From the NCBI GenBank assembly GCA_019637105.1, contig JAHBWF010000019.1, positions 1-64,000 on the forward strand: DNA of 64,000 nucleotides, written 5' to 3'. The notes beneath the pieces were generated by a model that was not told the origin of the DNA, searched no databases, and saw only the letters and a program-made list of their open reading frames with translations. Shown in pieces: positions 1 through 64,000 of the stretch (position 1 is its first letter; each line of letters starts with the position of its first letter). The position numbers and the translations under genes were made by a program. Source of the DNA: Labilithrix sp. (lineage in GTDB: Bacteria; Myxococcota_A; Polyangia; Polyangiales; Polyangiaceae).

Positions 1-1370
1 CGTCCGGGCCGTACATCACGTACGCGACGCGCCCGCGCCTCGAGCCCGACCTCGGGGCGTGCTCGTCGCGCGTCCCGGTCTGCGTCCACGCGAGCTCGGC
101 CCGCGACGGCGCGGCCGCGACGGCGACCCTCGACGCGTTCGAGCGCGCGTGGCAGACGTTGACCGGCGCGCTCGCGATCCCGGCCCCGGACGTCGACCCG
201 ACGACGCTCGCGTACGACGTCTTCCTCGTCGCGCCGCGCGAGCCACGGGCCGCGGCCCGAGGGCGCGGAGCGGCCGCGCCTGCGCCGGGCGAGCCGGCGC
301 TCCACGAGCCCGGCGGCGAGCTCGCGACGACGTGGCTCGAGGCGCGCGACGTCCGCTCGCGGGTCGATCGCGCGCGCGGGTTCACGACGGTCGATCGGCG
401 CGTGCGCGCCGGCTGCGTCCTCGACGAGCTCGCGGCGACGATGGTCGCGCGCGCGAGCTTGCTCCGCACGGCGCCGGCGACGGAGGAGGGCACCGCGCGC
501 GCGCAGTCGACGTACCTCGCCCAGCTCGCCTCCCCGTGCGCGGTCGGGCTCGCCGTGGACACCACGAGCGCGTTCCAGTCGCGCGCCACGCGCGCGTTCG
601 CGGACGCCCGCGCCGGCGAGGCGGCGGCCGCCGCCGGCGGCGCCGAGGTCCATGCCCCGGCGGCGCTCTCGGCGCTCTTCTCCGCGGGCGCCGCGGCGTT
701 CTGGGCGCGCCTCGACTGGGCGTTCGGGCGGAGGCCCGGCGGCGTCGTGTCGGCGTCGTGGGCGCTCCACCCGACGATGACGCCGCTCGCCGCGACCCGC
801 TGGATCAACGAGCCGGACACGTTCGACGTCCTCCGCACGACGTTCAAGGGCGCGCTCTCGACGAACGGCACCGTCCACGATCTCTGGCTCGACTTCGGCG
901 TCGCGCGCGCGTTCCTCGGCAGCGCCGACGACGGCTTCCACCTCCCCGAGCTCCGCACGCTCGGAGACGCCGCGCGCGTGCCGCTCGATTGGGACATCCC
1001 GTGGCCCACCGCGCCGCGCCGGCTCGCGGCGCGCGAGCCGGTCCACCCGACGGGCGCGAGCTACCTCGTCATCCGTCGCGCGGGCGCGCGACCGGGAGCG
1101 CGCCTCCGCGTCGAGATCGCGTGGGAGGAGCACGCCCTGTTCCGCTGGGCCTTCGTGAAGCTCGACGCCGGCGGACGCGAGCTCGGCCGCGTCGTCATCC
1201 CGACCACCGAGCGGGCGACCGAGGCGCAGATGACGCTCGTCGACCTCGACGGCGTCGACCGCGTGCTGCTCGTCGGCGTGAACGTCGGGGATCCCGCCTA
1301 CGCGTTCGATCCGGACGACGAGGTGTGGGAGCCGCACGGCTGGCTCGTCACCGTCGCCGAGGAGCTCTGA
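1..1370 (+). CDS. Hypothetical protein, 5' end outside window
   Basis: The frame is open from base 3, and protein-like sequence (PYITYATRPRLEPDLGAC and onward) precedes the first internal start codon, a TTG at 159. The true start therefore lies left of the window, and about 455 residues are visible. I do not recognise the family. Three Cys lie near the visible N-terminus (GACSS, PVCVH), and the C-terminal third (from about position 1030) has alternating hydrophobic strands that read like a beta-sandwich domain. No transmembrane segment is visible in the retained part. The 3' end overlaps the convergent subtilase gene by 73 bp, so the two mRNAs would be antisense there. The reading frame is well supported by third-position G/C bias; the function is unknown. 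Confidence 0.72.
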   Translation, partial: SGPYITYATRPRLEPDLGACSSRVPVCVHASSARDGAAATATLDAFERAWQTLTGALAIPAPDVDPTTLAYDVFLVAPREPRAAARGRGAAAPAPGEPALHEPGGELATTWLEARDVRSRVDRARGFTTVDRRVRAGCVLDELAATMVARASLLRTAPATEEGTARAQSTYLAQLASPCAVGLAVDTTSAFQSRATRAFADARAGEAAAAAGGAEVHAPAALSALFSAGAAAFWARLDWAFGRRPGGVVSASWALHPTMTPLAATRWINEPDTFDVLRTTFKGALSTNGTVHDLWLDFGVARAFLGSADDGFHLPELRTLGDAARVPLDWDIPWPTAPRRLAAREPVHPTGASYLVIRRAGARPGARLRVEIAWEEHALFRWAFVKLDAGGRELGRVVIPTTERATEAQMTLVDLDGVDRVLLVGVNVGDPAYAFDPDDEVWEPHGWLVTVAEEL

Positions 1371-3985
1371 CCCCGGCGACGCCGGAGGGCCGCGAACGCG
1401 ACGCCCAAGCCGACGAGCGCTCCGGCGCCGCCGGTCGCGGCGCCCGGGCTCGCCGCGCACGACGACCCCTTCGCGTAGCTCGGGTACGCGGCGGTCCAGC
1501 GATCCGGCGCGATCGGCAACGTCCGCGGCGCGACGATCGGCGCGCCGTCGAACGTCGCCCCGAAGGTCGCCCGCGAGCCGCCCAGGCCGGAGGGCGGATC
1601 CCAGACGAAGAACCAGACGCCGGGGCCGCGGCGCACGAGCGCCGGCGCCGGCGTGACCGGCTCGCCGTCGACGAGGAGCACCGGCCGGAGCCGCTCGGAC
1701 TCGAAGAAGTCGCCGCGATGCGCGCCGTCGGCGGTGCGGAGCTCGAGGATGGCGGTCATCGGCGTCGAGCCGTCGGCCGGGACGTAGTCGGAGCTCAGCG
1801 CGATCCAGCTCTGCTCGAGCGCCGGCAGGTGCAGCGCGGGGTTCCGCATCTGGTCGAGCGCGTCGAGCGAGGCGAGCGCGTCGACCTCGCCCGGCCCCGA
1901 CTGATCGGCGAACGGCGCGTCCGCGCGAAAGCGGTGCGCGCCCGCCTGGAGCAGCGCGAGCACCTTCTCCTGCGTGAGGGTCGGATCCGCCTGCAGGAGC
2001 AGCGCGACGACGCCCGCCACGACCGGCGCCGACATCGACGTGCCGATCGCGATCCCGTGGTTGTCGTCGATCTGGAGGCAGCGCTTGTCGGAGCTGCCCG
2101 ACTTGGTGACCGGGCACGTCGCGCTCGTGAAGACGCTGCCCGGCGACCCCGGCTTCGCCGTGCGGCTCAGCGCGGAGACGACGAGCGCGCCCGGCGCGGC
2201 GATCTCCGGCTTCGGGACCCCGGACGCCGTCGGGCCCGCGCTCGAGAACCAGCACACCTCGCCGTCCACGAGATCGCGGTGCGTCGACGAGGCGTCCTGG
2301 CTCGTGATCGCGCGCGCGATCGGGAGCCCGCCCTCGCGATCGAGCACGGGCACCTTCAACCCGACGTCGGCGCCGGCGATGCTCGACCAGCGCGGGCGGT
2401 TCACGGTGCAGCCGACGCCGATGATCTGCGGGTGCGTCGCCGGGAGGTTGATCGTGCCTTCGCGGACGCCGTTGAGGAACGCGGCCGGGCGTTCGCTGCC
2501 GAGCCCGGCGTCGCCGAGCCCCTGCACGTAGAGCTCGGCCATGCCCGAGCCTTCGAGCGTGATGGAGTAGAGGCCGCTCGGCCACCTGCCCTGCCACACG
2601 ACGACCGCGCCCCGCGACCCCTCGGGGATGGGGCTGTTCTCGAGGTTCGAGCCGTAGATGACGCCGGCGTTGTAGTCGTTCGTGTTCTTTCCGACCTGTC
2701 GGCCCGCCTCGACCGGGGCGATCCACTCGCCGTCCGGCGCCTCGAGGCCGATCTTGAGGTCCGCGCCGCGGCGGAGCGTGACCCACACCTGGACCGAGCC
2801 CGACTCGGCGCCGCCGGTACGGATCGGGACGCGCATCCGCGCGCCCGGCGTCACGCGGACGCTCTGGTGGATCGGCGTCTCGGTGATCGAGCCCGAGTTG
2901 CCCGCGGCGGCGATGAGGACATGACCGGGGTGCGCTGGCCCGACGTGGCTGGCGATCGACTGCTCCCACAAGAACGTCCCGTCGTGCGGGCCGAAGTCGC
3001 TCCCGAGCGAGAGGTTCACGACCATCGGTCGCCTCTCCGCGTCCGCGCGATCGAACATGAACTCGACCGCGCGCACGAGGTCGTCGTTCTCGATGCCGTC
3101 GGAGGCGCCGCGCGTGACGCGGACGAAGACGACGTCGGCGGCCGGGGCGATGCCCGCGTACCTCCCGCCCTTGGCCCCGCTCGAGGCGGCGATGCCGGCG
3201 ACGTGCGTGCCGTGCCCGATCTCGTCGGACGGCGCGCATTTGCGCCCCGTCTTCTCGTCGCAGAAGCCGTTGTCGATCCGCGTGAGCAGGTCGTCGATGT
3301 CCTGCTTGGAGAAGACGCGGCCGGCGACGACCTTGCCGTTGTCGTCCTTGATCCCGAAGCGCTGCTCGAGCTCCGCGTGGACGCCGCCCGGCTCGAGCGA
3401 CAGATCGAGCAGCCACGCGACGCGCGACGCGCCCGTCTCGTCGCGCATCTCGGGGTGCGTGACGTCGAGCCCCGTGTCGGCCACGCCGACGAGCACGCCC
3501 TTCCCGTCGGCGGCGCGGACCTCGCGCGCCTTCGCCGCGAGCACCCACTCGGCCGCGCGGTCCATCAGCGGATGGAGCGGCGGAGCCACCTCCAGCCGGA
3601 GATCCGGGTGGGCCTCCGCGTACGCCGCGACGCGCTGCGAGCTGCCGCGAAGGCGGCCGATGCCGGGCGCCACGGGCTCGAGGCCGAGGTCCTCCGCGCG
3701 CGCGCCCGGCGGCACCGCCACGAGCGCGCCGATGAGCCCGGTCGACGGCGCCAGCGTGTCGGCCGCGCGCGGGCCGAGCACGCGGAGCAGCGCGGGGCCG
3801 ATCGGCGAGCCGCGCACGGCGTCCGCCGCGTGCGTCGTCGCGGGCGGGTCCGCGGAGCGCGCCGGCCTCGCGTCCGTGACGAAGACCGCGGCTACGGCGG
3901 TCGCCACGGCCACGACGCGCGCGAGCGCCCTCCCACGGGATCGTGCTCGGTAGGCGAGCCCCTTCGTCGCGGACATGAGATCCAT
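1298..3985 (-). CDS. Secreted subtilisin-like serine protease (S8) with MYXO-CTERM-like tail
   Basis: This 895-residue protein has a basic N-terminus and a hydrophobic signal segment at about residues 22-36. The S8 catalytic triad is complete: Asp170 in VADTG, His258 in GHGTHVAG and Ser650 in GTSMSAP. The roughly 390 residues between His and Ser are far longer than in a minimal subtilisin and contain an inserted region of beta-rich sequence (PA/PPC-like in character). The C-terminus has a Cys at about 843, then a Gly/Ala-rich hydrophobic stretch and RRRR, the layout of the MYXO-CTERM sorting signal. An unusual tail of about 24 residues follows the Arg cluster. ATG 3985 was chosen; ATG 3976 is equally possible. 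The protein is probably exported and processed at the surface to degrade external protein. It may share a transcript with nothing upstream, since 229 bp separate it from the next minus-strand gene. Confidence 0.9.
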   Translation of the reverse strand: MDLMSATKGLAYRARSRGRALARVVAVATAVAAVFVTDARPARSADPPATTHAADAVRGSPIGPALLRVLGPRAADTLAPSTGLIGALVAVPPGARAEDLGLEPVAPGIGRLRGSSQRVAAYAEAHPDLRLEVAPPLHPLMDRAAEWVLAAKAREVRAADGKGVLVGVADTGLDVTHPEMRDETGASRVAWLLDLSLEPGGVHAELEQRFGIKDDNGKVVAGRVFSKQDIDDLLTRIDNGFCDEKTGRKCAPSDEIGHGTHVAGIAASSGAKGGRYAGIAPAADVVFVRVTRGASDGIENDDLVRAVEFMFDRADAERRPMVVNLSLGSDFGPHDGTFLWEQSIASHVGPAHPGHVLIAAAGNSGSITETPIHQSVRVTPGARMRVPIRTGGAESGSVQVWVTLRRGADLKIGLEAPDGEWIAPVEAGRQVGKNTNDYNAGVIYGSNLENSPIPEGSRGAVVVWQGRWPSGLYSITLEGSGMAELYVQGLGDAGLGSERPAAFLNGVREGTINLPATHPQIIGVGCTVNRPRWSSIAGADVGLKVPVLDREGGLPIARAITSQDASSTHRDLVDGEVCWFSSAGPTASGVPKPEIAAPGALVVSALSRTAKPGSPGSVFTSATCPVTKSGSSDKRCLQIDDNHGIAIGTSMSAPVVAGVVALLLQADPTLTQEKVLALLQAGAHRFRADAPFADQSGPGEVDALASLDALDQMRNPALHLPALEQSWIALSSDYVPADGSTPMTAILELRTADGAHRGDFFESERLRPVLLVDGEPVTPAPALVRRGPGVWFFVWDPPSGLGGSRATFGATFDGAPIVAPRTLPIAPDRWTAAYPSYAKGSSCAASPGAATGGAGALVGLGVAFAALRRRRGQSSSATVTSQPCGSHTSSSGSNA

Positions 3986-4032
3986 ACGGTGCGGCAGCCT
4001 GGGCCTCCGATCAAGCGATCTACGCTCGACGG

Positions 4033-4080
4033 GACGCCGCGGAGGCGGCGATCCCGCGCGCCAGGACGCCGCGGAGGCGG
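4033..4080. repeat. Short direct repeat, 16 bp twice
   Basis: The 16-mer GACGCCGCGGAGGCGG occurs at 4033-4048 and again at 4065-4080, a 32-bp period, in the 229-bp space (3986-4214) between the subtilase start and the next gene stop. It could be a regulatory or slipped-replication repeat. Nothing else recognisable is in that gap. Confidence 0.55.
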
Positions 4081-4214
4081 TCCGTCCCCGCGCGTCGGTC
4101 GGCGCGAGGACGGGCGCCGGCGCCGCACCGACCGCCGCGGGAGGGCGCCGGCGCGGTCCAGGATCCGGTCGGCCCGGCGCCCGACGCGGGTCGCCCGCGG
4201 CAGGCCGTCACGGG

Positions 4215-4586
4215 TCACGGATCGGGCTCGTCCTCGACCTCCTCCGGCTCGTCCACGTGCGGCTCGGCGCGGCGCGCGCGGACGCGCTCGGAGCCCACGA
4301 CCTCGTCCCAGTCGCTGCCGTAGCCGTCGTAGTGGACGAGCCAGCGCTCCCCGCCGCGCTTCTCGAGCACCACCGCGGGCCACCAGGAGCCGCGCCACTC
4401 GACCTCGACCTCGTCCTTCGGCTTCCACGAGCCGCCTTCGTCGGCGGGCTCGCCGGAGATCGACGGGATCCCGTCGCCGCCGACCCCGTCGACGAAGACG
4501 ATCGTGGGCGCCTGGATCGAGGCGCCGCGCGCGCAACCGGCGGCGAGGAGCGAGGCGAGCCCGACGGCGACTGCCCGCGAGACCAT
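4215..4586 (-). CDS. Lipoprotein with Tudor/Agenet-like domain
   Basis: This 123-residue protein starts with a short signal ending in a lipobox (LLAAGC, Cys18), so it should be a lipoprotein. Residues about 55-100 carry an aromatic-rich pattern (VEVEWRGSWWPAVVL, then WLVHYDGYGSDWDEVV). That is the hallmark of Tudor/Agenet/chromo-barrel folds, known in eukaryotes for reading modified histones and found in bacteria mostly as uncharacterised extracytoplasmic modules. The C-terminus is very acidic. The gene stands alone: the neighbours downstream (subtilase) and upstream (carboxyltransferase) are separated by 229 and 148 bp. The fold assignment rests on the motif only, and the ligand is unknown. 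Confidence 0.78.
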   Translation of the reverse strand: MVSRAVAVGLASLLAAGCARGASIQAPTIVFVDGVGGDGIPSISGEPADEGGSWKPKDEVEVEWRGSWWPAVVLEKRGGERWLVHYDGYGSDWDEVVGSERVRARRAEPHVDEPEEVEDEPDP

Positions 4587-4612
4587 GCTTCAAGTCTGGC
4601 AGACGCCCGAAC

Positions 4613-4717
4613 GCGCGCCAGCTCGACCATGACGCGATTCCTCCCGGCGGGCGCCCGACCGCGCGCCGGCTCGACCGTGACGCGAGGGCCGCGCGCGCCA
4701 GCTCGACCACGGCGCGA
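4613..4717. repeat. Three imperfect copies of a ~24-bp repeat
   Basis: Imperfect copies of GCGCGCCAGCTCGACCATGA (with variants) begin at 4613, 4661 and 4693, filling the 148-bp gap between the lipoprotein start and the carboxyltransferase stop. Spacings are 48 and 32 bp. The role is unknown; they could be protein-binding sites upstream of the lipoprotein gene or simple repeat drift. Confidence 0.5.
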
Positions 4718-4734
4718 CGACCGAAGGGCGGCGC

Positions 4735-6267
4735 TCAGACGGGCGGCACGATGTGCTTCTTCTTCGGCCGCCGCTCGTCCTTCGCGGCGAAGCGCGCAAA
4801 TCGCGCGGCGAGCTCGCCGCGGAGGCGATCGCCGGGGACGACGGCGTCGATGACGAGCTCCGCCGCGAGCTTCATCAGGTCGATGTCGGCGCGGTACTCG
4901 TCGCGCAGCTTCGCGACGTAGGCGTCGCGCTCGGGCCCGGCCGGGACCTCCTGGATCTTGTTGTAGTAGACCGCGTTGACGGCCGCCTGCGGCCCCATGA
5001 CGGCGATCGACGCGCTGCCGAGCGCGAGGCACGCGTCGGGCTCGAACGCCGGGCCGCACATCGCGTAGAGGCCCGCGCCGTACGCCTTGCGCACGACGAC
5101 GCTGATCTTCGGCACCGTGGCCTCGCTCACCGCAGCGATCATCTTCGCCCCGGCGCGGATGATCCCCTGCCGCTCGACCTTGGTCCCGATCATGAAGCCG
5201 GGGACGTCGGCCAGGTAGAGCAGCGGGATCTCGAAGGCGTCACACAGCCAGATGAACCGCGCGGCCTTGTCGGCCGAGTCGACGAAGAGGACGCCCCCGA
5301 GCCACTTCGGCTGGTTGGCGACGACGCCGACGACCTTGCCCTCGATGCGGGCGAACCCGGTCAGGATCTCGCGCGCGAAGAGCTGCTTGATCTCGCACCA
5401 GGAGCCCTCGTCGATGATCTCGTGGATGACGGCCATCATGTCGAAGGACTTGTTCTCGTCCGCCGGCACGATCTCCTCGATGCGCTTGCCGCTCGACTTC
5501 GGCGCCTTCGCCGGGGCGTCCGGCGGGGGCTCGCCCGTCCGCTCCGGGAGGTAGCCGAGGTACCGGCGCGCCCAGGCGATCGCGTCGTCCTCCGTCTTGC
5601 AGAGGACGTCGCCGCAGCCGGAGACCGAGCAGTGCATCTTGGCGCCGCCCATCTCCTCGAGGGTCACCTTCTCGCCGATGACCATCTCGGCCATGCGCGG
5701 CGAGCCGAGGTACATGCTGGCGTTGCCGTCCACCATGACGACGACGTCGCAGAACGCGGGGATGTACGCGCCGCCCGCGGCGCTCGGGCCGAAGAGCAGG
5801 CAGATCTGCGGGATCTGACCGGAGAGCTGCACCTGGTTGTAGAAGATGCGGCCGGCGCCGCGGCGCCCCGGGAACATCTCGATCTGATCGGTGATGCGCG
5901 CGCCGGCCGAGTCGACCAGGTAGAAGAGCGGCGCGCGGAGGTCCCGCGCCGTCTCCTGGATGCGGAGGATCTTCTCGACGGTGCGCCGGCCCCAGGAGCC
6001 CGCCTTCACCGTCGAGTCGTTCGCCATGATGCAGACGGTCCGGCCGTCGACCTTCGCGGTCCCGGTGACGACGCCGTCGGCGGGGAGGTCCGCGTCGAGG
6101 TTGTTCGCGAGCGCGGCGTCCTCGACGAACGAGCCGGCGTCGACCAGCTTGGCGATGCGCTCGCGGGCGAAGAGCTTCCCCGTCTCCGCGTTCTTCTGGT
6201 GGTACTTCGACGCGCCGCCCTTCTCGACGCGCGCGAGGGTGTCCTTCAACTGGCTGTCTTGCGGCAC
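4735..6267 (-). CDS. Acyl-CoA carboxylase, carboxyltransferase (beta) subunit
   Basis: This 510-residue protein matches the biotin-dependent acyl-CoA carboxylase beta subunits (propionyl-/methylcrotonyl-type) in length and order of motifs. The N-half crotonase-like domain has the segment LFYLVDSAGARI and the oxyanion-type glycine run GPSAAGGAYIPAF. The C-half domain has PGFMIGTKVERQGIIRAGAK and YGAGLYAMCG. The basic end (KKKHIVPPV) resembles the ends of family members. It transfers CO2 from carboxybiotin to an acyl-CoA in the cytoplasm. The matching biotin carboxylase/carrier subunit is not in this window. The start is GTG 6267, only 11 bp after the stop of the upstream kinase, so the two are probably cotranscribed. 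Substrate specificity cannot be read from sequence alone. Confidence 0.93.
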   Translation of the reverse strand: MPQDSQLKDTLARVEKGGASKYHQKNAETGKLFARERIAKLVDAGSFVEDAALANNLDADLPADGVVTGTAKVDGRTVCIMANDSTVKAGSWGRRTVEKILRIQETARDLRAPLFYLVDSAGARITDQIEMFPGRRGAGRIFYNQVQLSGQIPQICLLFGPSAAGGAYIPAFCDVVVMVDGNASMYLGSPRMAEMVIGEKVTLEEMGGAKMHCSVSGCGDVLCKTEDDAIAWARRYLGYLPERTGEPPPDAPAKAPKSSGKRIEEIVPADENKSFDMMAVIHEIIDEGSWCEIKQLFAREILTGFARIEGKVVGVVANQPKWLGGVLFVDSADKAARFIWLCDAFEIPLLYLADVPGFMIGTKVERQGIIRAGAKMIAAVSEATVPKISVVVRKAYGAGLYAMCGPAFEPDACLALGSASIAVMGPQAAVNAVYYNKIQEVPAGPERDAYVAKLRDEYRADIDLMKLAAELVIDAVVPGDRLRGELAARFARFAAKDERRPKKKHIVPPV

Positions 6268-6278
6268 AGCCGACGGTC

Positions 6279-7637
6279 TTAGGGGGTCGCCTTCCCCGCA
6301 TCAAGCAGAACCGAAGCCGAGGCCGCCCCCGTCGGGGCGAGGGGCGCCGCCCGACGGTCGGCCGGCGCCGCGACCGACCGAAACGTCGCGAGGGGCGCCG
6401 CCCGACGGTCGGCCGGCGCCGCGACCGACCGAAGCGTCGCGAGGACGCCGAGGACGAGCGCCAGCGAGGAGACGCCGCCGATCGCGAGGACGACGCGCGA
6501 CGCGCGCGGGGATCGCCGCGGAGCCGGCGGCGCCCTCGGCGGCTCCGCGGGCGCGGTCGACGCCGCCTCGCCGAGCCGGATCCTCGGCTCGGTGGGGGCT
6601 CCGCGCGGCCCGGTCACGACGGCGTCGCGCTCCGGGCGGCGCTCCGGCGGCGGCGGCGACGTCGACGCGGCGCTGAGGGCGACGCGGAGGCACGGCACCG
6701 CCTTCGCGCTCTCGAGCCGATCGAGCGATTCGCGCGCGCGCTCGGAGGCGAAGGGACGGAGCGCGTCGGCGAGGTCGGAGGCCGACTGGAAGCGCGCGGC
6801 GACGTCCCGCGTCAGACAGCGGCTCACCACGGCCTCGAGGCCCTCCGGCGCGTGCGGCGCGTGCGCCCGGAGGCGCCGCGGCTCCGCGGTGAGCACGGCC
6901 AGGCTCGCCTGGACGTTCCCCTCGGCGGCGAACGCGTGCTCTCCCGTGATCAGCTGGAAGAGGACGGCGCCCACGGACCACAGGTCCGCCCGCCCGTCGA
7001 CGTCCTTCGAGCTCTTCACCTGCTCCGGCGCCATGTACCGCGGCGAGCCGAGCATCGTGAACGCCGTGGTGACCTCGTGCGGGCTCTCGTCGTCGATGAG
7101 CTTCTTGTCGAGGATCTTCGAGATGCCGAAGTCGACCACCTTCACGTGGACCGCGTCGTCGTCGTCGCGGCGCGTGAGGAAGAGGTTCGCCGGCTTGAGG
7201 TCACGGTGGACGACGCCGGCGGCGTGCGCCTGCTGGAGCGCCTCACACACCTGCAACATGCAATCGACCGCGTCTTCGACGGGGAGCGGACCGTCCTCCT
7301 TGAGGACGCGCGCGAGATCGCGACCCTCGAGGTATTCCATGACCATGTACGGCGCGCCGTCGTCGAGCGCGCCCGCGTCGAGGACGAGCACCACGTGATC
7401 GCTCTCGATCTTGCCCATCGCGCGGGCCTCGCGCTCGAAGCGGGTCCTGAGCTCGTCGCTCTCGAGCGCGCGGCGCAAGAACTTGATCGCGACGCGCTGC
7501 TCGAGCTGCACGTGCGTGGCCGAGAGGACGATCCCGGTCCCGCCCTCGCCGATCAGCCGCTCGACGCGGTACTTCTTGAGCAGGACGTCGCCCGCCGCGA
7601 TAGGCAAACCGCCCAGGTTGGCCTCGCTGACGCCCAT
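6279..7637 (-). CDS. Membrane-anchored Ser/Thr protein kinase
   Basis: The 452-residue reading from ATG 7637 begins just before the kinase domain (YRVERLIGEGGTGIVL, glycine loop). The family signatures follow: catalytic Lys in VAIKFL, HRDLKPANLFL, DFGISK, and APEQ in the activation segment. A single transmembrane helix (about residues 385-405) follows the kinase, leaving a short Ala/Pro-rich extracytoplasmic tail. The tail contains a 17-residue tandem duplication caused by a 51-bp DNA repeat. The frame stays open upstream to 8063, but that part is antisense to the lipoprotein gene and was rejected. It shares a 124-bp divergent promoter region with that lipoprotein and is followed 11 bp later by the carboxyltransferase, a possible target or simply an operon partner. 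Confidence 0.88.
   Translation of the reverse strand: MGVSEANLGGLPIAAGDVLLKKYRVERLIGEGGTGIVLSATHVQLEQRVAIKFLRRALESDELRTRFEREARAMGKIESDHVVLVLDAGALDDGAPYMVMEYLEGRDLARVLKEDGPLPVEDAVDCMLQVCEALQQAHAAGVVHRDLKPANLFLTRRDDDDAVHVKVVDFGISKILDKKLIDDESPHEVTTAFTMLGSPRYMAPEQVKSSKDVDGRADLWSVGAVLFQLITGEHAFAAEGNVQASLAVLTAEPRRLRAHAPHAPEGLEAVVSRCLTRDVAARFQSASDLADALRPFASERARESLDRLESAKAVPCLRVALSAASTSPPPPERRPERDAVVTGPRGAPTEPRIRLGEAASTAPAEPPRAPPAPRRSPRASRVVLAIGGVSSLALVLGVLATLRSVAAPADRRAAPLATFRSVAAPADRRAAPLAPTGAASASVLLDAGKATP
6338..6439. repeat. 51-bp tandem duplication inside kinase gene
   Basis: Two near-identical 51-bp units (6338-6388 and 6389-6439) differ mainly by one base (AAACGT versus AAGCGT) and are followed by the start of a third copy. 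The length is a multiple of three, so the kinase frame is kept and 17 residues containing ADRRAAPLA are duplicated in its extracytoplasmic tail. Confidence 0.85.
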
Positions 7638-7761
7638 CGGGACGAGGAGCGTACCAGCGACGCCGGGGAGAGACGAGCGGGTCACCGCGCGGCGGCCCGC
7701 TACGGCGACGCGCGATCGCGCCGGAGGCGGCGGGGCGGAGGAGCGTGGTACGCTTCGAGCA

Positions 7762-8559
7762 ATGCCTCGTTGGAGCATCGCGTTTGCGGGGTGCCTTGCG
7801 GCGTGCGGACTCTCGGTCACGGGCGCCCCGCCCGCGGCCGACGCCGGGCCGGGCGGTTCGGAGGACGGCTCGACGACGGTCGCCGACGCCTCCGCCGACG
7901 AGCGGGAAGGCGCGTCGTCCGACGCCGGCCCCGACGCCGACGGCGGCGTGCGCGGCTGGTGCGCCACGCAGCCGGCCCACGAGATCTGCGTCGACTTCGA
8001 CGACGGGCAGATCGTCCTCGCCGCGTCGAACGCCGTCGCCGCCCCGAGCGCCATCGACGGCACGGAGTCGCGCTCCGCTCCGAACTCGCTCCGCAGCGAG
8101 GCGACGACGATCGGCGCGAGCTCGTACGTCCATCAGAGCTGGGGCGGCGGCCGCTCGGTGGTCGATCTCGGCTTCGACGTCTTCGTCGACGGCGCCGGCT
8201 ACGCGCAGATCGGCGGCGTGGAGCTCTTCCCGACGACGGGCTACGCGCAGCTCCTCTTCGAGTACGACGACAGCACGCTCTCCTTCATGGAGTTCGCGGG
8301 CGGCGCCAAGACCGCCCACGCGCTCGGCCCCGCGGCGCTCGGGTGGCACCGCCTCGAGCTGCACGTCGAGCTCGCGCTGGCGCCGGCCAAGGGCAAGGCG
8401 GTGGTGAAGCAGGACGGCGTCGTCCATTTCGACGGCGAGCTCGCGCACGTGCACGGGGCGCTGACGAACGTGAAGGCCGACGTCGGCATCGTCTACTGCG
8501 GGAAGATCGCGCCCGTGAGGCTCTTCGTCGACAACGTGACGATCGACTCGAAGCCCTGA
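7762..8559 (+). CDS. Lipoprotein, lectin/LamG-like fold (paralogue A)
   Basis: This 265-residue protein starts at ATG 7762 with a compact signal and lipobox (FAGCLAAC). An Asp/Gly/Ser-rich linker (residues about 25-70) follows, typical of myxobacterial surface lipoproteins. The folded part starts at 'ICVDFDDG' and runs through alternating strands, ending 'LFVDNVTIDSKP'. That layout recalls concanavalin-like carbohydrate-binding sandwiches, where the last strand packs beside the first. A second protein of exactly the same length with the same 'CxDFDDG' start and 'DNV' end lies at 43368-44165, so this is a paralogous family. Ligand unknown. It is divergent from the kinase gene and convergent with the enoyl-CoA hydratase, 21 bp away. 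Confidence 0.82.
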   Translation: MPRWSIAFAGCLAACGLSVTGAPPAADAGPGGSEDGSTTVADASADEREGASSDAGPDADGGVRGWCATQPAHEICVDFDDGQIVLAASNAVAAPSAIDGTESRSAPNSLRSEATTIGASSYVHQSWGGGRSVVDLGFDVFVDGAGYAQIGGVELFPTTGYAQLLFEYDDSTLSFMEFAGGAKTAHALGPAALGWHRLELHVELALAPAKGKAVVKQDGVVHFDGELAHVHGALTNVKADVGIVYCGKIAPVRLFVDNVTIDSKP

Positions 8560-8580
8560 CCCGCGCGCCGGCGCGCCGCC

Positions 8581-9372
8581 TCAGCGCCCCTTGAAGCTCG
8601 GCCTCCGCTTCTCGGCGAACGCCGCGAGCGCTTCGCGGCGATCCTCGCTGACCAGCACCTTGTCGTAGCTCACCTTCTCGAGCTCGAGGCCGTGCTCCAG
8701 CGTCGTGTCGAACGAGCGATCGATCGCCTCGAGCGCGGCGGCCTGCGCGATGGGAGCGCCGCTCGCGATCGGCTCGATCCACGCGACGGCGTCGTCGACG
8801 ACGTTCGCCCCGGCGGGCGTGATCCGGTTGACGAGGCCCCACGCGAGCGCCTCCTCCGCGCCAAGGCGGCGCCCGAGGAGGATCATCTCCTTCGCGCGCG
8901 CTTCGCCGACGATCCGCCCGAGGCGCTGGGTCCCGCCGGCGCCGGGGATGATGCCGAGGGTCGTCTCGGGGAGGCCGACCTGGACGTGGGCGGCCGCGAC
9001 CCGGAGGTCGCACACGAGCGCGAGCTCGAGCCCGCCGCCGAACGCGACGCCGTTGAGCGCGGCGACGACCGGCTTCGGTGAACGATCGAGCGGCCCGAGC
9101 TCCGAGCGGTAGAGCTCGACCTGGACGCGGATGTCGTTCTCCGTCATCCCTTGGCGCTCCTTCAGGTCGGCGCCCGCGCAGAAGGCCTTGTCGCCGCGTC
9201 CGGTGACGACGACGGCGCGCACGGAGGCGTTCGAGACCGCCTCGCGCGCGAGCTTGCCGAGCGCGAGCAACGTCGCGCGCGACAGGCTGTTCATCCGGGC
9301 CTCGCGGTCGATCGTCCAGACGACGACGTTGCCGCGCTGCTCCACCTCGATCGGGAAGGATTCGTCTGCCAT
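8581..9372 (-). CDS. Enoyl-CoA hydratase/isomerase (crotonase family)
   Basis: From ATG 9372 the protein has 263 residues, the usual length of monofunctional crotonases. The CoA-binding/oxyanion segment FCAGADLKE is at about 64-72. Both catalytic glutamates of true hydratases are present: Glu116 in FGGGLELAL and Glu136 in LPETTLG, followed by IIPGAGGTQRL. It should hydrate trans-2-enoyl-CoA in beta-oxidation or amino-acid catabolism in the cytoplasm. The methylglutaconyl-CoA hydratase type of leucine catabolism is an alternative, given the nearby carboxyltransferase, but this is inference. The frame remains open upstream to 9516; the internal ATG was preferred because the extra residues lack family similarity. 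Confidence 0.93.
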   Translation of the reverse strand: MADESFPIEVEQRGNVVVWTIDREARMNSLSRATLLALGKLAREAVSNASVRAVVVTGRGDKAFCAGADLKERQGMTENDIRVQVELYRSELGPLDRSPKPVVAALNGVAFGGGLELALVCDLRVAAAHVQVGLPETTLGIIPGAGGTQRLGRIVGEARAKEMILLGRRLGAEEALAWGLVNRITPAGANVVDDAVAWIEPIASGAPIAQAAALEAIDRSFDTTLEHGLELEKVSYDKVLVSEDRREALAAFAEKRRPSFKGR

Positions 9373-9514
9373 CCGGGCCGCGTACCACAGCTTCGACGTG
9401 AGGGTGAGACCGTCAGAGTGTGCACCCTGTCCGCGCGTCACCGCACGCGCCTCCGCGCTTCCCCCGAATTCGACGTCGAATCTCGACGGTACGAAACATG
9501 CCTGGCGCGGGCCC

Positions 9515-10519
9515 ATGGAGATCTCCGAAGTCTCTCGCGTTCAGGCCCACCTCGCGGCCGCCGAGGCCATGCTCGCCGCGCGCGCCACGGAGAGCTTCGA
9601 GCCGATTCAGCGGTGGACGCGCCGTTTGCTCCGCGAGGAGCTCTCCGCGTACCGCGCGCGAGGGTGCTTCCCCAAGAATCGCGCGCACCCGGGCGAGCGA
9701 GCGCCGCACTTCATCGACGCGGACGGGACGCGCTGCGCGATGGCGCACCTGATGGAGATCGGAGGCGCGGGAGCGCTCGTCGCGGAGATCGCCGCGACGA
9801 ACAACAACGCCTACGTCGCGGAGCTCGCCGGGGACGCGCGCTTCCTCGCCTGGCTCGACGCCGCGGGCCTGAGCGTCGAGGAGGCGGCGACGATTCAACC
9901 CGCGTACACGTGCCGTCCGCCGCAGGACTGCCTCTGCCAAGGCAACGGCGAGGACGCCGTCGCCTGGGAAGGGACGGTCCTCGCTCGAGACGCGGGGTCG
10001 TGGCCCCAGCACGTGCGCGTCGACGTCGTTCACGGCGAGACGGCCGCCCTGATCGTCGGCGACGTCGTCGAGATGCCGATCGTCCTCGAGGCCGGCCAGC
10101 GCGTGCTGGGCACCGCGACGACGGCGGGGGCCGCGCGCGTCGAGGTCGTCGCGCCGATCGAAGCCGACGATCGACTCGGCAACCTATGCCTTCGCGGCCT
10201 GGACCGAATGTACGCGCCGGGGGCGCTGGGTCCGATCACGCCCGCGCAGGCCGCGAGCCTGCTCGTGAGCCGAGAGGACACGTGCAAGGCGGAGCTGGCG
10301 AAGCTCGATCCGTGCTGGGCGGTCGAGACATGCTCGGGAGAGAGCGACGGACCGAGCTGCTCGGACGCGCGGGCGGGCGGAGGCGCGCCGTCGGCTTCGG
10401 CGGAAGCCCCCGACGCCGGATGCAGCACGAGCGCAGGCGCGCCCGTGACGAACAGCGCCGTGCTCCTCGCGATCCTCGGCGCGCTCGCGGCGCGACGCCG
10501 TCGCCGCGTCAGGGCTTGA
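9515..10519 (+). CDS. Hypothetical protein with MYXO-CTERM-like tail
   Basis: Reading from ATG 9515 gives 334 residues. The N-terminal half has the pattern FPKNRAHPGERAPHF, then DADGTRCAMAHLME, GDARFLAWLDAAGLS and AATIQPAY. I associate this pattern with a family of uncharacterised myxobacterial proteins. A Cys-containing segment (YTCRPPQDCLCQ) follows, then a beta-rich middle. The C-terminus (Cys-Ser-Thr, hydrophobic AVLLAILGALAA, RRRRR) fits the MYXO-CTERM sorting signal. No signal peptide is visible at this start, which is odd for a sorted protein; an upstream start in the same frame does not supply one. It ends overlapping the convergent gene at 10509 by 11 bp. Confidence 0.7.
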   Translation: MEISEVSRVQAHLAAAEAMLAARATESFEPIQRWTRRLLREELSAYRARGCFPKNRAHPGERAPHFIDADGTRCAMAHLMEIGGAGALVAEIAATNNNAYVAELAGDARFLAWLDAAGLSVEEAATIQPAYTCRPPQDCLCQGNGEDAVAWEGTVLARDAGSWPQHVRVDVVHGETAALIVGDVVEMPIVLEAGQRVLGTATTAGAARVEVVAPIEADDRLGNLCLRGLDRMYAPGALGPITPAQAASLLVSREDTCKAELAKLDPCWAVETCSGESDGPSCSDARAGGGAPSASAEAPDAGCSTSAGAPVTNSAVLLAILGALAARRRRRVRA

Positions 10520-11438
10520 AGAGCTCGACGGCCTTCTTCTTCTTCGCGGGCTTCTTCGCCTTGGGCTTCGGCTTCGCCGGGGCCGGGGCGGCGTCGTCGA
10601 TCTCGATCGCCTCCGAAGGCGCGGCCTCCGCCGGTCGCGGCGCGATCGGCTTCGTCTCGGCCGTGGCGAGCGGGGTCGTCGCGGGCGCGGCGGGCGCCGC
10701 CGCCGTCGCGGGGATCGCCGCGCTCTCCATCGCGGACCTCGCCGACGTGGCCGTGGCGCGGGCCGGCTTCAGATCGTCGGTCAGCTCCGCGGCCGTGAGG
10801 ACCACGAAGAGGAGCACGAGGAGCGTGCCGAGCGCGATGCCCGTCCCGGCGGCGATCCGCTTCCAGGGCATGGCGCGCAGCGAGCGCCCGAGCTCGGTAA
10901 GGAACAGCCGGGACGGGACCTCGGCGACGTCGCGCAGCCGGGGACGCGGCTTGGGAGCGAGCGCGTGGGCCCAGACGATTTGGACGAGCGCGAGCGCGGC
11001 CTTGCCGGTGTCCGCCCAGCGCGACGCGGGCGCCGGCGCCGGCGCAGGCGCCGTCGACATGCGCGGCGGACGCGACGGCGCGAGGGAGTCGAGGTCCGCG
11101 ACCGTGTAGACGCTGTACGTGAGCTCGCGCGCCGGGCCGACCTCGCTCGCGCGCACGCCCGAGTCCGGCGCGGGCTCGACGTCGTTCTTCCAGGGAGGCC
11201 GCTTCGAAGGCACGTCGCCGTCCTTCTCGAGCTCGCTCGAGAGCTCGCCTCGAGCGGCCTTCTCGGCGAGCCGTTCGGCCAGCTTCTTCTCCATGTCCTG
11301 CCAGGGAATGAGGTTGCGGAGCGTCGGCGCCCCGTCGGCGTTCGGGCCCGCCGGCCGTCTCCACTGGTTGGATGGACGCCCGCCCGGACGGCGCTCTTCG
11401 CCGCCGCTCGCCTTGAGGCTCGCGGAGTTACGTCCCAT
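10509..11438 (-). CDS. Single-pass membrane protein of unknown function
   Basis: This 309-residue protein is not recognised. The N-terminal half is hydrophilic and charged, with a likely helical segment EKKLAERLAEKAARGEL at about 50-66. There is one transmembrane helix at about residues 198-218 (GTGIALGTLLVLLFVVLTAA), followed by an Ala/Pro/Lys-rich tail ending in KPKAKKPAKKKK. The topology is probably a cytoplasmic N-domain with a periplasmic basic tail that could contact wall or nucleic acid, but that is inference. It lies 151 bp downstream of the M1 peptidase on the same strand. That gap shows no recognisable gene. Confidence 0.6.
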   Translation of the reverse strand: MGRNSASLKASGGEERRPGGRPSNQWRRPAGPNADGAPTLRNLIPWQDMEKKLAERLAEKAARGELSSELEKDGDVPSKRPPWKNDVEPAPDSGVRASEVGPARELTYSVYTVADLDSLAPSRPPRMSTAPAPAPAPASRWADTGKAALALVQIVWAHALAPKPRPRLRDVAEVPSRLFLTELGRSLRAMPWKRIAAGTGIALGTLLVLLFVVLTAAELTDDLKPARATATSARSAMESAAIPATAAAPAAPATTPLATAETKPIAPRPAEAAPSEAIEIDDAAPAPAKPKPKAKKPAKKKKAVELFKP

Positions 11439-11589
11439 TGCGGCCTCCGAGAAGCACCCTGCGGGCCAAAGCTTCGCCGTGGGACGAGCGATCCAGACCC
11501 CCTGCCTTTTTCGACGGATACCGCAGCCCGCCGCGGCGATCGCCCCTCCTTCGATGGACAGCGGGCGATCCAGTTGATGGCACGGAGCA

Positions 11590-14307
11590 TCAGCTCCCCG
11601 AGGGCCCGCGAACGGTCGAGCTCGAGCCGTCGCTCACGCCTTCCTGCGCGGCCGCGCGGCGCCCTTCTTCGGCGCCTTCGTGGGGCTTTGCCCGCGGCGC
11701 GGCCGGCTTCTTCGCGTCCTTCGGCCGCTGCGCCTCGAGCTTCGCGAGGCGCGCGCGGAGCTCGCGCTGCTCGTTCTCGAGGCGCTCGACCGTGTCCTTC
11801 AGCTCCTCGCTCTGCTTCCGCTCACCGCCGAGGTCGCGCACGACCTCGCGGATGCGCCGGCGCACGCGCGCGTCGAGGTCGACCTCCGCGCGCGCGCGCA
11901 GCGCCGAGCGCGAGCGCGAGTCCCCGAGGTCCGAGAGCGCTCGGACGACGTCCATGCGCACGATGGGATCGGCGTCGTCGAGGAGGTCCTCGAGGTGCTC
12001 GCGCGCGCGCCGATCGGTGGCAAGCTTCGGGATCGCGAGCGCGGCCGCGCGACGGACGCGCGACGGGTGGCCGTAGCGCGTCCGCGAGAAGAGGTGCGGC
12101 AGCGCCCGATCGTCGCGGAGCGCCGACAGGCCGTCGATCGCGCCCGACGCGATCACGTCCGCCCACGAGGGGCGCGCCATCACGTCGAGGAGCACCTCGA
12201 ACGCCGCCGGCTGGCGCGTCTTGCCGAGCGCGCGCGCCGCCTCGGCCTCGACGAGGTAGCTCTCGTCGCGGAGGGCCTTCGGCTTCAGGGCCTCGACGGC
12301 CGCCGGCGTGCGGAAACGTCCGAGCGCGTCGACGACCGCGCGCCGGACCTTGGGGTGCGCCACGTCGCGCGCGCGCACGAGCGCGTCGAAGCCCTCGCGC
12401 GCGCGGAGGCGCCCGAGCGACTCGGCGCACTCGACGCGCACGCCCCAGAACTCCGCGTCGTCGACGAGGCGCGCCGCGAGCGCCTCGATGGTCGGCGGAT
12501 CGTCGATCTTCCCGAGCGCCTGCGCCGCGAGCCAGCGGCCTCGCGCGGTCCTGGCCTCGACGAGCTGCGCACGCAGCATGTCGGCGGGCGCCTTGACCGT
12601 GACCTCCCCGAGGATCCGCATCTCGGGGTCGACCACGACGAAGCGCGGGCGCGTCGGGCACGGGATCGAGAACGTGTCGGCCCGCGCGGCCAGGCGGAGC
12701 TTCTCGCGCCGCTCCCGGCCCGTCTCGGCGTCGACGACCGCGAGGACGATCGGCACCTCGAACGCGCTCGGGACGCCGTCGGCGGTCGCCTGCGTCTGCT
12801 TCGCGGCGCACCGGAGCACGCCGTCCTCCCAGGAGAGCTGGAGCTCGAGCTCGGGGTGCCCGGGGCGGTGGACGAGCTCCTCGAAGCGCCGGCCGAGGCT
12901 GCGCCCGGAGACGTCCTCGAGCGTGCGGAGCAGATCGCGCGTCTCGACGACGCCCCGCGCGTGGCGCCGGAGGTAGCCCGAGACGCCCTTCCAGAAGAGC
13001 GCGTCGCCGAGCTCGACGCGGAGCACGTGGAGGACGAGCCCGCCCTTCTCGTAGAGGTGACGGTCGAACAGGTCGAGCGGGGCGTCGTAGTCCTGACAGA
13101 CGATCGGCCGCCGGTACCGCCCCGTCGCCTCGCCGAGGTAGCTCGCGAGGTCGTTCCGGACGCCGTACTCGTACTCGTCGCGCCCGAGGTGGTGCTCCCG
13201 CCAGACGTGCTCCATGAAGGTGGCGAAGCCCTCGTTGAGCCAGCCCTCGGACCAGTCGCGGCAGGTCACGAGATCGCCGAACCACTGGTGCGCGAGCTCG
13301 TGCGCGATGAGGTCGTCGCTCGTGACGTCGAGGGCGGCGCGCTCGTCGAGCAGGATGTGCTCGTACATCGTCGTCGCGGTCGTGTTCTCCATCCCGCCGA
13401 AGATGAAGTCGCTGACGACGACCTGCGCGTACTTGTTCCACGGGTACGGCACCCCGAGGAGCTCGGAGAACCACGTGATCATCTCGGGCGTCCGCGCGAA
13501 CGTGCGCCTGGCGTCGTCCTCGCGGCCCTTCGGCACGAGGTACGTCAGCGGGATCTCGCGCGTGCCTCCGTCCGCGCCGTCGCCGCGCACGGGCGCGACC
13601 GCCGTGAGCTCGGAGAACTCGCCGGCGACGATCGACACGAGGTAGCTCGCGTGCGGCTCGTCCATCTTCCAGTGGAAGACCTCGTGGTCGCCGGCCGCCT
13701 CGCGGCCCGCGAGCGCGCCGTTCGACAGGACGTAGAATCCGGCCGGGACGCGGATGCGCGTCTCCGTGGTCATCTTCGCGTGCGGCTTGTCGTGACAGGG
13801 GAAGACGTGCCGCGCGTCCTCCTCCTGGAACTGCGTCCACGCTTGCTTCGGCCGAGTGGGTACGTGCTCGTCGGCGTCGAGGAAGTAGAGCCCCTTGCGC
13901 GGCGTCGCCGAGTAGGCGATCGAGAGCGCCGCGCGATCGACGTCGGCGCCGACGTCGACGAGGAGCCGCGCCCCGTCGTAGACGTAGCGCGCCGGCTTGC
14001 CGGCGAGCTCCACGGACGCGATCGCGAAGCCGATCGCGTCGAGCTCGATCGTCGCCGCCTCGGGATCGACCCGCCGGAGCCGGACGGTCGCCGTGCCGCG
14101 CACGCTCCTCGCGTCGAAGTCGAGCGCGAGGTCGAGGGCGATGTGCTCGATCGCGAACGGTCGGGCCCGCTCGAAATGGCGCGGGCTCGACGAGAACGCG
14201 AACGGCCGCGCGCCCGCCGCGCCGCGCTCGTGCCCTTCGTGACCGTGACCGTGATTGGATCCCCCGAGACCCGCGCAGCGCGCGTGCAGACGATGCTCGA
14301 TGCCCAT
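11590..14307 (-). CDS. M1 family aminopeptidase with HEAT-repeat C-half
   Basis: This 905-residue protein has a His-rich N-terminus (NHGHGHEGH, about residues 18-26), an M1 beta-domain, and the exopeptidase motif GGMEN at 304-308. The gluzincin site is H336-E-L-A-H340 with the third zinc ligand Glu359 (WLNEG), the exact HExxH-18-E spacing. It should remove N-terminal amino acids from peptides. From about residue 570 the sequence becomes short helical Ala/Asp/Arg repeats typical of HEAT/PBS lyase-like scaffolds. A coiled coil (SEELKDTVERLENEQRELRA) precedes a basic tail. The last ~35 residues look out of frame: a one-base shift near 11682-11685 would give a Lys/Pro/Arg tail ending at 11634. 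No signal peptide is seen, so it is cytosolic or exported by another route. Confidence 0.92.
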   Translation of the reverse strand: MGIEHRLHARCAGLGGSNHGHGHEGHERGAAGARPFAFSSSPRHFERARPFAIEHIALDLALDFDARSVRGTATVRLRRVDPEAATIELDAIGFAIASVELAGKPARYVYDGARLLVDVGADVDRAALSIAYSATPRKGLYFLDADEHVPTRPKQAWTQFQEEDARHVFPCHDKPHAKMTTETRIRVPAGFYVLSNGALAGREAAGDHEVFHWKMDEPHASYLVSIVAGEFSELTAVAPVRGDGADGGTREIPLTYLVPKGREDDARRTFARTPEMITWFSELLGVPYPWNKYAQVVVSDFIFGGMENTTATTMYEHILLDERAALDVTSDDLIAHELAHQWFGDLVTCRDWSEGWLNEGFATFMEHVWREHHLGRDEYEYGVRNDLASYLGEATGRYRRPIVCQDYDAPLDLFDRHLYEKGGLVLHVLRVELGDALFWKGVSGYLRRHARGVVETRDLLRTLEDVSGRSLGRRFEELVHRPGHPELELQLSWEDGVLRCAAKQTQATADGVPSAFEVPIVLAVVDAETGRERREKLRLAARADTFSIPCPTRPRFVVVDPEMRILGEVTVKAPADMLRAQLVEARTARGRWLAAQALGKIDDPPTIEALAARLVDDAEFWGVRVECAESLGRLRAREGFDALVRARDVAHPKVRRAVVDALGRFRTPAAVEALKPKALRDESYLVEAEAARALGKTRQPAAFEVLLDVMARPSWADVIASGAIDGLSALRDDRALPHLFSRTRYGHPSRVRRAAALAIPKLATDRRAREHLEDLLDDADPIVRMDVVRALSDLGDSRSRSALRARAEVDLDARVRRRIREVVRDLGGERKQSEELKDTVERLENEQRELRARLAKLEAQRPKDAKKPAAPRAKPHEGAEEGRRAAAQEGVSDGSSSTVRGPSGS

Positions 14308-14373
14308 TGGGCCGGGCAGTTTACAACGCTCGCCGGCGCGGCTCCGGACAAAGCGATGCCGCGCGCGACCCGT

Positions 14374-16140
14374 TCAACGGAACGGGCCCGCCGCCGCGAG
14401 GCCCCCGAGCGCGCGGCGCAGGCTCACCGCCAGCTCCACGACCGGCATCGCCGTCTGCGGATCCGACAGCTTGCCGTCGAGCTCGAGGTGGATCGAGCTC
14501 GCGTCGACCTGCACCCCCTTCACCCGCGTCGCGAGCTCGCGCCACGCGTCGCGGGCCGCCGGCGAGAGCGCCGGGTCCTCGACGCCGGACGGCGGCGCGT
14601 CGAGCGGAGGATCGATCGCGACGACGACGGCGCTGCCGAGGAGCAGGCCCCCGCGCGCCCACACCGATCCGATCTGCACCGAGCTCGTCCCCACCTGGGC
14701 GTCGTGGATCCACATCCGCCCGAGCTCGAGGCGCCCGCGGAGGCGCGCGGCCAGCGCCTGCCACGCGGGGACGTCGGCGGTGAACAGGGCGGGCGCTGGC
14801 ACGCGGGCGAGCGCGCGGTCGAAGGCCTCGGCGGCCGCGAGCACGCGACGGACGAAGCGCTCCACCCTCTCGGTCACGTGCACCGCCCCGCGGACGGCGA
14901 GGCGCGCCCCCGCGTCGATGATCTTCACGTCGTCGAACTGCAGGAGCGGGCGGAGGACGTCGGGGACGACGAACCGGCTCGCCTGCGCGTGCTCGCGCGC
15001 CCGGGCGGAGAGACGGCGGTCGATCGCGGGGTCGCCGGACTGCACGAGCGACGTCGCGAGCGCGTCCGACCAGCGCCGCTCGCCGACGTCGAGATCGAGG
15101 CCGAGGTTCGGCCAGGCGAGCTTGGCCACGAGCCAGTAGTCCTCGTGCTGCTCGGCGGTGATCGCGAAGGTGACGTCGCCGCTGCCGCCGACCATGCGCT
15201 TCGCTTCGGGATCGGTGACGAGCCCGATCTTCGCGGCGACGTTCTGCCAGACGAGCGCCTGACGCGCGCTGCCGACCGGCGCCACCCAGCCGCGGTCCTC
15301 GCGCGGCGCGATCGCCTTCGGGCTGACGAGGATCCGCGTGCGGATGGCGACGTCCTGCCCCCACGCGACGTCGGCGCGCGCCTCCACGTCCGTCGAGAGC
15401 GAGAAGGGGCCCGCGCTGAACGTCGGCGTCGCCGTCTCCGGCATCGCCACGCGGAACGGGATCGCGGCGCCCTCGCTCGGCGCCCCGTCGAGCACCCGCA
15501 GCGTGAAGCGCTGGCCCTCGCGGACCTCGCGCGACGGCCTGACCAAGGTCTCCGTCTCGATGAACGAGAGATCGATCCCGCGGACGCGCCGGCCGCGGAG
15601 GTTCTGGAGCGAGATCGAGCCGCTCACGACGTCGCCGATCGCGATCTGCGTCGCGTCGAGCGACAGCTCCATGAACGCGTCCTTCCCGCGCGGTCCGTCG
15701 CGCGAGGTCACGAAGACCTTCGGCAGCGGGGGCAGCGGCGGCGCCGGCGCGAACACCACCGGGACGACGAAGTCCTGCTCGCGGTCCGGCCACCACGGGA
15801 TCGAGACGTGGACGGTGATCGTGTAGGTGACCGAGGCGTCCGGCCCCACGTAGGTCGGCGGCAGGGTCGGCCCCAGCTCGAACAGCGTCTTGAAGCGGTG
15901 CTCGCCGGGAGACATCGTCATCGGCTTCGAGCGCCACTCGCGCACGAAGAAGGCCTCCTCGTGAACGGAGCGCGACTTGCCCGAGCCGACGCCCGCCTTG
16001 GCGGTGCCCCGGAGGCGGATCGCGACGAAGTCGACCGGCGTCTCGCTCCGCGAGGTGAGCACCGCCTCGGCGAAGAGCCGCTCGCCCGGGGACACGAGCC
16101 CGGGGCTCAAGAGGAGCTTCACCTTCGGACGGCTACGCAT
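14374..16140 (-). CDS. Arrestin-fold hypothetical protein
   Basis: The 588-residue reading from ATG 16140 starts directly with a beta-sandwich pattern. 'LLSPGLVSPGERLFAEAVL' resembles strand one of arrestin-N domains, then come 'VDFVAIRLRGTAKAGVG' and 'HRFKTLFELGPTLPPTY'. A second sandwich with 'VSGSISLQNLRGRRVRGIDL' matches arrestin-C-like segments. Bacterial arrestin-like proteins are known (Spo0M group), but this one is longer, with a C-terminal domain of about 300 residues I cannot assign. No signal or membrane helix is visible. It lies 173 bp downstream of pilQ on the same strand, and that gap has no gene. A link to the pilus is possible by position only. Confidence 0.72.
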   Translation of the reverse strand: MRSRPKVKLLLSPGLVSPGERLFAEAVLTSRSETPVDFVAIRLRGTAKAGVGSGKSRSVHEEAFFVREWRSKPMTMSPGEHRFKTLFELGPTLPPTYVGPDASVTYTITVHVSIPWWPDREQDFVVPVVFAPAPPLPPLPKVFVTSRDGPRGKDAFMELSLDATQIAIGDVVSGSISLQNLRGRRVRGIDLSFIETETLVRPSREVREGQRFTLRVLDGAPSEGAAIPFRVAMPETATPTFSAGPFSLSTDVEARADVAWGQDVAIRTRILVSPKAIAPREDRGWVAPVGSARQALVWQNVAAKIGLVTDPEAKRMVGGSGDVTFAITAEQHEDYWLVAKLAWPNLGLDLDVGERRWSDALATSLVQSGDPAIDRRLSARAREHAQASRFVVPDVLRPLLQFDDVKIIDAGARLAVRGAVHVTERVERFVRRVLAAAEAFDRALARVPAPALFTADVPAWQALAARLRGRLELGRMWIHDAQVGTSSVQIGSVWARGGLLLGSAVVVAIDPPLDAPPSGVEDPALSPAARDAWRELATRVKGVQVDASSIHLELDGKLSDPQTAMPVVELAVSLRRALGGLAAAGPFR

Positions 16141-16313
16141 CGCTCCCGGGGGCCGCGGCGCGGGCGCGGACCGCGCCCGACGAAGCGACGGCGCCGCGCG
16201 CTCGACACGAGCACGCGGCGGACGCCGGGGGCGGAGCGTGGGACGAGCGCGATCCGGAGCGCACGCCTCGAGTCTACCGCGCCGTCGCGGGTCGAATCGA
16301 GGCGCTCGCTCGC

Positions 16314-18608
16314 TCAGCGCCCGAGGGCCTCGGCGCGGTTCACGATGCGCGGAGTGATGAAGATCACGAGCTCGTTGCGCGTGTCGCTCGCGCGGCGGCG
16401 CTGGAAGAGGACACCGAGGATCGGGATGTCGCCGAAGAACGGGACCTGATCGAGGTTGCGGCCGGTGTTGCGGGTGAAGATGCCGCCGATGACCGCGGTG
16501 TGCCCGTCCATCACGAGCAGATCGGTCTCCGCCTCGCGCTTGAGGATGGTCGGATCGCCTCGGGGAGAGGTCTGGTTGAAGTCGGGCTCGTCCCGGTTGA
16601 TCTTGACGTGCATCGCGACCGAGCCGTCGGCCGTGACGTGCGGTCGGACCAGGAGCTGCAGCTTCGCCTCCTGGAAGGTCGTCTGGACGCCCTGGGCGCT
16701 GATCTGCGCGAACGGGATGAGCGTGCCCTGGCTGATGCGCGCGTCGCGGTTGTCGAGCGTCAGGATCCGCGGGCTGCTCACGATGCGGAGCAGACCGCTC
16801 GCCTCGGCCGCCGAGAGGCGGAGGCCGATGTTGAGGTTGTTGTCGATCGAGCCGAGCGAGAAGCCGAGCGCGCCGCCCTGCCCGGTGCCGGTCGCCGCCG
16901 GGAGGTTCACCGCGAAGTTCGGCTGCGGGACGTTCTGCTGGAACGGCGAGAGACCGCGCGAGTTCGTCTGCTGGTCGTAGTTGCCGCCGGCGGACGTGAT
17001 GCGCGACGGGAACGCGATGCCGGTGGGGTTGCCGGTCGCCTCGGAGAAGGTGACGTCGCCGCCCCACTGGATGCCGATGTCGCGGACGTAGCGGCTCGTC
17101 GCCTCGACGATGCGCGCCTCGACGAGCACCTGGGGCGTCTGCGTGTCGAGCGAGCGGACGAGCTCCTCGATGTTGTTCAGGTTGCCCGAGATGTCGCGCG
17201 CGATGAGCACGTTGGTGCGCTCGTCGACGGCGATCGAGCCGCGCGGCGAGAGGAGGTCCTTCGCGCGCGCCTGGAGCTCTTCGGCCTGCGCGTAGCTCAC
17301 CGGGATGAGCCGCGTCTCGAGCGGCGTGAGCTCGTACTCCTGCTTCGCCGCGGCGAGGCGGAGCTCGCGCTCCTTCTGGAGGGTGGCGAGCGGCGCGACG
17401 CGGATCAGGTTGCCGGAGCGCACCATGCCGAGGCCCTTGGCCTGGAGCACGACGTCGAGCGCCTGATCCCAAGGGACGTTGCGCATCCGGATCGTCACGT
17501 TGCCCGACACGTCGTCGGCGGTGACGATGTTCACGCGCCCGACGTCCGCGAGCAGACGGAGGATGTTGTGGATGTCGGCGTCCTTGAGGTCGAGGTCGAT
17601 GCGCCGGCCGGTGTACCCGCGCGCCTGCGCGTTGAGCGTCGCGGTGAAGCCCGCGGCCTCGCTGCCCGTCGACACCTCGATCTTCGGCTCGTCGCCGAGG
17701 ATCGACGTCTCGACCTTCGGACCCGCGCCGCCGTCGTTCTCGCGCGCGACGGTCACGGACCTCCGCGCCGCCGGCTTCGGCCCGGTCTTGGCGAGCGCGG
17801 AGTCGAACGACCAGACGAGGTCCTTGCCGTCGACCGAGACGGTGCCCTGGCTCGATCCGTCGGCGCCCTTGTCGATCTCGACGACCGTGGCGCCGGCCTT
17901 GTCGTCGTAGAAGGTCGTCACGCTCTTGATCGCGCCCTTGCCCTGCGAGACGTCGAGCGTCCGCGCGAGCGGCTTGGCGAGGGTCGTCTTCTTCAGCTCG
18001 AGCCGGACGCGGCCGGACGCGCTGGTCGAGAGCGCGTACGCGGGCATCTCGCTCGTCGAGATGACGATGCGGTCGCAGCCCGTCGAGCAGGGCGTCTTCG
18101 CGCGCTCGTAGCGGACGTCGACGAGCTCCGACCCGCCGGCTCGCGGCTCGGCGTCGCTCCGCGCGCTCGCGGGCGCCGTCGTCGCGGCCGGGGTGAGCGT
18201 CACCTTGAGCGACGTCCCCTCGGGGCGGACGCGGTACGCGGCCTGCCTCGTCAGGTTGATGCTCAGGCGCGTCATCCGACCGGCCTCGGTCTTGAACGCC
18301 TGGGTCATCACGCCGCCGACGACGCCGACCGCGTTCGTGATGGCGGGCTTGACGCCGACCAGGTCCGAGTTCGAGATGTCGACGACGAGACGTTTTCCGC
18401 CGTTCTCGACGCGCACGTTGAACGTGGGCGCCTCCGTCCCGACGACTTCGATCTCCGCGGAGTCGGCCTCTGCATCGGTCGTCCGGACCCTGACGTCCTG
18501 GACGTGGTTGGGCGTCACGTCGGCCGACGCGAGCGTGGTCGACAGCAGGATCGCCTGCGCCCCGATGAGCTGCAGCACTCGCTTCTGAATCGAGCCCCTC
18601 TTCCGCAT
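16314..18608 (-). CDS. pilQ: Type IV pilus outer-membrane secretin PilQ
   Basis: From ATG 18608 (preceded by an AAGGGAG ribosome site) the protein has 764 residues. It has a signal peptide (about residues 10-29) and AMIN-like beta domains that in PilQ bind peptidoglycan. The N0/STN segment is RIDLDLKDADIHNILRLLAD, followed by the repeat GNVTIRMRNVPWDQALDVVL. The secretin pore domain runs from about 480 to the end, with VLVEARIVEATSRYVRDIG and VPFFGDIPILGVLF. PilQ multimers form the gated outer-membrane channel through which the pilus of twitching (S-) motility passes. It is last in the pilMNOPQ order but separated from pilP by 485 bp, and it has its own candidate promoter. Confidence 0.96.
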   Translation of the reverse strand: MRKRGSIQKRVLQLIGAQAILLSTTLASADVTPNHVQDVRVRTTDAEADSAEIEVVGTEAPTFNVRVENGGKRLVVDISNSDLVGVKPAITNAVGVVGGVMTQAFKTEAGRMTRLSINLTRQAAYRVRPEGTSLKVTLTPAATTAPASARSDAEPRAGGSELVDVRYERAKTPCSTGCDRIVISTSEMPAYALSTSASGRVRLELKKTTLAKPLARTLDVSQGKGAIKSVTTFYDDKAGATVVEIDKGADGSSQGTVSVDGKDLVWSFDSALAKTGPKPAARRSVTVARENDGGAGPKVETSILGDEPKIEVSTGSEAAGFTATLNAQARGYTGRRIDLDLKDADIHNILRLLADVGRVNIVTADDVSGNVTIRMRNVPWDQALDVVLQAKGLGMVRSGNLIRVAPLATLQKERELRLAAAKQEYELTPLETRLIPVSYAQAEELQARAKDLLSPRGSIAVDERTNVLIARDISGNLNNIEELVRSLDTQTPQVLVEARIVEATSRYVRDIGIQWGGDVTFSEATGNPTGIAFPSRITSAGGNYDQQTNSRGLSPFQQNVPQPNFAVNLPAATGTGQGGALGFSLGSIDNNLNIGLRLSAAEASGLLRIVSSPRILTLDNRDARISQGTLIPFAQISAQGVQTTFQEAKLQLLVRPHVTADGSVAMHVKINRDEPDFNQTSPRGDPTILKREAETDLLVMDGHTAVIGGIFTRNTGRNLDQVPFFGDIPILGVLFQRRRASDTRNELVIFITPRIVNRAEALGR

Positions 18609-19093
18609 GGCTCTATTGGCTCCCTTGGAGCGTCGGCCACACTCGCCGACACGACTCCGCGGGACCAAACGTAGAACGCGCCGTTCGGAACATCCCAATT
18701 TGTGGCAGACGTTTCTCGGTCTGGAGCCGCCCAGGGCCGAGCGCCGATCGCCTCGGATCCGAGCCCGTGACCGTGACCACCTCGTGACCGACGCGGGCGC
18801 GGGTCGCCGGCGCCCCCCGCCGCGCCGCCGGGCGCGCGTGGCGTTCGATCACGAACGACGCGACGTGCACCGACGCGGCCGGCGCTCGGCGTCCTCGGCG
18901 AGCGCGTCGCTCGGGGCGCCGAACCGCGGCGGCTCCGTGAGGCGCGCACCTGCCGGGCGTCGCGCGGGCCCGCGATCCGCGCGGCGCTCGCGCGGGGACG
19001 CGGAGCGCGTCACGCCGCGCTCGCGCGCGGGTCACGGGCTCCTTCACGGTCAGGGGCTCGGGCGCTTCGGGCCCGACACGTTCCCGCGCCCGA
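18609..19093. other. 485-bp pilP-pilQ intergenic gap
   Basis: In most genomes pilP and pilQ touch. Here 485 bp separate them. An open frame of 144 codons exists on the minus strand (18613-19047), but its Arg/Ala/Pro-biased composition and lack of motifs argue against coding. The right-hand part next to pilQ is less GC-rich and holds a candidate promoter. Confidence 0.6.
18670..18698 (-). promoter_or_regulatory. Candidate sigma70-like promoter for pilQ
   Basis: On the minus strand TTGGGA (18698-18693) and TCTACG (18675-18670) are separated by 17 bp, about 60 bp before the pilQ ATG. This would let pilQ be expressed separately from pilMNOP. It is a motif match only. Confidence 0.38.
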
Positions 19094-19699
19094 TCAGAGC
19101 CGGTCGCGCGGCTGCTCGGACTCCGTGCGGAGCGCGATCACGCGCGACGCAGGCGGGATGCCGGGCTGCGCCGGATCTTCGCGGGTGAAGACGATGTCCC
19201 CGTCGCGCACCTTGTTGACGCGCCAGTTGATCTGGTAGTCGGTGCCGTTCGCGCCGCCGATGTGCACGACCTCCGGCCGGCCGACCCAGTCGCCTCGCTT
19301 GATGACCCAGCCCTTGCCGGCGGGGTCGACGACCATCGCGCGCGGGTACTCGCCGCCGGTGACGATCGCGACGAGCTTCAGCTCGTCCAGCGAGAACTGC
19401 GGGAGGATGACCTCCTTCTGCACGTTCGCGACCTTCTTCACCTCGGGCCCGATGACCGAGACGTACGTCCGGAACGGATCGCGGTTGCGATCGCTCTCGG
19501 CGAAGTCGTTCTCCGCGAACTCCATCTTGGGCAGGGCCGGGAGCGCCGTGGCCTCCGCGGCGCCCGAGTCGGCGCCGGCGTCGACGGCCGCCGGCCGGGT
19601 CGTCCCCGTGTTGGCGGCCTCGAGCGCCTTGTCGGGCGTACACGCCGCCGACGAGAGCGCGAGCGCGGCGAGGGCGGTCGCGACAACGGGAGTCTTCAT
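19094..19699 (-). CDS. pilP: Type IV pilus lipoprotein PilP
   Basis: This 201-residue lipoprotein has lipobox LSSAAC (Cys20), an Ala/Asp-rich disordered linker (about 21-60), and the PilP core. The core includes 'DRNRDPFRTYV', 'LKLVAIVTGGEYPRAMVVDP' and 'GWVIKRGDWVGRPEVVHIG'. PilP links the inner-membrane PilN/PilO dimer to the PilQ secretin. Its ATG overlaps the pilO stop by one base (TGATG), so the two are translationally coupled. An unusual 485-bp gap rather than pilQ follows it. Confidence 0.94.
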   Translation of the reverse strand: MKTPVVATALAALALSSAACTPDKALEAANTGTTRPAAVDAGADSGAAEATALPALPKMEFAENDFAESDRNRDPFRTYVSVIGPEVKKVANVQKEVILPQFSLDELKLVAIVTGGEYPRAMVVDPAGKGWVIKRGDWVGRPEVVHIGGANGTDYQINWRVNKVRDGDIVFTREDPAQPGIPPASRVIALRTESEQPRDRL

Positions 19700-20301
19700 C
19701 AGCGACCTCCTCCGGGCGTCTTGCCGGCGGGGGCGGCGCCCGGCTTCAGCAAGTGGAACGTGGTCGCCAGACAGGTGGCCTTGAGCACGACGTCCTCACC
19801 CTCGATCTTCGGATCGCCGAGCTCGAGGTTCTCCATGTTGATGATCCGGTCCTGCTTGCCGACCTCGTAGATGAACTTGGCGATCTGGTGGAAGCGGCCG
19901 CTGATCTGCAGCTTCATCGGGACCTTCGCGTAGAAGGTCTGCGGGATCTCATCCATCGGCGACCACGCCTTGAGGTCGATGCCGCTGATGTTCGACACGG
20001 CCTGCAGCGCCGAGAGGAACGTCGCGGCCTCGGTGTCCGTCGGGAGGACCTTGTTCAGCTCGCGCTGCTTCTGCTGGCGCATCGCGAGCTCGTCGCGGTC
20101 CGCGAAGTAGCTGGCCTGCGACTGCTTCACCTTCGACAGCTCGGTCTCGAGCTCGGCGGTCCGCGCGCGCTCGCGATCGGTCCGCGCGGCGACGTCGGTG
20201 TGGAGCATGACGTAGTAAGCGACCCCGAGCAGCACGCAGAAGAGCGCGCCGACGCCGATCTTTCCGGCGATGGGGAGGCGGTTCAGGCTGAGCGACGCCA
20301 T
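19699..20301 (-). CDS. pilO: Type IV pilus alignment protein PilO
   Basis: This 200-residue protein has one N-terminal transmembrane helix (about residues 13-33, GKIGVGALFCVLLGVAYYVM). A periplasmic coiled coil (DRERARTAELETELSKVKQ) and a ferredoxin-like core follow. It pairs with PilN in the periplasm to align the pilus machine. Its start lies one base after the pilN stop, and its stop overlaps the pilP start, inside the contiguous pilMNOP transcript. Confidence 0.94.
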   Translation of the reverse strand: MASLSLNRLPIAGKIGVGALFCVLLGVAYYVMLHTDVAARTDRERARTAELETELSKVKQSQASYFADRDELAMRQQKQRELNKVLPTDTEAATFLSALQAVSNISGIDLKAWSPMDEIPQTFYAKVPMKLQISGRFHQIAKFIYEVGKQDRIINMENLELGDPKIEGEDVVLKATCLATTFHLLKPGAAPAGKTPGGGR

Positions 20302-20302
20302 T

Positions 20303-20977
20303 TCAGTACCTCACCTTCGCGCTCATCTCGAACTTCACGAGCTCGAGCTTCGTCGTCGTGTCGACCGCCTTGGTCGCGGGCAGGAGCTTCACGTCGTAGA
20401 AGTAGTCGCTCAAGGAGAGGCGCCGGAGGAACTCCGACACGTCCTCGCCGTCCCGCGCGTAGCCGGAGAGCCGGACGTTGCGGTCGTTCTCCTTGAACCC
20501 GGAGAGCCAGAGGCGGCGCGGATCCCAGCTCGCGTTCGGGACGGCGCTCGGGTTGTCGCGCTTCAGCTGCTCGAGCTTGTCGCGATCGACCGTCGGGCCG
20601 CGCCCCGGCGTCATCATGCGCGAGAGCTCGAGCATGGTCGCCGTCGGCCCGGTGCGCGCGCCCTGGAGCTTCTGGATCGCCTCCTCGCGATCGCGCAGCT
20701 CCTTGAGCTGCGTCTTGATGGTCGCGTGCTGCGCGATCTCGCGCTTGATGTTGTCGATGTTCCCCGTCAGCTCCGTGTTGTGCTTCTGCACCTGCGTGAG
20801 CTGGTCCTGCTTCGTCTTGTAGACGAAGAGCAGGACGATGACCTCGAGGAGCACGGCGCCGAGCACGAACGCGAGCCAGACCTGGCTCTCGCCGCCGCCG
20901 CCGACGTCGGCCGGCGCGCCCGCTTCGCCGCGACGACGAAGCTGCTTCTTCTGCGGCAGCAGGTTGATGCGGATCAT
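20303..20977 (-). CDS. pilN: Type IV pilus alignment protein PilN
   Basis: This 224-residue protein begins MIRINLLPQKK, the conserved PilN N-terminal peptide that docks into PilM. One transmembrane helix (about 30-52, VWLAFVLGAVLLEVIVLLFV), a periplasmic coiled coil and a ferredoxin-like core with 'VSEFLRRLSLSDYFYDV' follow. The ATG overlaps the pilM stop by four bases (ATGA), indicating coupled translation. Confidence 0.95.
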   Translation of the reverse strand: MIRINLLPQKKQLRRRGEAGAPADVGGGGESQVWLAFVLGAVLLEVIVLLFVYKTKQDQLTQVQKHNTELTGNIDNIKREIAQHATIKTQLKELRDREEAIQKLQGARTGPTATMLELSRMMTPGRGPTVDRDKLEQLKRDNPSAVPNASWDPRRLWLSGFKENDRNVRLSGYARDGEDVSEFLRRLSLSDYFYDVKLLPATKAVDTTTKLELVKFEMSAKVRY

Positions 20978-22032
20978 GACCGGCGCTCCTTGTCACAACG
21001 GAGGCTCAGGCCGAGCGCGACGACGAGCTGGGCCGCACGCAGGCGCATGTCCTGCTCGTTGACGAACTTCGGGTCGACGCCGAGCGTCGCCATGGGATCG
21101 AACACCTGCACCGGCACGTGCGCGCGCTTCTCGATCGACTGGCAGAGCGGCGCGAGGTAGGCGCTCCCGCCGGAGACGAAGATGCGGCTGATCTCGGTCT
21201 CGCCGCTCGTCGCCAGGTAGAAGTCGAGGCTCCGCTGGATCTCACCCGCGAGGCCGTCGCACGCCGACTGGATGATCTGGTGGACCTCCTGCGGGACGAT
21301 GTCCGTCGGGCCGCCGCCGCACTTGTAGGCCTCGGCCTGCTCGAACGGGACGTTGCACTGCTTCTGGATCTCCTCGGTGATCGAGTTGCCCGCGTTCGTG
21401 ATCTCGCGCGTGAAGGCCGAGACGCCGCGCGAGACGATGTTGAGCGAGGAGACCGCCGCGCCGACGTTCAAGAGGGCGATCGTCCCGTCCTCCGGCAAGC
21501 CGTGCTGGTACTCGAAGATGTTCTGGATGGTGAAGGCGTTGATGTCGACGATGACGGGCTTCAGCTTCGCCTCTCGGACGATCGCCGCGTAGTCGTTGAT
21601 CTCGTCCTTCTTCGCCGCGACGAGGAGCAGATCCATCTGCGCGGCCTCGGGGCGACGCCGGAGGACCTCGTAGTCGATCGACATGACCTTGATGTCGAAC
21701 GGGATGTGCTGCTCGGCCTCCCAGCCGATCTGCTCTTCGAGCTCCTCGTTGGTCATCATCGGCACCGTGATCTTCCGCACGATGACCGACTGACCGTAGA
21801 CGCCGATGGCCACGTCCTTCTGGGAGATCTTCTGATCGTGGAAGATCCGGAGCAGCGACTCGACGACCGCGCCGGAGTTCATGACGTGACCGTCGATGAT
21901 CGCCTGCGCGGGCAAGGGCGCGAACCCGTACCGCACGACCTGGAGTTTCTTTCGCGACTCTTTGAGCTGCACGACCTTGATCGCGCTGGCCCCGATGTCG
22001 ACGCCGACCAGGTTTTTACCTTCGCCGAGCAT
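20974..22032 (-). CDS. pilM: Type IV pilus assembly ATPase-fold protein PilM
   Basis: From ATG 22032 there are 352 residues. The actin-like (FtsA/ASKHA) fold is shown by the phosphate-1 motif NLVGVDIGASAIKVVQL, the central IALLNVGAAVSSLNIV and the late ISRIFVSGGSAYLAPLCQSI. PilM is cytoplasmic, binds nucleotide and the PilN N-terminal peptide, and couples the cytoplasmic motor to the PilN/O/P complex. It is first gene of the pilMNOP run. The motor and pilin genes are not in this window. Confidence 0.95.
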   Translation of the reverse strand: MLGEGKNLVGVDIGASAIKVVQLKESRKKLQVVRYGFAPLPAQAIIDGHVMNSGAVVESLLRIFHDQKISQKDVAIGVYGQSVIVRKITVPMMTNEELEEQIGWEAEQHIPFDIKVMSIDYEVLRRRPEAAQMDLLLVAAKKDEINDYAAIVREAKLKPVIVDINAFTIQNIFEYQHGLPEDGTIALLNVGAAVSSLNIVSRGVSAFTREITNAGNSITEEIQKQCNVPFEQAEAYKCGGGPTDIVPQEVHQIIQSACDGLAGEIQRSLDFYLATSGETEISRIFVSGGSAYLAPLCQSIEKRAHVPVQVFDPMATLGVDPKFVNEQDMRLRAAQLVVALGLSLRCDKERRS

Positions 22033-22388
22033 GGTTCGGCACAAAGTGTGACAGCCCGCGTAGGCAGGCGTCAAAAAGTCGGTGTCTGCTCGCGCTCATT
22101 TTGCGGCGACGAGCGCGCACAAGGTGTCTCAGGTGCGAGCGGCTTCATTAAGCGCGGCTGCTGCGCGCCACGCGCCCGCGCGCACGCGAGCGCGCGCCGT
22201 CTCGGCGCGAACGACGCGCGCCGGCGAGGACGAGCGCGCGCGGAGCGCCGTCGCGCGGAGCGATCGGCGGCGGCGCTCGCGGCGTCGGCGCCCCGAAGAA
22301 CTACACAAAATCATCATTATTTCATGCAGATAAAAGCCATCCCGATCGCCTATTGTGGCAGAGAGGGGATGGAGTAAGGAGGACGCTC
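22033..22388. promoter_or_regulatory. Divergent promoter region, pilM versus LysM peptidase
   Basis: This 356-bp gap contains one of the few AT-rich islands of the window (about 22300-22360), with GATAAA at 22329 and TATTGT at 22351. A strong ribosome site AAGGAGGA (22377-22384) precedes the plus-strand gene. On the pilM side a less GC-rich patch (22040-22110) probably holds its promoter. Exact -35/-10 boxes are uncertain. The middle (22130-22290) is extremely GC-rich and shows no gene. Confidence 0.45.
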
Positions 22389-23339
22389 ATGCGGAACGGC
22401 CTGACGTCGCGCGCGGCGATTGTCGCTCTCGGGGGCGCCCTCGTCCTCTGCTCGTCCGTCGCGAGCGCGGACGTGCAACACACGATCGGCAAGGGTCACA
22501 CGATCCAGGCGATCGCCAACCGCTATCGCGTCACGCCCAAGTCGATCATCGAGGCCAACCGGCTCACGGAGCGGGACGTGAAGCGCCTCAAGATCGGCGA
22601 CGTGCTCACGATCCCGAAGGTCGATCCTCCGAAGGACGCCAAGAGCAAGGACGGCAAGGCCAAGCCGGGCGGCAAGGCCGACGCCAAGCCGACGACCTAC
22701 GCCGCGAAGGCGAAGACGCCCGGCGTGATCCACGTCAAGCGCGCCGCCTCGACGGAGGAGGCCGATCTCCGCATCAAGGACAAGAGCGGCAAGATCGCTC
22801 CGACCACGCTCAAGTCGATGGAGAAGATCATGCGCGCGGCGGGCGGCGCGAGCCACCCCATCGAGGCGCGCCTCGTCTCCCTGCTCGGGATCGTCTCGAA
22901 CCACTTCGGGAGCCGTAAGATCGAGGTGATCAGCGGGTTCCGTCCCTACACGCCGACGCAGTACACGCAGCACTCGAACCACAACCACGGCAAGGCGATC
23001 GATTTCCGCGTCATCGGCGTCCCGAACGAGGTCGTGCGCGATTTCTGCCGCACGCTGAAGAACGTCGGCTGCGGATACTACCCGAACAGCACCTTCGTCC
23101 ACATGGACGTGCGCGAGACGTCCGCGTTCTGGATCGACTACTCCAAGCCCGGCGAGCCGCCGCGCTACAACGCCGCCGACGTCGACGCCGACGAGGGCAC
23201 GAGCGACGTCCACGGCGGCGACGCGCGGTCGAGCGTGAACGCCGCGCCCACCGAGCCCGCCCCGGAGCCGGCGCCCGGCTCGGACCCGCCGAACGAGGAC
23301 GAGCCCGCGCCCGCCGCGAAGCCGTCCGACGAGGAGTAG
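22389..23339 (+). CDS. Exported LysM plus M15-like (YcbK/DUF882) peptidase
   Basis: ATG 22389 follows a near-perfect Shine-Dalgarno, giving 316 residues. The signal peptide covers about 1-27. A LysM peptidoglycan-binding repeat (HTIGKGHTIQAIANRYRVTP ... IGDVLTIPKV) occupies about 30-77, then a Lys/Ala linker. The DUF882/peptidase M15-like domain has 'VISGFRPY', 'NHNHGKAIDFRV' and 'FVHMDVR', which supply the His/Asp/His zinc ligands of this superfamily. An Asp/Pro/Ala tail of about 60 residues closes the protein. It probably trims cell-wall peptides, in the periplasm. It is divergent from pilM, suggesting a role in opening the wall for the pilus, which is inference from position. Confidence 0.88.
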   Translation: MRNGLTSRAAIVALGGALVLCSSVASADVQHTIGKGHTIQAIANRYRVTPKSIIEANRLTERDVKRLKIGDVLTIPKVDPPKDAKSKDGKAKPGGKADAKPTTYAAKAKTPGVIHVKRAASTEEADLRIKDKSGKIAPTTLKSMEKIMRAAGGASHPIEARLVSLLGIVSNHFGSRKIEVISGFRPYTPTQYTQHSNHNHGKAIDFRVIGVPNEVVRDFCRTLKNVGCGYYPNSTFVHMDVRETSAFWIDYSKPGEPPRYNAADVDADEGTSDVHGGDARSSVNAAPTEPAPEPAPGSDPPNEDEPAPAAKPSDEE

Positions 23340-23367
23340 GCAGCGAACGCCGAGGCCGGCGGCGCCG

Positions 23368-26055
23368 CTACTTCTTCTTCGGCGCGGGCGGCTCGACCGG
23401 GTTCGTCGGCTCGAAGCGGAACCCGCGCGGCAGGAGCGGCTTGCCCATCGCGTAGAGCGTCGTGTCCTCGTAGCGCGAGCGCGGCGGCCTCGACGTGCCG
23501 GCGCGTGAGATCGCTCCGTGTCCGCCGGCGCCGCGATCGAGCAGGACCGCGCGCGTACAGCCCGCCTTCACCAGCACCGCCGCGACGTCGCCCACGTCTC
23601 GCCCCCGCGCCACGAGGACGCGCCCTGCGGCCGTGACGCCGAGCGCGACGGGCGCGCGACCGTGCGGGGCGCGCGCCCCTTCGCGCGCGACGCCGTCGTC
23701 GAGCAAGAGCGGCAGCTCGACGGCGTCGCCCTTCGGCGGGACCGAGGCGCCGTCCTTCGACGGGACGATCGAGAGCGCGCCGTCCTCCGACACGAGGAGC
23801 GCGGCGGTCCCCGCGTCCGTCCCGAGCGGGATCGCGATCTCTCCGTCGACCGCGAGCCCGCGGGGGTGGCGCGCCTCGCTCGTCCCGAGCGAGAGCGCGA
23901 ACAGCACGCGGTGCGCGTCGTCCTCCGAGAGCTCGGAGCCGCGCGGCGGCGTCGCCTTCGCCGCCGGCTCCGCGGGCTCGTCGCCGTCGTCGCGACGCTC
24001 GCGCGTGTTCTCCTTGTCGGGCTCGTTCGTCCCCGCCCGCGCGCGAAACGACGCGCGGCCCGGCTCGACCTCGAGGAGCTCGACGTCGCCGGAGCGCCCG
24101 CGCCAGAGCCCCGCCATCCACGACGGCGCCGGCTGCGCGCCGGGATCGGGCTCCCACTCGACGTCCTCGAGCGGGAGCGCCGGCCGCGGATCGCGGAGCA
24201 TCATGTAGAAGAAGTCCTTGGGCGCGTAGAGGAGGTAGCGATCGGTGTCGATCTCCATCTCCTTCGTCAAGAGCTCGCTCTTGTACTGTCGCCCCTTGAA
24301 CTCGGTGATGTTGGTGTACATGAACCCGGTGTGGTGGGGGTTCATGTCGAGGTGCATCCCGTAGACGCACCCGGCCATCTTCATCGCCTTGCCGAGGCTC
24401 GTCGCGCTCGTGTCGTCGCCCCACGCGTACATCATGTGGCCCGCGTTGGTGACGCAGATGCCCGAGCGCTCCGTCTGCATGCTGGTGCCCGGCAGGACGA
24501 AGCCCCACTGCCAGCGGTTCTGCGGGTTGACCTTGTCGTGATCGACCAGCGGATCGAGGTTCTGACGGAAGCTCTGGATGTCGGCCGCCGGCACGTCGTG
24601 GATCCCGCCGACGGTCGCGTTCGTCCCCCACGAGCCCATCCCGACGCGGCCGTCCTTCGTGAGGATCACCGTCGCCGCGCCGGCGACCGGCGGCAGCAGC
24701 ACGCGCTTGTTCAGCATCATGCCGTAGTTGCCGTGCTCGGTCTTGAAGCCGCCGTTGAAGGCCGCCGCGATGCGCGTATAGACCGCGGGATCGCGCGGGA
24801 CGCGGCCGGTGCCGGGCGGCCCGGTGAGCGGCTTCGGGTCCTCGCTCCCCGCCTCCATGCCGACGTCGAGCTGGCGCATGTCCATCGCGACGAGCAGGAC
24901 CTTCGCGTAGGGGCGCTCCTCGTCGGGCCGCACGAACGTCTCGTAGAACGGCGACGGCGGCGGCTCGCCGTCGGCGGGCGCCGGGAGCGTCTTGATCCAG
25001 GGCTGCTTCGGCGGCCTCCACTCGCCCTCGCCGGCCTCGGGCGTCTTCCACATCGAGCGGATCGGCGGCGGCGGCCAGTGGCCGAGATCGAGCGACGCCT
25101 GCGAGGTGTCGAGGATCGCCGCGGGGGCCAGCTCCTCGGGCTGCTTCGCCAGCGCGTCCTTGCCGCTCGTCACCTTGAAGACCGTCTGCCTCATCGTGTC
25201 GCGCGCGGCGAAGGCGCGCTCCTCGAGCCACGCGATCGGCGCCGGCCCGATCCACGAGACCGCGCGCACGGTGTCGACCGCCCAGTGGACGAGCCGCTTC
25301 GGGAGGTGCTTGCCGGCGTCGGCGCGCATCTGTTCGCCGCTGGCGAGCTCGCCGCTCTTCAAGTCGAGGCGGGCTCGACGCGTCGGGTGGATCGCGCGCT
25401 CGTCGTCCGCGAGGTCGATCGCGAGCGCGTCGTCGTCCGCGAGGAGCGCGAGCCCGACGCGGTGGGCGGGCTGCTCGAAGGTCACGTCGACGCGGCCGAT
25501 CCCTTCGCCCGCCCCCGTCTGCTGCAGGTTCGTGACCCAGGCCATCGCCTTGTCGGCGAGCTTCGTCGCCTGCCCCTGGCTCCCCTCGCCCGCGAGATCG
25601 AGCGCCGTGACGGCCTGCTCCTTCCCGTACGACCACGTGGCGTAGGCCGCGCGCCCCCCGGAGACGATCAGCGCGTGATCGTCGCCGAGCGGCGTCGACG
25701 TGAGGTTGTACGCGCCGGCGACGCCGAGCGGGCGCCCCTCGGGAGAGAGGCGGACGCGCGCGCGGTACACGTCACGCGGGGCGCCCGGCGCGGCGCTGCC
25801 GAGGAAGAGCACGAACCGGCCGAGCGCGAGATCGACGACGACGCCGCGCGAGGGCTCCCAGCGGACGTCCTTCGCCTCGACGACGGCGCCGCTCGCCTCG
25901 GAGAGCATCGCCTCCAGCTCGCCGAGCTCGTCGGACGCCGTGGCCGACGACCTGCCGGAGGCGAACGACGCCGCGACGCCGACGAGCGCGAGGACCGCGA
26001 CGAGCGGACCACGTTTCTTCAGCTCATCCAGAGCGCGCGGCGTCTCGACGTGCAT
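23368..26055 (-). CDS. Phosphodiester-glycosidase (NAGPA)-like membrane protein
   Basis: Starting at ATG 26055 gives 895 residues with an N-terminal signal/transmembrane segment (about 14-33, RGPLVAVLALVGVAASFASG); a TTG at 26148 would add 31 residues before it. The middle (about 380-600) has features of the phosphodiester glycosidase/NAGPA superfamily: 'VLLVAMDMRQLDVGM', 'IAAAFNGGFKTEHGNYGMML', 'RVGMGSWG' and the Asn/His-rich 'MHLDMNPHHTGFMY'. In animals this fold removes N-acetylglucosamine from a phosphodiester; bacterial members act on exopolysaccharide or wall glycans. The flanking ~350 N-terminal and ~250 C-terminal residues are unassigned. It converges with the LysM peptidase, 28 bp apart. 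Confidence 0.8.
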   Translation of the reverse strand: MHVETPRALDELKKRGPLVAVLALVGVAASFASGRSSATASDELGELEAMLSEASGAVVEAKDVRWEPSRGVVVDLALGRFVLFLGSAAPGAPRDVYRARVRLSPEGRPLGVAGAYNLTSTPLGDDHALIVSGGRAAYATWSYGKEQAVTALDLAGEGSQGQATKLADKAMAWVTNLQQTGAGEGIGRVDVTFEQPAHRVGLALLADDDALAIDLADDERAIHPTRRARLDLKSGELASGEQMRADAGKHLPKRLVHWAVDTVRAVSWIGPAPIAWLEERAFAARDTMRQTVFKVTSGKDALAKQPEELAPAAILDTSQASLDLGHWPPPPIRSMWKTPEAGEGEWRPPKQPWIKTLPAPADGEPPPSPFYETFVRPDEERPYAKVLLVAMDMRQLDVGMEAGSEDPKPLTGPPGTGRVPRDPAVYTRIAAAFNGGFKTEHGNYGMMLNKRVLLPPVAGAATVILTKDGRVGMGSWGTNATVGGIHDVPAADIQSFRQNLDPLVDHDKVNPQNRWQWGFVLPGTSMQTERSGICVTNAGHMMYAWGDDTSATSLGKAMKMAGCVYGMHLDMNPHHTGFMYTNITEFKGRQYKSELLTKEMEIDTDRYLLYAPKDFFYMMLRDPRPALPLEDVEWEPDPGAQPAPSWMAGLWRGRSGDVELLEVEPGRASFRARAGTNEPDKENTRERRDDGDEPAEPAAKATPPRGSELSEDDAHRVLFALSLGTSEARHPRGLAVDGEIAIPLGTDAGTAALLVSEDGALSIVPSKDGASVPPKGDAVELPLLLDDGVAREGARAPHGRAPVALGVTAAGRVLVARGRDVGDVAAVLVKAGCTRAVLLDRGAGGHGAISRAGTSRPPRSRYEDTTLYAMGKPLLPRGFRFEPTNPVEPPAPKKK

Positions 26056-26266
26056 CGGAGAGGGACGAGGCGCTGGTTTTGAGGACGACGGCGGCACGGA
26101 AGACTTTCGCTTGTCAGGGCTCGTGCCAACAACGGTCGCCGATGTCAAGGTTGCGCCTTAAGAAGCGGGACAGCGCGGCCGTACAGAGTCGGAGCGGGAC
26201 GGCGGGACACGGGTTAACGTAGAGAGGAGCGCCGCCGCCGGCGGCGTCCGTGCAGGGGTTCGGGGG

Positions 26267-27469
26267 ATGTTGATTTTCGGCAGTGGGATGAGCGCCGAGG
26301 CGTCCGCGGAGGCGGCGTCGCGGGCGGCTGCGGCGCAGGCTCGCGAGGCGTTCGGCGGCCGCCCGCCGAAGATCGCGCTCGTGTTCGGCTCGGGGAGCTA
26401 CCCGGACCTCGCGGCGGCGCCGCGCGCCGTTCGAGAGGTCGTGGGCGACGTGCCGGTCGTCGGTGGTTCGTCCGGGGCTCGCGTGCTCGGCCCGCGCGGC
26501 ATCGCCGCGCGCGGCGTCTCGGTCGTGCTGCTCGGCGGCGACGACGTCGAGGTCGCAGAGCGCGTGGTCGAGCTCGGCGGCCCGGAGCTCGTGGAGGTCG
26601 TCCCCGCCGCGCGGGAGATCGCGCGCGCCGCCGACGACGCGGCGTCCCGCGGGCTCGAGCACTGCGTCTGCCTCGCCTTCGCGCCGGTCTTCCGCGTCGA
26701 CGGCGAGGCCCTCGTCGCCGCGATCCGCAAGGGCGCGGGCCCGCGCGCCCAGCTCGCCGGCGGGCTGACGGGCGAACCGACGACGGATCGGCCCGGCATC
26801 TTCGTCGGGGACGAGCTCCGAGGCGGCCACGCGCTGCTCGCCGGCCTCTTCACGCGCAAGCGCGCCGGCATCTCCGCGCGCCACGGCCTGCGCGTCGTCG
26901 GGCCGCCGCGGACGGTCACGCGCGCGGAGGGCCAGATCCTCCACGAGCTCGACGGCCGTCCCGCCGCCGACGTCTGGCTCGAAGACGCCCGGCGCGCCGG
27001 CGCGACGCCGCCGAAGGCGCTGAACGAGCTCGCGGCCTACCTGGCGGATCGCTACGAGCTCGGCATCGCCGACACGGGCAACCGCGGGCGCGAAGGCGGG
27101 GAGCTCGTGGCCCGCGCCCCGTGGGAGGTTCAACCCGACGGCAGCGTCAAGCTCTCGGCGTCGATCGGCGAAGGCCGGCATGTCCAGATCCTGCACGCGG
27201 GACGGAAGGATCTCCTGCGCGCGTCCACCAACGCCGCCGCCGAGGCCGTCCTCCGCGTAGACGGGCCGGTCGCGGGGGCGCTCGTCCTGTCCTGCACGGG
27301 GCGGATCGCGACGCTCGGCGAGGAGTTCACCGAGGAGGCCGCGCTGATCCGCGATCGCGTCGGAGCGCCGATCGGCGGCGCGTGCGTCTACGGTGAGATC
27401 GCGAAGAGCGAGCGCGACGTCGACGCGTTCTTCAACACGACCGCGGTGATCGTGGCCTTCGGGGCGTGA
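26267..27469 (+). CDS. FIST domain protein (N and C domains)
   Basis: This 400-residue protein shows the FIST_N pattern (PPKIALVFGSGSY ... VPVVGGSSGARV ... GLEHCVCLAFAP ... AQLAGGLTGE) in residues about 35-230. FIST_C (NELAAYLADRYELGIAD ... VLSCTGRIATLGEEFTEEAA) follows at about 240-395. FIST is proposed to bind small ligands such as amino acids and is often fused to kinases or cyclases; here it stands alone. No signal or membrane segment is present. It converges with the pseudouridine synthase, 7 bp apart. The 211-bp region to its left is a divergent promoter with the NAGPA-like gene. Its partner output protein is not evident. Confidence 0.85.
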   Translation: MLIFGSGMSAEASAEAASRAAAAQAREAFGGRPPKIALVFGSGSYPDLAAAPRAVREVVGDVPVVGGSSGARVLGPRGIAARGVSVVLLGGDDVEVAERVVELGGPELVEVVPAAREIARAADDAASRGLEHCVCLAFAPVFRVDGEALVAAIRKGAGPRAQLAGGLTGEPTTDRPGIFVGDELRGGHALLAGLFTRKRAGISARHGLRVVGPPRTVTRAEGQILHELDGRPAADVWLEDARRAGATPPKALNELAAYLADRYELGIADTGNRGREGGELVARAPWEVQPDGSVKLSASIGEGRHVQILHAGRKDLLRASTNAAAEAVLRVDGPVAGALVLSCTGRIATLGEEFTEEAALIRDRVGAPIGGACVYGEIAKSERDVDAFFNTTAVIVAFGA

Positions 27470-27476
27470 GCGCCGA

Positions 27477-28430
27477 TCAGCCGACGAGCGCCGCCATGTC
27501 GGCGGGGAGCTCCGAGCGGACGTCGAACGCGAGCGCGGCGTCGCCCCCGCCGTCGTAGGTCACGCGCGACGCGTGGAGGGCGTGGCGGCGGAGCCCCGCG
27601 GCCGAGCCCTCGGCGGCGGAGCCCTCGGCCGCGCCGTAGAGCGCGTCGCCGGCGAGCGGGTGCCCGATCGACGCGAAGTGCGCGCGGAGCTGGTGGCGCA
27701 CGGCGCGCGCGGCGGTCGCCTGGACGAGCGCCCACGGCCCCTCGCGACGCACCACGGTGAAGCGCGTGAGCGCCGGCCGCGGCGCGTAGCGCATGACGTC
27801 GCGCGGGTGGACGCACGGGTACACGCGCTTCTTGTCCTTGGGGTGGTTCGCGATGGGGTGCTCGATCGTGCCGTCGTCGGGGAGCCCCTCCGACGCGCAG
27901 ACGAGGAGGTACTCCTTCGCGATCCGTTCGCTCTGCAACGCTTCGCGCAGCGCCTCGAAGGCGGCGGCGGTCCGCGCGACGACGACGAGCCCGGACGTGT
28001 CCGTGTCGAGGCGGTGGACCACCCCGGGCTCCCGCGGCGAGTAGCCGATCCCCGCGAGCTCGGGGAAGCGCCCGACGAGCGCGTTCGCCAGCGTGCCGGT
28101 CTCGTCGGAGCGCTGCACGACGGTGGGCTGCCCCGCCGGCTTGTCGACGACGAGCACCCCCGCGCTCTCGTGCCGGATCGTGAGCGGCGCGTCGGGCTCG
28201 GGCACGGCGCCTCCCTCGGCGGACTTCACGGCGACGTCCTCGAGCGAGATGACGTCGCCCGCCTTCACCACGCCGCCCTTCGCGAGCACGCGGCCGTTCA
28301 CCCGCACCTCTCCACCCTCGATCGCGCGCTTCACCCGCGCGCGCGAGGCGCCCTCGACGAGCGCGACGAGCGCCTTGTCGAGGCGCGCGCCTCCCAGCTC
28401 CTCCGTGACCGTGACTTCGACCTTCGCCAT
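27477..28430 (-). CDS. RluA/RluD-family pseudouridine synthase
   Basis: From ATG 28430 there are 317 residues. An S4 RNA-binding domain (about 12-70) precedes the catalytic domain with HRLDTDTSG (139-147, catalytic Asp142), 'RIAKEYLLVC' and 'ARAVRHQLRAHFASIGHPLAGD'. It isomerises specific uridines in rRNA (RluD type) or tRNA; the exact target cannot be told. A small in-gene repeat duplicates AAEGS near residues 273-282. It stands alone and is divergent from the zinc-ribbon kinase. Confidence 0.93.
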   Translation of the reverse strand: MAKVEVTVTEELGGARLDKALVALVEGASRARVKRAIEGGEVRVNGRVLAKGGVVKAGDVISLEDVAVKSAEGGAVPEPDAPLTIRHESAGVLVVDKPAGQPTVVQRSDETGTLANALVGRFPELAGIGYSPREPGVVHRLDTDTSGLVVVARTAAAFEALREALQSERIAKEYLLVCASEGLPDDGTIEHPIANHPKDKKRVYPCVHPRDVMRYAPRPALTRFTVVRREGPWALVQATAARAVRHQLRAHFASIGHPLAGDALYGAAEGSAAEGSAAGLRRHALHASRVTYDGGGDAALAFDVRSELPADMAALVG

Positions 28431-28554
28431 CGGGCGGCAGCTTAGTCCACCCGCCCGGGCGGCGAGGCGGCAAACGCGCCCGCGTCGCTCCGGGCCCCGC
28501 GGGCGATTCGCCCTCGCGGCGCGGGTGCGGTAAGCACGAGGGACGGATCCGCGC

Positions 28555-29805
28555 GTGGCCACCTGCGTCCAGTGCAACCACAACCTCTCCGAGGGGGCCG
28601 CCGTCTGCCCCTCCTGCCGGAGCCTGCAGCCCTCGCGCGGGCCGGGCCGCGGCCAGCTCGCGCCCGGCGTCCAGATCGACCGGGGCTACGGGCGCATCGT
28701 GGTCGACGCGAAGCTCGGATCGGGCGCGATGGGCACCGTCTACCGCGCCTGGCTCTTCTACGACCCCAAGGGGCCGAAGGGGGGCGCCGAGCCGCGGCCG
28801 CTGGCGCTGAAGCAGCTCCACCCGCGCGCGACGGTGCAGCCGGAGCTCCGCGCGTTCTTCCAGAACGAGGCCGAGGCGCTCCGGCTCCTCGAGCACCCCA
28901 ACGTCGTCCGCTTCCACGAGCTGTTCACCTGGAGCCCGACCCTCCCCGGCGGCTCCGTCGCCGATCCGCTCGGCCCGGCCCCGTCGATGGCGGCGTCGTC
29001 CGGGTGGATCGCGCCGCCGATCCTCGCGATGGAGCTCGTCGACGGCGACACGCTCGAGGACGTCATCGCGCGCAACGTCTCGCGCGCGCGCCTCTCCGGC
29101 CCCGGCGCCCTCCCCGGCCTCCGCCCGGACCGGGCCTGGTACTACCTCCAGCAGGTGCTCGGCGCGCTCGCCGCGGGCCACGCGCTCGGCATCGTCCACC
29201 GCGACGTGAAGCCGTCGAACATCCTCATCCGCCGCGACGGCATCGTGAAGATGACCGACTACGGGATCGCGCACCTCGTCCGTCCGACGCACGGCGAGCG
29301 GCCGCCGTCGCCGCAGGAGCTCGCGCCGGGCACGGGCGCGTACATGTCGCCGGAGCAGGTGCTCGGCCGCGAGCTCGACGGACGGAGCGACTTGTACTCT
29401 GCAGGCATCGTCCTCTACGAGACCATCGCGGGGCGCCCGCCGTTCCTCCCGAGCGAGAAGAGCGAGTTCACGCTCCGCATGGACCAGGTCGAGACGCCGC
29501 CGCCGTCGATCCGCCGGTTCGTCCCGCAGGCGAGCCCGGCCGTCGAGCAGGTCTTCATGCGCGCGCTCGCGAAGGATCCCCGCGCGCGCTTCGCCAGCAC
29601 GATCGAGATGGGCGAGGCCTTCCGGACGGCGTTCGGCATCCCGAGCACCCCGGAGTGGCGCGCGCTCGGCGAGTTCGCCCACGTGGCCGAGGCCGGGCCC
29701 GCCGAGGAGCCCCAGCGCGCGCAGAAGCTCGCGACGCTGCGCCAGATCGTGGCGCAGGCGTTCCGCACCCAGCCGATGCCCGCCCGCCCTCGTCGGCCGC
29801 CGTAG
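28555..29805 (+). CDS. Soluble Ser/Thr kinase with N-terminal zinc ribbon
   Basis: This 416-residue protein starts at GTG 28555. Residues 4-21 hold two CxxC knuckles (Cys4, Cys7, Cys18, Cys21), a zinc ribbon. The kinase domain (about 42-365) has GSGAMGTVYRAW, the lysine segment LALKQLHP, HRDVKPSNILI and PEQV. The metal-binding DFG is DYG (TDYGIAHLV), a conservative change still compatible with activity. There is no transmembrane helix, so it is cytosolic. Insertions between the N-lobe Lys and helix C and after strand 5 are longer than usual. It converges with the lipoprotein at 29846. Substrate unknown. Confidence 0.9.
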   Translation: MATCVQCNHNLSEGAAVCPSCRSLQPSRGPGRGQLAPGVQIDRGYGRIVVDAKLGSGAMGTVYRAWLFYDPKGPKGGAEPRPLALKQLHPRATVQPELRAFFQNEAEALRLLEHPNVVRFHELFTWSPTLPGGSVADPLGPAPSMAASSGWIAPPILAMELVDGDTLEDVIARNVSRARLSGPGALPGLRPDRAWYYLQQVLGALAAGHALGIVHRDVKPSNILIRRDGIVKMTDYGIAHLVRPTHGERPPSPQELAPGTGAYMSPEQVLGRELDGRSDLYSAGIVLYETIAGRPPFLPSEKSEFTLRMDQVETPPPSIRRFVPQASPAVEQVFMRALAKDPRARFASTIEMGEAFRTAFGIPSTPEWRALGEFAHVAEAGPAEEPQRAQKLATLRQIVAQAFRTQPMPARPRRPP

Positions 29806-29845
29806 CGCGGAGGAGCGCCCGCCGCGCGCGCCCGATCGCGCGAGC

Positions 29846-31228
29846 TCAGCGCGGCGATCCGGGGGTCGAGCCATGGGACAGGAGCCCGCCGCTCAACCGC
29901 ACCGAGCCGCGGCGATTCCAATCGACGAGGAGCTCGTTCCAGCTCGCGCGTTTCGCCGGGTCCTCGCCGACGTTCTCGGCGAGCTGCACGGCGAGCTCGA
30001 ACGCCGGCCTCGAGTTCTCGGGCCGCGGAATGAAGGACGCCTCGCCGGCGATGCGGATCGCGTCGACGTCGCCGTGGGGGGCGCGCGTGTCGTCGACCCA
30101 CTCGGTCGGCGCGCCGACGCCTATCCAGACCTGGTGCGGGCTCTGTCGCCAGGCGCTCGATCCGAAGTACGGCGCGAGCGCGGCGTGGTCGCGCGCGTAG
30201 GCGGCTTCGAGGACGGCCTGCGAGCCGTCGCCGTCGGGCTTGAGCACGCCGACGAAGTCGGCGTGGGCGACGCTGTCGGCGAACGGTCGCAGCTTGGCGA
30301 GGAGCCGCGCCTGTCGCTCGTCGGCGGAATCGGCTTCTCCGAGCCAGTCGGGGTACTTGAAGTAGCGCTTGGAGAAGAGGTCGACGCGGAGCTCGCCGCC
30401 GGCCGTCGCCTTGTGGAAGGTGCGCACGGTGTCGCTGAGGAAGGCGCCGTCGAGGATCTTCGAGCCGTCTTTCCGAGCGACGTCGGCGAAGGTGACGGAG
30501 CGCTGCTCGTAGCCAAGGCTCCGCAGTCGCTCGGAGGCCTTCTCGAACTCGGTCGTCGGCGGCGGCGCGTACGGGGGCGAGAAGTCCTCGGACACGCTCA
30601 CCACGGCGTGGTACAGGCCGTCCTCGACGAAGGCGTCGTACCGCGGGCGGCGCAGCGTCCTGACGGCTGCGCCGACCTCGAACGTCGCCTCGAGCGGACC
30701 GTAGTTCGACTCGTCGTGGATGTTCGACCGGAAGGGCGACGGAGTCCGCGCGGCGATGTCCTCGACGCCCGGAGCCGGCGCGTCCGCGGCGCGCACGAAG
30801 ACCTGGACGTGCCGCTCGCGTTCGCACGCCGCCCCGGGCGCACGGTTCGCCGGATGACGCAGGTCCTCTTCGACCCAGCGTTCGACCTGCCCGAAATGGC
30901 GATCGATCGCGTTCTCGAGCGCGAAGTCGAGGACGAACGCCGCCGAGCGGCACGTGTTGGCTTCGGCGGCGGGGACAATGGCCGACGTGAGGGGGATCCT
31001 CCACCTGAAGGTCACCTCGACGGCCGTGTCGAGGAGGTCCGCCGGCGCCCGCTCGGCGAGCGCGTCGCTCGCGCTCTCGTCCTCCGACGTCTCGACGCCG
31101 GCGCATCCCATCAGCAGAAGGAGACCGCCCGCGGCGAGGGGCGCGCGAGCGCCCGCGATCCGGCTCCCCGTCCGACGCCGCGGTCCGGGCGGCACCGGCG
31201 CGCCGACCGGCGCGCGCTCACGGAGCAC
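29846..31228 (-). CDS. Lipoprotein of unknown function
   Basis: This 460-residue protein starts at GTG 31228, overlapping the upstream gene by 11 bp. A long basic leader ends in a hydrophobic run with lipobox LLLLMGC (Cys about 41), so it is probably a lipoprotein. The start could also be somewhat later. The mature part is rich in aromatic and acidic residues with no motif I recognise. It contains five or so Trp and two Cys (NTCRSAA, AACER). The overlap with the smaller lipoprotein upstream suggests an operon and perhaps a two-protein surface complex. Confidence 0.68.
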   Translation of the reverse strand: MLRERAPVGAPVPPGPRRRTGSRIAGARAPLAAGGLLLLMGCAGVETSEDESASDALAERAPADLLDTAVEVTFRWRIPLTSAIVPAAEANTCRSAAFVLDFALENAIDRHFGQVERWVEEDLRHPANRAPGAACERERHVQVFVRAADAPAPGVEDIAARTPSPFRSNIHDESNYGPLEATFEVGAAVRTLRRPRYDAFVEDGLYHAVVSVSEDFSPPYAPPPTTEFEKASERLRSLGYEQRSVTFADVARKDGSKILDGAFLSDTVRTFHKATAGGELRVDLFSKRYFKYPDWLGEADSADERQARLLAKLRPFADSVAHADFVGVLKPDGDGSQAVLEAAYARDHAALAPYFGSSAWRQSPHQVWIGVGAPTEWVDDTRAPHGDVDAIRIAGEASFIPRPENSRPAFELAVQLAENVGEDPAKRASWNELLVDWNRRGSVRLSGGLLSHGSTPGSPR

Positions 31229-31877
31229 CGGAGCCTCCGCCGACTTCGTCCTCGTCCTCGTCCTCGTCCACCGCCGCCGCGACGGTGACGTCGCCGGAGT
31301 AGCGGAGGCACACGGTGCCGGATCGGAACGTGGTGCGCTCCTTGGCCTGGAGGATCACGTCGCGCATCCGGAGAGAGAGCGTGCCGTCCTCCGCCGAGTA
31401 GGCGAGGAGCTCGACGACGCCCGATCGCGGCAAGAAGCTCTCGTTGTAGATGGGACCGCTCAGGGAGCTGATCGTGAGGACGCCTCGGATGCGCGGGAAG
31501 ACGCACGACGGGCATCGAGCGGTCGAGACGTCGTCGGTCTGGGACAGATCGTACTCGCCCATGCGAGCGTCGGGCCGGAGCTGGATCCGGAGCGTCTGCT
31601 CCAGGTTCGCCACGTCTCGGAGGGCCGGACCGAACGGGGCAGCGAAGGTGACGTTCTGCGGCGAACGAACGGCCGGCTCGCCCGCGACGATGACGAGGGG
31701 AGGCTCCTCCACGACGACGCCGAGGTCGATGTCCCGCACCTCGCTGCAACCCGGGACGGCGTCGTTGGAGAGCGCGTCGGAGTCGAGCATGGTCTCGTCG
31801 TTCGAGTTGGTTTCGCCGCCCGACGTGCAGGCGGCGAGCAGGCCGGCGAGCCCCACGGCTACGATGCGCTTGTTCAT
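31218..31877 (-). CDS. Small lipoprotein of unknown function
   Basis: This 219-residue protein starts at ATG 31877 after a plausible AGGAGAACG site. The signal ends at a lipobox (LAGLLAAC, Cys16). A Ser/Asn/Asp linker is followed by a beta-rich domain with a Cys pair (ARCPSCVF, a CxxC) at about 122-125. The C-terminus is strikingly acidic, with four Asp-Glu repeats (DEDEDEDE). The next gene overlaps its end by 11 bp. Not recognised. Confidence 0.7.
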   Translation of the reverse strand: MNKRIVAVGLAGLLAACTSGGETNSNDETMLDSDALSNDAVPGCSEVRDIDLGVVVEEPPLVIVAGEPAVRSPQNVTFAAPFGPALRDVANLEQTLRIQLRPDARMGEYDLSQTDDVSTARCPSCVFPRIRGVLTISSLSGPIYNESFLPRSGVVELLAYSAEDGTLSLRMRDVILQAKERTTFRSGTVCLRYSGDVTVAAAVDEDEDEDEVGGGSGAP

Positions 31878-32271
31878 GACGTTCTCCTCGGGTCTCGTGT
31901 GGCGTTAGGCCCGCGCTGCGTCCGCGCGCTCGTCGCCGGTGCGACGGCGCGCGTCGTTCGCGTGGCCCCGTCATCGGGGTGATTTCGTGTCGTTCCCCGC
32001 GCCGCGAGCGCCTCCGCGTGAGGGAGACGCCGAGCGGCTTACGTCCCGACTGCAGCACGCGGCGTGCCTCGGGCGAAGCATGGGTAACCTACCGACATTA
32101 CGCACCTATCGATGCGATCTGGGTCGGCGGCGATCCTCGACGCGGTGCGCGACGAGCTCACCACGGCGTCGATGAGCGACATCGACGCCGGGCGTGGAGC
32201 GCGTCGGCCGTCCGTCGATCCTCCGCGCCCGATCCTCCGCGCCCGCGCGAAGGCCCGCGCACCTCGACGGG
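31878..32271. other. 394-bp intergenic region
   Basis: Between the small lipoprotein start and the soxR stop. A modestly AT-rich patch around 32085-32112 may hold a minus-strand promoter for the lipoprotein pair. The open frames here lack protein-like composition, and I see no gene. Confidence 0.5.
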
Positions 32272-32742
32272 TCAGCGGCCGCCTCGCAAGAGCAGCGCGC
32301 CCGGCCCGAACGCGGCGGCGCGATCGTTTTCGTTGTAGAGCGCACACCATCGGGTGGAGAGGCAGCCGCAGCCGACGCAGCCGTCGAGCGCGTCACGAAG
32401 CCGTTGCAGCTCGGCGATGCGCGCGTCGAGCTCGCGTCTCCACACGCTCGAGAACCGACTCCAGTCGGCGCGCGTGGGCGCGCGCGAGCGCGGCAAGCTG
32501 GCCAGCGCTTCACCGACCCGCGCGAGCGGGATGCCCACGCGCTGGGCGGCGCGGATGAAGGCGAGACGGCGCAACACGTCGCGCGCGTAGCGACGCTGGT
32601 TGCCCGAGGTCCGCACGCTCGCGATGAGCCCCTTCGCCTCGTAGAAGTGCAGCGCCGATACGGCGACGCCGCTGCGCCTGGACGCCTCTCCGACCGTGAG
32701 CACTGCCGGCAACGGCTCAGCTCGAACCGGAAGCTTCTTCAT
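32272..32742 (-). CDS. soxR: Redox-sensing MerR-family regulator SoxR
   Basis: This 156-residue protein has the MerR helix-turn-helix (LTVGEASRRSGVAVSALHFY, about 15-34), the dimer helix, and the SoxR-specific [2Fe-2S] cysteines C122-x2-C125-x-C127-x5-C133 (GCVGCGCLSTRWC). SoxR is activated when redox-cycling compounds oxidise the cluster; it then untwists promoters with long spacers. ATG 32742 was chosen; ATG 32760 would add six residues. It is divergent from an RND efflux pair, and the shared 69-bp region contains its operator. Outside enteric bacteria SoxR commonly controls pumps for redox-active antibiotics directly, and this arrangement fits that. Confidence 0.94.
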   Translation of the reverse strand: MKKLPVRAEPLPAVLTVGEASRRSGVAVSALHFYEAKGLIASVRTSGNQRRYARDVLRRLAFIRAAQRVGIPLARVGEALASLPRSRAPTRADWSRFSSVWRRELDARIAELQRLRDALDGCVGCGCLSTRWCALYNENDRAAAFGPGALLLRGGR

Positions 32743-32767
32743 CCGTCTCTCAAAGCACATGGACCTA

Positions 32768-32798
32768 TTGACCTCAATGCCACTTGAGGTTCTACGTT
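32768..32798 (+). promoter_or_regulatory. SoxR box in a 19-bp-spaced promoter
   Basis: The operator ACCTCAATGCCACTTGAGGT (32771-32790) has perfect 7-bp arms and matches the known SoxR consensus (CCTCAAG...CTTGAGG type). It lies between -35 TTGACC (32768-32773) and -10 TACGTT (32793-32798), with a 19-bp spacer, the hallmark of MerR-family activated promoters. Transcription would start about 32805, only about 7 nt before the adaptor ATG at 32812. Confidence 0.9.
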
Positions 32799-32811
32799 GC
32801 GTCCACTCCAG

Positions 32812-33927
32812 ATGACGGGCCGTCTTTCGCGCATCCTGATCCCGACCGTCGCGCTCGTCGCTCTCGTCGGCGGCCTGGCCGCGATCAAATTCAAGCAAGT
32901 CTCGCTGCTCATCCACGCCGGCGAGGAGATGGAGAAGGCGGGCGCCCCGCCCGAGACGGTGAGCACCGCCGTCGTCAAGCGCGAGAAGTGGGAGGCCACG
33001 CTCACGGCGGTAGGGAGCGTCACCGCCGCGAAGGGCGTCGCCCTCAGCAACGACGCGGCCGGCGTCGTCACGCGCCTGCACTTCGACTCGGGGCAGACGG
33101 TGAGAGCCGGGCAGGTGCTGGTCGAGCTCGACGCCAGCGTCGAGCGGGCGCAGCTCAAGTCGGCGGAGTCGCGGCTCGAGCTCGCCACCTCCACCGCCGC
33201 GCGCTCCAGGGCGCTCGCCGGCAAGGGCTCGCTCTCGGCGGCCGAGCTGGAGCGCGACGTGTCCGCCGAGAAGACCGCCAGCACCGAGATCGAGACCTTG
33301 CGCGCGCAGATCGCCCGCAAGACGGTGCGCGCCCCGTTCGACGGCAAGCTCGGCATCCGCAACGTCAACGTCGGTCAGTACCTGCAGCCGGGCACCACGC
33401 TCACGGTGCTCGAGTCCGCCGGCGGCCTGCACGTGGACTTCACCCTCCCGCAGCAGCGCCTGCCCGACGTGCACCTCGGCATGCCGGTGCGCGCCGTGGT
33501 CTCCGGCAGCGGCACCGAGACGGAGGGCACGTTGACGGCCATCGATCCCTCCGTCGACGCGACCACGCGCACCGTGAAGCTGCAGGCCACCCTCCCGAAC
33601 CTGAAGGACGAGCTGCGCCCCGGCATGTTCGTGAACGTGGCGGTGGTGCTGCCGGAGCGCGCCGAGCAGCTCGTCGTCCCGCTCACGGCGATCGTGCGGG
33701 CTCCCTACGGCGACTCGCTGTTCGTCGTCGAGGGCGACAAGGTGCGGCAGCAGTTCGTGCGCCTCGGCGAGACGCGCGGAGACTTCGTCGCCGTCGAGGA
33801 GGGCGTGAAGGACGGCGAGACGGTCGTGCGGGCGGGCGCCTTCAAGCTGCGCAACGGCAGCAAGATCGTGGTCAACAACGAGGTCGGCCCGACCCCCGAA
33901 CTGAATCCCAAGCTCGAGAACCACTGA
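32812..33927 (+). CDS. RND efflux periplasmic adaptor (MFP) subunit
   Basis: From ATG 32812 there are 371 residues. An N-terminal membrane anchor (about 7-25) is followed by the first biotinyl/lipoyl half-motif (GVVTRLHFDSGQTVRAGQVL), a short alpha-hairpin, the second half-motif (VRAPFDGKLGIRNVNVGQYL), then the beta-barrel and membrane-proximal domains. No lipobox is seen. It bridges the inner-membrane pump to an outer-membrane channel; no TolC-like channel gene is present here. The upstream TTG 32797 was rejected because it falls inside the -10 box. Its stop overlaps the pump start (TGATG). Leu codons use CTG more freely than neighbouring genes, hinting at transfer. Confidence 0.93.
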   Translation: MTGRLSRILIPTVALVALVGGLAAIKFKQVSLLIHAGEEMEKAGAPPETVSTAVVKREKWEATLTAVGSVTAAKGVALSNDAAGVVTRLHFDSGQTVRAGQVLVELDASVERAQLKSAESRLELATSTAARSRALAGKGSLSAAELERDVSAEKTASTEIETLRAQIARKTVRAPFDGKLGIRNVNVGQYLQPGTTLTVLESAGGLHVDFTLPQQRLPDVHLGMPVRAVVSGSGTETEGTLTAIDPSVDATTRTVKLQATLPNLKDELRPGMFVNVAVVLPERAEQLVVPLTAIVRAPYGDSLFVVEGDKVRQQFVRLGETRGDFVAVEEGVKDGETVVRAGAFKLRNGSKIVVNNEVGPTPELNPKLENH

Positions 33928-36900
33928 TGACGCGCTGGACCGACATCTTCATCCGGCGCCCCGTCCTGGCCATCGTCGTCAACCTGCTCATCTTCATCGG
34001 CGGCCTGCAGGCGATCCGCACGCTCAACGTGCGGCAGTACCCGAAGCTGGAGAGCGCCACCGTCGTCGTGCGCACGGCCTACGTCGGCGCGAGCTCGGAT
34101 CTCGTGCGGGGCTTCGTCACCCAGCCGCTCGAGCGCGCCATCGCCGCGGCGGACGGCATCGACTACATCGAGTCGCAGAACACGCAGGGCCTCTCCACCA
34201 TCAACGTGCGCCTGAAGCTGAACTTCAACGGCGCCGACGCCCTGGCCGACATCAGCACGCGCGTGAACCAGGTCCGCTCGGATCTGCCGCCCGAGTCGGA
34301 GGTGCCGGCGATCTCGCTCGAGCCCTCGGACGGACAGACCGCGGCGATGTACCTCGGGTTCACCTCCGACATCCTCGCCGACAACCAGGTCACCGACTAC
34401 CTGCTGCGCGTCGTCCAGCCTCGCCTCACCGCGGTAGAGGGCGTCCAGCGCGCGGAGATCTTCGGCGGCGCCACCTTCGCGATCCGCGCCTGGCTCAAGC
34501 CGGAGCGCATGGCCGCGCTCAACGTGAGCCCGGCGCAGGTGCGGGCCGCGCTGGCGTCCAACAACTACCTCGCCGCGATCGGCCAGACGCGCGGTCAGCT
34601 CGTGCAGATCAACCTGACCGCGAGCACCGATCTGCACTCCGTCGAGGAGTTCAAGCGGCTCGTCGTGCGCGAGCACAACGGCGCCCTCGTGCGCCTGGAG
34701 GACGTCGCCGAGGTCGTGCTCGGCGCCGACAGCTACGATCAAGACGTGCGCATGTCCGGCGAGAAGGCCGTGTTCATGGGCATCTGGGTCTTGCCGAACG
34801 CCAACTCGCTGGACGTCATCCGCCGCGTCCGCGACGAGATGAAGATCGTCCAGCGCGAGCTCCCGAGCGGCATGAAGGGCGCGATCGACTTCGACTCCAC
34901 GAAGTACATCGAGGAGGCCATCGAAGAAGTCGAGCACACGCTCGCCGAGACCATCCTCATCGTCGTCGTCGTCATCTTCTTGTTCCTCGGCTCGCTGCGC
35001 AGCGTCGTCGTGCCGGTCATCGCCATCCCGGTGTCGCTGATCGGCGCCGTGTTCTTGATGCAGGTGTTCGGCTTCACGCTCAACCTGCTCACGCTCCTCG
35101 CCATCGTCCTCGCGGTCGGCCTCGTCGTCGACGACGCGATCGTCGTCGTGGAGAACGTCGAGCGCAACATGAGCGAGGGGAAGAGCCCGTTCGAGGCCTC
35201 GCTCACCGCCGCGCGCGAGCTGGTCGGCCCGATCGTCGCGATGACCATCACGCTCGCCGCCGTCTACGCGCCGATCGGCTTCCAGGGCGGCCTCACCGGC
35301 TCGCTGTTCCGCGAGTTCGCGTTCACCCTGGCGGGCGCCGTGCTCATCTCCGGCATCGTCGCGCTCACCCTCTCGCCGATGATGTCGTCGAAGCTCCTGA
35401 AGCGACACGAGCACGGCGGCGGCTCGCGGCTCCAGCGGCTCGTCGACGGCGCGTTCAATCGCATCCGCGACGTCTACACGCGAGCGCTCGACGTGACGCT
35501 CGGCGCGCGCGGCGCCGTCTACGCGTTCTGGATCGTGCTCTCGCTGCTCACCGTCCCGATGTACGCGCTCTCGGACAAGGAGCTCGCGCCGAACGAAGAC
35601 CAAGGCTTCATCTTCGGCGCGCTCGACATGCCGCCCAACGCGACGCTCGAGCAGAACGTGGCCTACTCGAACGAGGTCGGGCGCATCTTCGCCGAGGATC
35701 CCGACTTCGACTCGAGCTTCCAGTTCACGCTCCCGGGCCAGGCGTTCGGCGGCTTCTCGGCCAAGCCGTGGAGCCACCGCAAGCGCACGATCTTCGCCAT
35801 CCAGGACGACCTCAACGCGAAGCTGGCCTCGATCCCCGGGGTGAGCGCGCCCGTCTTCTTGCCGCCGGCGCTGCCGAGCCCCGGCTTCTTCCCGGTCGAG
35901 CTCGTCATCGCCTCCACGACCAGCCATGAAGAGCTGGCGGTCATGGCCGACAAGATCGTGCAGGAGGCCGCCAAGAGCGGGCAGTTCGCCTTCACGCCGA
36001 TCACCGACGTGCGCATCGATCAAGCCAAGACGGAGATCGTCCTGGATCGCGATCGCGTCGCGTCGATGGGCTTGAGCATGCGAGAGGTCGGCGCCGATCT
36101 GTCGGCCATGCTCGGCGGCAACTTCGTCAACCGCTTCAACATCGAAGGCCGCAGCTACAAGGTCATCCCCCAGATCGAGCGCGCCGCCCGCTTGACGCCG
36201 GAGCAGCTCACCAAGATCCACGTGACCGGCCCCGCCGGCGCGCTGATCCCGCTCGGCTCGATCGCGACGCTGAAGGACGGCGTCGAGCCGCGCACGCTCA
36301 ACCGCTTCCAGCAGCTCAACTCGATCAAGATCTCCGGCGTGCAGACCCAGTCGCTCGAGGGCGCCCTCGCGGTGCTCGAAGACGCGGCGGCCAAGGTGCT
36401 CCCGCCCGGCTCGCGCGTCGACTACACGGGCGAGTCGCGCCAGCTACGGCAAGAAGGCGGGAAGTTCTTGCCGGCCATGGGTCTGGCGGTGCTCCTCATC
36501 TTCCTGGTGCTCGCCGCGCAGTTCAACTCGTTCCGGGATCCGCTGGTCATCCTGGCCGGCTCCGTGCCGCTCGCGATGTTCGGCGCGCTGATCTTCACGT
36601 TCCTCAAGTTCCAGGGCTTCGCCGGGCTCACCTTCCCGCTGACCGAGGGCTGGACGACGACGCTGAACATCTACTCGCAGGTCGGCCTGGTCACCCTCAT
36701 CGGCCTCGTCTCGAAGAACGGCATCCTCATCGTCGAGTTCGCCAACGCGCAGCAGGCGCGCGGCGTGAGCAAGCTCGACGCCGTACGAGCCGCGGCGCAC
36801 ACCCGCCTGCGCCCCATCCTCATGACCACGGTCGCCACCGTCGCCGGGCACTTCCCGCTCACCTTGGTGTCTGGCCCCGGGGCCGTGGCGCGCAACTCGA

Positions 36901-37055
36901 TCGGCATCGTGCTGGTCGGCGGCATGACCATCGGCACCTTCTTCACGCTCTTCGTGGTGCCGTCGATCTACGTGCTCCTGAGCAAGGACCACGCGGCGGA
37001 CGCCCGACGCGCGGCCGCGCGGCCGGAGCAGGCCGAGACCGCCGGCGCCGCCTGA
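33927..37055 (+). CDS. RND family efflux pump (HAE1 type) permease
   Basis: This 1042-residue protein has the size and order of AcrB/MexB-type pumps. It begins 'TDIFIRRPVLAIVVNLLI' (TM1), then two large periplasmic loops. The TM4 proton-relay pair Asp-Asp lies in 'AVGLVVDDAIVVVENVERN', and the TM10-12 region contains 'VGLVTLIGLVSKNGILIVEF' and 'RLRPILMTTVAT'. It exports drugs or redox-active metabolites using the proton gradient. It is translationally coupled to the adaptor by a one-base stop/start overlap. Control by SoxR through the promoter at 32768 is strongly suggested by the operator. Confidence 0.96.
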   Translation: MTRWTDIFIRRPVLAIVVNLLIFIGGLQAIRTLNVRQYPKLESATVVVRTAYVGASSDLVRGFVTQPLERAIAAADGIDYIESQNTQGLSTINVRLKLNFNGADALADISTRVNQVRSDLPPESEVPAISLEPSDGQTAAMYLGFTSDILADNQVTDYLLRVVQPRLTAVEGVQRAEIFGGATFAIRAWLKPERMAALNVSPAQVRAALASNNYLAAIGQTRGQLVQINLTASTDLHSVEEFKRLVVREHNGALVRLEDVAEVVLGADSYDQDVRMSGEKAVFMGIWVLPNANSLDVIRRVRDEMKIVQRELPSGMKGAIDFDSTKYIEEAIEEVEHTLAETILIVVVVIFLFLGSLRSVVVPVIAIPVSLIGAVFLMQVFGFTLNLLTLLAIVLAVGLVVDDAIVVVENVERNMSEGKSPFEASLTAARELVGPIVAMTITLAAVYAPIGFQGGLTGSLFREFAFTLAGAVLISGIVALTLSPMMSSKLLKRHEHGGGSRLQRLVDGAFNRIRDVYTRALDVTLGARGAVYAFWIVLSLLTVPMYALSDKELAPNEDQGFIFGALDMPPNATLEQNVAYSNEVGRIFAEDPDFDSSFQFTLPGQAFGGFSAKPWSHRKRTIFAIQDDLNAKLASIPGVSAPVFLPPALPSPGFFPVELVIASTTSHEELAVMADKIVQEAAKSGQFAFTPITDVRIDQAKTEIVLDRDRVASMGLSMREVGADLSAMLGGNFVNRFNIEGRSYKVIPQIERAARLTPEQLTKIHVTGPAGALIPLGSIATLKDGVEPRTLNRFQQLNSIKISGVQTQSLEGALAVLEDAAAKVLPPGSRVDYTGESRQLRQEGGKFLPAMGLAVLLIFLVLAAQFNSFRDPLVILAGSVPLAMFGALIFTFLKFQGFAGLTFPLTEGWTTTLNIYSQVGLVTLIGLVSKNGILIVEFANAQQARGVSKLDAVRAAAHTRLRPILMTTVATVAGHFPLTLVSGPGAVARNSIGIVLVGGMTIGTFFTLFVVPSIYVLLSKDHAADARRAAARPEQAETAGAA

Positions 37056-37075
37056 GGGCCGCGGCGGAGGCCCTC
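37054..37075 (+). terminator. Candidate hairpin terminator after RND pump
   Basis: GAGGGCC (37054-37060) and GGCCCTC (37069-37075) form a perfect 7-bp stem with an 8-nt loop, starting within the pump stop codon. No T-run follows, so intrinsic termination is uncertain. Confidence 0.4.
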
Positions 37076-37242
37076 ATCGCCGCGGCGGTGAGCGCCGCCC
37101 GCCGTCGTCCCGGGCGCGGACGCTTCGTGCTCGGCGACGAGCGAGCCGCCTCGAGCGTGGGATGGTCGGCGCGCCGCGGTCGGCGCAGATCGGATCGGTG
37201 GTCCTGAAGGCGGACGGAGATCGCCTCCTCTCGGCCGCGAGC

Positions 37243-38022
37243 TCACCGGTGTTCGGGGGTCCGGTCGGGCCGGGCCGTGAAGAACAGGTAGGCCGCCACC
37301 CCGAGCGCGACGGCGCTGATCGCGACCGCGACGTCACCGACGAGCAGCTTCCTCCGTTCGTCGTCGACGTCGTCGGGACGACAGGCGTTCCCGCACGTTC
37401 CGCGGAGATCGTCGAGCCCGCCGCGCCCGGAGAGGTAGAAGCCGGTGCCGACGCCGGCTCCGATGACGGCGAGCGTCCCGAGGAGGATCGACGGGAGCGG
37501 GAGCTCGCGGGCTCGCTTGCCCGCGCCGGCGCCGGAGCTCGACGGCGGTGGCTTCTCCAGCGTCGCCTCCACCGCGCGGTTCTTCTCTCCTTCGCGGAGG
37601 AGGACCGTGACCGAGACGGACCGCGCGCCCTCACGGGCGAAGAGCACCGTGTGCTCGCCAGGGTCGAGCGGGATCGCGCGGCCGTCGGCGGCGTCGACGA
37701 CGGCGCCGTCGATGGAGACGCGCGCGTCGACGACGTCGGTTCCGTCGCTCCAGCGCGCCGCGAGCACGATGGTGGGGAGGCTCGCCTCCACCTCCGAGAG
37801 CCAGCGCGCGCAATCCGTCTGGATCGTGCTCGGGCACCCCGGACGTGCGCAGCTCACGAAGCCTTCGTGCGCCGCTCGGAGCTGTCCGTGATAGCGGGCG
37901 AGCTGAGCGGTCTCCGCTGCGGCGATGCAGGTGTCGCTTCGAGGAGAGGCTCGGGCCGCGCGTTCGCCGAGGACTCCGAGCGCGAGAGCGAAGACGGCTG
38001 CGGTTCGCTTCGGCGAGGACAT
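37243..38022 (-). CDS. Two-TM protein with PEGA-like domain
   Basis: The 259-residue reading from ATG 38022 has a signal segment (about 7-24). A Cys-containing helical part (TCIAAAETAQLARYHGQLRAA, FVSCARPGCPSTIQTDC) is followed by a PEGA-like strand pattern (VDARVSIDGAVVDAADGRAI, LDPGEHTVLF). Two transmembrane helices (about 182-202 and 231-250) flank a Cys-bearing loop (RGTCGNACR). Proteins of this make-up are abundant and uncharacterised in myxobacteria. A GTG at 38052 could extend it by 10 residues. It lies 37 bp after the FHA activator gene and may share its transcript. Confidence 0.78.
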   Translation of the reverse strand: MSSPKRTAAVFALALGVLGERAARASPRSDTCIAAAETAQLARYHGQLRAAHEGFVSCARPGCPSTIQTDCARWLSEVEASLPTIVLAARWSDGTDVVDARVSIDGAVVDAADGRAIPLDPGEHTVLFAREGARSVSVTVLLREGEKNRAVEATLEKPPPSSSGAGAGKRARELPLPSILLGTLAVIGAGVGTGFYLSGRGGLDDLRGTCGNACRPDDVDDERRKLLVGDVAVAISAVALGVAAYLFFTARPDRTPEHR

Positions 38023-38059
38023 TCGGGGCCGGTCCCACCGAGAGGGTAGCACGCTCCGA

Positions 38060-39466
38060 TCAGCGCTTCTGCGGGCGTGGGATCTTGTACTCGTCGAGGC
38101 GGAGGACCAGCGTGCTCCGCGCGATGCCGAGCAGCTTCGCGGCGCGCGACTGGTTCCCTCCGCACTCCTCGAGCGCGCGGAGGATCCGGCTGCGCTCGGA
38201 GTCGTCCTCGGCCGCCTTGGTGGCGATCCGCGACGCCGGCAGCGTCGCGGCCATGGCGGCGAGCGGGAAGTGCTCGGGGGTGAGCTCGGGGCCGTCGGCG
38301 AGGAGGACGGCCCGCTCGATGAAGTTCTTCAGCTCGCGGACGTTCCCCGGCCAGCCGTAGTGCTGGAGGAGGCGAAGCGCGTCGTGGCGGAGCCTCGGCG
38401 GCGGACGGCCGAGCCCCCGCGCGGCGCTCGCGACGAAGCTCTCCGCGAGCGGCTGGATCTCGCTCGGTCGCTGGCGCAACGGAGGCACGTCGATGGCGAC
38501 GCCGTTGAGGCGGAAGAAGAGGTCCTGCCGGAAGCGACCGCGTCGCACCTCCTCCTCGAGTGGGCGGTTGGTCGCCGCGACGAAGCGCAGGTCGAGCACG
38601 CGGGGCTTGAGCGCGCCGAGGCGAACGACCTCGCGCGTCTCGATGACCCGGAGGATCTTCGCCTGCACCGTGAGCGGCATCTCGCTGACCTCGTCGAGGA
38701 ACACCGTCCCGCCGTCGGCCGACTCGAGGAGCCCGGGCTTCGCGCTCACCGCCCCCGTGAAGGCGCCGCGCTCGTAGCCGAACCACTCCGCCTCGAGCAC
38801 CGACTCCGGCAGGGCCGCGCAGTTGAGCCGGAGGAGCGGACGCTGGCTCCGCGGAGAGCGCTCGTGGACGCGCGCGGCGATGAGCTCCTTGCCGGCGCCC
38901 GACTCGCCGAGGACGAGGACGTTGATCGACCCGAGCGCGACGCGATCGACGAGGGCGTCGAGCGCGCGCATCGCCGGATCCTCGACGATGCGCACCGGCA
39001 GGTCGAGGGGCGAGCCGCGGCCCCTCCTGCTCGACGGAGGGGCTGGCATCGATTGAACGGAGGCGCGCGCCGCCGGAGCGCGCTCACCGCTCCGGTCCGC
39101 CCACGTCCGTATGTCCTCCCGCTCCGTGTCGAGATCCTCGCTCCGCGGCGCGGGGGACGTGACGACGCGCGCTTGCACCATCACGAGCACGGAGCCGACG
39201 TGGAACGGCTCGCCGGGGTGGACGGCGGCGCGGTCCCCGGCCTCGAGCCGACTCGAGCGAACCCGCGTGCCGTTCGTGCTCCCGAGGTCCTCGAGCTCGA
39301 GCTGCTCGCCCACGTGAAGCACCGCGTGACGGCGGGTCACGGACGGATCGTCGATCCGGAGATCGCACTGGTCGGAACGACCGAGGGTGACGGCTCCGCG
39401 CGCCGGCAGCTCGAAGCACGCGAACGTGGCGTCGCTGATGACGATGAGCTGCAGCGGAGTCGACAG
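38060..39466 (-). CDS. FHA domain sigma54-dependent transcription activator
   Basis: The core comprises an FHA phosphothreonine-binding domain, an AAA+ sigma54-interaction domain (Walker A GESGAGKE, GAFTGA loop as GAFTGAV, Walker B GGTVFLDEV) and a C-terminal Fis-type helix-turn-helix (GGNQSRAAKLLGIARSTLVL). Such proteins read kinase signalling and activate sigma54 promoters. The first usual start is GTG 39340, which would cut the FHA domain in half. Upstream codons continue in frame to 39475 and encode the missing strands with the key TLGRSDQCDLRIDD motif, bounded by an in-frame TAA at 39478-39476. I therefore place the start at CTG 39466 (468 residues). A frame error near ATG 39474 is the alternative. 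Confidence 0.85.
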   Translation of the reverse strand: MSTPLQLIVISDATFACFELPARGAVTLGRSDQCDLRIDDPSVTRRHAVLHVGEQLELEDLGSTNGTRVRSSRLEAGDRAAVHPGEPFHVGSVLVMVQARVVTSPAPRSEDLDTEREDIRTWADRSGERAPAARASVQSMPAPPSSRRGRGSPLDLPVRIVEDPAMRALDALVDRVALGSINVLVLGESGAGKELIAARVHERSPRSQRPLLRLNCAALPESVLEAEWFGYERGAFTGAVSAKPGLLESADGGTVFLDEVSEMPLTVQAKILRVIETREVVRLGALKPRVLDLRFVAATNRPLEEEVRRGRFRQDLFFRLNGVAIDVPPLRQRPSEIQPLAESFVASAARGLGRPPPRLRHDALRLLQHYGWPGNVRELKNFIERAVLLADGPELTPEHFPLAAMAATLPASRIATKAAEDDSERSRILRALEECGGNQSRAAKLLGIARSTLVLRLDEYKIPRPQKR

Positions 39467-39701
39467 GCGCTCATTTTACGCGCCGCCGACTCACCGGAGC
39501 AACACCTCACGGCCGCGGCTCGATCGAGACCTCGTCGTCGATCGGGACCTCGGGCCCCACCCCGCGCCGAGGTCTCCGCGGAGACCATCCGCGCGAGCTC
39601 GAGGGGAGCGCATGGGAGCGCGCCTCCGCGACGGCGTCCTCCGGCCTCGATGCAAGCTCAGTCCCTCCACGTTCGACCGTTCGCGGTGTCCGGGTCGTCC
39701 G

Positions 39702-39748
39702 GACGTCGGTCGATCCGTCCGAACGCATCGGACGGATCGACCGACGTC
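39702..39748. repeat. Perfect 21-bp inverted repeat, 5-nt loop
   Basis: Arms at 39702-39722 and 39728-39748 are exact reverse complements around ACGCA. It lies in the 430-bp divergent region (39467-39896) between the FHA activator and the LamG enzyme, which otherwise holds no gene I can support. It has no T-run, so it is unlikely to be an intrinsic terminator. It could be an operator, an RNA hairpin in the leader of the plus-strand gene, or a mobile palindromic element. Confidence 0.9.
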
Positions 39749-39896
39749 GCGCGCCGACGCGGGGTCGTCTCTTCGGCCGACGGGCCTCGGCGGTGACGCA
39801 CGATCGCCCGAAAATCTCGCGATGAGCGGCGGTGCGCGCGGAGGCCGCCGGGGCGCCGCCCAGCGTTCGGCACGGACGCTGCTGGTGTGCGCTGCC

Positions 39897-41606
39897 ATGA
39901 ACCGACCCCGCTCCCTCCGCCCCCTTGGTCAAGTCGCCCTCTTCGCGCTCGCCGCCTGCGCCACCGACGTGGCCGAGGAGGAGGACGACGGGCTCGCGTC
40001 GTCGCAATCGCTCTCGTCGAGCAACCTCGTCGGCCATTGGCGCTTCGACGAGACGGGCGGGACGATCGCGGAGGACGCCGCCGGTCGTGACCACGACGGG
40101 ACGCTGAAGAACGGCCCCACCCGCGCCGCGGGCAAGCACGGCGGCGCCCTGCGCTTCGACGGGGCGAACGACTTCGTCGACGTCGGCGACGTGCTCGACA
40201 TGAAGGCGGGGCAGGACTTCACCGTGTCCGCCTGGATCAACACGACGAACGTCGTGCCCAACAACGGCGACAGCCAGCGTATCGTGAGCAAGCAGGCCCC
40301 CGGCGGCTCGCTCTACTTCCTACGGCTGAAGACCGACGGGAGGCCGTCGTTCGGCGTCCGGAGCGGATACACGAACGGCGGAGAGCAGCTCGGGCGCGGG
40401 AGCGTCGCCGACGGGCGATGGCACCTCGTCACCGGCATGCGGAAGGGCGCCACGATCAGCCTCTACGTCGACGGCGCGCTCCACGGCTCGATGACGGCCA
40501 CCTCGAGCGATCTGTCGAACGCGGCGCGGCTCTTGATCGGCGCCTATACGCCGACCGAGCAGCACTTCCGAGGCAGCATCGACGACGTCCGGATCTACAC
40601 GCGCGCGCTCTCCGGCTCGGAGGTCGCGGAGCTCTACGGTGAGCAGGTCACGACGCCCCCCGCACCGCCGCCGACGCGCGGCCCCCGCGTCTTCATCACG
40701 ACCGACATCGGCGGCAGCGACAATGACGACGATCAGTCCATGGTGCACGCCCTCCTCTACGCCGACTACCTCCGGATCGAGGGCATCTCGCGAACGTATA
40801 CGGCCGACGATCCGACGAACGTGGGCGATCGTGGCGACATCCTCGATCCCATCGCGGCGTACGAGGCCGACTACGCGAAGCTGAAGACGTGGGGGCCCTA
40901 TCCCACCCCCGCCGCGCTCAGGGCGATCAGCTACCAGGGCACGACGAAGCCTGGCGTCACGGGAGCGACCATCGCGTCGCGGGCGATCGTCACGGCGGCG
41001 AAGCGAGGTGACGCGTCCGACCCGCTCTATCTCCTCGCCTGGGGCGGCGTCGGCGACATCGCGCAGGCGCTGAAGGACGATCCCTCGATCGCGCCGCGCG
41101 TGCGCCTCTACACGATCGGCCACCAGGAGGCCAAAGCGGACCAGTACATGGACGCGACCTGGCGCGGCAAGGTGTGGTGGATCGAGTCTCTCACCACGTT
41201 CCGCGGCATGTACGCGACGAGCGCGTACAACCGGCCCCTCACCGGCAGGGAGTCGATCTGGCTGACGGCCAGCAAGCAGCCGAAGGGCGCGCTCGGGAAG
41301 TACATGGACGACCTCAGCCACGGGCTCTACCAGCAGGGCATCAAACCGGAGGACCAGGGCTACGGCATCAAGATGGGCGACACGCCGTCGATCCTCTTCC
41401 TGCTCGACCCGGAGCAGAACCGGAACGATCCGACGAGAGGAGGCTGGGGCGGAAGGTATCGTCGGACCGCCGACCAGTACTGGACCGACCTCACGAACGA
41501 GGCGATCGGCCGGTGGCCGGGCGCCAAGACCGTCGCCGATCACCGGAGCGAGTTCCTCGCGGACTTCGCGCGTCGCTTCGATCGCGCGCTGGCCGCGAAA
41601 CCTTGA
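39897..41606 (+). CDS. Lipoprotein with LamG and DUF1593 (nucleoside-hydrolase-like) domains
   Basis: The 569-residue reading from ATG 39897 has a signal ending in a lipobox (FALAAC, Cys21). A LamG/concanavalin-like domain (about 43-250) runs from 'LVGHWRFDETGGTIAEDAA' through 'DFTVSAWIN' and 'LYVDGALHGS' to 'GSIDDVRIYTRALSGSEVAE'. A Pro-rich linker precedes a DUF1593-type nucleoside-hydrolase-like domain starting 'VFITTDIGGSDNDDDQSMVH', an Asp cluster resembling the calcium site of nucleoside hydrolases. DUF1593 proteins are linked to polysaccharide breakdown. The product is probably a surface glycan-active enzyme, with LamG as the binding module. Confidence 0.87.
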   Translation: MNRPRSLRPLGQVALFALAACATDVAEEEDDGLASSQSLSSSNLVGHWRFDETGGTIAEDAAGRDHDGTLKNGPTRAAGKHGGALRFDGANDFVDVGDVLDMKAGQDFTVSAWINTTNVVPNNGDSQRIVSKQAPGGSLYFLRLKTDGRPSFGVRSGYTNGGEQLGRGSVADGRWHLVTGMRKGATISLYVDGALHGSMTATSSDLSNAARLLIGAYTPTEQHFRGSIDDVRIYTRALSGSEVAELYGEQVTTPPAPPPTRGPRVFITTDIGGSDNDDDQSMVHALLYADYLRIEGISRTYTADDPTNVGDRGDILDPIAAYEADYAKLKTWGPYPTPAALRAISYQGTTKPGVTGATIASRAIVTAAKRGDASDPLYLLAWGGVGDIAQALKDDPSIAPRVRLYTIGHQEAKADQYMDATWRGKVWWIESLTTFRGMYATSAYNRPLTGRESIWLTASKQPKGALGKYMDDLSHGLYQQGIKPEDQGYGIKMGDTPSILFLLDPEQNRNDPTRGGWGGRYRRTADQYWTDLTNEAIGRWPGAKTVADHRSEFLADFARRFDRALAAKP

Positions 41607-41890
41607 GCGCTCCCTTCGCCTGCGAAGACGGTCGAAGACCGATGAGCTCGCGGGGCGGGAGAGGAGCGCGCGCGGTCCGACGACGTCGCGAAGGAGAGAT
41701 CATGACGATGAAGCGTGTTCGATCCTGCACGTCGCTCCGACGGGGAGCGCTCGTGACGCTCGCACGGGCCGACGACCTCGAGCTCGGGTGACCCGATCGG
41801 ATCACGAAGAGCGTCGTGGTGCGCCGCATCGACAGAGGGGAGGACTCGTACGCGCGGAGGTGTTGACCGCGAGGGTGTTATCGTCTCCGT
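41607..41890 (+). other. 284-bp gap with a possible 29-codon ORF
   Basis: A good ribosome site (AAGGAGAG) precedes ATG 41702, which opens a 29-codon frame ending at 41791 (begins MTMKRVRSCTSLRRGALVTL, signal-like). It could be a leader peptide, a truncated lipoprotein gene or chance. The rest, up to GTG 41891, presumably holds the kinase promoter, with the less GC-rich stretch at 41868-41890. Confidence 0.3.
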
Positions 41891-43306
41891 GTGGTCGAGT
41901 CGATGGTCCGCATCCTGGAGCGGTACGCGATGTACGAGAGCTTCGCGAGCGGTGGCATGGCGGAGGTGCACTTCGGCCGCGTGCTCGGCGCGGTCGACTT
42001 CTCGAGGCCGGTCGCGATCAAGAAGCTCCATCCGATGCTCGCCGCGGATCCGGAGTTCGTCGCGAGGTTCCTCGACGAGGCGCGGCTCGCGAGCCGCGTT
42101 CAGCACCCGAACGTCGTCCAGACCCTCGACGCCGTGTCGTCGCAGGGCGAGCTCTTCGTCGTCCTCGAGTACATCCACGGCTCGTCGCTCGCGCAGCTCC
42201 TCGCGGCGGCGCGCGCTTCGGGCGAGCGGGTCCCGCCGCAGGTCGCCGCGGCGATCATGTTCGACACGCTGGAGGGGCTCCACGCGGCGCACGAGGCTCG
42301 CGACGCGCGCGGCGAGCCGCTCGAGCTCGTCCACCGCGACGTCTCGCCTCAGAACGTGCTCGTCGGGCTCGACGGGTCCGCGCGGGTGCTCGATTTCGGC
42401 GTGGCCAAGGCGCGCGGCCGCTCGCAGGTCACGCGGGACGGCACCCTCCGCGGCAAGCTCGGGTACATGGCTCCCGAGCAGCTCTCCGGCGACGCGAGCC
42501 CTGCTTCGGACGTGTTCGCCGCGTCGATCGTCCTGTGGGAGATGCTGACGAACCAGCGTCTCTTCGCGGGGGATCACGAGGGCGCGATCGTCGGCAAGGT
42601 CATGTTCGAGCCGATCCCGAACCCTCGCGAGCTCGTGCCGGAGCTCTCGCCGTCCCTCGGTGAGGTCGTCGCGCGAGGGCTCGAGCGCGATCCGTCGCGC
42701 CGGTTCGAGAGCGCCCGCGCGATGGCGGTCGCGCTCCAGGCGACCTCGCCCGTCGCCACGCCGATCGAGGTCGCCGCGTGGGTCGCGGGGCTCGTCGATC
42801 CCTCCGTCGCCGCGCGCGCCGCTCGTCTGGCGCGCATCGAGCAGGACTCGGTCACGCGGTACGCTCCGTCGCCGCCCGCGCCTCCGGCGGGCCACGGAGC
42901 AGCGCCGTCGAGCGATCCGCAGGCGACGGTGCCGAGCTTCCCGGCGGTTTCGACGGCGCCGTCGACCGCCGAGCGCCGGCGGGCTCGGTGGCCACTCGCC
43001 GTCGTGGCGGCGGTGCTCGCGCTCGGCGTGGCGCTCGGCGTCTTCCGCCGCGACCCGCTCCCGACGATCGCGACGACGGTCGCCGCTCCAACTCCGGTCG
43101 TCTCGGTGGCTCCGCCGGCGTCGGCCGAGCCGGTCGCGTCGGCGCCCGCGCCTGCCTCGGCTCCTGCGCCGACGCCCGCGTCGTCCCCGAGCGCTGCGGC
43201 CGCGCGGCCGAAGGCCCGCTCGACGACGACGCGTCCGTCGTGCTCGCCGCCCTACTCGGTCGACGCGCGGGGCCTGCGGAAATACAAGCCCGAGTGCTTT
43301 CGCTGA
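41891..43306 (+). CDS. Membrane-anchored Ser/Thr protein kinase
   Basis: This 471-residue protein starts at GTG 41891. The kinase domain (about 12-285) has the glycine loop SGGMAEVHFG, lysine segment VAIKKLHP, HRDVSPQNVLV, DFGVAKARG and GYMAPEQLSG. HRDVSPQN, with Ser in place of Lys, is a form common in myxobacterial kinases. A Pro/Ala/Ser linker follows, then one transmembrane helix (about 360-378, WPLAVVAAVLALGVALGVF). The extracytoplasmic tail is Ala/Pro-rich and ends with a Cys pair. No sensor domain is visible outside. It converges with the lipoprotein at 43368. Confidence 0.92.
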   Translation: MVESMVRILERYAMYESFASGGMAEVHFGRVLGAVDFSRPVAIKKLHPMLAADPEFVARFLDEARLASRVQHPNVVQTLDAVSSQGELFVVLEYIHGSSLAQLLAAARASGERVPPQVAAAIMFDTLEGLHAAHEARDARGEPLELVHRDVSPQNVLVGLDGSARVLDFGVAKARGRSQVTRDGTLRGKLGYMAPEQLSGDASPASDVFAASIVLWEMLTNQRLFAGDHEGAIVGKVMFEPIPNPRELVPELSPSLGEVVARGLERDPSRRFESARAMAVALQATSPVATPIEVAAWVAGLVDPSVAARAARLARIEQDSVTRYAPSPPAPPAGHGAAPSSDPQATVPSFPAVSTAPSTAERRRARWPLAVVAAVLALGVALGVFRRDPLPTIATTVAAPTPVVSVAPPASAEPVASAPAPASAPAPTPASSPSAAAARPKARSTTTRPSCSPPYSVDARGLRKYKPECFR

Positions 43307-43307
43307 G

Positions 43308-43332
43308 GAGCCGTCCAGGACGTCGACGGCTC
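43308..43332. terminator. Candidate bidirectional hairpin terminator
   Basis: GAGCCGTC (43308-43315) pairs with GACGGCTC (43325-43332), an 8-bp perfect stem with a 9-nt loop, right after the kinase stop and between two convergent genes. No T-run, so moderate support only. Confidence 0.42.
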
Positions 43333-43367
43333 GGTGGGCCGAGGCCGCGCCGTCGGCGAGGCGGAGA

Positions 43368-44165
43368 TCAGCGCAGGTTCACGACGACGTTGTCGTAGCG
43401 CACCGTTCGGCCGTGAGGCTCGTTCACTTGGAAGAACCCGAGCTGGAGGTTCCCCAGTCCGGGGGTCCACCTCGCCTCGAGGGGGATCTCCGTCGTCCGA
43501 GCGTTCACCGTCATCCGGAGCGACGGATCGCCGTCGGTGGAGAGCCGCATCGTGACGTGCACCCACTCCGTGGTCGGTCCGAAGCGCGGGGTCCAGTCGA
43601 GCACGTGCGTCACGACGTCGAAGGAGCCGCCGTCCGCGCCCGGGGCGGTCTCGACGACGCACGCTCGGCCCGGGACCGCCCAGAGGGCGGCGCTCGCGCC
43701 GCCCAGGAAGAGACGGGCGAGGAACGTGACGTCCGTCGCGGTGTCCGTCGCGTCGAGGTGAACGTCGAAGTCGACGTCGACCGCGGAGGCCCTGTCGAGC
43801 GCGCGCGCGACGAAGACACCGTCGGCCGTCGTCGTGTCGCTCGGGACGGACGCGAGGAGCGAGCTCGGTGGGGAGACCGACGCGTCGGAGACGATCGCGA
43901 GGAGGTTGGGAGAGCGGACGTTGACCGTGTCCCACCGCGCGAGCGAGCCGTCGTCGAAATCGGCGCAGAAGAACGGGGGCGGCTGAATCGAGGCGCAGAA
44001 GCCGGTCGACGCCTCGTCGTTCGCGTCGCCGCGCGCGTCGAGCCCGCCGCTATCCGGGGCCTCCGGGCCCCCGTCGAGCAGGTCCTCGTACGGTGTGAGC
44101 CAGTAGCACCCCGCGAGCGCCAGAGCGGCGACGCCTGCGGGAACTCGCGCGTGGCTCGACGACAC
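43368..44165 (-). CDS. Lipoprotein, lectin/LamG-like fold (paralogue B)
   Basis: Starting at GTG 44165 gives 265 residues with lipobox ALALAGC and an Asp/Gly linker. The folded domain opens with 'FFCADFDDGSLARWD' and closes with 'VRYDNVVVNLR'. Length, opening motif and closing strand match the lipoprotein at 7762-8559, so the two are paralogues. The strand pattern suits a carbohydrate- or ligand-binding sandwich. Frames continuing upstream past 44165 were rejected because they lack a signal peptide. Function unknown. Confidence 0.8.
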   Translation of the reverse strand: MSSSHARVPAGVAALALAGCYWLTPYEDLLDGGPEAPDSGGLDARGDANDEASTGFCASIQPPPFFCADFDDGSLARWDTVNVRSPNLLAIVSDASVSPPSSLLASVPSDTTTADGVFVARALDRASAVDVDFDVHLDATDTATDVTFLARLFLGGASAALWAVPGRACVVETAPGADGGSFDVVTHVLDWTPRFGPTTEWVHVTMRLSTDGDPSLRMTVNARTTEIPLEARWTPGLGNLQLGFFQVNEPHGRTVRYDNVVVNLR

Positions 44166-44424
44166 CTCGCTACGAGTAGCGCGACGCCGTGCCGTGAGCA
44201 ATCTCGCCGGGCGGTGCGGGGGGCGCGCTCGCGTCGCCGAGGCTCGGCCCGACCGAGGTGCGGCCTCGCGTACCGAGCGCCGTCGGCGAGGCGAGGCGCT
44301 GTCCGCGTCGGTGACGGGAGCCGCGACGGCGCAGGGCTCGAGGGCGAGTGTGGAGCCCGCCGCGCCCTTGCGCGACGCGGCGCCTCCGGAGCCACGAGAG
44401 CGACGCGCCCGCGAGTTCCATGGC

Positions 44425-45636
44425 TCAAGCGGCGAGGCGCCGGTCGAACTGCACGAGCAGCTTCGCGAGCCCGCGGAGGCCGAGGGCGTGGATCCACGCG
44501 AGCGGTTCGGGCTCGCGCGAGAAGGGCGGAAGCCGGCGCGCGATCTCCTCGAAGACGACACGTCCCTCGAGCCGCGACAGCGCGGCGCCGACGCAGAAGT
44601 GAATGCCGAACCCGAAGCTCACGTGACTCCGCGTGTTGCGTCGGACGTCGAAGACGTCGGGCTCGAGGAAGACCTCGGGATCGCGGTTCGCCGCCGCGAG
44701 GAGCGCCGCCACGATAGCGCCCTCCGGGATCACGACCCCCGAGAGCTCGACCTCTCGGGTCGCTCGCCGGAGCAGCATCTTCGCCGGGCCGTCGAAGCGG
44801 AGGACCTCCTCGATGAAGGCCGGGATGACGGCCGGATCCCGGCGGATCGTGGAGAAGACGTCGGGGCGCTCGGCGAGCACGAGCGCGGCGCTGGAGATCA
44901 GGTTCGTCGTCGTGATGTTCCCCGCCACGAGCAGAGTGACGACGAGCGACAGCACCTCGTCCGTGCTGACGACGCCTTCGGCGCCCTCCGCGCGGCAGAG
45001 GTCGCTGACGAGATCGTCCCCCGGGCTCATCCTTCGGGAGACGATGAGCTCTTCGATGTACGCGCGAAGCTCGCGTCGTGCGGCGAGGACGCGCTCCACG
45101 TCGGAGTCGCTCCGCGGAGCGACGACGTCGACCACGGCGTCGGACCATCGCTTGAAGTCGTGCAGGCGCGACGGATCGACGCCGATCCTCTCCGCGATGA
45201 CGATCACGGGCAGAGGGATCGCGAGATCGGCGACGACGTCGAACACGGGCAGCTCGAGGATGCGGTCGAGGAGGCCGACGGTCAGCGCGCGGACGCGTGG
45301 CTCGAGGCGGCTCATCGCCGCGGGCGTGAAGGCGCCCGCGATCAGCTTCCGGAGGCGCGTATGAACGGGCGGATCGTTGGCGATGACCGACGCGCTCTCG
45401 GGGAAGACCTGGTCGCCGCGCAGGCGCTCGTCGATCGCGGCGTCACGCCCGGTGCGAATGCCCGCCGAGGAGAACAGCTCGGGATGCTTCAAGACGTGCA
45501 CTACGTCGCGATGACGGCTCACCGCCCACCAGCCATGCTCCACCTGACACACTGGCGCGAGATCCCGCAGTCTGGACTGAACCGAGTGCGGATCCTCGAG
45601 CGCCTCGCGAGAGAGGATTTCGAATGCGGGTGCCAT
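44425..45636 (-). CDS. Cytochrome P450
   Basis: This 403-residue protein is a typical class I bacterial P450: K-helix ExxR (EEVLR), the heme loop FGFGIHFCVGAAL with Cys348 as axial ligand, and an I-helix. The I-helix reads LVAGNITTT, so the usual acidic residue of (A/G)Gx(D/E)T is Ile, which may alter proton delivery or favour a non-standard reaction. No membrane anchor; it needs ferredoxin partners not found here. It lies 274 bp downstream of the membrane-protein/hydroxylase/lyase operon on the same strand. The gap contains a short direct repeat (GGGAGCGCCACGCG at 45748 and 45765) but no clear gene. Confidence 0.95.
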   Translation of the reverse strand: MAPAFEILSREALEDPHSVQSRLRDLAPVCQVEHGWWAVSRHRDVVHVLKHPELFSSAGIRTGRDAAIDERLRGDQVFPESASVIANDPPVHTRLRKLIAGAFTPAAMSRLEPRVRALTVGLLDRILELPVFDVVADLAIPLPVIVIAERIGVDPSRLHDFKRWSDAVVDVVAPRSDSDVERVLAARRELRAYIEELIVSRRMSPGDDLVSDLCRAEGAEGVVSTDEVLSLVVTLLVAGNITTTNLISSAALVLAERPDVFSTIRRDPAVIPAFIEEVLRFDGPAKMLLRRATREVELSGVVIPEGAIVAALLAAANRDPEVFLEPDVFDVRRNTRSHVSFGFGIHFCVGAALSRLEGRVVFEEIARRLPPFSREPEPLAWIHALGLRGLAKLLVQFDRRLAA

Positions 45637-45910
45637 GCCGCGTCAACACGCGGCGCTCCCGATCGATGTCCTGCTGGGCTTCGGATCCTGCAGCGGCTCG
45701 ACGTCCTCGGAGGCCCCACGACGCGCCGAGGTCGCTGGGTCACGGCGGGGAGCGCCACGCGACGGGGAGCGCCACGCGTGGAGGTCGCGGCCCCGCCGGC
45801 CCCAGACGCCGACGACCTGCTCGGCGCCGTACTCCACGACGAGAGCCACCGCGCGGTCGCGCTCCGGATCGTCGTCGACGGCGCGCCGCGCCGCCCACGT
45901 CCCTCGGGTT

Positions 45911-46309
45911 TCACTCCTCCGGAGGAGGCGGCCTCTCCGCGGGCTGTCGTCTCCACGGGTTCACGCGCGACGCGAGCAGCGCCGCGACGACGGCGCAGCC
46001 TACGTAGCTCGCGGCGCGCGCGAGGCCAAGCCGCTCGTGGAACCGGGCGATTCCCTCGACCACGCCGCTCGACGGATCCGCCAGCACCTCGGCGAGGGCC
46101 GCAGCCCACACCGCGAGCGACGCCACGAGCACGCCGCGCATTCCGCTCCTCACCGACGACGCGAGCGCCGCGGCGATCCCGGCGGCGACGCCGACGACCG
46201 GCGGGAAGTCGATCCCGAGACGTCGTCCCTCGACGTGCGCGAGCGCGCCGAGGAGAGCTCCGAGCAGCGCGGCGACGAGCGATCCGACGCCGGCACCGAG
46301 CCAGTTCAC
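45911..46309 (-). CDS. Small multi-pass membrane protein
   Basis: This 132-residue protein starts at GTG 46309, overlapping the stop of the hydroxylase-like gene by four bases (GTGA). Three to four hydrophobic helices are visible (about 5-24, 38-52, 58-78 and 104-120), with a basic-then-acidic short tail (PWRRQPAERPPPPEE). Not recognised. Translational coupling to the hydroxylase-like enzyme suggests a membrane partner or an enzyme on the same substrate. Confidence 0.68.
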   Translation of the reverse strand: MNWLGAGVGSLVAALLGALLGALAHVEGRRLGIDFPPVVGVAAGIAAALASSVRSGMRGVLVASLAVWAAALAEVLADPSSGVVEGIARFHERLGLARAASYVGCAVVAALLASRVNPWRRQPAERPPPPEE

Positions 46310-46983
46310 CGCGCCATGTCCGGCGACGTCGGGACGCGCGCCCGTCCGTCCTTCGTGAACCGCACCAGCCAGGGGTGCACCAGCTCCAGGATGCGATCGA
46401 AGCCCTGCCACGACTCGGCGTAAGTGAACACCGCGTCGTTGGGATACGCGTGGTGATGCGCGTGGTAACGCGCCGTCGCCAGTCCCCAGCCGCGTGACGG
46501 CGGCGGCAGGCCTTGCTTCCGGAGCGGCACGCTCGACCACCATCCGTGCTGGTAGCAGTGGAAGACGAGCGAGTGGACGAACTTGAGCGCCGCGCCGAGC
46601 GCGAAGCCCCAGTTGCCGGTGAGCAGCGAGAGCGCGCTCATTCCGGCGAAGGACATGACCGCAGCCGTTCCGTAGGTGGACAGCTCGTAGTCGTCGAGCT
46701 GCGGCGCGTCCTTCGGCACGTTGTACCGGCGATGATGGCGTGAGTGACCGGTGCGGTATCGTTCGCGATCGTGATGAACAAAGTAATGGTCGAGCGTATA
46801 GACGAGATCGGCGGCAAAGAAGAACACCGCCGCCGCGCCGAACGTGGCGAGGAGCGACATTGCCGGCTTCGATGCTCGGAGCAAGCGTCGCGTTTTGCGA
46901 CGGCGAGCGGAATCGACCTCACGCAGGGTAGAGAGCTCCGGTCGAGCCGCATCGCGCGCCAGCTCGGCCGTTCGGTCGGTCAC
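46306..46983 (-). CDS. Fatty-acid-hydroxylase/sterol-desaturase-like di-iron enzyme
   Basis: This 225-residue protein starts at GTG 46983 (GTGA overlap with the gene before). It shows histidine clusters of the membrane di-iron hydroxylase superfamily: 'LDHYFVHHDRERYRTGHSRHH' region (about 64-84), 'VFHCYQHG' (about 140-147) and 'RYHAHHHAYPND' (about 172-183). Hydrophobic segments at 41-63, 108-135 and following are consistent with an inner-membrane enzyme. It likely hydroxylates or desaturates a lipid chain or sterol-like substrate using O2; the substrate is unknown. It is the middle gene of an overlapping three-gene operon. Confidence 0.8.
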   Translation of the reverse strand: MTDRTAELARDAARPELSTLREVDSARRRKTRRLLRASKPAMSLLATFGAAAVFFFAADLVYTLDHYFVHHDRERYRTGHSRHHRRYNVPKDAPQLDDYELSTYGTAAVMSFAGMSALSLLTGNWGFALGAALKFVHSLVFHCYQHGWWSSVPLRKQGLPPPSRGWGLATARYHAHHHAYPNDAVFTYAESWQGFDRILELVHPWLVRFTKDGRARVPTSPDMAR

Positions 46984-47666
46984 GCGCCGAGCGGCACCTC
47001 GACGTACACGCCGAACTCACCGACGAAGTCGATCGACACGCACGCGTGGACCCGCCCCTGACGGTTCTCGAAGCAGACCGCGGGCGCGAGCGGGAAGACG
47101 GGCTGGTGCCACACGCCGGGATCTACGTGGAGGCCGCGCGAGCCGTCGAACTGGAACGCGACGAAGTCGTCCGGTTGGACGTCGTCGCCCGGACGCGCGA
47201 GGAGGGCGACGAAGGGCGCTCCGTCCTCCGGGAAGAAAATCTGCCCACCGTCGGGGTGATAGTTCGCCTCATGCGTGTAGAGGCGAGACGTGTCGGTCGC
47301 CGGAGCGACCTCGGACGCCGACGGCGGGTCCTCGAACCAGCCCGTGACGTACGCGCGCCCCACGGCGTAATTGGTCGCGTACTGCACCTGACCGCGCCGC
47401 TCCATGACGAAGCGATCTTCGACCGCGCCGCCTTCGGCCCCGGTCCCGGGCACGAGCGGGCGCGGGCCGCGCACCGGCCACGGCACGATCGTCAACGCCG
47501 CGGTCGCGAAGTCGTCGACGAGGTGACCGTACCCGGCGAGCGCGGCTTCCGTCGCGCGTACGCACCGCGCGCGCACCGCGCGTGCCTCGCCCCGCGCGAT
47601 CGACGGGAGCGCTGCGAGATCGACACCGGAGAAGTTCGAGAACGCAACGGTCAACGAACCAAGCAT
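46980..47666 (-). CDS. Ureidoglycolate-lyase-like cupin protein
   Basis: This 228-residue protein starts at ATG 47666. The C-terminal ~110 residues match the ureidoglycolate lyase (AllA) layout: 'NYHPDGGQIFFPEDGAPFVA', 'VAFQFDGSRGLHVDPGVWHQ' and 'QGRVHACVSIDFVGEFG'. The histidines would be expected cupin metal ligands. The N-terminal ~100 residues are extra compared with the ~160-residue AllA. AllA releases urea from ureidoglycolate in purine breakdown, but no allantoin genes are nearby. The coupling to a lipid-hydroxylase-like enzyme makes another substrate likely. Confidence 0.72.
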   Translation of the reverse strand: MLGSLTVAFSNFSGVDLAALPSIARGEARAVRARCVRATEAALAGYGHLVDDFATAALTIVPWPVRGPRPLVPGTGAEGGAVEDRFVMERRGQVQYATNYAVGRAYVTGWFEDPPSASEVAPATDTSRLYTHEANYHPDGGQIFFPEDGAPFVALLARPGDDVQPDDFVAFQFDGSRGLHVDPGVWHQPVFPLAPAVCFENRQGRVHACVSIDFVGEFGVYVEVPLGA

Positions 47667-47702
47667 AGCGCAGGACGAAGCGGCGACCGCTGGCGTCGTC
47701 GA

Positions 47703-47786
47703 TCACCAGGCGGTGAAGCCCGTCGCCGCGCCGATCCCGCGAGCTGCGCCGGTGACGATCGCAACCCGACCATCGAGACGTTTCAT
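47703..47786 (-). pseudogene. Remnant of short-chain dehydrogenase, internally deleted
   Basis: ATG 47786 opens a 27-codon frame. The first 22 residues (MKRLDGRVAIVTGAARGIGA...) are a perfect SDR Rossmann start with TGxxxGIG. The last five, GFTAW, then stop, resemble the very end of SDR proteins (…DGGFTAW). The middle ~220 codons are missing, so this looks like an in-frame deletion remnant. It lies 36 bp before the ureidoglycolate-lyase-like gene on the same strand and may now serve as its leader ORF. Confidence 0.7.
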
Positions 47787-48274
47787 CTCGTGCTTCCGTT
47801 CGGCGCGCCCGTCCTGCACTCGACGCGCCGCGCGCGTTCCAGAGCGCTGCGCGCCCTCTTCTCCGCGGCTCCATGACGCCGTGATTCCGCGAGCGCCGTG
47901 ACGAGGAGCTGCCAGCTCGTCGCGAGGCTCCCCCGATGGACGATGGAACGAGCGACGGGCGATGAGACGAGCGACCGCTCGCGCGACGCGCAGATCCTGC
48001 GCTCCCGCGCGGAGACTGCACGGAAGGCAGACCCATCCATGCCGATCGACGACACCGAGCGGCGCGCCGTCCGACGAGCCCATCCGAGCGAGGCTCGGGC
48101 GGGCGTTCGGCGCGGTCCTCGACGTCTTGGCGCGAGACGACACCTCTCGCGCGGGTCGACGCGACCGTCGTACGCGCCGCCCGCCACGACGGTGTGCACG
48201 CCCGACGAGGCTGGCCGCGGCATTGCATACGGCGGGTCACACCAACACGACGGATCCCACCAACGAGGTACCTC
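47787..48274. other. 488-bp intergenic region
   Basis: Divergent spacer between the SDR remnant and the small helical protein. Open frames here have no recognisable motif. GAGGTACCTC (48265-48274), a 10-bp palindrome, contains the ribosome site of the plus-strand gene. Promoters for both directions are expected but not pinpointed. Confidence 0.45.
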
Positions 48275-48517
48275 ATGACGACCAAGACCGACGTTCGCAA
48301 GGAGATCGACATGGCGATCGATGATCTGGAGCAGCTCGCCGACGAGGTCCGCGTGAAGCTCCATCTCGCCGGGATGGATGCTCGGGACCTCTGGGGCAAG
48401 ACCCTCGAGCCGCGGCTCGAGCAGGCCCGCCGTCACGCGAAAGAGGCGACGGCCTCGTCGAAGGCGGCGATCGACGAGACGGTGAAGGCCGTGCGCGAGT
48501 TCGCGCGCGCGATGTGA
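48275..48517 (+). CDS. Small helical (coiled-coil) protein
   Basis: This 80-residue protein from ATG 48275 has a predicted continuous amphipathic helix: Lys/Asp/Glu-rich, with 'EQLADEVRVKLHLAGMDARD' at about 19-38 and 'EATASSKAAIDETVKAVREF' at the end. I see similar short 'KLHLAGMDA' proteins in mind as conserved in several phyla but without function. It lies 10 bp before the CBS gene, so the two are very likely cotranscribed, perhaps in a stress response. No signal or membrane segment. Confidence 0.72.
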   Translation: MTTKTDVRKEIDMAIDDLEQLADEVRVKLHLAGMDARDLWGKTLEPRLEQARRHAKEATASSKAAIDETVKAVREFARAM

Positions 48518-48527
48518 GGAGCGAACC

Positions 48528-49076
48528 ATGGCCGGCCGTACGAAGGACACGCCCCGCGACGCCACGACCGCGAGCCCCGAGCCTCCCGTCGAGACCGCGC
48601 ACCGCCCGTCACGCGTCGCGGACATCATGACGCGGGACGTGGCCGCGTGCAGCTCCGACGACACGCTCGAGCGGGCGGCCCAGCTCATGTGGGACCGCGC
48701 GTGCGGCAGCGTCCCCGTCGTCGACGAGCTGCGCAGGCCCATCGCGATGCTCACCGATCGTGACGTCTGCATGGCCGCTTACACGCAGGGCAAGCCGCTC
48801 GCCGGGATGGACGTCGCGTCGGCCATGTCGAAGCGGCTCTTTCTGGCCCGCAAAGACGAGACGCTCGAGAGCGCCGAGCGGACCATGCGCCGGCACTGCC
48901 TCCGCCGGCTGCCCGTGGTGGACCGGCACGGCGCGCTGGTCGGGCTGCTCTCGATCGCCGACATCGCCACCAACGGTCGCCTGGGACCGACGCTCGGCCG
49001 CGACGGTCTCTCCGCCAACGCCATCGCGGCGACGGTGGCGGCGCTGCATCACGGCGCGCGGCCCGCGTCCGGGTGA
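48528..49076 (+). CDS. Tandem CBS-domain protein
   Basis: This 182-residue protein starts at ATG 48528 and has two CBS motifs forming one Bateman module. CBS1 runs 'VADIMTRDVAACSSDDTLERAAQLM ... GSVPVVDELRRPIAMLTDRD', and CBS2 runs 'VASAMSKRLFLARKDETLESAERTM ... RRLPVVDRHGALVGLLSIAD'. Such modules bind adenine nucleotides and sense energy state. No enzyme domain is attached. It is cotranscribed with the small helical protein. A GTG at 49073 overlapping its stop (GTGA) opens a further frame, which loses protein-like character after about 60 codons. Confidence 0.93.
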   Translation: MAGRTKDTPRDATTASPEPPVETAHRPSRVADIMTRDVAACSSDDTLERAAQLMWDRACGSVPVVDELRRPIAMLTDRDVCMAAYTQGKPLAGMDVASAMSKRLFLARKDETLESAERTMRRHCLRRLPVVDRHGALVGLLSIADIATNGRLGPTLGRDGLSANAIAATVAALHHGARPASG

Positions 49077-49312
49077 ACGACCCGAGCCGCTCACGCAGGT
49101 CGTCGCCGTTCTCGACGCCGACGGAGGTGGAAGCCCTCGCGCCGCCGCCGTCGCGCCGAGGCTTCGGCGTCACCGGCGTGTCGGACGACGACCGCGAGGT
49201 CTACGGCTACGTCCTCTCTCTGTCCGGAGAGATGCGCACCTACCGAGCGAACGCGCGGCAAGGAGCGCGCGGAGGGCCACGACCTACGCCGCGAGCACGA
49301 CGAGCTCGTCGA

Positions 49313-50683
49313 TCAGCGCGGAGACGGGAGCACCCACGGCGTGCCGCCGAGGCGGATCGGCTCGGCGGCGAGGTCGACCGTCGGATCGATCAGGCGCGCC
49401 GGCGGCCGCCCGTTCAGCGTGACGACCACGTCCGCGGTCACGCGCGGGCGCGGCTCGCCGCGCTGCTCCGCGTCGTCCGCGATCATCCGGGCGAACGCGC
49501 GGATCATGTCGGGCTGCGTCGACATCATCTTCACCTGGAACGGCGTGAGGAACGCGCGCGCGCGGACCTCCCGCGAGGCGCCCGTCCGCGGATCGGTCGC
49601 CGTGAGCTCCGCCGAGCCGGCCTTCTCGATCAGCATCACGCGCCAGGAGAAGCGGTAGCCGTCCTCCGTCCAGAGGACGTCGCCGGGGTACAGGTGGCTC
49701 CGCAGCGGGAACAGCACGTGGAAGGCCGCCCACGCGAGCGCGAGCGCCAGCGGACGTCGCGACGCCGCGCGCCGCGCGGGCGCGTCGCGCGGGCCGATCC
49801 ACCGCTCCGGGAGGACGCGCCGCGGCCACGACGGGTCGAAGAAGACGAGCGTGAGCGCGATCATCACCCACGGGAACATCCCGATCTGGAAGAGGCGCGC
49901 CGTCACGACGTGGAAGCCGACGACGCAGGCGTACGCGAAGGGCCGCGTACGGCGCGCGGTGAGGAGGAACGCGACCGACAGATCGAACGCCGCCCCGAGC
50001 CAGCTCATCACGTACGCGGTCTCAGGCCATCGCAGGACGCCGCCGAGCAGCGGGAAGTCGCCGTTCGCCGCGAGCCAGATCTGGAGCGGCATCGCCCGGA
50101 GGAGCCAGTCGGTCTGGAGCTTCCCGACGCCGCCGTAGAAGTAGACCAGCCCGATCTGGAAGCGCACCAGCCACAGCACCCACGCGGGCACGGTCGCGGC
50201 CGCGCCCGCGCGGGCGCGATCGAGCGAGAGCGCCGCCCCGAGCGGCAGCACCGCCGCCAGCGCGAGCAGGAGGCTCACCAGGTGGTAGTGGTTCAGGTAG
50301 TTCGACTTGTCGCACGCGTGCGCGTACGTGAAGAGCAGGCACGCGACGGCCGCGCTCGCGCGCGTCCGGAAGCCGGCGGCGAGGCTCGCCGCCGCGAGCG
50401 CGAGCGCCGCGTAGACGACGTACATCCCCTGCCCCGGCAGCGGCCTCACGAGCTCGAGGCCCTCGTAGGCGAAGAAGTGCGTCGGCACGACGAACGCGTC
50501 GTAAATCCCGCCCTTCGCCCAGTGACGGACGACCGCCGCGACGACGAGCGCCCCGAGCAGGAACCGAAACGCTCCGAGCGACGCGGCGTCGACCGGCGCG
50601 AGCGCGCGCGCCTGGACGCGCTCGGCCCACGCCGCGGCGCCGTCGAGGATGGGCGGCGACGACGAGGACGTCGCCGCCGCCAT
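49313..50683 (-). CDS. HTTM / vitamin K-dependent gamma-carboxylase-like membrane protein
   Basis: This 456-residue protein starts at ATG 50683, overlapping the previous stop by one base. About eight transmembrane helices occupy residues 35-300, with the HTTM signatures 'VVPTHFFAYEGLELVRPLPG', 'CDKSNYLNHYHLVSLLLALA' and 'FQIGLVYFYGGVGKLQTDWL'. A soluble beta-rich C-terminal region follows (about 340-456, 'GDVLWTEDGYRFSWRVML'). The family includes the vertebrate gamma-glutamyl carboxylase; bacterial members have unknown substrates. It ends an imelysin-DUF1111-imelysin operon where, from memory, a DUF1513 protein usually sits. It could modify or help assemble the exported iron proteins. Confidence 0.88.
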   Translation of the reverse strand: MAAATSSSSPPILDGAAAWAERVQARALAPVDAASLGAFRFLLGALVVAAVVRHWAKGGIYDAFVVPTHFFAYEGLELVRPLPGQGMYVVYAALALAAASLAAGFRTRASAAVACLLFTYAHACDKSNYLNHYHLVSLLLALAAVLPLGAALSLDRARAGAAATVPAWVLWLVRFQIGLVYFYGGVGKLQTDWLLRAMPLQIWLAANGDFPLLGGVLRWPETAYVMSWLGAAFDLSVAFLLTARRTRPFAYACVVGFHVVTARLFQIGMFPWVMIALTLVFFDPSWPRRVLPERWIGPRDAPARRAASRRPLALALAWAAFHVLFPLRSHLYPGDVLWTEDGYRFSWRVMLIEKAGSAELTATDPRTGASREVRARAFLTPFQVKMMSTQPDMIRAFARMIADDAEQRGEPRPRVTADVVVTLNGRPPARLIDPTVDLAAEPIRLGGTPWVLPSPR

Positions 50684-51816
50684 CAGTCGCCGTCCGTCAC
50701 GTTGAAGCCGACGCTCGTGCCGAGCGCGCCGGCGACCTCGGTCGCGAGGCAGCGCTTCACCTCGCGGACGGCCGCGTGCGCCGCGACGACCGGGTCGCGG
50801 CGCTCCACGACCGCGGTGCGGAGCGGTCCCGGGATGGCGCGGACGCCCTCCTTGGCCTTCTCGAGGTCGGAGCGCATCCGCGCGTCGGCGCTCGGGCTGC
50901 GCTCCGCGACGGCGTCGGAGAGCGGCAGGCCCGAGGCGTCGCCGCGGCGGCCGAAGTACACCATCTCGATCCCGTCGAGGACGGCGAGGAGGTCGTCGAC
51001 GGACGCGTCGCTCCGCGGCGACTCGATGAGCTCGGGCACCGCCACCGACGGGGTCTTGTCGAGCCCGAGCGGCTTGGCGAGGCGCACCGCGATGAGGATC
51101 TCCGCGGCGTTGATGAGCGCGTTGACGACGGCGTCGACGCCTTGGCGCTCCGACGTGTAGACGGCGCTGCCGCGTCCGGCGCGCGAGAGCTCGGCGCCGT
51201 GGTCGGTCGGAGGCTCTCTCCAGGCCGCGAGCACGACGTCGATCTTCGCGCGGAGGTCCGCGGCGACCAGCGCGGCGAGGACGCCGCGGCAGCCGCCCTC
51301 GGCCTGGAAGCTCGCGAGCATCGCGGCGTCGTCCCGCGCCGGATCGAAGAGGAGCGTCTCGAGCGCGCCGAAGCCGCGCTGGTTGGCGCCGAGCCTCGCG
51401 ATCTCCTGCGCCTCGAGCGGCGTCGAGGCGGCGGCGAGCGCCTCGACCTTGGCGATGTCGGCCGCGGTGTCGATGATCCCGCCCGTCAGCGCGAGATCGT
51501 CGGCGGGGCCGAAGAGGAACGCGTCGGTCGTCTTCCAGGAGTACCGCGCCTTCTTCCACGCGGCCCGCGCCGCGCCGAGCGCCTCGGCCGAAGGAGCGTC
51601 GCGGAGCGCGACGGTCGCCGCGTCGAGCGCCTCCGCGTCGGCCGCCGCCGCGGCGTACGCCGGGACGATCACCACCGCGGAGAGGTCCGCGAGGATCTTC
51701 CCGCGGTCCGGCGGCTCCGTGCCCTCGCGGCGGCAGGCGGCGACCGCGCCGAGCCCGACCACGCCGAGCGCCGAGAAGAACAAGAGGGCGTCGCGGCGCC
51801 CGATCGTGAGACTCAT
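50683..51816 (-). CDS. Imelysin-family (M75-like) lipoprotein, second paralogue
   Basis: This 377-residue protein starts at ATG 51816, one base inside the DUF1111 stop. The N-terminus GRRDALLFF followed by a hydrophobic run and Cys28 (GAVAAC) looks like a twin-arginine lipoprotein signal. The two-helix-bundle imelysin pattern includes 'AWKKARYSWKTTDAFLFGPA' and 'NQRGFGALETLLFD'. Where the other imelysin has GxHxxE, this one has GxGxxE, so the histidine is missing. Imelysins are periplasmic or surface iron-associated proteins, not peptidases in practice. The gene is translationally coupled on both sides. Confidence 0.86.
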   Translation of the reverse strand: MSLTIGRRDALLFFSALGVVGLGAVAACRREGTEPPDRGKILADLSAVVIVPAYAAAAADAEALDAATVALRDAPSAEALGAARAAWKKARYSWKTTDAFLFGPADDLALTGGIIDTAADIAKVEALAAASTPLEAQEIARLGANQRGFGALETLLFDPARDDAAMLASFQAEGGCRGVLAALVAADLRAKIDVVLAAWREPPTDHGAELSRAGRGSAVYTSERQGVDAVVNALINAAEILIAVRLAKPLGLDKTPSVAVPELIESPRSDASVDDLLAVLDGIEMVYFGRRGDASGLPLSDAVAERSPSADARMRSDLEKAKEGVRAIPGPLRTAVVERRDPVVAAHAAVREVKRCLATEVAGALGTSVGFNVTDGD

Positions 51817-53261
51817 CAGAGCGACTCCAGGAACGTGACGAGCGCGTCGCGATCCGCCTTCGGCATCGCGATGAAGGCCTCGCGCGAACGCGCGGCCTCG
51901 CCGCCGTGCCAGAGGATCGCCTCCGCGAAGCCCCGCGCGCGGCCGTCGTGCAAGAAGTACGTGTGGCGGTTCACCGTCTTGACGAGACCGATACCCCAGA
52001 GCGGGGCGGTGCGCCACTCGACGCCGCTCGCCTCGAAGTCGGGGCGTCCGTCCGCGAGGTCCGGCCCCATGTCGTGGAGCAAGAGATCGGTGAACGGGTG
52101 GATGACCTGGTTCGCCAGCTCCGGGAGCTCGGCGTCCGCGCCCGTGCGGAAGGTGGGGACGTGGCACCCCGAGCAGCGCGCTGCCTCGAAGAGCTGCCGG
52201 CCGCGCCGCACGTCTCGGCTCTCGACGTCGCGGCGGCCGGGCACGGCGAGCGTCTGCATGTAGAAGTTGACCTGCGCGAACAGGACGTCGCGGAGCTGCG
52301 GGGTCGCGCCCGTCGGCGCCTCGCGGCACGCCTCTTGGGTCGCGGTGCAGGACTCGTCCGGGAACATCGCGGAGGTGATCCCCATGTCGCCCACGAACGC
52401 CGCGGCGTTCTGCTGCCGGAGGCTCGGCTGGTTCGCCTTCCATCCGAAGCGCCCGAGGACCGTGCTCCGGCGCTCCACGTCCCAGACGCGGTTCGGCCGG
52501 CCGGAGATACCGTCGCCGTCGCGGTCGTCCGGGTCGGCGTTCGCGAGGAGCGCCTCCTCGGGGATCGCCTCGAGGAGCCCGAGGCCGATGACGAACGGCG
52601 CGGTCCGCGGCGAGAGCATCACGTCCGACGCGAGCGGCCCGTAGCCGAGGTCCTCGATCCGGTACGACGGCCGGCGGAGCGAGTACGTCGTGCCGTCGGC
52701 GTACGCGCCGGTCTCCTCGACGTAGGTGATGCGCGTCGTCCCCTCGTAGGGGACGCCGAGGATGCCGTTCTCCTGGAGCTGCTCGCCGTAGACCGGATGG
52801 GGCATCGGCCCGCCGTCGTCCGCCCGCCCGGGCACGCTGAGGCGCACGAGCATCGAGAGCAGCGCCTCGTCGGGCTCCTCCGGCGGACGCCCGCGCCCGT
52901 CCTTGAAGTGACACCCGGAGCAGCTCGTGGCGTTGAAGAGCGGCCCGAGACCGTCGAAGTCGGCGACGGACGCGGGCGCCGTCACCCAGCCGCGGTTGAA
53001 GACGGCGTTGCCGAGGAAGAAGTCGTCGCGCCGCTCACCGTGCAGGTTCGCCAGCGGACGCGCGAACGCGTCGCGCGTCCGGTCGAACACGGTCCCGGCG
53101 CCGCCCGATCGGGCGTCGTCGACGGGGAGGACCTCGGTGTCGGGCTCGCCGCACGCCGCCGCGACGGCGGCGGCGTGGACGAGGAGAGCGAGCGCGGAGG
53201 CCCTCGAGCGGAGCCCTCGCTTGCCCGACCCGAGCCCCCTCGCGCTCTCCCGATCGCTCAC
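51816..53261 (-). CDS. Di-haem thiol-oxidoreductase-like protein (DUF1111)
   Basis: From GTG 53261 the protein has 481 residues. A signal ends at VAAAC, probably a lipobox. Two CxxCH haem sites are present, C114-SGC-H118 and C363-SGC-H367. DUF1111 landmarks include 'RDDFFLGNAVFNRGWV', 'GDGISGRPNRVWD' (a calcium-like Asp loop), 'GRFGWKANQPSLRQQNAAAF' and 'LLLHDMGPDLADGRPD'. It is an exported c-type cytochrome, related in form to MauG/CcpA. It may oxidise iron or cysteine for the imelysins. The GTG at 53291 was rejected because it adds an acidic leader. It lies 45 bp after the first imelysin gene. Confidence 0.9.
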   Translation of the reverse strand: MSDRESARGLGSGKRGLRSRASALALLVHAAAVAAACGEPDTEVLPVDDARSGGAGTVFDRTRDAFARPLANLHGERRDDFFLGNAVFNRGWVTAPASVADFDGLGPLFNATSCSGCHFKDGRGRPPEEPDEALLSMLVRLSVPGRADDGGPMPHPVYGEQLQENGILGVPYEGTTRITYVEETGAYADGTTYSLRRPSYRIEDLGYGPLASDVMLSPRTAPFVIGLGLLEAIPEEALLANADPDDRDGDGISGRPNRVWDVERRSTVLGRFGWKANQPSLRQQNAAAFVGDMGITSAMFPDESCTATQEACREAPTGATPQLRDVLFAQVNFYMQTLAVPGRRDVESRDVRRGRQLFEAARCSGCHVPTFRTGADAELPELANQVIHPFTDLLLHDMGPDLADGRPDFEASGVEWRTAPLWGIGLVKTVNRHTYFLHDGRARGFAEAILWHGGEAARSREAFIAMPKADRDALVTFLESL

Positions 53262-53306
53262 GTCGCGCTCCTCCGCGTCCTCCGATAGCACACCGAGGCG
53301 CGTCGG

Positions 53307-54521
53307 TCAGAGCTCCTCGCTCGGCTCCTCGAGCTTGAACTCGACGCCGAGCTTCTGGCCGATCTCGATGATCGTCGGCGCGGTCGCCCTGATGGCCTGG
53401 ATCGCCTTGAGCACGTTGTCCCGCTCCGGCGTCCCGTCGGCCGCCGCGATCGCGTAGTCGAACGGCACCGACTGCAGCGCGTTCACCGCGGCGAGCGCGG
53501 CGTCGAGCTCGCTCTTCATCTTCGCGTCGAGCTCGGGATCGACGGCCTGGACGAGGACGTCGATCCCGGGGCCGGACGTCGAGCCGTACTTGCCGAGGTA
53601 GACGTTCTGGATGCCGACGAAGTTGCCGAGGATGTCGGCGTTGGTCGTGTCGCTGAAGCAGGAGTGCTCGTCCTCCTGACCGCGGTTCTTGTAGGCCACG
53701 GTCATGCGCTCGCCGGAGAGCTCGGCGTTCGCCATCGAGCCCATGCCCGTGAGCATCTTCGTCACCGCGTCCTTCGGGTCCGCCACGAACGTCTTGGCGT
53801 AGTTGTCCTTGCCGGGCTCCCACGCGGTCGTGACCTCCTCGAGGTCCTCGACGAGGATCTCGGCGACGAGCTTCAGGTACTGACCGCGGCGCTCCTGGTT
53901 CTCCGCGGTGCCGCCGGTGGTGAGGTAGTCGGTGAACGAACGCTGGCCGGCGGTCTTCGGCGTCGGGTCCTCGTCGTCCTGGCCCCAGAGGAGGAACTCG
54001 ATCGCGTGGAAGCCCGTCGAGATGTTCTTCTCGCCGCCCTTCTCGTTCTCGCCGCGGATGACGTCCTTGTTCAGCTCGGGGAAGAGGTCCGGGCGGTTGA
54101 TGATGCCGGCGGTCGCGTCGTCACGCGTGTAGTCGATGAAGTTCTCGTCGAGCGGCCACGCGTTGATCGCCCCTTCGGGTCCCGTCTCCTCGTCGTCGAT
54201 CGGGCCGCCGTAGAAGCGGTAGACCTCGCTCGGTCCGTACGGGAGGCGCGCCGCGACCCACGCGTCCTTGGCGGCCTGCTGCGTGGCCGCCGAGGGGGCC
54301 GCGACGAACGCGTCGATCGCCGTCTGGAGCGCGCGAGCCTTGTCGAGGCACTCGGCGTAGTTCGTGTGGACGTTCTTCGCGTATTGCTCCGCGACCTGCG
54401 GAGCGCCCGCGAGCGGATCGGTCTGCGAGCCGTTGGATCCGTCGGAGTCGTCGCCGCACGCGGCGACGAGGGCGAAGAGGACCGAGGCGGTAAGCGACGA
54501 ACGGAGAAGAATGCGCGACAT
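53307..54521 (-). CDS. Imelysin / iron-regulated lipoprotein (IrpA type)
   Basis: This 404-residue lipoprotein (lipobox ALVAAC, Cys22) has the imelysin motif G170-F-H172-A-I-E175 (GxHxxE) within 'STGFHAIEFLLWGQDDED'. Family landmarks 'YGPSEVYRFYGGPIDDEETG' and 'NAWPLDENFIDYT' are also present. IrpA-type proteins are strongly induced by iron starvation in cyanobacteria and take part in iron acquisition. It heads a four-gene minus-strand operon; a Fur-like site lies 37 bp upstream, with a good ribosome site (AAAGGAG) between. Together with DUF1111 and the second imelysin it forms the usual iron cluster. Confidence 0.94.
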   Translation of the reverse strand: MSRILLRSSLTASVLFALVAACGDDSDGSNGSQTDPLAGAPQVAEQYAKNVHTNYAECLDKARALQTAIDAFVAAPSAATQQAAKDAWVAARLPYGPSEVYRFYGGPIDDEETGPEGAINAWPLDENFIDYTRDDATAGIINRPDLFPELNKDVIRGENEKGGEKNISTGFHAIEFLLWGQDDEDPTPKTAGQRSFTDYLTTGGTAENQERRGQYLKLVAEILVEDLEEVTTAWEPGKDNYAKTFVADPKDAVTKMLTGMGSMANAELSGERMTVAYKNRGQEDEHSCFSDTTNADILGNFVGIQNVYLGKYGSTSGPGIDVLVQAVDPELDAKMKSELDAALAAVNALQSVPFDYAIAAADGTPERDNVLKAIQAIRATAPTIIEIGQKLGVEFKLEEPSEEL

Positions 54522-54557
54522 ACGGGGCTCCTTTGAGGGTGCGTGGCCTATAGCACA

Positions 54558-54572
54558 TGAAAGTCATTTTCA
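54558..54572. promoter_or_regulatory. Fur-like box, imelysin operon
   Basis: TGAAAGTCATTTTCA (plus strand) reads TGAAAATGACTTTCA toward the imelysin gene, a palindromic 15-mer of the 7-1-7 Fur type (TGAnAATnATTnTCA). Its end is 37 bp from the imelysin ATG. It stands out as the AT-rich patch in this region. Confidence 0.72.
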
Positions 54573-54617
54573 AATCATCCAGGAGGGCGCCGGCCGGACG
54601 CGGCTCGGCGCCCGACG

Positions 54618-55016
54618 TCACGACGCGCGCGCGGTCGCCCCGGCGGAGGCGACGATCTTGTCGACGAGCTGGCGCTCGACCCAGTGGACCTGCGCGACGC
54701 TCGGCAGCCTCACGCCGTGCTCGGCCTCGAGGATCCCGACGAGGCCCTCGTAGGTCTGCGAGCGCGCCTTCCAGCCGTGCGAAGGAAACGCCTCGTAGGC
54801 GCCGCCGGTGAGGCGCGACGGCGTCAGGATCGAGATCTTCGCCTCCGCGTGCCAGAGCTGCACGTGCCAGAGGCCGCGCTGGACGAAGCACTCGAAGGCG
54901 CGCCCCGTCGAGACGCGGACCTCCCAGGCGCCGAGGCGAAGCGTGGCCTCGCGATCGCGCGGATCGTGGGGCGGCGGGGGCGAAACGACAGGCTGAGGAA
55001 GCGGATCGGGCGTCAT
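54618..55016 (-). CDS. Hypothetical protein in iron regulon
   Basis: This 132-residue protein from ATG 55016 has a Pro-rich N-terminus, then a compact domain with many aromatic residues ('FECFVQRGLWHVQLWHAEAK', then 'YEAFPSHGWKARSQTYEGLV'). No signal or membrane segment. Not recognised. The perfect Fur-like palindrome lies 29 bp upstream and is shared with the divergent Cys protein, so it should be iron-repressed. It is followed by the imelysin operon on the same strand and could be cotranscribed, although that operon has its own operator. Confidence 0.7.
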   Translation of the reverse strand: MTPDPLPQPVVSPPPPHDPRDREATLRLGAWEVRVSTGRAFECFVQRGLWHVQLWHAEAKISILTPSRLTGGAYEAFPSHGWKARSQTYEGLVGILEAEHGVRLPSVAQVHWVERQLVDKIVASAGATARAS

Positions 55017-55044
55017 GGCTTGACAGGACCTCCGCCCTCTGTCT

Positions 55045-55065
55045 TATTGAAAACGATTTTCAATA
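55045..55065. promoter_or_regulatory. Fur-like box, divergent haem genes
   Basis: Perfect 9-bp arms (55045-55053 and 55057-55065) around a CGA centre; core TTGAAAACGATTTTCAA. It agrees with 12 of 14 fixed positions of the 7-1-7 Fur consensus. It sits between the start codons at 55016 (minus) and 55088 (plus), suited to control both. Confidence 0.82.
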
Positions 55066-55087
55066 TCAAGAAGGGAGCGCGATCGCC

Positions 55088-55312
55088 ATGAAAGACACCT
55101 GCCATCCGCAGAGGGTGCTGCTCGCCGAGGGCCCGTTCTGCAAGGTCGAAGGCTGCGACTGCGGGACGATGCACGTCTCGCTCGGTCCGATCACGTTACG
55201 CCTGCGCGTGGACGTCGTCGAGAGCGTGTGGAGCACGCTCGGCGAGTCGCTGGTCCGCTTCGGACGAGCGACGCAGCGCGCGAGCCAGATCGAGCGGGAG
55301 CGCCTCTCGTGA
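55088..55312 (+). CDS. Small cysteine-containing protein, head of haem operon
   Basis: This 74-residue protein from ATG 55088 follows a good AAGGGAG ribosome site. Four Cys (C5, C18, C23, C25; 'GPFCKVEGCDCGTMHVSLG') and two His could bind a metal. A short beta region ('VSLGPITLRLRVDVVESVW') and helix follow. No signal peptide, so it is cytoplasmic. Its stop overlaps the HmuY-like GTG by four bases (GTGA). The position behind a Fur-like box suggests a role in iron or haem handling, e.g. a small metal-binding or regulatory protein. Confidence 0.75.
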   Translation: MKDTCHPQRVLLAEGPFCKVEGCDCGTMHVSLGPITLRLRVDVVESVWSTLGESLVRFGRATQRASQIERERLS

Positions 55313-56421
55313 TCCGACGGGCGGCGTGGCTCACGCCGCACGCCGCGACCGCTGCGCTCGCCCTCGCGCTCGCGGCGTGCGACGAGTCCGTCAAGCGTGA
55401 CGAGCCCGCCGCGCCGGCGGCCGACGCCGGGACGGATCCCAGCGCCTTCGACTCGGGCGAGGAGCTCACCTTCACCGTGCCGGACGTCGGGCGCGTGCAC
55501 GTCGCGCTCGATCCTCCGGCCGTCGTCGACGCCGCGGCCGCGTGGGACCTCGCGTTCGAGGGCTACGACGTCTTCACGAACGGCGGCGCGTCCGGCTCGG
55601 GCGCCGGCGCCGCGTTCGGGCCGCTCGAGCCGGTGGTGTTCCTCGGCGAGCAGCCCCCGGCGGTCCCGTTCCTCACGTCCGATCGCACCGGCGGCGCGTT
55701 CCTCGGCTGGTACGCGTACTCCGGCGCGCCGGCGCACGCGCTCTACAGCCGCTTCCACGTGGTCGGCGTGCGCGACGGCGATCGCCTCTTCAAGGTGCAG
55801 GTGCTCGGCTACTACGGCCAGCGCGACGGCGCCGCGATCGCCGCGCTCTATTCGCTGCGCTACGCCGAGCTCGGCGCCGGCGGCGTGGGCCCGGTGCAGG
55901 AGCTGACGCTGCTCGACGGGACGGCCGGCGGCCCCGCCGGAGCTCCGACGACGCCCAACGAGTGCCTCGATCTGATCACCGGCGCGCGCACGATGAAGAC
56001 CCCCGACGAGTCGCGCGCGTCGTCGGACTGGCACCTCTGCTTCCGGCGCGACGCGATCTCGGTGAACGGCGAGCGCGGCGGTCCTCGCGGCGTCGGCGCG
56101 GTCGATCTCGACGCCGAGGCGACGAAGGACGAGACGCTCGCCGAGGTCCAGGCGCGGACGGCGGACTCCGAGCGCGCGCGCTTCGACGCGGTGACCGCGG
56201 CGTCGTTCGAGGGCAAGACGTTCCGCGGCGATCGCATCGTCAGCGTGTTCGGCGACACGTGGATCGATCGCACGGGCTCGCCGCCGAAGCCCGCCTACGC
56301 CGCGTGGCTCGTCCAGACGTCGGGCGGAACGAAGAAGGTGCTCGTCGGCTTCGCGCGCTTCGAGAACGCGACGGCCGCGGCGCCGGGGACGGTCGTCTTG
56401 CGAGCCAAGCCGCTCCGATGA
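55309..56421 (+). CDS. HmuY-like haem-binding lipoprotein (long)
   Basis: The 370-residue reading from GTG 55309 has lipobox ALALAAC (Cys20), then an Asp/Ala linker. The core has HmuY features: 'AAWDLAFEGYDVFTNGGASG', 'GWYAYSGAPAHAL', 'LFKVQVLGYYGQRDGAAIAA' and 'YSLRYAEL'. HmuY proteins capture haem at the cell surface. The ~170 residues after the core include an extra repeat-like domain ('FRRDAISVNGERGGPRGVGA'), so the protein is longer than the ~200-residue HmuY. It is coupled to the small Cys protein and followed by a shorter HmuY-like gene. Confidence 0.84.
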   Translation: MIRRAAWLTPHAATAALALALAACDESVKRDEPAAPAADAGTDPSAFDSGEELTFTVPDVGRVHVALDPPAVVDAAAAWDLAFEGYDVFTNGGASGSGAGAAFGPLEPVVFLGEQPPAVPFLTSDRTGGAFLGWYAYSGAPAHALYSRFHVVGVRDGDRLFKVQVLGYYGQRDGAAIAALYSLRYAELGAGGVGPVQELTLLDGTAGGPAGAPTTPNECLDLITGARTMKTPDESRASSDWHLCFRRDAISVNGERGGPRGVGAVDLDAEATKDETLAEVQARTADSERARFDAVTAASFEGKTFRGDRIVSVFGDTWIDRTGSPPKPAYAAWLVQTSGGTKKVLVGFARFENATAAAPGTVVLRAKPLR

Positions 56422-56482
56422 CGCGACCGGCGACCAAGACGACGAGCGCGGCGACCGCCGAGCTCTTTCTCACGAGGAGACC

Positions 56483-57268
56483 ATGAACCGATCGACGCTC
56501 ATCATCGCTTGCCTCTCGTCCTTCCTCGCGCTCGCCGGAGCCGCGGCGTGCTCCGACGACGACTCGACCGCGGCGACGGACTCCCCCGACGCCGGCGCGG
56601 ACGCCGACGGCGGCGCGCTCCCCGGCGAGGACGGGGGCGGCGCCGACGACGGCGGCGGCGGCGGATCGTGCGAGGCCGCGCGCCAGACCGCGCTCCTCCC
56701 CGTGGACGAGGTCTCGACGGCCGAGGTGACCGTCCTGTCGGAGGAGGGCGCGACGAAGACGCTCTTCGTCGACGCGACCGCCGGCGGCGCGGCGGGCGCC
56801 GCCACCGAGCCGCGCGTCTACGTCGACCTGTCGACCGGGAGCCGCGTCGACATCTCCGACGTCGCGGCGGCGTCTTCGACGGCGTGGGACCTCGCGCTCG
56901 AGCGATCGTACGTCTTCACGAACGGCGGCGACGGAGGCCCGGGCCAGGGCGCCGCCGTGTACGTGGACAAGCCCGAGGCCGACGTCACCGCCGCCGACGC
57001 GACCGGGCTCGTCACCGAGAAGTTCTTCGACGAAGACTGCAACCAGATCCCCGACCGCAGCGGGCGCGGCTTCAAGACGACCTTCGACGACTGGTACGAC
57101 TACGACCTCTCGACGAACAAGCTTACCCCGTTCGAGGGTACGTACGTCGTCCGCGGCGGCACCGGCAAGCTCTACAAGGTTCGCATCGTCACCTACTACG
57201 CGAACCCCGACGGCAACGTGGGCGAGGTCAGCGGCCGCTTCGTCCTCCGCGTCACACCGCTCGACTGA
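56483..57268 (+). CDS. HmuY-like haem-binding lipoprotein (short)
   Basis: This 261-residue lipoprotein (lipobox GAAAC, Cys23) has a Gly/Asp-rich linker (about 24-62). The HmuY pattern is 'VDISDVAAASSTAWDLALER', then 'SYVFTNGGDGGPGQG', 'GRGFKTTFDDWYDYDLSTNK' and 'YKVRIVTYYANPDGNVGEVS'. Its start follows GAGGAG. It lies 61 bp after the longer HmuY-like gene. The two probably bind haem outside the cell and pass it to a TonB receptor encoded elsewhere. Confidence 0.85.
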   Translation: MNRSTLIIACLSSFLALAGAAACSDDDSTAATDSPDAGADADGGALPGEDGGGADDGGGGGSCEAARQTALLPVDEVSTAEVTVLSEEGATKTLFVDATAGGAAGAATEPRVYVDLSTGSRVDISDVAAASSTAWDLALERSYVFTNGGDGGPGQGAAVYVDKPEADVTAADATGLVTEKFFDEDCNQIPDRSGRGFKTTFDDWYDYDLSTNKLTPFEGTYVVRGGTGKLYKVRIVTYYANPDGNVGEVSGRFVLRVTPLD

Positions 57269-57396
57269 GTCGGGGCGCCGGCCTCGTCGCCCCCCCTCGA
57301 GGTCGACGTCCCCACGCCCCGGCCCTCTCCCGCCGCCTCCTCGCCGCTCGATGACAGCTCGCCCCGTCCACCCTCGCAGCCCGAAAGGAGCATCCC

Positions 57397-58452
57397 GTGA
57401 TCCGACATCTCTCGTCCGTGCTCACGACCTGGCTCACGAAGCGGCGATCGACCGATCTTCGCACGCTCGAGATCGCCGAGGAGCTCGGCGTGACGGAGGG
57501 CGAGCTCGTCGCGTCGGCGTGCGGGGCGAGCGGCGAGCTCGTGGCGACGCGCCTCCGCGGGGCGCCGGTCGAGCTCCTGGGAGAGCTCTCGGTGCTCGGC
57601 CCGATGAAGGCGATCACGCGCAACCGCGACGCGGTCCTCGAGGTCGACGGCGCGTACGCCGAGCTCGAGCTGTTCGAGCACACCGGGCGCGTGGCCGGCG
57701 AGATCGACCTCCGCCTGTCGCCAGGGCGCTGGCGCCACGTCTTCTCCCTGCGCGAGGAGTCGAAGCGCGGCCCGCGCGTGAGCCTGCAGTTCTTCGACGA
57801 CGCGGGCGCAGCGCTCCACGAGGCGCACGCGACGGCCGAGACGGACCACGAGGCGCTCGAGGAGCTCATCGAGCGGAGGACGGCGGCCAATCAGTCGCCG
57901 ACCATGCCCGTCGAGCGGCCGCCGTCACCGCCGCCGACGCGGCCGGACGACGCGATCGACGTCGCGGGGCTGCGCGCGGCGTGGCGCGCGATGAAGGACA
58001 CCCACGAGCTGCTCGATCTGCTCCGGCGCTTCGAGGTCGGGCGCCGCCAGGCGCTGCGCCTCCTCGGCCCCGACTTCGCGCGGCCGGCGTCGCCGAAGGC
58101 GCTCGAGAAGACGCTCGCGGACGTCGCGGCGGCGTCGGTGCCGATCATGATCTTCGTCGGCAACCCCGGCCTCATCCAGATCTGGTCGGGGCCCGTGCGA
58201 CGGCTCGTACCGCGCGACGGGTGGGTCCACGTGCTCGATCCGACGCTCGACCTGCGCGTGCGCGAGGACCGGATCGACAACGCGTGGGTCGTCCGCAAGC
58301 CGACGGACACCGGCGTCGTCACCGCCCTGGAGGTCTACTCGGGCGAGGAGCTCACGACGCTCATCGTCGGCAAGCGGCGCCCCGGCGACGCCGAGAACGA
58401 AGCGTGGCGGCGCATCGTCGTCGACGCGCCCGCGCCGGAGGTGACGCGATGA
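57397..58452 (+). CDS. hmuS: Haem utilisation protein, HmuS/HemS family
   Basis: This 351-residue protein starts at GTG 57397 after AAAGGAG. Two copies of the HemS/HmuX fold are visible: the N-half 'EELGVTEGELVASACGASGE' and 'MKAITRNRDAVLEVDGAYAE', the C-half 'FVGNPGLIQIWSGPVRRL' and 'DNAWVVRKPTDTGVVTALEV'. HemS/HmuS proteins carry or degrade haem in the cytoplasm. No signal peptide. Its stop overlaps the next ATG by four bases. Its place after two HmuY-like genes makes a role in using imported haem very likely. Confidence 0.92.
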   Translation: MIRHLSSVLTTWLTKRRSTDLRTLEIAEELGVTEGELVASACGASGELVATRLRGAPVELLGELSVLGPMKAITRNRDAVLEVDGAYAELELFEHTGRVAGEIDLRLSPGRWRHVFSLREESKRGPRVSLQFFDDAGAALHEAHATAETDHEALEELIERRTAANQSPTMPVERPPSPPPTRPDDAIDVAGLRAAWRAMKDTHELLDLLRRFEVGRRQALRLLGPDFARPASPKALEKTLADVAAASVPIMIFVGNPGLIQIWSGPVRRLVPRDGWVHVLDPTLDLRVREDRIDNAWVVRKPTDTGVVTALEVYSGEELTTLIVGKRRPGDAENEAWRRIVVDAPAPEVTR

Positions 58453-58826
58453 AGCGCGGCGCGCGCCCGAGGACCTGGCTCGACGGCCACGATCGACGGC
58501 GGTTCGTCGAACGCCGCGGCGCGACCGCCGCGCGCGATCGCTGGCGCTGGCCGAGCGCGGCGCTCGAGCCGCCGCCGGCGAGGCCGGCGCGACGCTCGGG
58601 GACGTTCGTCATCCAGCGGGACGGCGGACCGACCGAGGCGCCCCGCGGCGCAGCTTCGGGCCTCGGGCTCGTGGCGTACGCGATCTTCGGGCTCGCCGCG
58701 TTCCCGCTGGTCGGCGCGGCGTTCCTCGGGCACCTCCTCCCGCCGCTCGCGTTCGTCCTGCTCGCGATCTCTGCCGCGGGCCTCTTCTTCGGCGCCGTGA
58801 CGAGGCTCGAGCCGCCGTGGTCGTGA
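58449..58826 (+). CDS. Small membrane protein coupled to hmuS
   Basis: This 125-residue protein starts at ATG 58449 (ATGA overlap). The N-terminal ~65 residues are Arg-rich and soluble, then two hydrophobic helices follow (about 71-90 and 96-116). Not recognised. The coupling suggests a membrane component of haem use, e.g. an anchor for HmuS, but this is inference. Confidence 0.72.
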   Translation: MKRGARPRTWLDGHDRRRFVERRGATAARDRWRWPSAALEPPPARPARRSGTFVIQRDGGPTEAPRGAASGLGLVAYAIFGLAAFPLVGAAFLGHLLPPLAFVLLAISAAGLFFGAVTRLEPPWS

Positions 58827-58847
58827 GCCGGAGCGGCGGGCCTTGAC

Positions 58848-58863
58848 CCGAATTTGACTTTCA
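58848..58863 (+). promoter_or_regulatory. Candidate Fur-like box before hemerythrin
   Basis: CCGAATTTGACTTTCA matches the imelysin-operon site (TTGAAAATGACTTTCA) at 12 of 16 positions, and its right half is almost identical. It lies 15 bp before the hemerythrin GTG and overlaps a possible -35 (TTGACT, 58854). The weakest of the three sites. Confidence 0.5.
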
Positions 58864-58878
58864 ATACCATGCTGGAAC

Positions 58879-59358
58879 GTGGTTCATCCCATCCAGGAGC
58901 TCGCGCACGATCACCGCGAGCTGAGCGCCCTCCTCTTGGCGGTGCGGGATGCGCTCGCGCGCGTCGAGCGCGGACAGTCGAACCTCGACGACGAGCGGCA
59001 CGAGATCGGCGACGGCGTCGAGGTGTTCCGCGAGGCCCTGCTCGAGCACTTCGCGCGCGAGCAAGAGGGCGTGCTCCCGTTCGTCGTCGCGCGGCTGCCG
59101 GCGGTCCGCCCGCGCGTCGATCAGCTCATCGCCGAGCACGACCGCATCGCCGAGGCGCTCACCGCGCTCGTGCGGGACCTCGGCGCGGTGGACGCGGGCG
59201 GCGGCCTCGGCGCGCTCCGCGCGTCGCTCTCCCGCTTCGAGGAGCTCTACGCGTCACACTCGAAGGCCGAGCTCGGCTTCCTCACGGAGGTCGCCGAGAC
59301 GCTCGCCGACGACGCCGACGCGACCGAGCAGCTCCGTACGCTCCTCGACGAGCCCTGA
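58879..59358 (+). CDS. Hemerythrin-like iron protein
   Basis: This 159-residue protein starts at GTG 58879. Di-iron ligands of a hemerythrin four-helix bundle are visible: His12 (HDHRE), His57 and Glu61 (EHFAREQE), His87 (EHDRI), His127 and Glu131 (SHSKAEL). Bacterial hemerythrins bind O2 or NO, or sense iron and oxygen. A Fur-like site directly upstream suggests iron-dependent control with the adjacent haem genes. It converges with the TPR gene at 59402. Confidence 0.88.
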   Translation: MVHPIQELAHDHRELSALLLAVRDALARVERGQSNLDDERHEIGDGVEVFREALLEHFAREQEGVLPFVVARLPAVRPRVDQLIAEHDRIAEALTALVRDLGAVDAGGGLGALRASLSRFEELYASHSKAELGFLTEVAETLADDADATEQLRTLLDEP

Positions 59359-59401
59359 CCGCGACCGGGCCGGCGGCGCCCCCCCGCACGGACGCGCCCG
59401 C

Positions 59402-60208
59402 TCACTGGTGCGGGACGCGTCCCTTGAGCTGGCGCGCCTCGTCCTGCGCTTCGCGGTGGTGCGGGTTCGCCGAGAGCAGCTCGTTGAAGTCGTTGAGCGC
59501 CTCGTGCAGCCGGTTCGTCTGCACGAGGAGCTTGCCGCGGTAGAACAACGCCTTCTCGTTGGAGGGGTCCTCGATGAGGATCCGCGACATCGTGCGGATC
59601 GCCTCCTCCTTCGACTGGGGCGCGCCGCCGAGCGCGCGGATCCACGCGAGCAGCGAGACGTAGTCCGCCTGCGTCGGATCGGCCGAGACGGCGCGCTGCG
59701 CGTGGTCCTCGGCCGCGGCCAGATCGTTGCGCTGCAGCGCGCCTTCGGCGAGGCGGAAGCTCGACATCGCCTCGAGCGCGGCCTCGGCGTCGGCGAGCCC
59801 GTCGTCGCCGATCTCGATCGTCCCCTTCGTCACGCTCGCGTCGACGTCGATCGGCGCGCGCTTGCCGGTCACGTCGTCGTCCGACGGGGCGGGCGCCATG
59901 CCCTTCATCGTGGTCGCGACCCGCGACGGGCCGCCGGACGCCCCGGTCGCTCGCGGCCCGAGCGCGATCTTCGGCTCGCTCGCCTTCGCGCCGAGCGGCG
60001 GGTTCGGCGCCGTCCTCGCCGGCGGGTTGGCCCCGGTGACGCTCGCCTTCGCGCCCGCCGGCATGGGCGCGTTCGTCTGGCTCGACCTCGCGCCGGGGGG
60101 CACGCCCGGCCCGCCGGGGAGCGCGACCGGCGTCGGCCGCGAGTTGCCCGGGCCCACCGGCTTCGGCGGCGCCGCGCGCGGAGGCGCTGCGGGCGCGCGC
60201 TTGCCCAT
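59402..60208 (-). CDS. TPR-containing C-terminal part of a DUF4388-type protein
   Basis: ATG 60208 gives 268 residues: a Pro/Ala-rich linker (about 5-110), then a TPR-like domain ('AEAALEAMSSFRLAEGALQR', 'NDLAAAEDHAQRAVSADPTQ', 'EKALFYRGKLLVQTNRLHEA'). I recall this TPR block as the usual C-terminus of myxobacterial DUF4388/DnaJ-like proteins. The good third-position G/C bias continues upstream of the ATG, first in this frame to about 60250, then in another. It is therefore likely the end of the gene at 60394-63408, separated by frame changes, rather than an independent gene. Confidence 0.6.
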   Translation of the reverse strand: MGKRAPAAPPRAAPPKPVGPGNSRPTPVALPGGPGVPPGARSSQTNAPMPAGAKASVTGANPPARTAPNPPLGAKASEPKIALGPRATGASGGPSRVATTMKGMAPAPSDDDVTGKRAPIDVDASVTKGTIEIGDDGLADAEAALEAMSSFRLAEGALQRNDLAAAEDHAQRAVSADPTQADYVSLLAWIRALGGAPQSKEEAIRTMSRILIEDPSNEKALFYRGKLLVQTNRLHEALNDFNELLSANPHHREAQDEARQLKGRVPHQ

Positions 60209-60393
60209 GATCTCGTCGAGCGACGGCGCCGGCCGCGCGATCGTCGTTCGCGTCGTCCGGTGGAGTCGACGCGCGCGAGACGGGCGCAGGCTCGGGCGCG
60301 CGCGCGCCCGCCGCGGGCTGGCGCGAGGACGGCGGCGGCCCGCGCAGTGGGCGGCGCGCTCCCGCCTGGAGCCCGACCATCGTGGGGCTCTCT

Positions 60394-63300
60394 TCACCGA
60401 GATCGGACGATCCAGGAGCCGTGGGGCGCGCGGGGCTCCGACCGGCGGCTCGAGCCGCCGCGACCGGCACCCGGTTCGCGCTTCGACGAGCGGCCGCGCG
60501 CAGCTGCGCGGACGGCGGGACCGACCCTGCCCGCGACCGAAGCGGCCGGCGCGCGCGGCGACTCCGGAGGAGCCGGAGCAGGCGGCGGCGCGCCCGCGGC
60601 GGCCGGCTTCGCGATCGACGCCGCGACGGGCGCCGAAGGACGCGAGCCCGACGCCTGCGGAGCGGAGGGCGACGCCGGCCCGGCCTGATGCGGCGACTTC
60701 GGGCCGTGCGCCCCGCCGGATCCGGGGGGACCGACGCTGCGCCACGCAGCGCCGCGCGCCGCCATCGGCCCCTTCTTCTGGCCCTTGAAGGCGAACTGGC
60801 GCGTGACCGCGAGCGAGTAGACGAGCGACGAGACGACCTCCTCGTCGGCGAGGCTCCGCTTGAACAGCTGCGGGAGCGGCATGCTCTCCGCGCGGATCGC
60901 GTCGAGCACCGTCTGCTCCTCGGCGATGACCGCGATGTTCGACAGGTCCGAGTCCGGGTGGAGCGTGAGGGGGTGCTTGCCGATGCGGTTGAGCGTCGCG
61001 CGGACGCGCGCGCGATCGGTCCAGTGGCGGACGCTCGCGAGGATCGGGTTCAACGGATGGCTGACGACGACCTCGCCGCCCCAGCCCTCGAGCAGGTCGA
61101 CGTCGCGGTAGTACGCGTACTGGATCTCGGGAGCGAGGTTGGCGACGTGCGCGATCTTCCGGAGGAGCTGCCCTTCGAGCCCCCACGCGAGCGCCTCGCG
61201 CGAGACCAGATCGTGGCCGACGAGGTACTCGCCGATGAGGATCCCGAGGCGGCGCGCGCCGTCCACGGCCTGGTCGACCGCCTTCGCGTCGAGCGAGCCG
61301 TCCTCGACCAGCACCGACGCGAGGAGCGCCACCGGCTCGCACAAGCGAATCTTCGCCGGGACGCCGTTGACGAAGTAGATCGCGTCGTCCCCCGCGCCGC
61401 GGCCATCGACGTTCGTCCCCTCGAAGACCACGCTGCCGGTGAGCGCGTGATCGAGCATGTAGACGAGGACGTGGGGCAGCGGCGTCGCGGCGAGGTTGCC
61501 GCGCGCCGTCGGCTCGCGCAGCGAAGGTGCGGCGGCGCGCGGCGCGGCCGCGTCGTCGGGGCCGTGCGGCTGGAACACGGTCCGGTCCGGCCGATCGAGC
61601 TCGCGCGGCGGCATCGCGGGCGGACGGAGCGAGTCGTTGATCATCCGGCCCATCGCCTCGGCGACGGCCGACGGGCTCGACCCGAGCGAAGGCATCGACG
61701 CGCTCGCCGGGTGCTCGCCCGACGCGCCCGACTCGCTGCGCCCCGTCTGATCCGGCGGTCCGCCGGCACCCCACGAGGCGAACTGATCGGCGTACTGGTC
61801 CGCGACGCTCCGGCTCGCGTTCGCTTGGGGCGACGTCGGGACCACCGGCGAGAGCGGCGAGAGCGGCGGCGGCGCGACGGCCGGCGACGCGGTCGCGGGC
61901 ATCGGCGCCGGCGGCACGCTGACCACGACGTCCTCGTCCGACTCCGGTCCGGCTCCGATCGCGCCCGGGCCGCCCTCGAGCCCCTTGCGCCATCCGTCGA
62001 CGCTGAGGACGCGGAGCACCGTGCGCCGCGGATCGTCCGCGAGATCGATCTCCGCCGGCTGCGGGTAAGGCTGCCCGTTGGCGTCGGCCACGACCTTGAC
62101 GCGCGCCTTCTCGCCGAGGCCCTTCGTCCCGCGCGTCACCTCGGCCACCTCGCCGGTGGAGAGCTGGACGACCGTCCCGCTCGGGAGGAGCCCGAGGGCC
62201 GACACGAGCATCCGGAGCACCGTGCGGTCCTGCGCGTCGGTGAGCTCGTTCGCGAGCACCGCGACGGCGTAGTCGGTCGTCGGCGGCTGGAGCCCCGGCT
62301 CCGGCGTGAGGAGATCGTTGTAGCGCCGCGCGACCGCGAGGATCGCCGCGTGGAGCGTCGGCGCGCGGGCGCCCCAGTAGACCGGCCCGAGCCAGGTCTT
62401 GCGCCGGAGCCAGAGCGCCTCGAACGTGAGCACAGTGCGCGTGATGGACGGCTCGTTCACGCGCCCGAGGGCGGTGAGCACGGCGGCGGCGCCCGCGGCG
62501 AGGCGATCCTCCTGGTCCTCCGAGAGCGTCGACGGGCCGGCCATCCCCGGCATCGGCGCCCCCGCCGCGCCGGCCAGCGCCAGCGCGCGCGGGCGGGCGA
62601 CGTCGTGCATCATCGCGGCCATCGCGATCTGCGAGAGCGTCGTGCGGTCCTGCGTCGTCTCCCGCGCGATCGACACCGCGAGGATCGCCGTGTTCACGGC
62701 GCGGCCCGCCTCGTCGTAGTTCGCGTTGCGCACCTCGGTCACCCCGAGGAAGGACGCGGTCGACGCGTCGGAGAGGTCGACGAGGCTCTGCGCGATGCGC
62801 TTGATCCGACGCGGGAGGATGTAGCGGCTCGACGAGAGGTCCTCGAAGAACCGCCGCATGATGACGACGGCGGACGCGTAGGCGCGCACGATGCGCTGAT
62901 CGGGCGTGAGGTCCTCGAGCTCGATGCCGCGGAGGCGCGCGGCGTCCGCGACGCGCCGGAGGTGCATCTTCGGCGGGAGCCGGAGCTGCGCGGCGCTGCC
63001 CGTCCGGTGGTAGTGCGAGATCAGCTCGGCGAACGCGTTGAGCTCCTCGCGCGTGATGTCGCGCGAGATGTGGAGCTCCGAGCCGCCGAGCCGCTCGAGG
63101 AGGTCGCCGAGCTCCGCGGCCGCCTCGTACGCGCCGCGGTTGCCCTTGAGGAGCTGCCCGGCGACGAACGTCGCCTTGTCGGCGAAGAGGACGCTCACGT
63201 TCGAGCCCGAACGGAGGCAGTACTCGCCGATCATCTGGTGGGTCTGCTCGAGCTGCCGGAGGAACGCCTGGTTCCCCAGGTCGTGCATCTGCGCCAGCTT

Positions 63301-63408
63301 CGTCAGGCGGTAGATCGCCACGACGACGCCCGCGCCGAGCTCGCGCGCGTGCTCGCGACGGACGAGCTCGCCCGCGTCGTTCGTCACGATGTCGAGCCGC
63401 ATCGTCAT
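60394..63408 (-). CDS. Large DUF4388/HD-like regulatory protein (probably frameshifted 3' end)
   Basis: The 1004-residue reading from ATG 63408 overlaps the upstream HEAT gene by four bases (ATGA). The first ~320 residues are helical and include 'MAAMMHDVARPRALALAGAA', an HD-domain-like metal pair; the run 'VRAYASAVVIMRRFFEDL' also fits HD-GYP-like scaffolds. A Pro/Ser linker is followed by a DUF4388 (PATAN)-like block ('LPHVLVYMLDHALTGSVVFE', 'AIYFVNGVPAKIRL', 'VLVEDGSLDAKAVDQAV'). These occur in gliding and signalling proteins. The last ~30 residues look out of frame. The true protein probably continues through the TPR part downstream. Confidence 0.75.
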   Translation of the reverse strand: MTMRLDIVTNDAGELVRREHARELGAGVVVAIYRLTKLAQMHDLGNQAFLRQLEQTHQMIGEYCLRSGSNVSVLFADKATFVAGQLLKGNRGAYEAAAELGDLLERLGGSELHISRDITREELNAFAELISHYHRTGSAAQLRLPPKMHLRRVADAARLRGIELEDLTPDQRIVRAYASAVVIMRRFFEDLSSSRYILPRRIKRIAQSLVDLSDASTASFLGVTEVRNANYDEAGRAVNTAILAVSIARETTQDRTTLSQIAMAAMMHDVARPRALALAGAAGAPMPGMAGPSTLSEDQEDRLAAGAAAVLTALGRVNEPSITRTVLTFEALWLRRKTWLGPVYWGARAPTLHAAILAVARRYNDLLTPEPGLQPPTTDYAVAVLANELTDAQDRTVLRMLVSALGLLPSGTVVQLSTGEVAEVTRGTKGLGEKARVKVVADANGQPYPQPAEIDLADDPRRTVLRVLSVDGWRKGLEGGPGAIGAGPESDEDVVVSVPPAPMPATASPAVAPPPLSPLSPVVPTSPQANASRSVADQYADQFASWGAGGPPDQTGRSESGASGEHPASASMPSLGSSPSAVAEAMGRMINDSLRPPAMPPRELDRPDRTVFQPHGPDDAAAPRAAAPSLREPTARGNLAATPLPHVLVYMLDHALTGSVVFEGTNVDGRGAGDDAIYFVNGVPAKIRLCEPVALLASVLVEDGSLDAKAVDQAVDGARRLGILIGEYLVGHDLVSREALAWGLEGQLLRKIAHVANLAPEIQYAYYRDVDLLEGWGGEVVVSHPLNPILASVRHWTDRARVRATLNRIGKHPLTLHPDSDLSNIAVIAEEQTVLDAIRAESMPLPQLFKRSLADEEVVSSLVYSLAVTRQFAFKGQKKGPMAARGAAWRSVGPPGSGGAHGPKSPHQAGPASPSAPQASGSRPSAPVAASIAKPAAAGAPPPAPAPPESPRAPAASVAGRVGPAVRAAARGRSSKREPGAGRGGSSRRSEPRAPHGSWIVRSR

Positions 63409-64000
63409 GCGGTGGCGCTCCCTTGCGGCTGCGCCAGGCGCAGGCCGATGCGCTTGGCGGCGTTCGCGGCGGTGGCGCGCGTCTCGTCCGAGACGCCCCA
63501 GCGGGCGTTCGCGATCTCCTGGAGCGCCATCGCCGTCGGACGCGAGCGCGACAGCTCGCCGAGGAGCTCCGCCGCCATCGAGCGCGTCGCCTCGCGCTCC
63601 TCGCTCGTGAGCACGCCGCCCTTCTTCGCGAGCTCGAGGAGCACCGGCTCCCCGCGCTCCGGCGACAGCAGGACACACGCGCGGAGGAGCTCGCGCCGCT
63701 CGTCGGAGCCGAGCTCGTTGAACTGCTTCGCGCCGATGATCCGCGCCACGGTGGGCCACGCGTTGCGCATCCCGTAGCGCGTGCTCGTGCGGAGCGCCGC
63801 CATGCGGATGAGCGCCGAGCTGTTCTCGAGCAGCGCGGTCACCTCCTTCAGCGCGTGCTCCGCCGAGGGCGCGACGAGCACGCGCGCCTCGACGCGGGTG
63901 TTCACGTCCTCGCTCTGCTGCGCGAGCTGCCCGAGGACCTGCCGCGCGGCGGGCGTCCCCATGCGCCCGAGGAGCTGGACGAGGTACGCGCCGGCCTCCG
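63405..64000 (-). CDS. HEAT-repeat-like protein, 5' end outside window
   Basis: The frame is open to the right edge, and protein-like sequence (GAYLVQLLGRMGTPAARQVL) precedes the internal ATG 63962, so the start lies beyond 64000. About 198 residues are visible. They form short helical pairs with conserved Ala/Leu/Arg ('SALIRMAALRTSTRYGMRN', 'RSMAAELLGELSRSRPTAM') typical of HEAT/ARM scaffolds. Its stop overlaps the DUF4388-type gene by four bases, so the two are translationally coupled and probably work together. Confidence 0.75.
   Translation of the reverse strand, partial: EAGAYLVQLLGRMGTPAARQVLGQLAQQSEDVNTRVEARVLVAPSAEHALKEVTALLENSSALIRMAALRTSTRYGMRNAWPTVARIIGAKQFNELGSDERRELLRACVLLSPERGEPVLLELAKKGGVLTSEEREATRSMAAELLGELSRSRPTAMALQEIANARWGVSDETRATAANAAKRIGLRLAQPQGSATA

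Follow-up and report, generated by a model that had tools for sequence, protein, structure and literature searches.

A homologue of the vitamin K-dependent gamma-carboxylase encoded behind imelysin in a predicted Fur-type iron locus of Labilithrix sp.

Gene content and predicted Fur-type boxes of the locus

We analysed a 64-kb window of DNA from Labilithrix sp. (GCA_019637105.1, contig JAHBWF010000019.1, positions 1-64,000; "the window" denotes this whole stretch), in which the locus described here occupies 49313..59358. Its minus-strand operon is arranged in the order imelysin A, di-haem DUF1111 protein, imelysin B and a 456-aa HTTM protein, hereafter VKGC, whose start at 50683 overlaps the imelysin B stop (TGATG), and haem and hemerythrin genes lie on the plus strand. 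Pfam confirmed this gene content, as given in a preliminary description of the DNA; two small proteins, of 74 aa and 132 aa, have no Pfam or NCBIfam match. The features are:

49313..50683, minus: VKGC, homologue of GGCX (vitamin K-dependent gamma-carboxylase), 456 aa; PF05090 6e-70 (HTTM membrane domain) and PF22777 6e-43 (lumenal domain)
50683..51816, minus: imelysin B, GFGALE (without the GxHxxE His), lipobox-like start, VTDGD end; PF09375 2e-39
51816..53291, minus: DUF1111/DHOR di-haem peroxidase-like protein; PF06537 8e-107
53307..54521, minus: imelysin A, canonical GxHxxE (GFHAIE), LruB/ICMP-like; PF09375 2e-77
54558..54572, no strand: predicted Fur-type box, 36 bases upstream of the imelysin A start; 30.2 bits, window rank 1
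54618..55016, minus: 132-aa protein (ORF), family not assigned
55048..55062, no strand: predicted Fur-type box between the 132-aa gene (minus) and the plus-strand haem operon; 28.5 bits, window rank 2
55088..55312, plus: 74-aa Cys-containing protein, family not assigned
55309..56421, plus: HmuY-like protein 1, weak partial match; PF14064 7e-10
56483..57268, plus: HmuY-like protein 2; PF14064 8e-12
57397..58452, plus: HemS/ChuX-family haem protein ("HmuS" in the Yersinia sense); PF05171 2e-55
58449..58826, plus: 125-aa TM protein, hydrophobic stretch C-terminal (from sequence)
58849..58863, no strand: weaker predicted Fur-type box upstream of the hemerythrin gene; 18.7 bits, window rank 3
58879..59358, plus: hemerythrin HHE-domain protein; PF01814 6e-13

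At the thresholds used, Pfam assigned no family to the 74-aa Cys protein, the 132-aa protein or the 125-aa TM protein. Imelysin A matched the NCBIfam LruB model at 8e-46, far under the model's cut-off, and the best PF14064 stretch of HmuY-like protein 1 comprises 23 residues (75-97 of 370). No TonB receptor was found in the window with two purpose-made receptor profiles, and the operon is devoid of DUF4856. The genome carries a second VKGC copy, at C35, with a Fur-type box of its own.

The palindrome pattern TGAAANNNATTTTCA was derived from the first two window sites; at one mismatch or fewer it was found at 18 places (26 oriented matches), and its reversed control at none. A matrix built from 8 of the out-of-window places was then scored across the window, where 54558 (30.2 bits), 55048 (28.5) and 58849 (18.7) ranked highest, the position of the first two being partly built in because the pattern came from these sites; the third does not fit TGAAANNNATTTTCA and is a more independent test. 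All three lie above the maximum reached in 30 first-order Markov windows (15.7), and the three palindromes previously described at operon heads are the three best Fur-box matches of the window. Annotation was obtained for 13 of the 16 out-of-window places. Clear iron genes among them are a TonB receptor, Bfd and a fur-family gene; PepSY_TM, MFS and an ECF sigma are plausible ones, and the remaining annotated places do not belong to iron families. Fur-type palindromes at operon heads are common to the locus and to the clear iron genes elsewhere in the genome. The assignment of the locus to a Fur-type regulon is supported, at the level of sequence, by the pattern, the matrix and the iron genes elsewhere; as to the earlier proposal of one Fur regulon, joint expression of the genes is predicted from their boxes.

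Similar gene sets are known. In the part of PMC3143127 that presents it, a Fur-controlled imelysin operon likewise combines a DUF1111 protein with two imelysins, of the GxHxxE and GxxxxE kinds; the proteins named there are the imelysin pair and an EfeB homologue, whereas the window operon ends in VKGC, and the word carboxylase is absent from the main text of that paper. The ferrous iron transporter EfeUOB, as outlined in the same part, also combines an imelysin domain, a peroxidase and a membrane protein, but the latter is an Ftr1-type permease, while that of the window operon is a carboxylase homologue.

The HTTM protein is a GGCX-family homologue

The HTTM protein of the window is a homologue of human GGCX, which uses vitamin K to activate clotting proteins, over nearly its whole length, with fold and catalytic residues intact. 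It matched human GGCX at about 1e-36 over residues 25-453 as a single sequence and at 2e-84 with a profile, and is homologous to residues 53-504 of the full-length human chain (758). Its AlphaFold model (pLDDT 91.5) matched GGCX cryo-EM structures with a TM of up to 0.83 by query length, and the structure search returned 16 PDB matches at E <= 0.001, all of them GGCX. In the human enzyme K218 is the catalytic base, N159/H160 belong to the Glu pocket and W223/F286/F294/F299 to the quinone pocket (PMC12589487). The window VKGC keeps the equivalents of all of these (K188 for K218 and H132 for H160), and so shares with human GGCX (PF05090 + PF22777) the fold, the catalytic lysine, the Asn-His and the quinone-pocket Phe. 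Among 105 imelysin-linked homologues, the N159, H160, K218, W223, F286 and F299 equivalents are kept in all, that of F294 in 104 and that of M402 in 102, while the human residue is not conserved at K217 (Gly/Ala in 100, a difference from human GGCX), Y395 (Tyr in 64) and M401 (Val in 105).

Given these intact GGCX-type catalytic residues, "modifies" is a better guess for the HTTM protein than "processes", the preliminary description having offered both. It is very unlikely that the protein serves imelysin as an inner-membrane partner without enzymatic activity or as an iron permease, in the way that EfeU serves EfeO: the gene arrangement resembles that of EfeUOB, and the portion of PMC3143127 devoted to outer-membrane imelysin operons describes them as lacking EfeU, but the catalytic lysine and the quinone-pocket residues are invariant in the linked enzymes (F294 in all but one) and the fold is that of GGCX.

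With 456 aa against 758, the window protein is without the human part that follows residue 506, where the alignment stops; this C-terminal part, comprising the second propeptide-binding lobe and the arch, may be an animal addition, and its absence was counted against the carboxylase reading. In Leptospira, a VKGC homologue reportedly has a changed activity that points to some function different from protein carboxylation, and this too counts against that reading. To our knowledge, bacterial GGCX homologues are without a clear substrate. Unlike human GGCX, the VKGC gene, with its putative carboxylase activity, sits behind imelysin.

Pairing of VKGC with imelysin in two phyla

The distribution of the pair was determined in 140 genomes of the window's phylum (the phylum sample) and in 118 genomes of Bacteroidota. 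In the phylum sample, 31 of the 39 strong VKGC genes are directly behind imelysin (29 of 37 once the two from the window genome are left out), and 8, one of them at a contig end, are not, which was counted against the carboxylation reading. Imelysin is present in 30/30 genomes with a strong VKGC (Fisher 2e-16), and none of 10 weak PF22777 matches, some of them contig-edge fragments, stands behind imelysin. Similarly, 26 of 31 strong VKGC homologues of Bacteroidota are directly behind imelysin, 27 genomes having both genes, 1 only VKGC, 3 only imelysin and 87 neither (Fisher 3e-22); in a larger Bacteroidota sample the best 30 loci are all paired, 11 of them overlapping the first sample. The joining of imelysin with HTTM, regarded at first as new here, is therefore widespread in both phyla rather than confined to this genome, and the functional tie then proposed between the two proteins is supported by their pairing in many genomes.

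Tree distances of VKGC and imelysin B, the one operon partner that this comparison covered, correlate with r 0.853, a value reached by 0 of 500 permutations. In the 5 genomes with two copies each VKGC-imelysin pair groups by operon type; the DHOR-type enzymes do not form one clade in the midpoint-rooted enzyme tree, which was counted as a point against. Imelysin B is the best-scoring type for each of the 105 linked partners; of the 130 loci retrieved, 18 were recognised as having imelysin A and DUF1111 as well. The imelysin/DUF1111 complex, as put forward in the preliminary description, would be a putative target of the HTTM protein. Imelysin B is the constant partner of VKGC among the operon products, and the coupling of VKGC to imelysin is strongly supported.

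In the open-licence literature, imelysin and vitamin K-dependent gamma-carboxylase are mentioned together solely in PMC5609570, Table 4 of which gives RAYM_09794-09789-09784-09779 of Riemerella anatipestifer as hypothetical, imelysin, VKGC and TonB receptor. Here too, imelysin stands beside an annotated vitamin K-dependent gamma-carboxylase, together with a TonB receptor, and the genes are iron-responsive, with expression ratios of 2.1-3.1 without versus with iron; the response persists in a fur mutant (2.7-3.1) and fur deletion with iron present shifts expression only 1.4-1.9, indicating weak Fur dependence in that organism (PMC5609570 Table 4). The operon is only a table entry, and the main text uses "carboxylase" and "imelysin" a single time each, so the link between them is not discussed. 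Other open-licence papers naming imelysin with a carboxylase concern, in the portions available, unrelated carboxylases, and any further co-mention of imelysin and vitamin K was likewise unrelated; in the same literature imelysin was never found named together with HTTM, nor with DUF4856. Mere co-regulation, with VKGC and imelysin both iron-responsive in separate processes, would suit the VKGC homologues that stand alone (8/39, phylum sample), but is most improbable when order and adjacency are fixed in two phyla, the trees are correlated and the weak homologues are never paired.

Candidate substrates and the tail of imelysin B

The window imelysin B fits the IPPA/PA4372 type, with an imelysin fold (3pf0, TM 0.72/0.83) and without the GxHxxE His. 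In 103 aligned linked imelysin B sequences the motif His is absent throughout, and in 53 of them Asp stands in place of the motif Glu of the imelysin pocket, which was counted against the carboxylation reading. An Asp-x-Asp end is found in 104 of 105 linked proteins, both tail Asp being invariant in 25 aligned sequences and the last five residues being predicted disordered; the Cys that is invariant in alignment A2 is so by choice, most rows having been preselected on the lipobox. As a VKGC-specific signature the tail was ruled out: of 42 imelysin B-like proteins without linkage to VKGC, 27 share it, as does Psychrobacter IPPA (PDB 3pf0), and so it may have another job, which counts against the carboxylation reading. 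No Asp-x-Asp was seen at the C-termini of the ORFs upstream of stand-alone VKGCs among the candidates listed.

The best explanation, which we hold tentatively and at a little under an even chance, is that a menaquinol-dependent VKGC carboxylates exported imelysin B for iron uptake; both the chemistry and the substrate are what we infer. The cassette would serve Fur-type-controlled iron acquisition of the imelysin/DUF1111 kind, its last gene encoding a VKGC-family membrane enzyme. In the inner membrane, this enzyme would consume menaquinol, O2 and CO2 and carboxylate imelysin B on acidic side chains while the latter is exported. The resulting malonate-type, metal-binding form would help to hand iron on from the outer-membrane receptor, with the flexible Asp-x-Asp C-terminus as candidate acceptor or recognition site. 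VKOR (PF07884), considered as a co-travelling recycler of VKGC, showed no association with it: it occurs in 18/30 VKGC genomes versus 98/140 overall in the phylum sample, and this lack of enrichment, a point against the carboxylation reading, gives no sign of a VKOR-dependent cycle; the window genome has a VKOR match of 51 bits.

Many VKGC-imelysin pairs have TonB receptors and DUF4856 or delta-60-repeat proteins as neighbours, a receptor match lying within 2.6 kb of 13 of the 31 VKGC-linked imelysins of the phylum sample. Such neighbours would fit a carboxylase acting on another exported operon product (the TonB receptor, a DUF4856 or beta-propeller lipoprotein, or DUF1111), with imelysin B only a constant neighbour or adaptor. 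We consider this rather improbable, for it is imelysin B that is constant, the window operon has no DUF4856 gene, the two receptor profiles found no receptor in the 64 kb, and the tree distances match imelysin B, the partner that this comparison covered.

The gene that follows 54 Asp-x-Asp imelysins of the phylum sample is VKGC in 31 cases, FA_hydroxylase (PF04116) in 17, a TonB receptor in 3 and other or a contig edge in 3; relatives without VKGC usually have an FA_hydroxylase-family membrane protein in its slot, and at none of these loci do both enzymes occur there. FA_hydroxylases mostly modify lipids. A Glu column telling VKGC-linked imelysin B from the FA_hydroxylase-linked type, in the direction hoped for, was sought and not found, which counts against carboxylation of imelysin B. 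This result and the exchange of enzymes agree with a VKGC that acts on a lipid or quinone (e.g. by menaquinol epoxidation or a change of lipid anchor), FA_hydroxylase doing a similar membrane job. This is an unlikely reading, albeit one with an appreciable chance, as the Glu-pocket equivalents of N159 and H160 are invariant in the linked enzymes and the lumenal domain retains its first part, for which a pure quinone epoxidase would have no obvious need.

Carboxylation of imelysin B can be extended to a broader and quite improbable proposal, in which iron uptake would be the ordinary job of bacterial VKGCs: the Asp-x-Asp tail, or a nearby acid, would be carboxylated into a protein-borne, siderophore-like malonate chelator, an FA_hydroxylase-family enzyme would hydroxylate the same tail in relatives, and the animal clotting carboxylase would belong to a bacterial iron-scavenging enzyme family.

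Overall, bacterial GGCX homologues gain a partner that is frequent and specific both in the window's phylum and in Bacteroidota; to this are added an iron/Fur-type setting, catalytic residues that are intact and another enzyme that takes the same slot. Imelysin gains a possible missing modification, which is relevant to the observation that two purified members bound neither ferric iron nor haem (PMC3143127). The partner of bacterial VKGC, and perhaps its long-sought substrate, is now testable.

Gene order and the imelysin-VKGC pair

The window, contig C101 in a draft genome of 8.45 Mb, carries, as claimed in the preliminary description, the order imelysin-DUF1111-imelysin-HTTM on the minus strand and a set of haem-type genes on the plus strand:

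53307-54521 (-), imelysin A (GxHxxE type)
51816-53291 (-), DUF1111/DHOR di-haem protein
50683-51816 (-), imelysin B (without the motif His)
49313-50683 (-), HTTM protein, 456 aa (VKGC)
(+), 74-aa Cys-containing protein, two HmuY-like proteins, HemS/ChuX-family protein, small protein with a hydrophobic stretch, hemerythrin

The HTTM start overlaps the imelysin B stop, and the imelysin B start overlaps the DHOR stop (TGATG). Two small proteins that match no known family, 54618-55016 (-) and 55088-55312 (+), flank a Fur-type box at 55048. The HTTM protein matches Pfam PF05090 and the lumenal domain (PF22777) of the human vitamin K-dependent gamma-carboxylase GGCX, which was recovered at about 1e-36 with the single sequence and at 2e-84 with a 22-sequence profile; its predicted model (pLDDT 91.5) gave 16 structure matches at E <= 0.001, all of them GGCX.

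In 140 genomes of the window's phylum, 31 of the 39 strong VKGC homologues (PF22777 match >=100 bits) lay directly behind a same-strand imelysin (29/37 without the window genome's own two) and one of the eight exceptions (L038) stops at a contig edge; none of 10 weaker matches was so placed. All 30 strong-VKGC genomes had an imelysin; a further 23 genomes had imelysin only and 87 neither. Among 118 Bacteroidota genomes, from the phylum of a Pontibacter genome itself picked for having the pair, pairing was seen at 26 of 31 VKGC places (27 genomes with both, 1 with VKGC only, 3 with imelysin only, 87 with neither). A larger Bacteroidota sample had VKGC in 82 of 395 genomes, and its best 30 loci, taken with short flanks and including 11 already counted, all had an imelysin B ending in Asp-x-Asp upstream. 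The joining of imelysin and HTTM, described at first as new to the window genome, is therefore general across both phylum samples. Loci pooled ahead of this larger sample gave a directly linked imelysin for 105 of 121 strong VKGC. A pattern scan of named genomes returned at least 578 relatives, of which the best 80, a set biased to the window's kind, were fetched; among the best relatives listed were Myxococcales, Archangium, Polyangiaceae and Nannocystis, with Bacteroidota interspersed, which suggests that the window comes from a myxobacterium. The imelysin operon is convergent to, and beside, VKGC in a Chloroflexi MAG (L114), and a TonB receptor separates the two genes in a lichen MAG (L088). 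One contig titled Rickettsiales bacterium (MAG; L165, genome G144) is probably a mislabelled Bacteroidota-group record, as its phylum sample shares members with the one drawn for the Pontibacter genome.

Imelysin A, DHOR, imelysin B and VKGC follow one another in this complete order in 18 of 130 loci (hand count from the listing). A common order among the other inspected loci is lipoprotein (DUF4856 or delta-60/beta-propeller)-imelysin B-VKGC-TonB receptor, and DUF4856 (PF16148) was found 5' of the pair in 5 of 8 upstream proteins tested:

L090:5680-6774, DUF4856 protein
L125:4234-5379, DUF4856 protein
L106:5546-6787, DUF4856 protein
L045:4914-6380, DUF4856 protein
L061:11755-13188, DUF4856 protein

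The window genome has one operon of each type, the second on contig C35 (L046, G000:C35:30000-48500), where a beta-propeller-like lipoprotein, imelysin B and VKGC span 5457-9869, with their own Fur-type box and a TonB receptor match downstream. A third HTTM-domain protein of this genome (L086, G000:C212:31333-32097) scored lower (54 bits, above cut-off), with no recognised imelysin in the surrounding 18.5 kb.

Conserved residues and the imelysin B partner

Human active-site residues, as given in PMC12589487, were transferred via GGCX sequence and profile alignments. Among the 105 imelysin-linked homologues, (i) the equivalents of N159, H160, K218, W223, F286 and F299 are kept in all, F294 in 104 and M402 in 102, (ii) those of Y395 and M401 show no conservation, and (iii) Ala or Gly replaces K217, a residue that the paper ascribes to substrate binding and not catalysis, in 100. 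The 20 unlinked or weaker homologues retain the catalytic lysine, with Lys or Arg at the M402 position in 11. That position is Lys in the homologues of L047, L050, L071, L074 and L152 (the last at a contig edge), which have no directly linked imelysin and perhaps serve another substrate class.

All 105 linked imelysins scored higher on the window imelysin B profile than on that of imelysin A. Of 103 aligned sequences, none has the His of GxHxxE and 72 have Pro in its place; at the Glu column 38 keep Glu and 53 carry Asp, so that the motif mostly reads GxPxx(D/E). All 27 aligned imelysin A proteins have both His and Glu, and unlinked imelysin B-like proteins have the His in 12 of 42. The linked proteins are close to the class named after IPPA and PA4372 in PMC3143127. 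An extreme C-terminal Asp-x-Asp occurs in 104 of 105 linked imelysins, in 27 of the 42 imelysin B-like proteins that are unlinked and in none of 30 imelysin A; since IPPA itself (3pf0) ends in STDGD, this tail marks the family and not the enzyme. In the window imelysin B model, secondary structure stops by residue 361 of 373, with pLDDT < 50 for residues 369-373. Enzyme and imelysin B tree distances are correlated (r 0.853, 103 pairs; reached by 0 of 500 permutations, highest 0.164), and in five two-pair genomes the nearest relatives share the operon type with 1 exception among 60 neighbours listed. DHOR-type imelysin B is nearly monophyletic (21 in a clade of 24), and DHOR-type enzymes are split in the midpoint-rooted tree.

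Of the 54 phylum-sample imelysins with an Asp-x-Asp end, 31 are followed by VKGC, 17 by an FA_hydroxylase-family membrane protein (PF04116, Pfam-confirmed in the 6 tested) and 3 by a TonB receptor, the last 3 having another gene or a contig edge next; at none of the 54 loci did both enzymes occur together. The slot thus appears to need some oxygen-using enzyme embedded in the membrane, and not VKGC as such. Eleven hydroxylase frames also match the receptor profile within one open frame. Both domains are Pfam-confirmed in L204 (4099-7101, behind an Asp-x-Asp imelysin); similar long frames were seen by own-profile matches in L187, L190, L193, L194, L195, L197, L199, L200, L203 and L206, and by length in L202. 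Such a fusion of inner-membrane enzyme and outer-membrane receptor would be odd.

Fur-type boxes and iron response

The pattern TGAAANNNATTTTCA, derived from two window palindromes, matched 18 places in the genome (26 oriented matches, <=1 mismatch; reversed control 0). Sixteen lie outside the window; 13 were fetched and annotated, and a 14th is the second imelysin-VKGC cluster. Neighbouring genes include a TonB receptor, Bfd and a fur-family gene, as well as the less telling PepSY_TM protein, MFS transporter and ECF sigma factor; the remainder are ribosomal protein S4, a PNPOx-like protein, a DUF2271 protein and family-less proteins. In L221 a strong box at 1726 stands directly 5' of the S4 gene (1080-1688). 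With a matrix built from 8 out-of-window places, window sites excluded, the three palindromes proposed earlier as Fur-like boxes took the top three scores in the window (30.2, 28.5 and 18.7 bits, against at most 15.7 bits in 30 Markov windows), the first two ranks being partly built in because the pattern came from those two; the third is free of this bias, yet clearly weaker. Applying the same matrix (>=17 bits, <=4.65 kb upstream of imelysin B, loci with <1.5 kb flank dropped), we found a box upstream of 19 of 30 VKGC-linked loci vs 5 of 26 downstream controls, and of 14 of 22 loci without VKGC vs 0 of 12.

In Table 4 of PMC5609570, Riemerella anatipestifer genes with adjacent locus numbers (TonB receptor, 'vitamin K-dependent gamma-carboxylase', imelysin lipoprotein, hypothetical protein) show ratios of 2.1-3.1 under iron restriction; the response remains in the fur mutant (2.7-3.1) and fur deletion with iron present gives 1.4-1.9, so that the table favours an iron response over direct Fur control. 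A carboxylase homologue is mentioned for Leptospira in PMC4555120, and no discussion of the imelysin-VKGC pair was found in the open-licence literature searched.

A putative modification of imelysin

The enzyme would be active with menaquinol and would carboxylate imelysin B, and the product might then bind iron. Counting against carboxylation are (i) the absence of any Glu specific to linked imelysins among aligned imelysin B, (ii) the Asp-x-Asp tail in imelysins without the enzyme, and (iii) VKOR not being found in 12 of the 30 VKGC genomes of the phylum sample. According to PMC3143127, purified IPPA and PIBO showed no specific ferric iron or haem binding (data not shown there), which fits a missing modification and equally a non-binding role.

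Overall, the homology, the conserved active site, the operon coupling, the correlated trees and the Fur-type sites are observed, and the imelysin-VKGC pairing is real, widespread and under-described. That the HTTM protein modifies imelysin, as the preliminary description had proposed, is now much better founded and plausible, its chemistry being putative.
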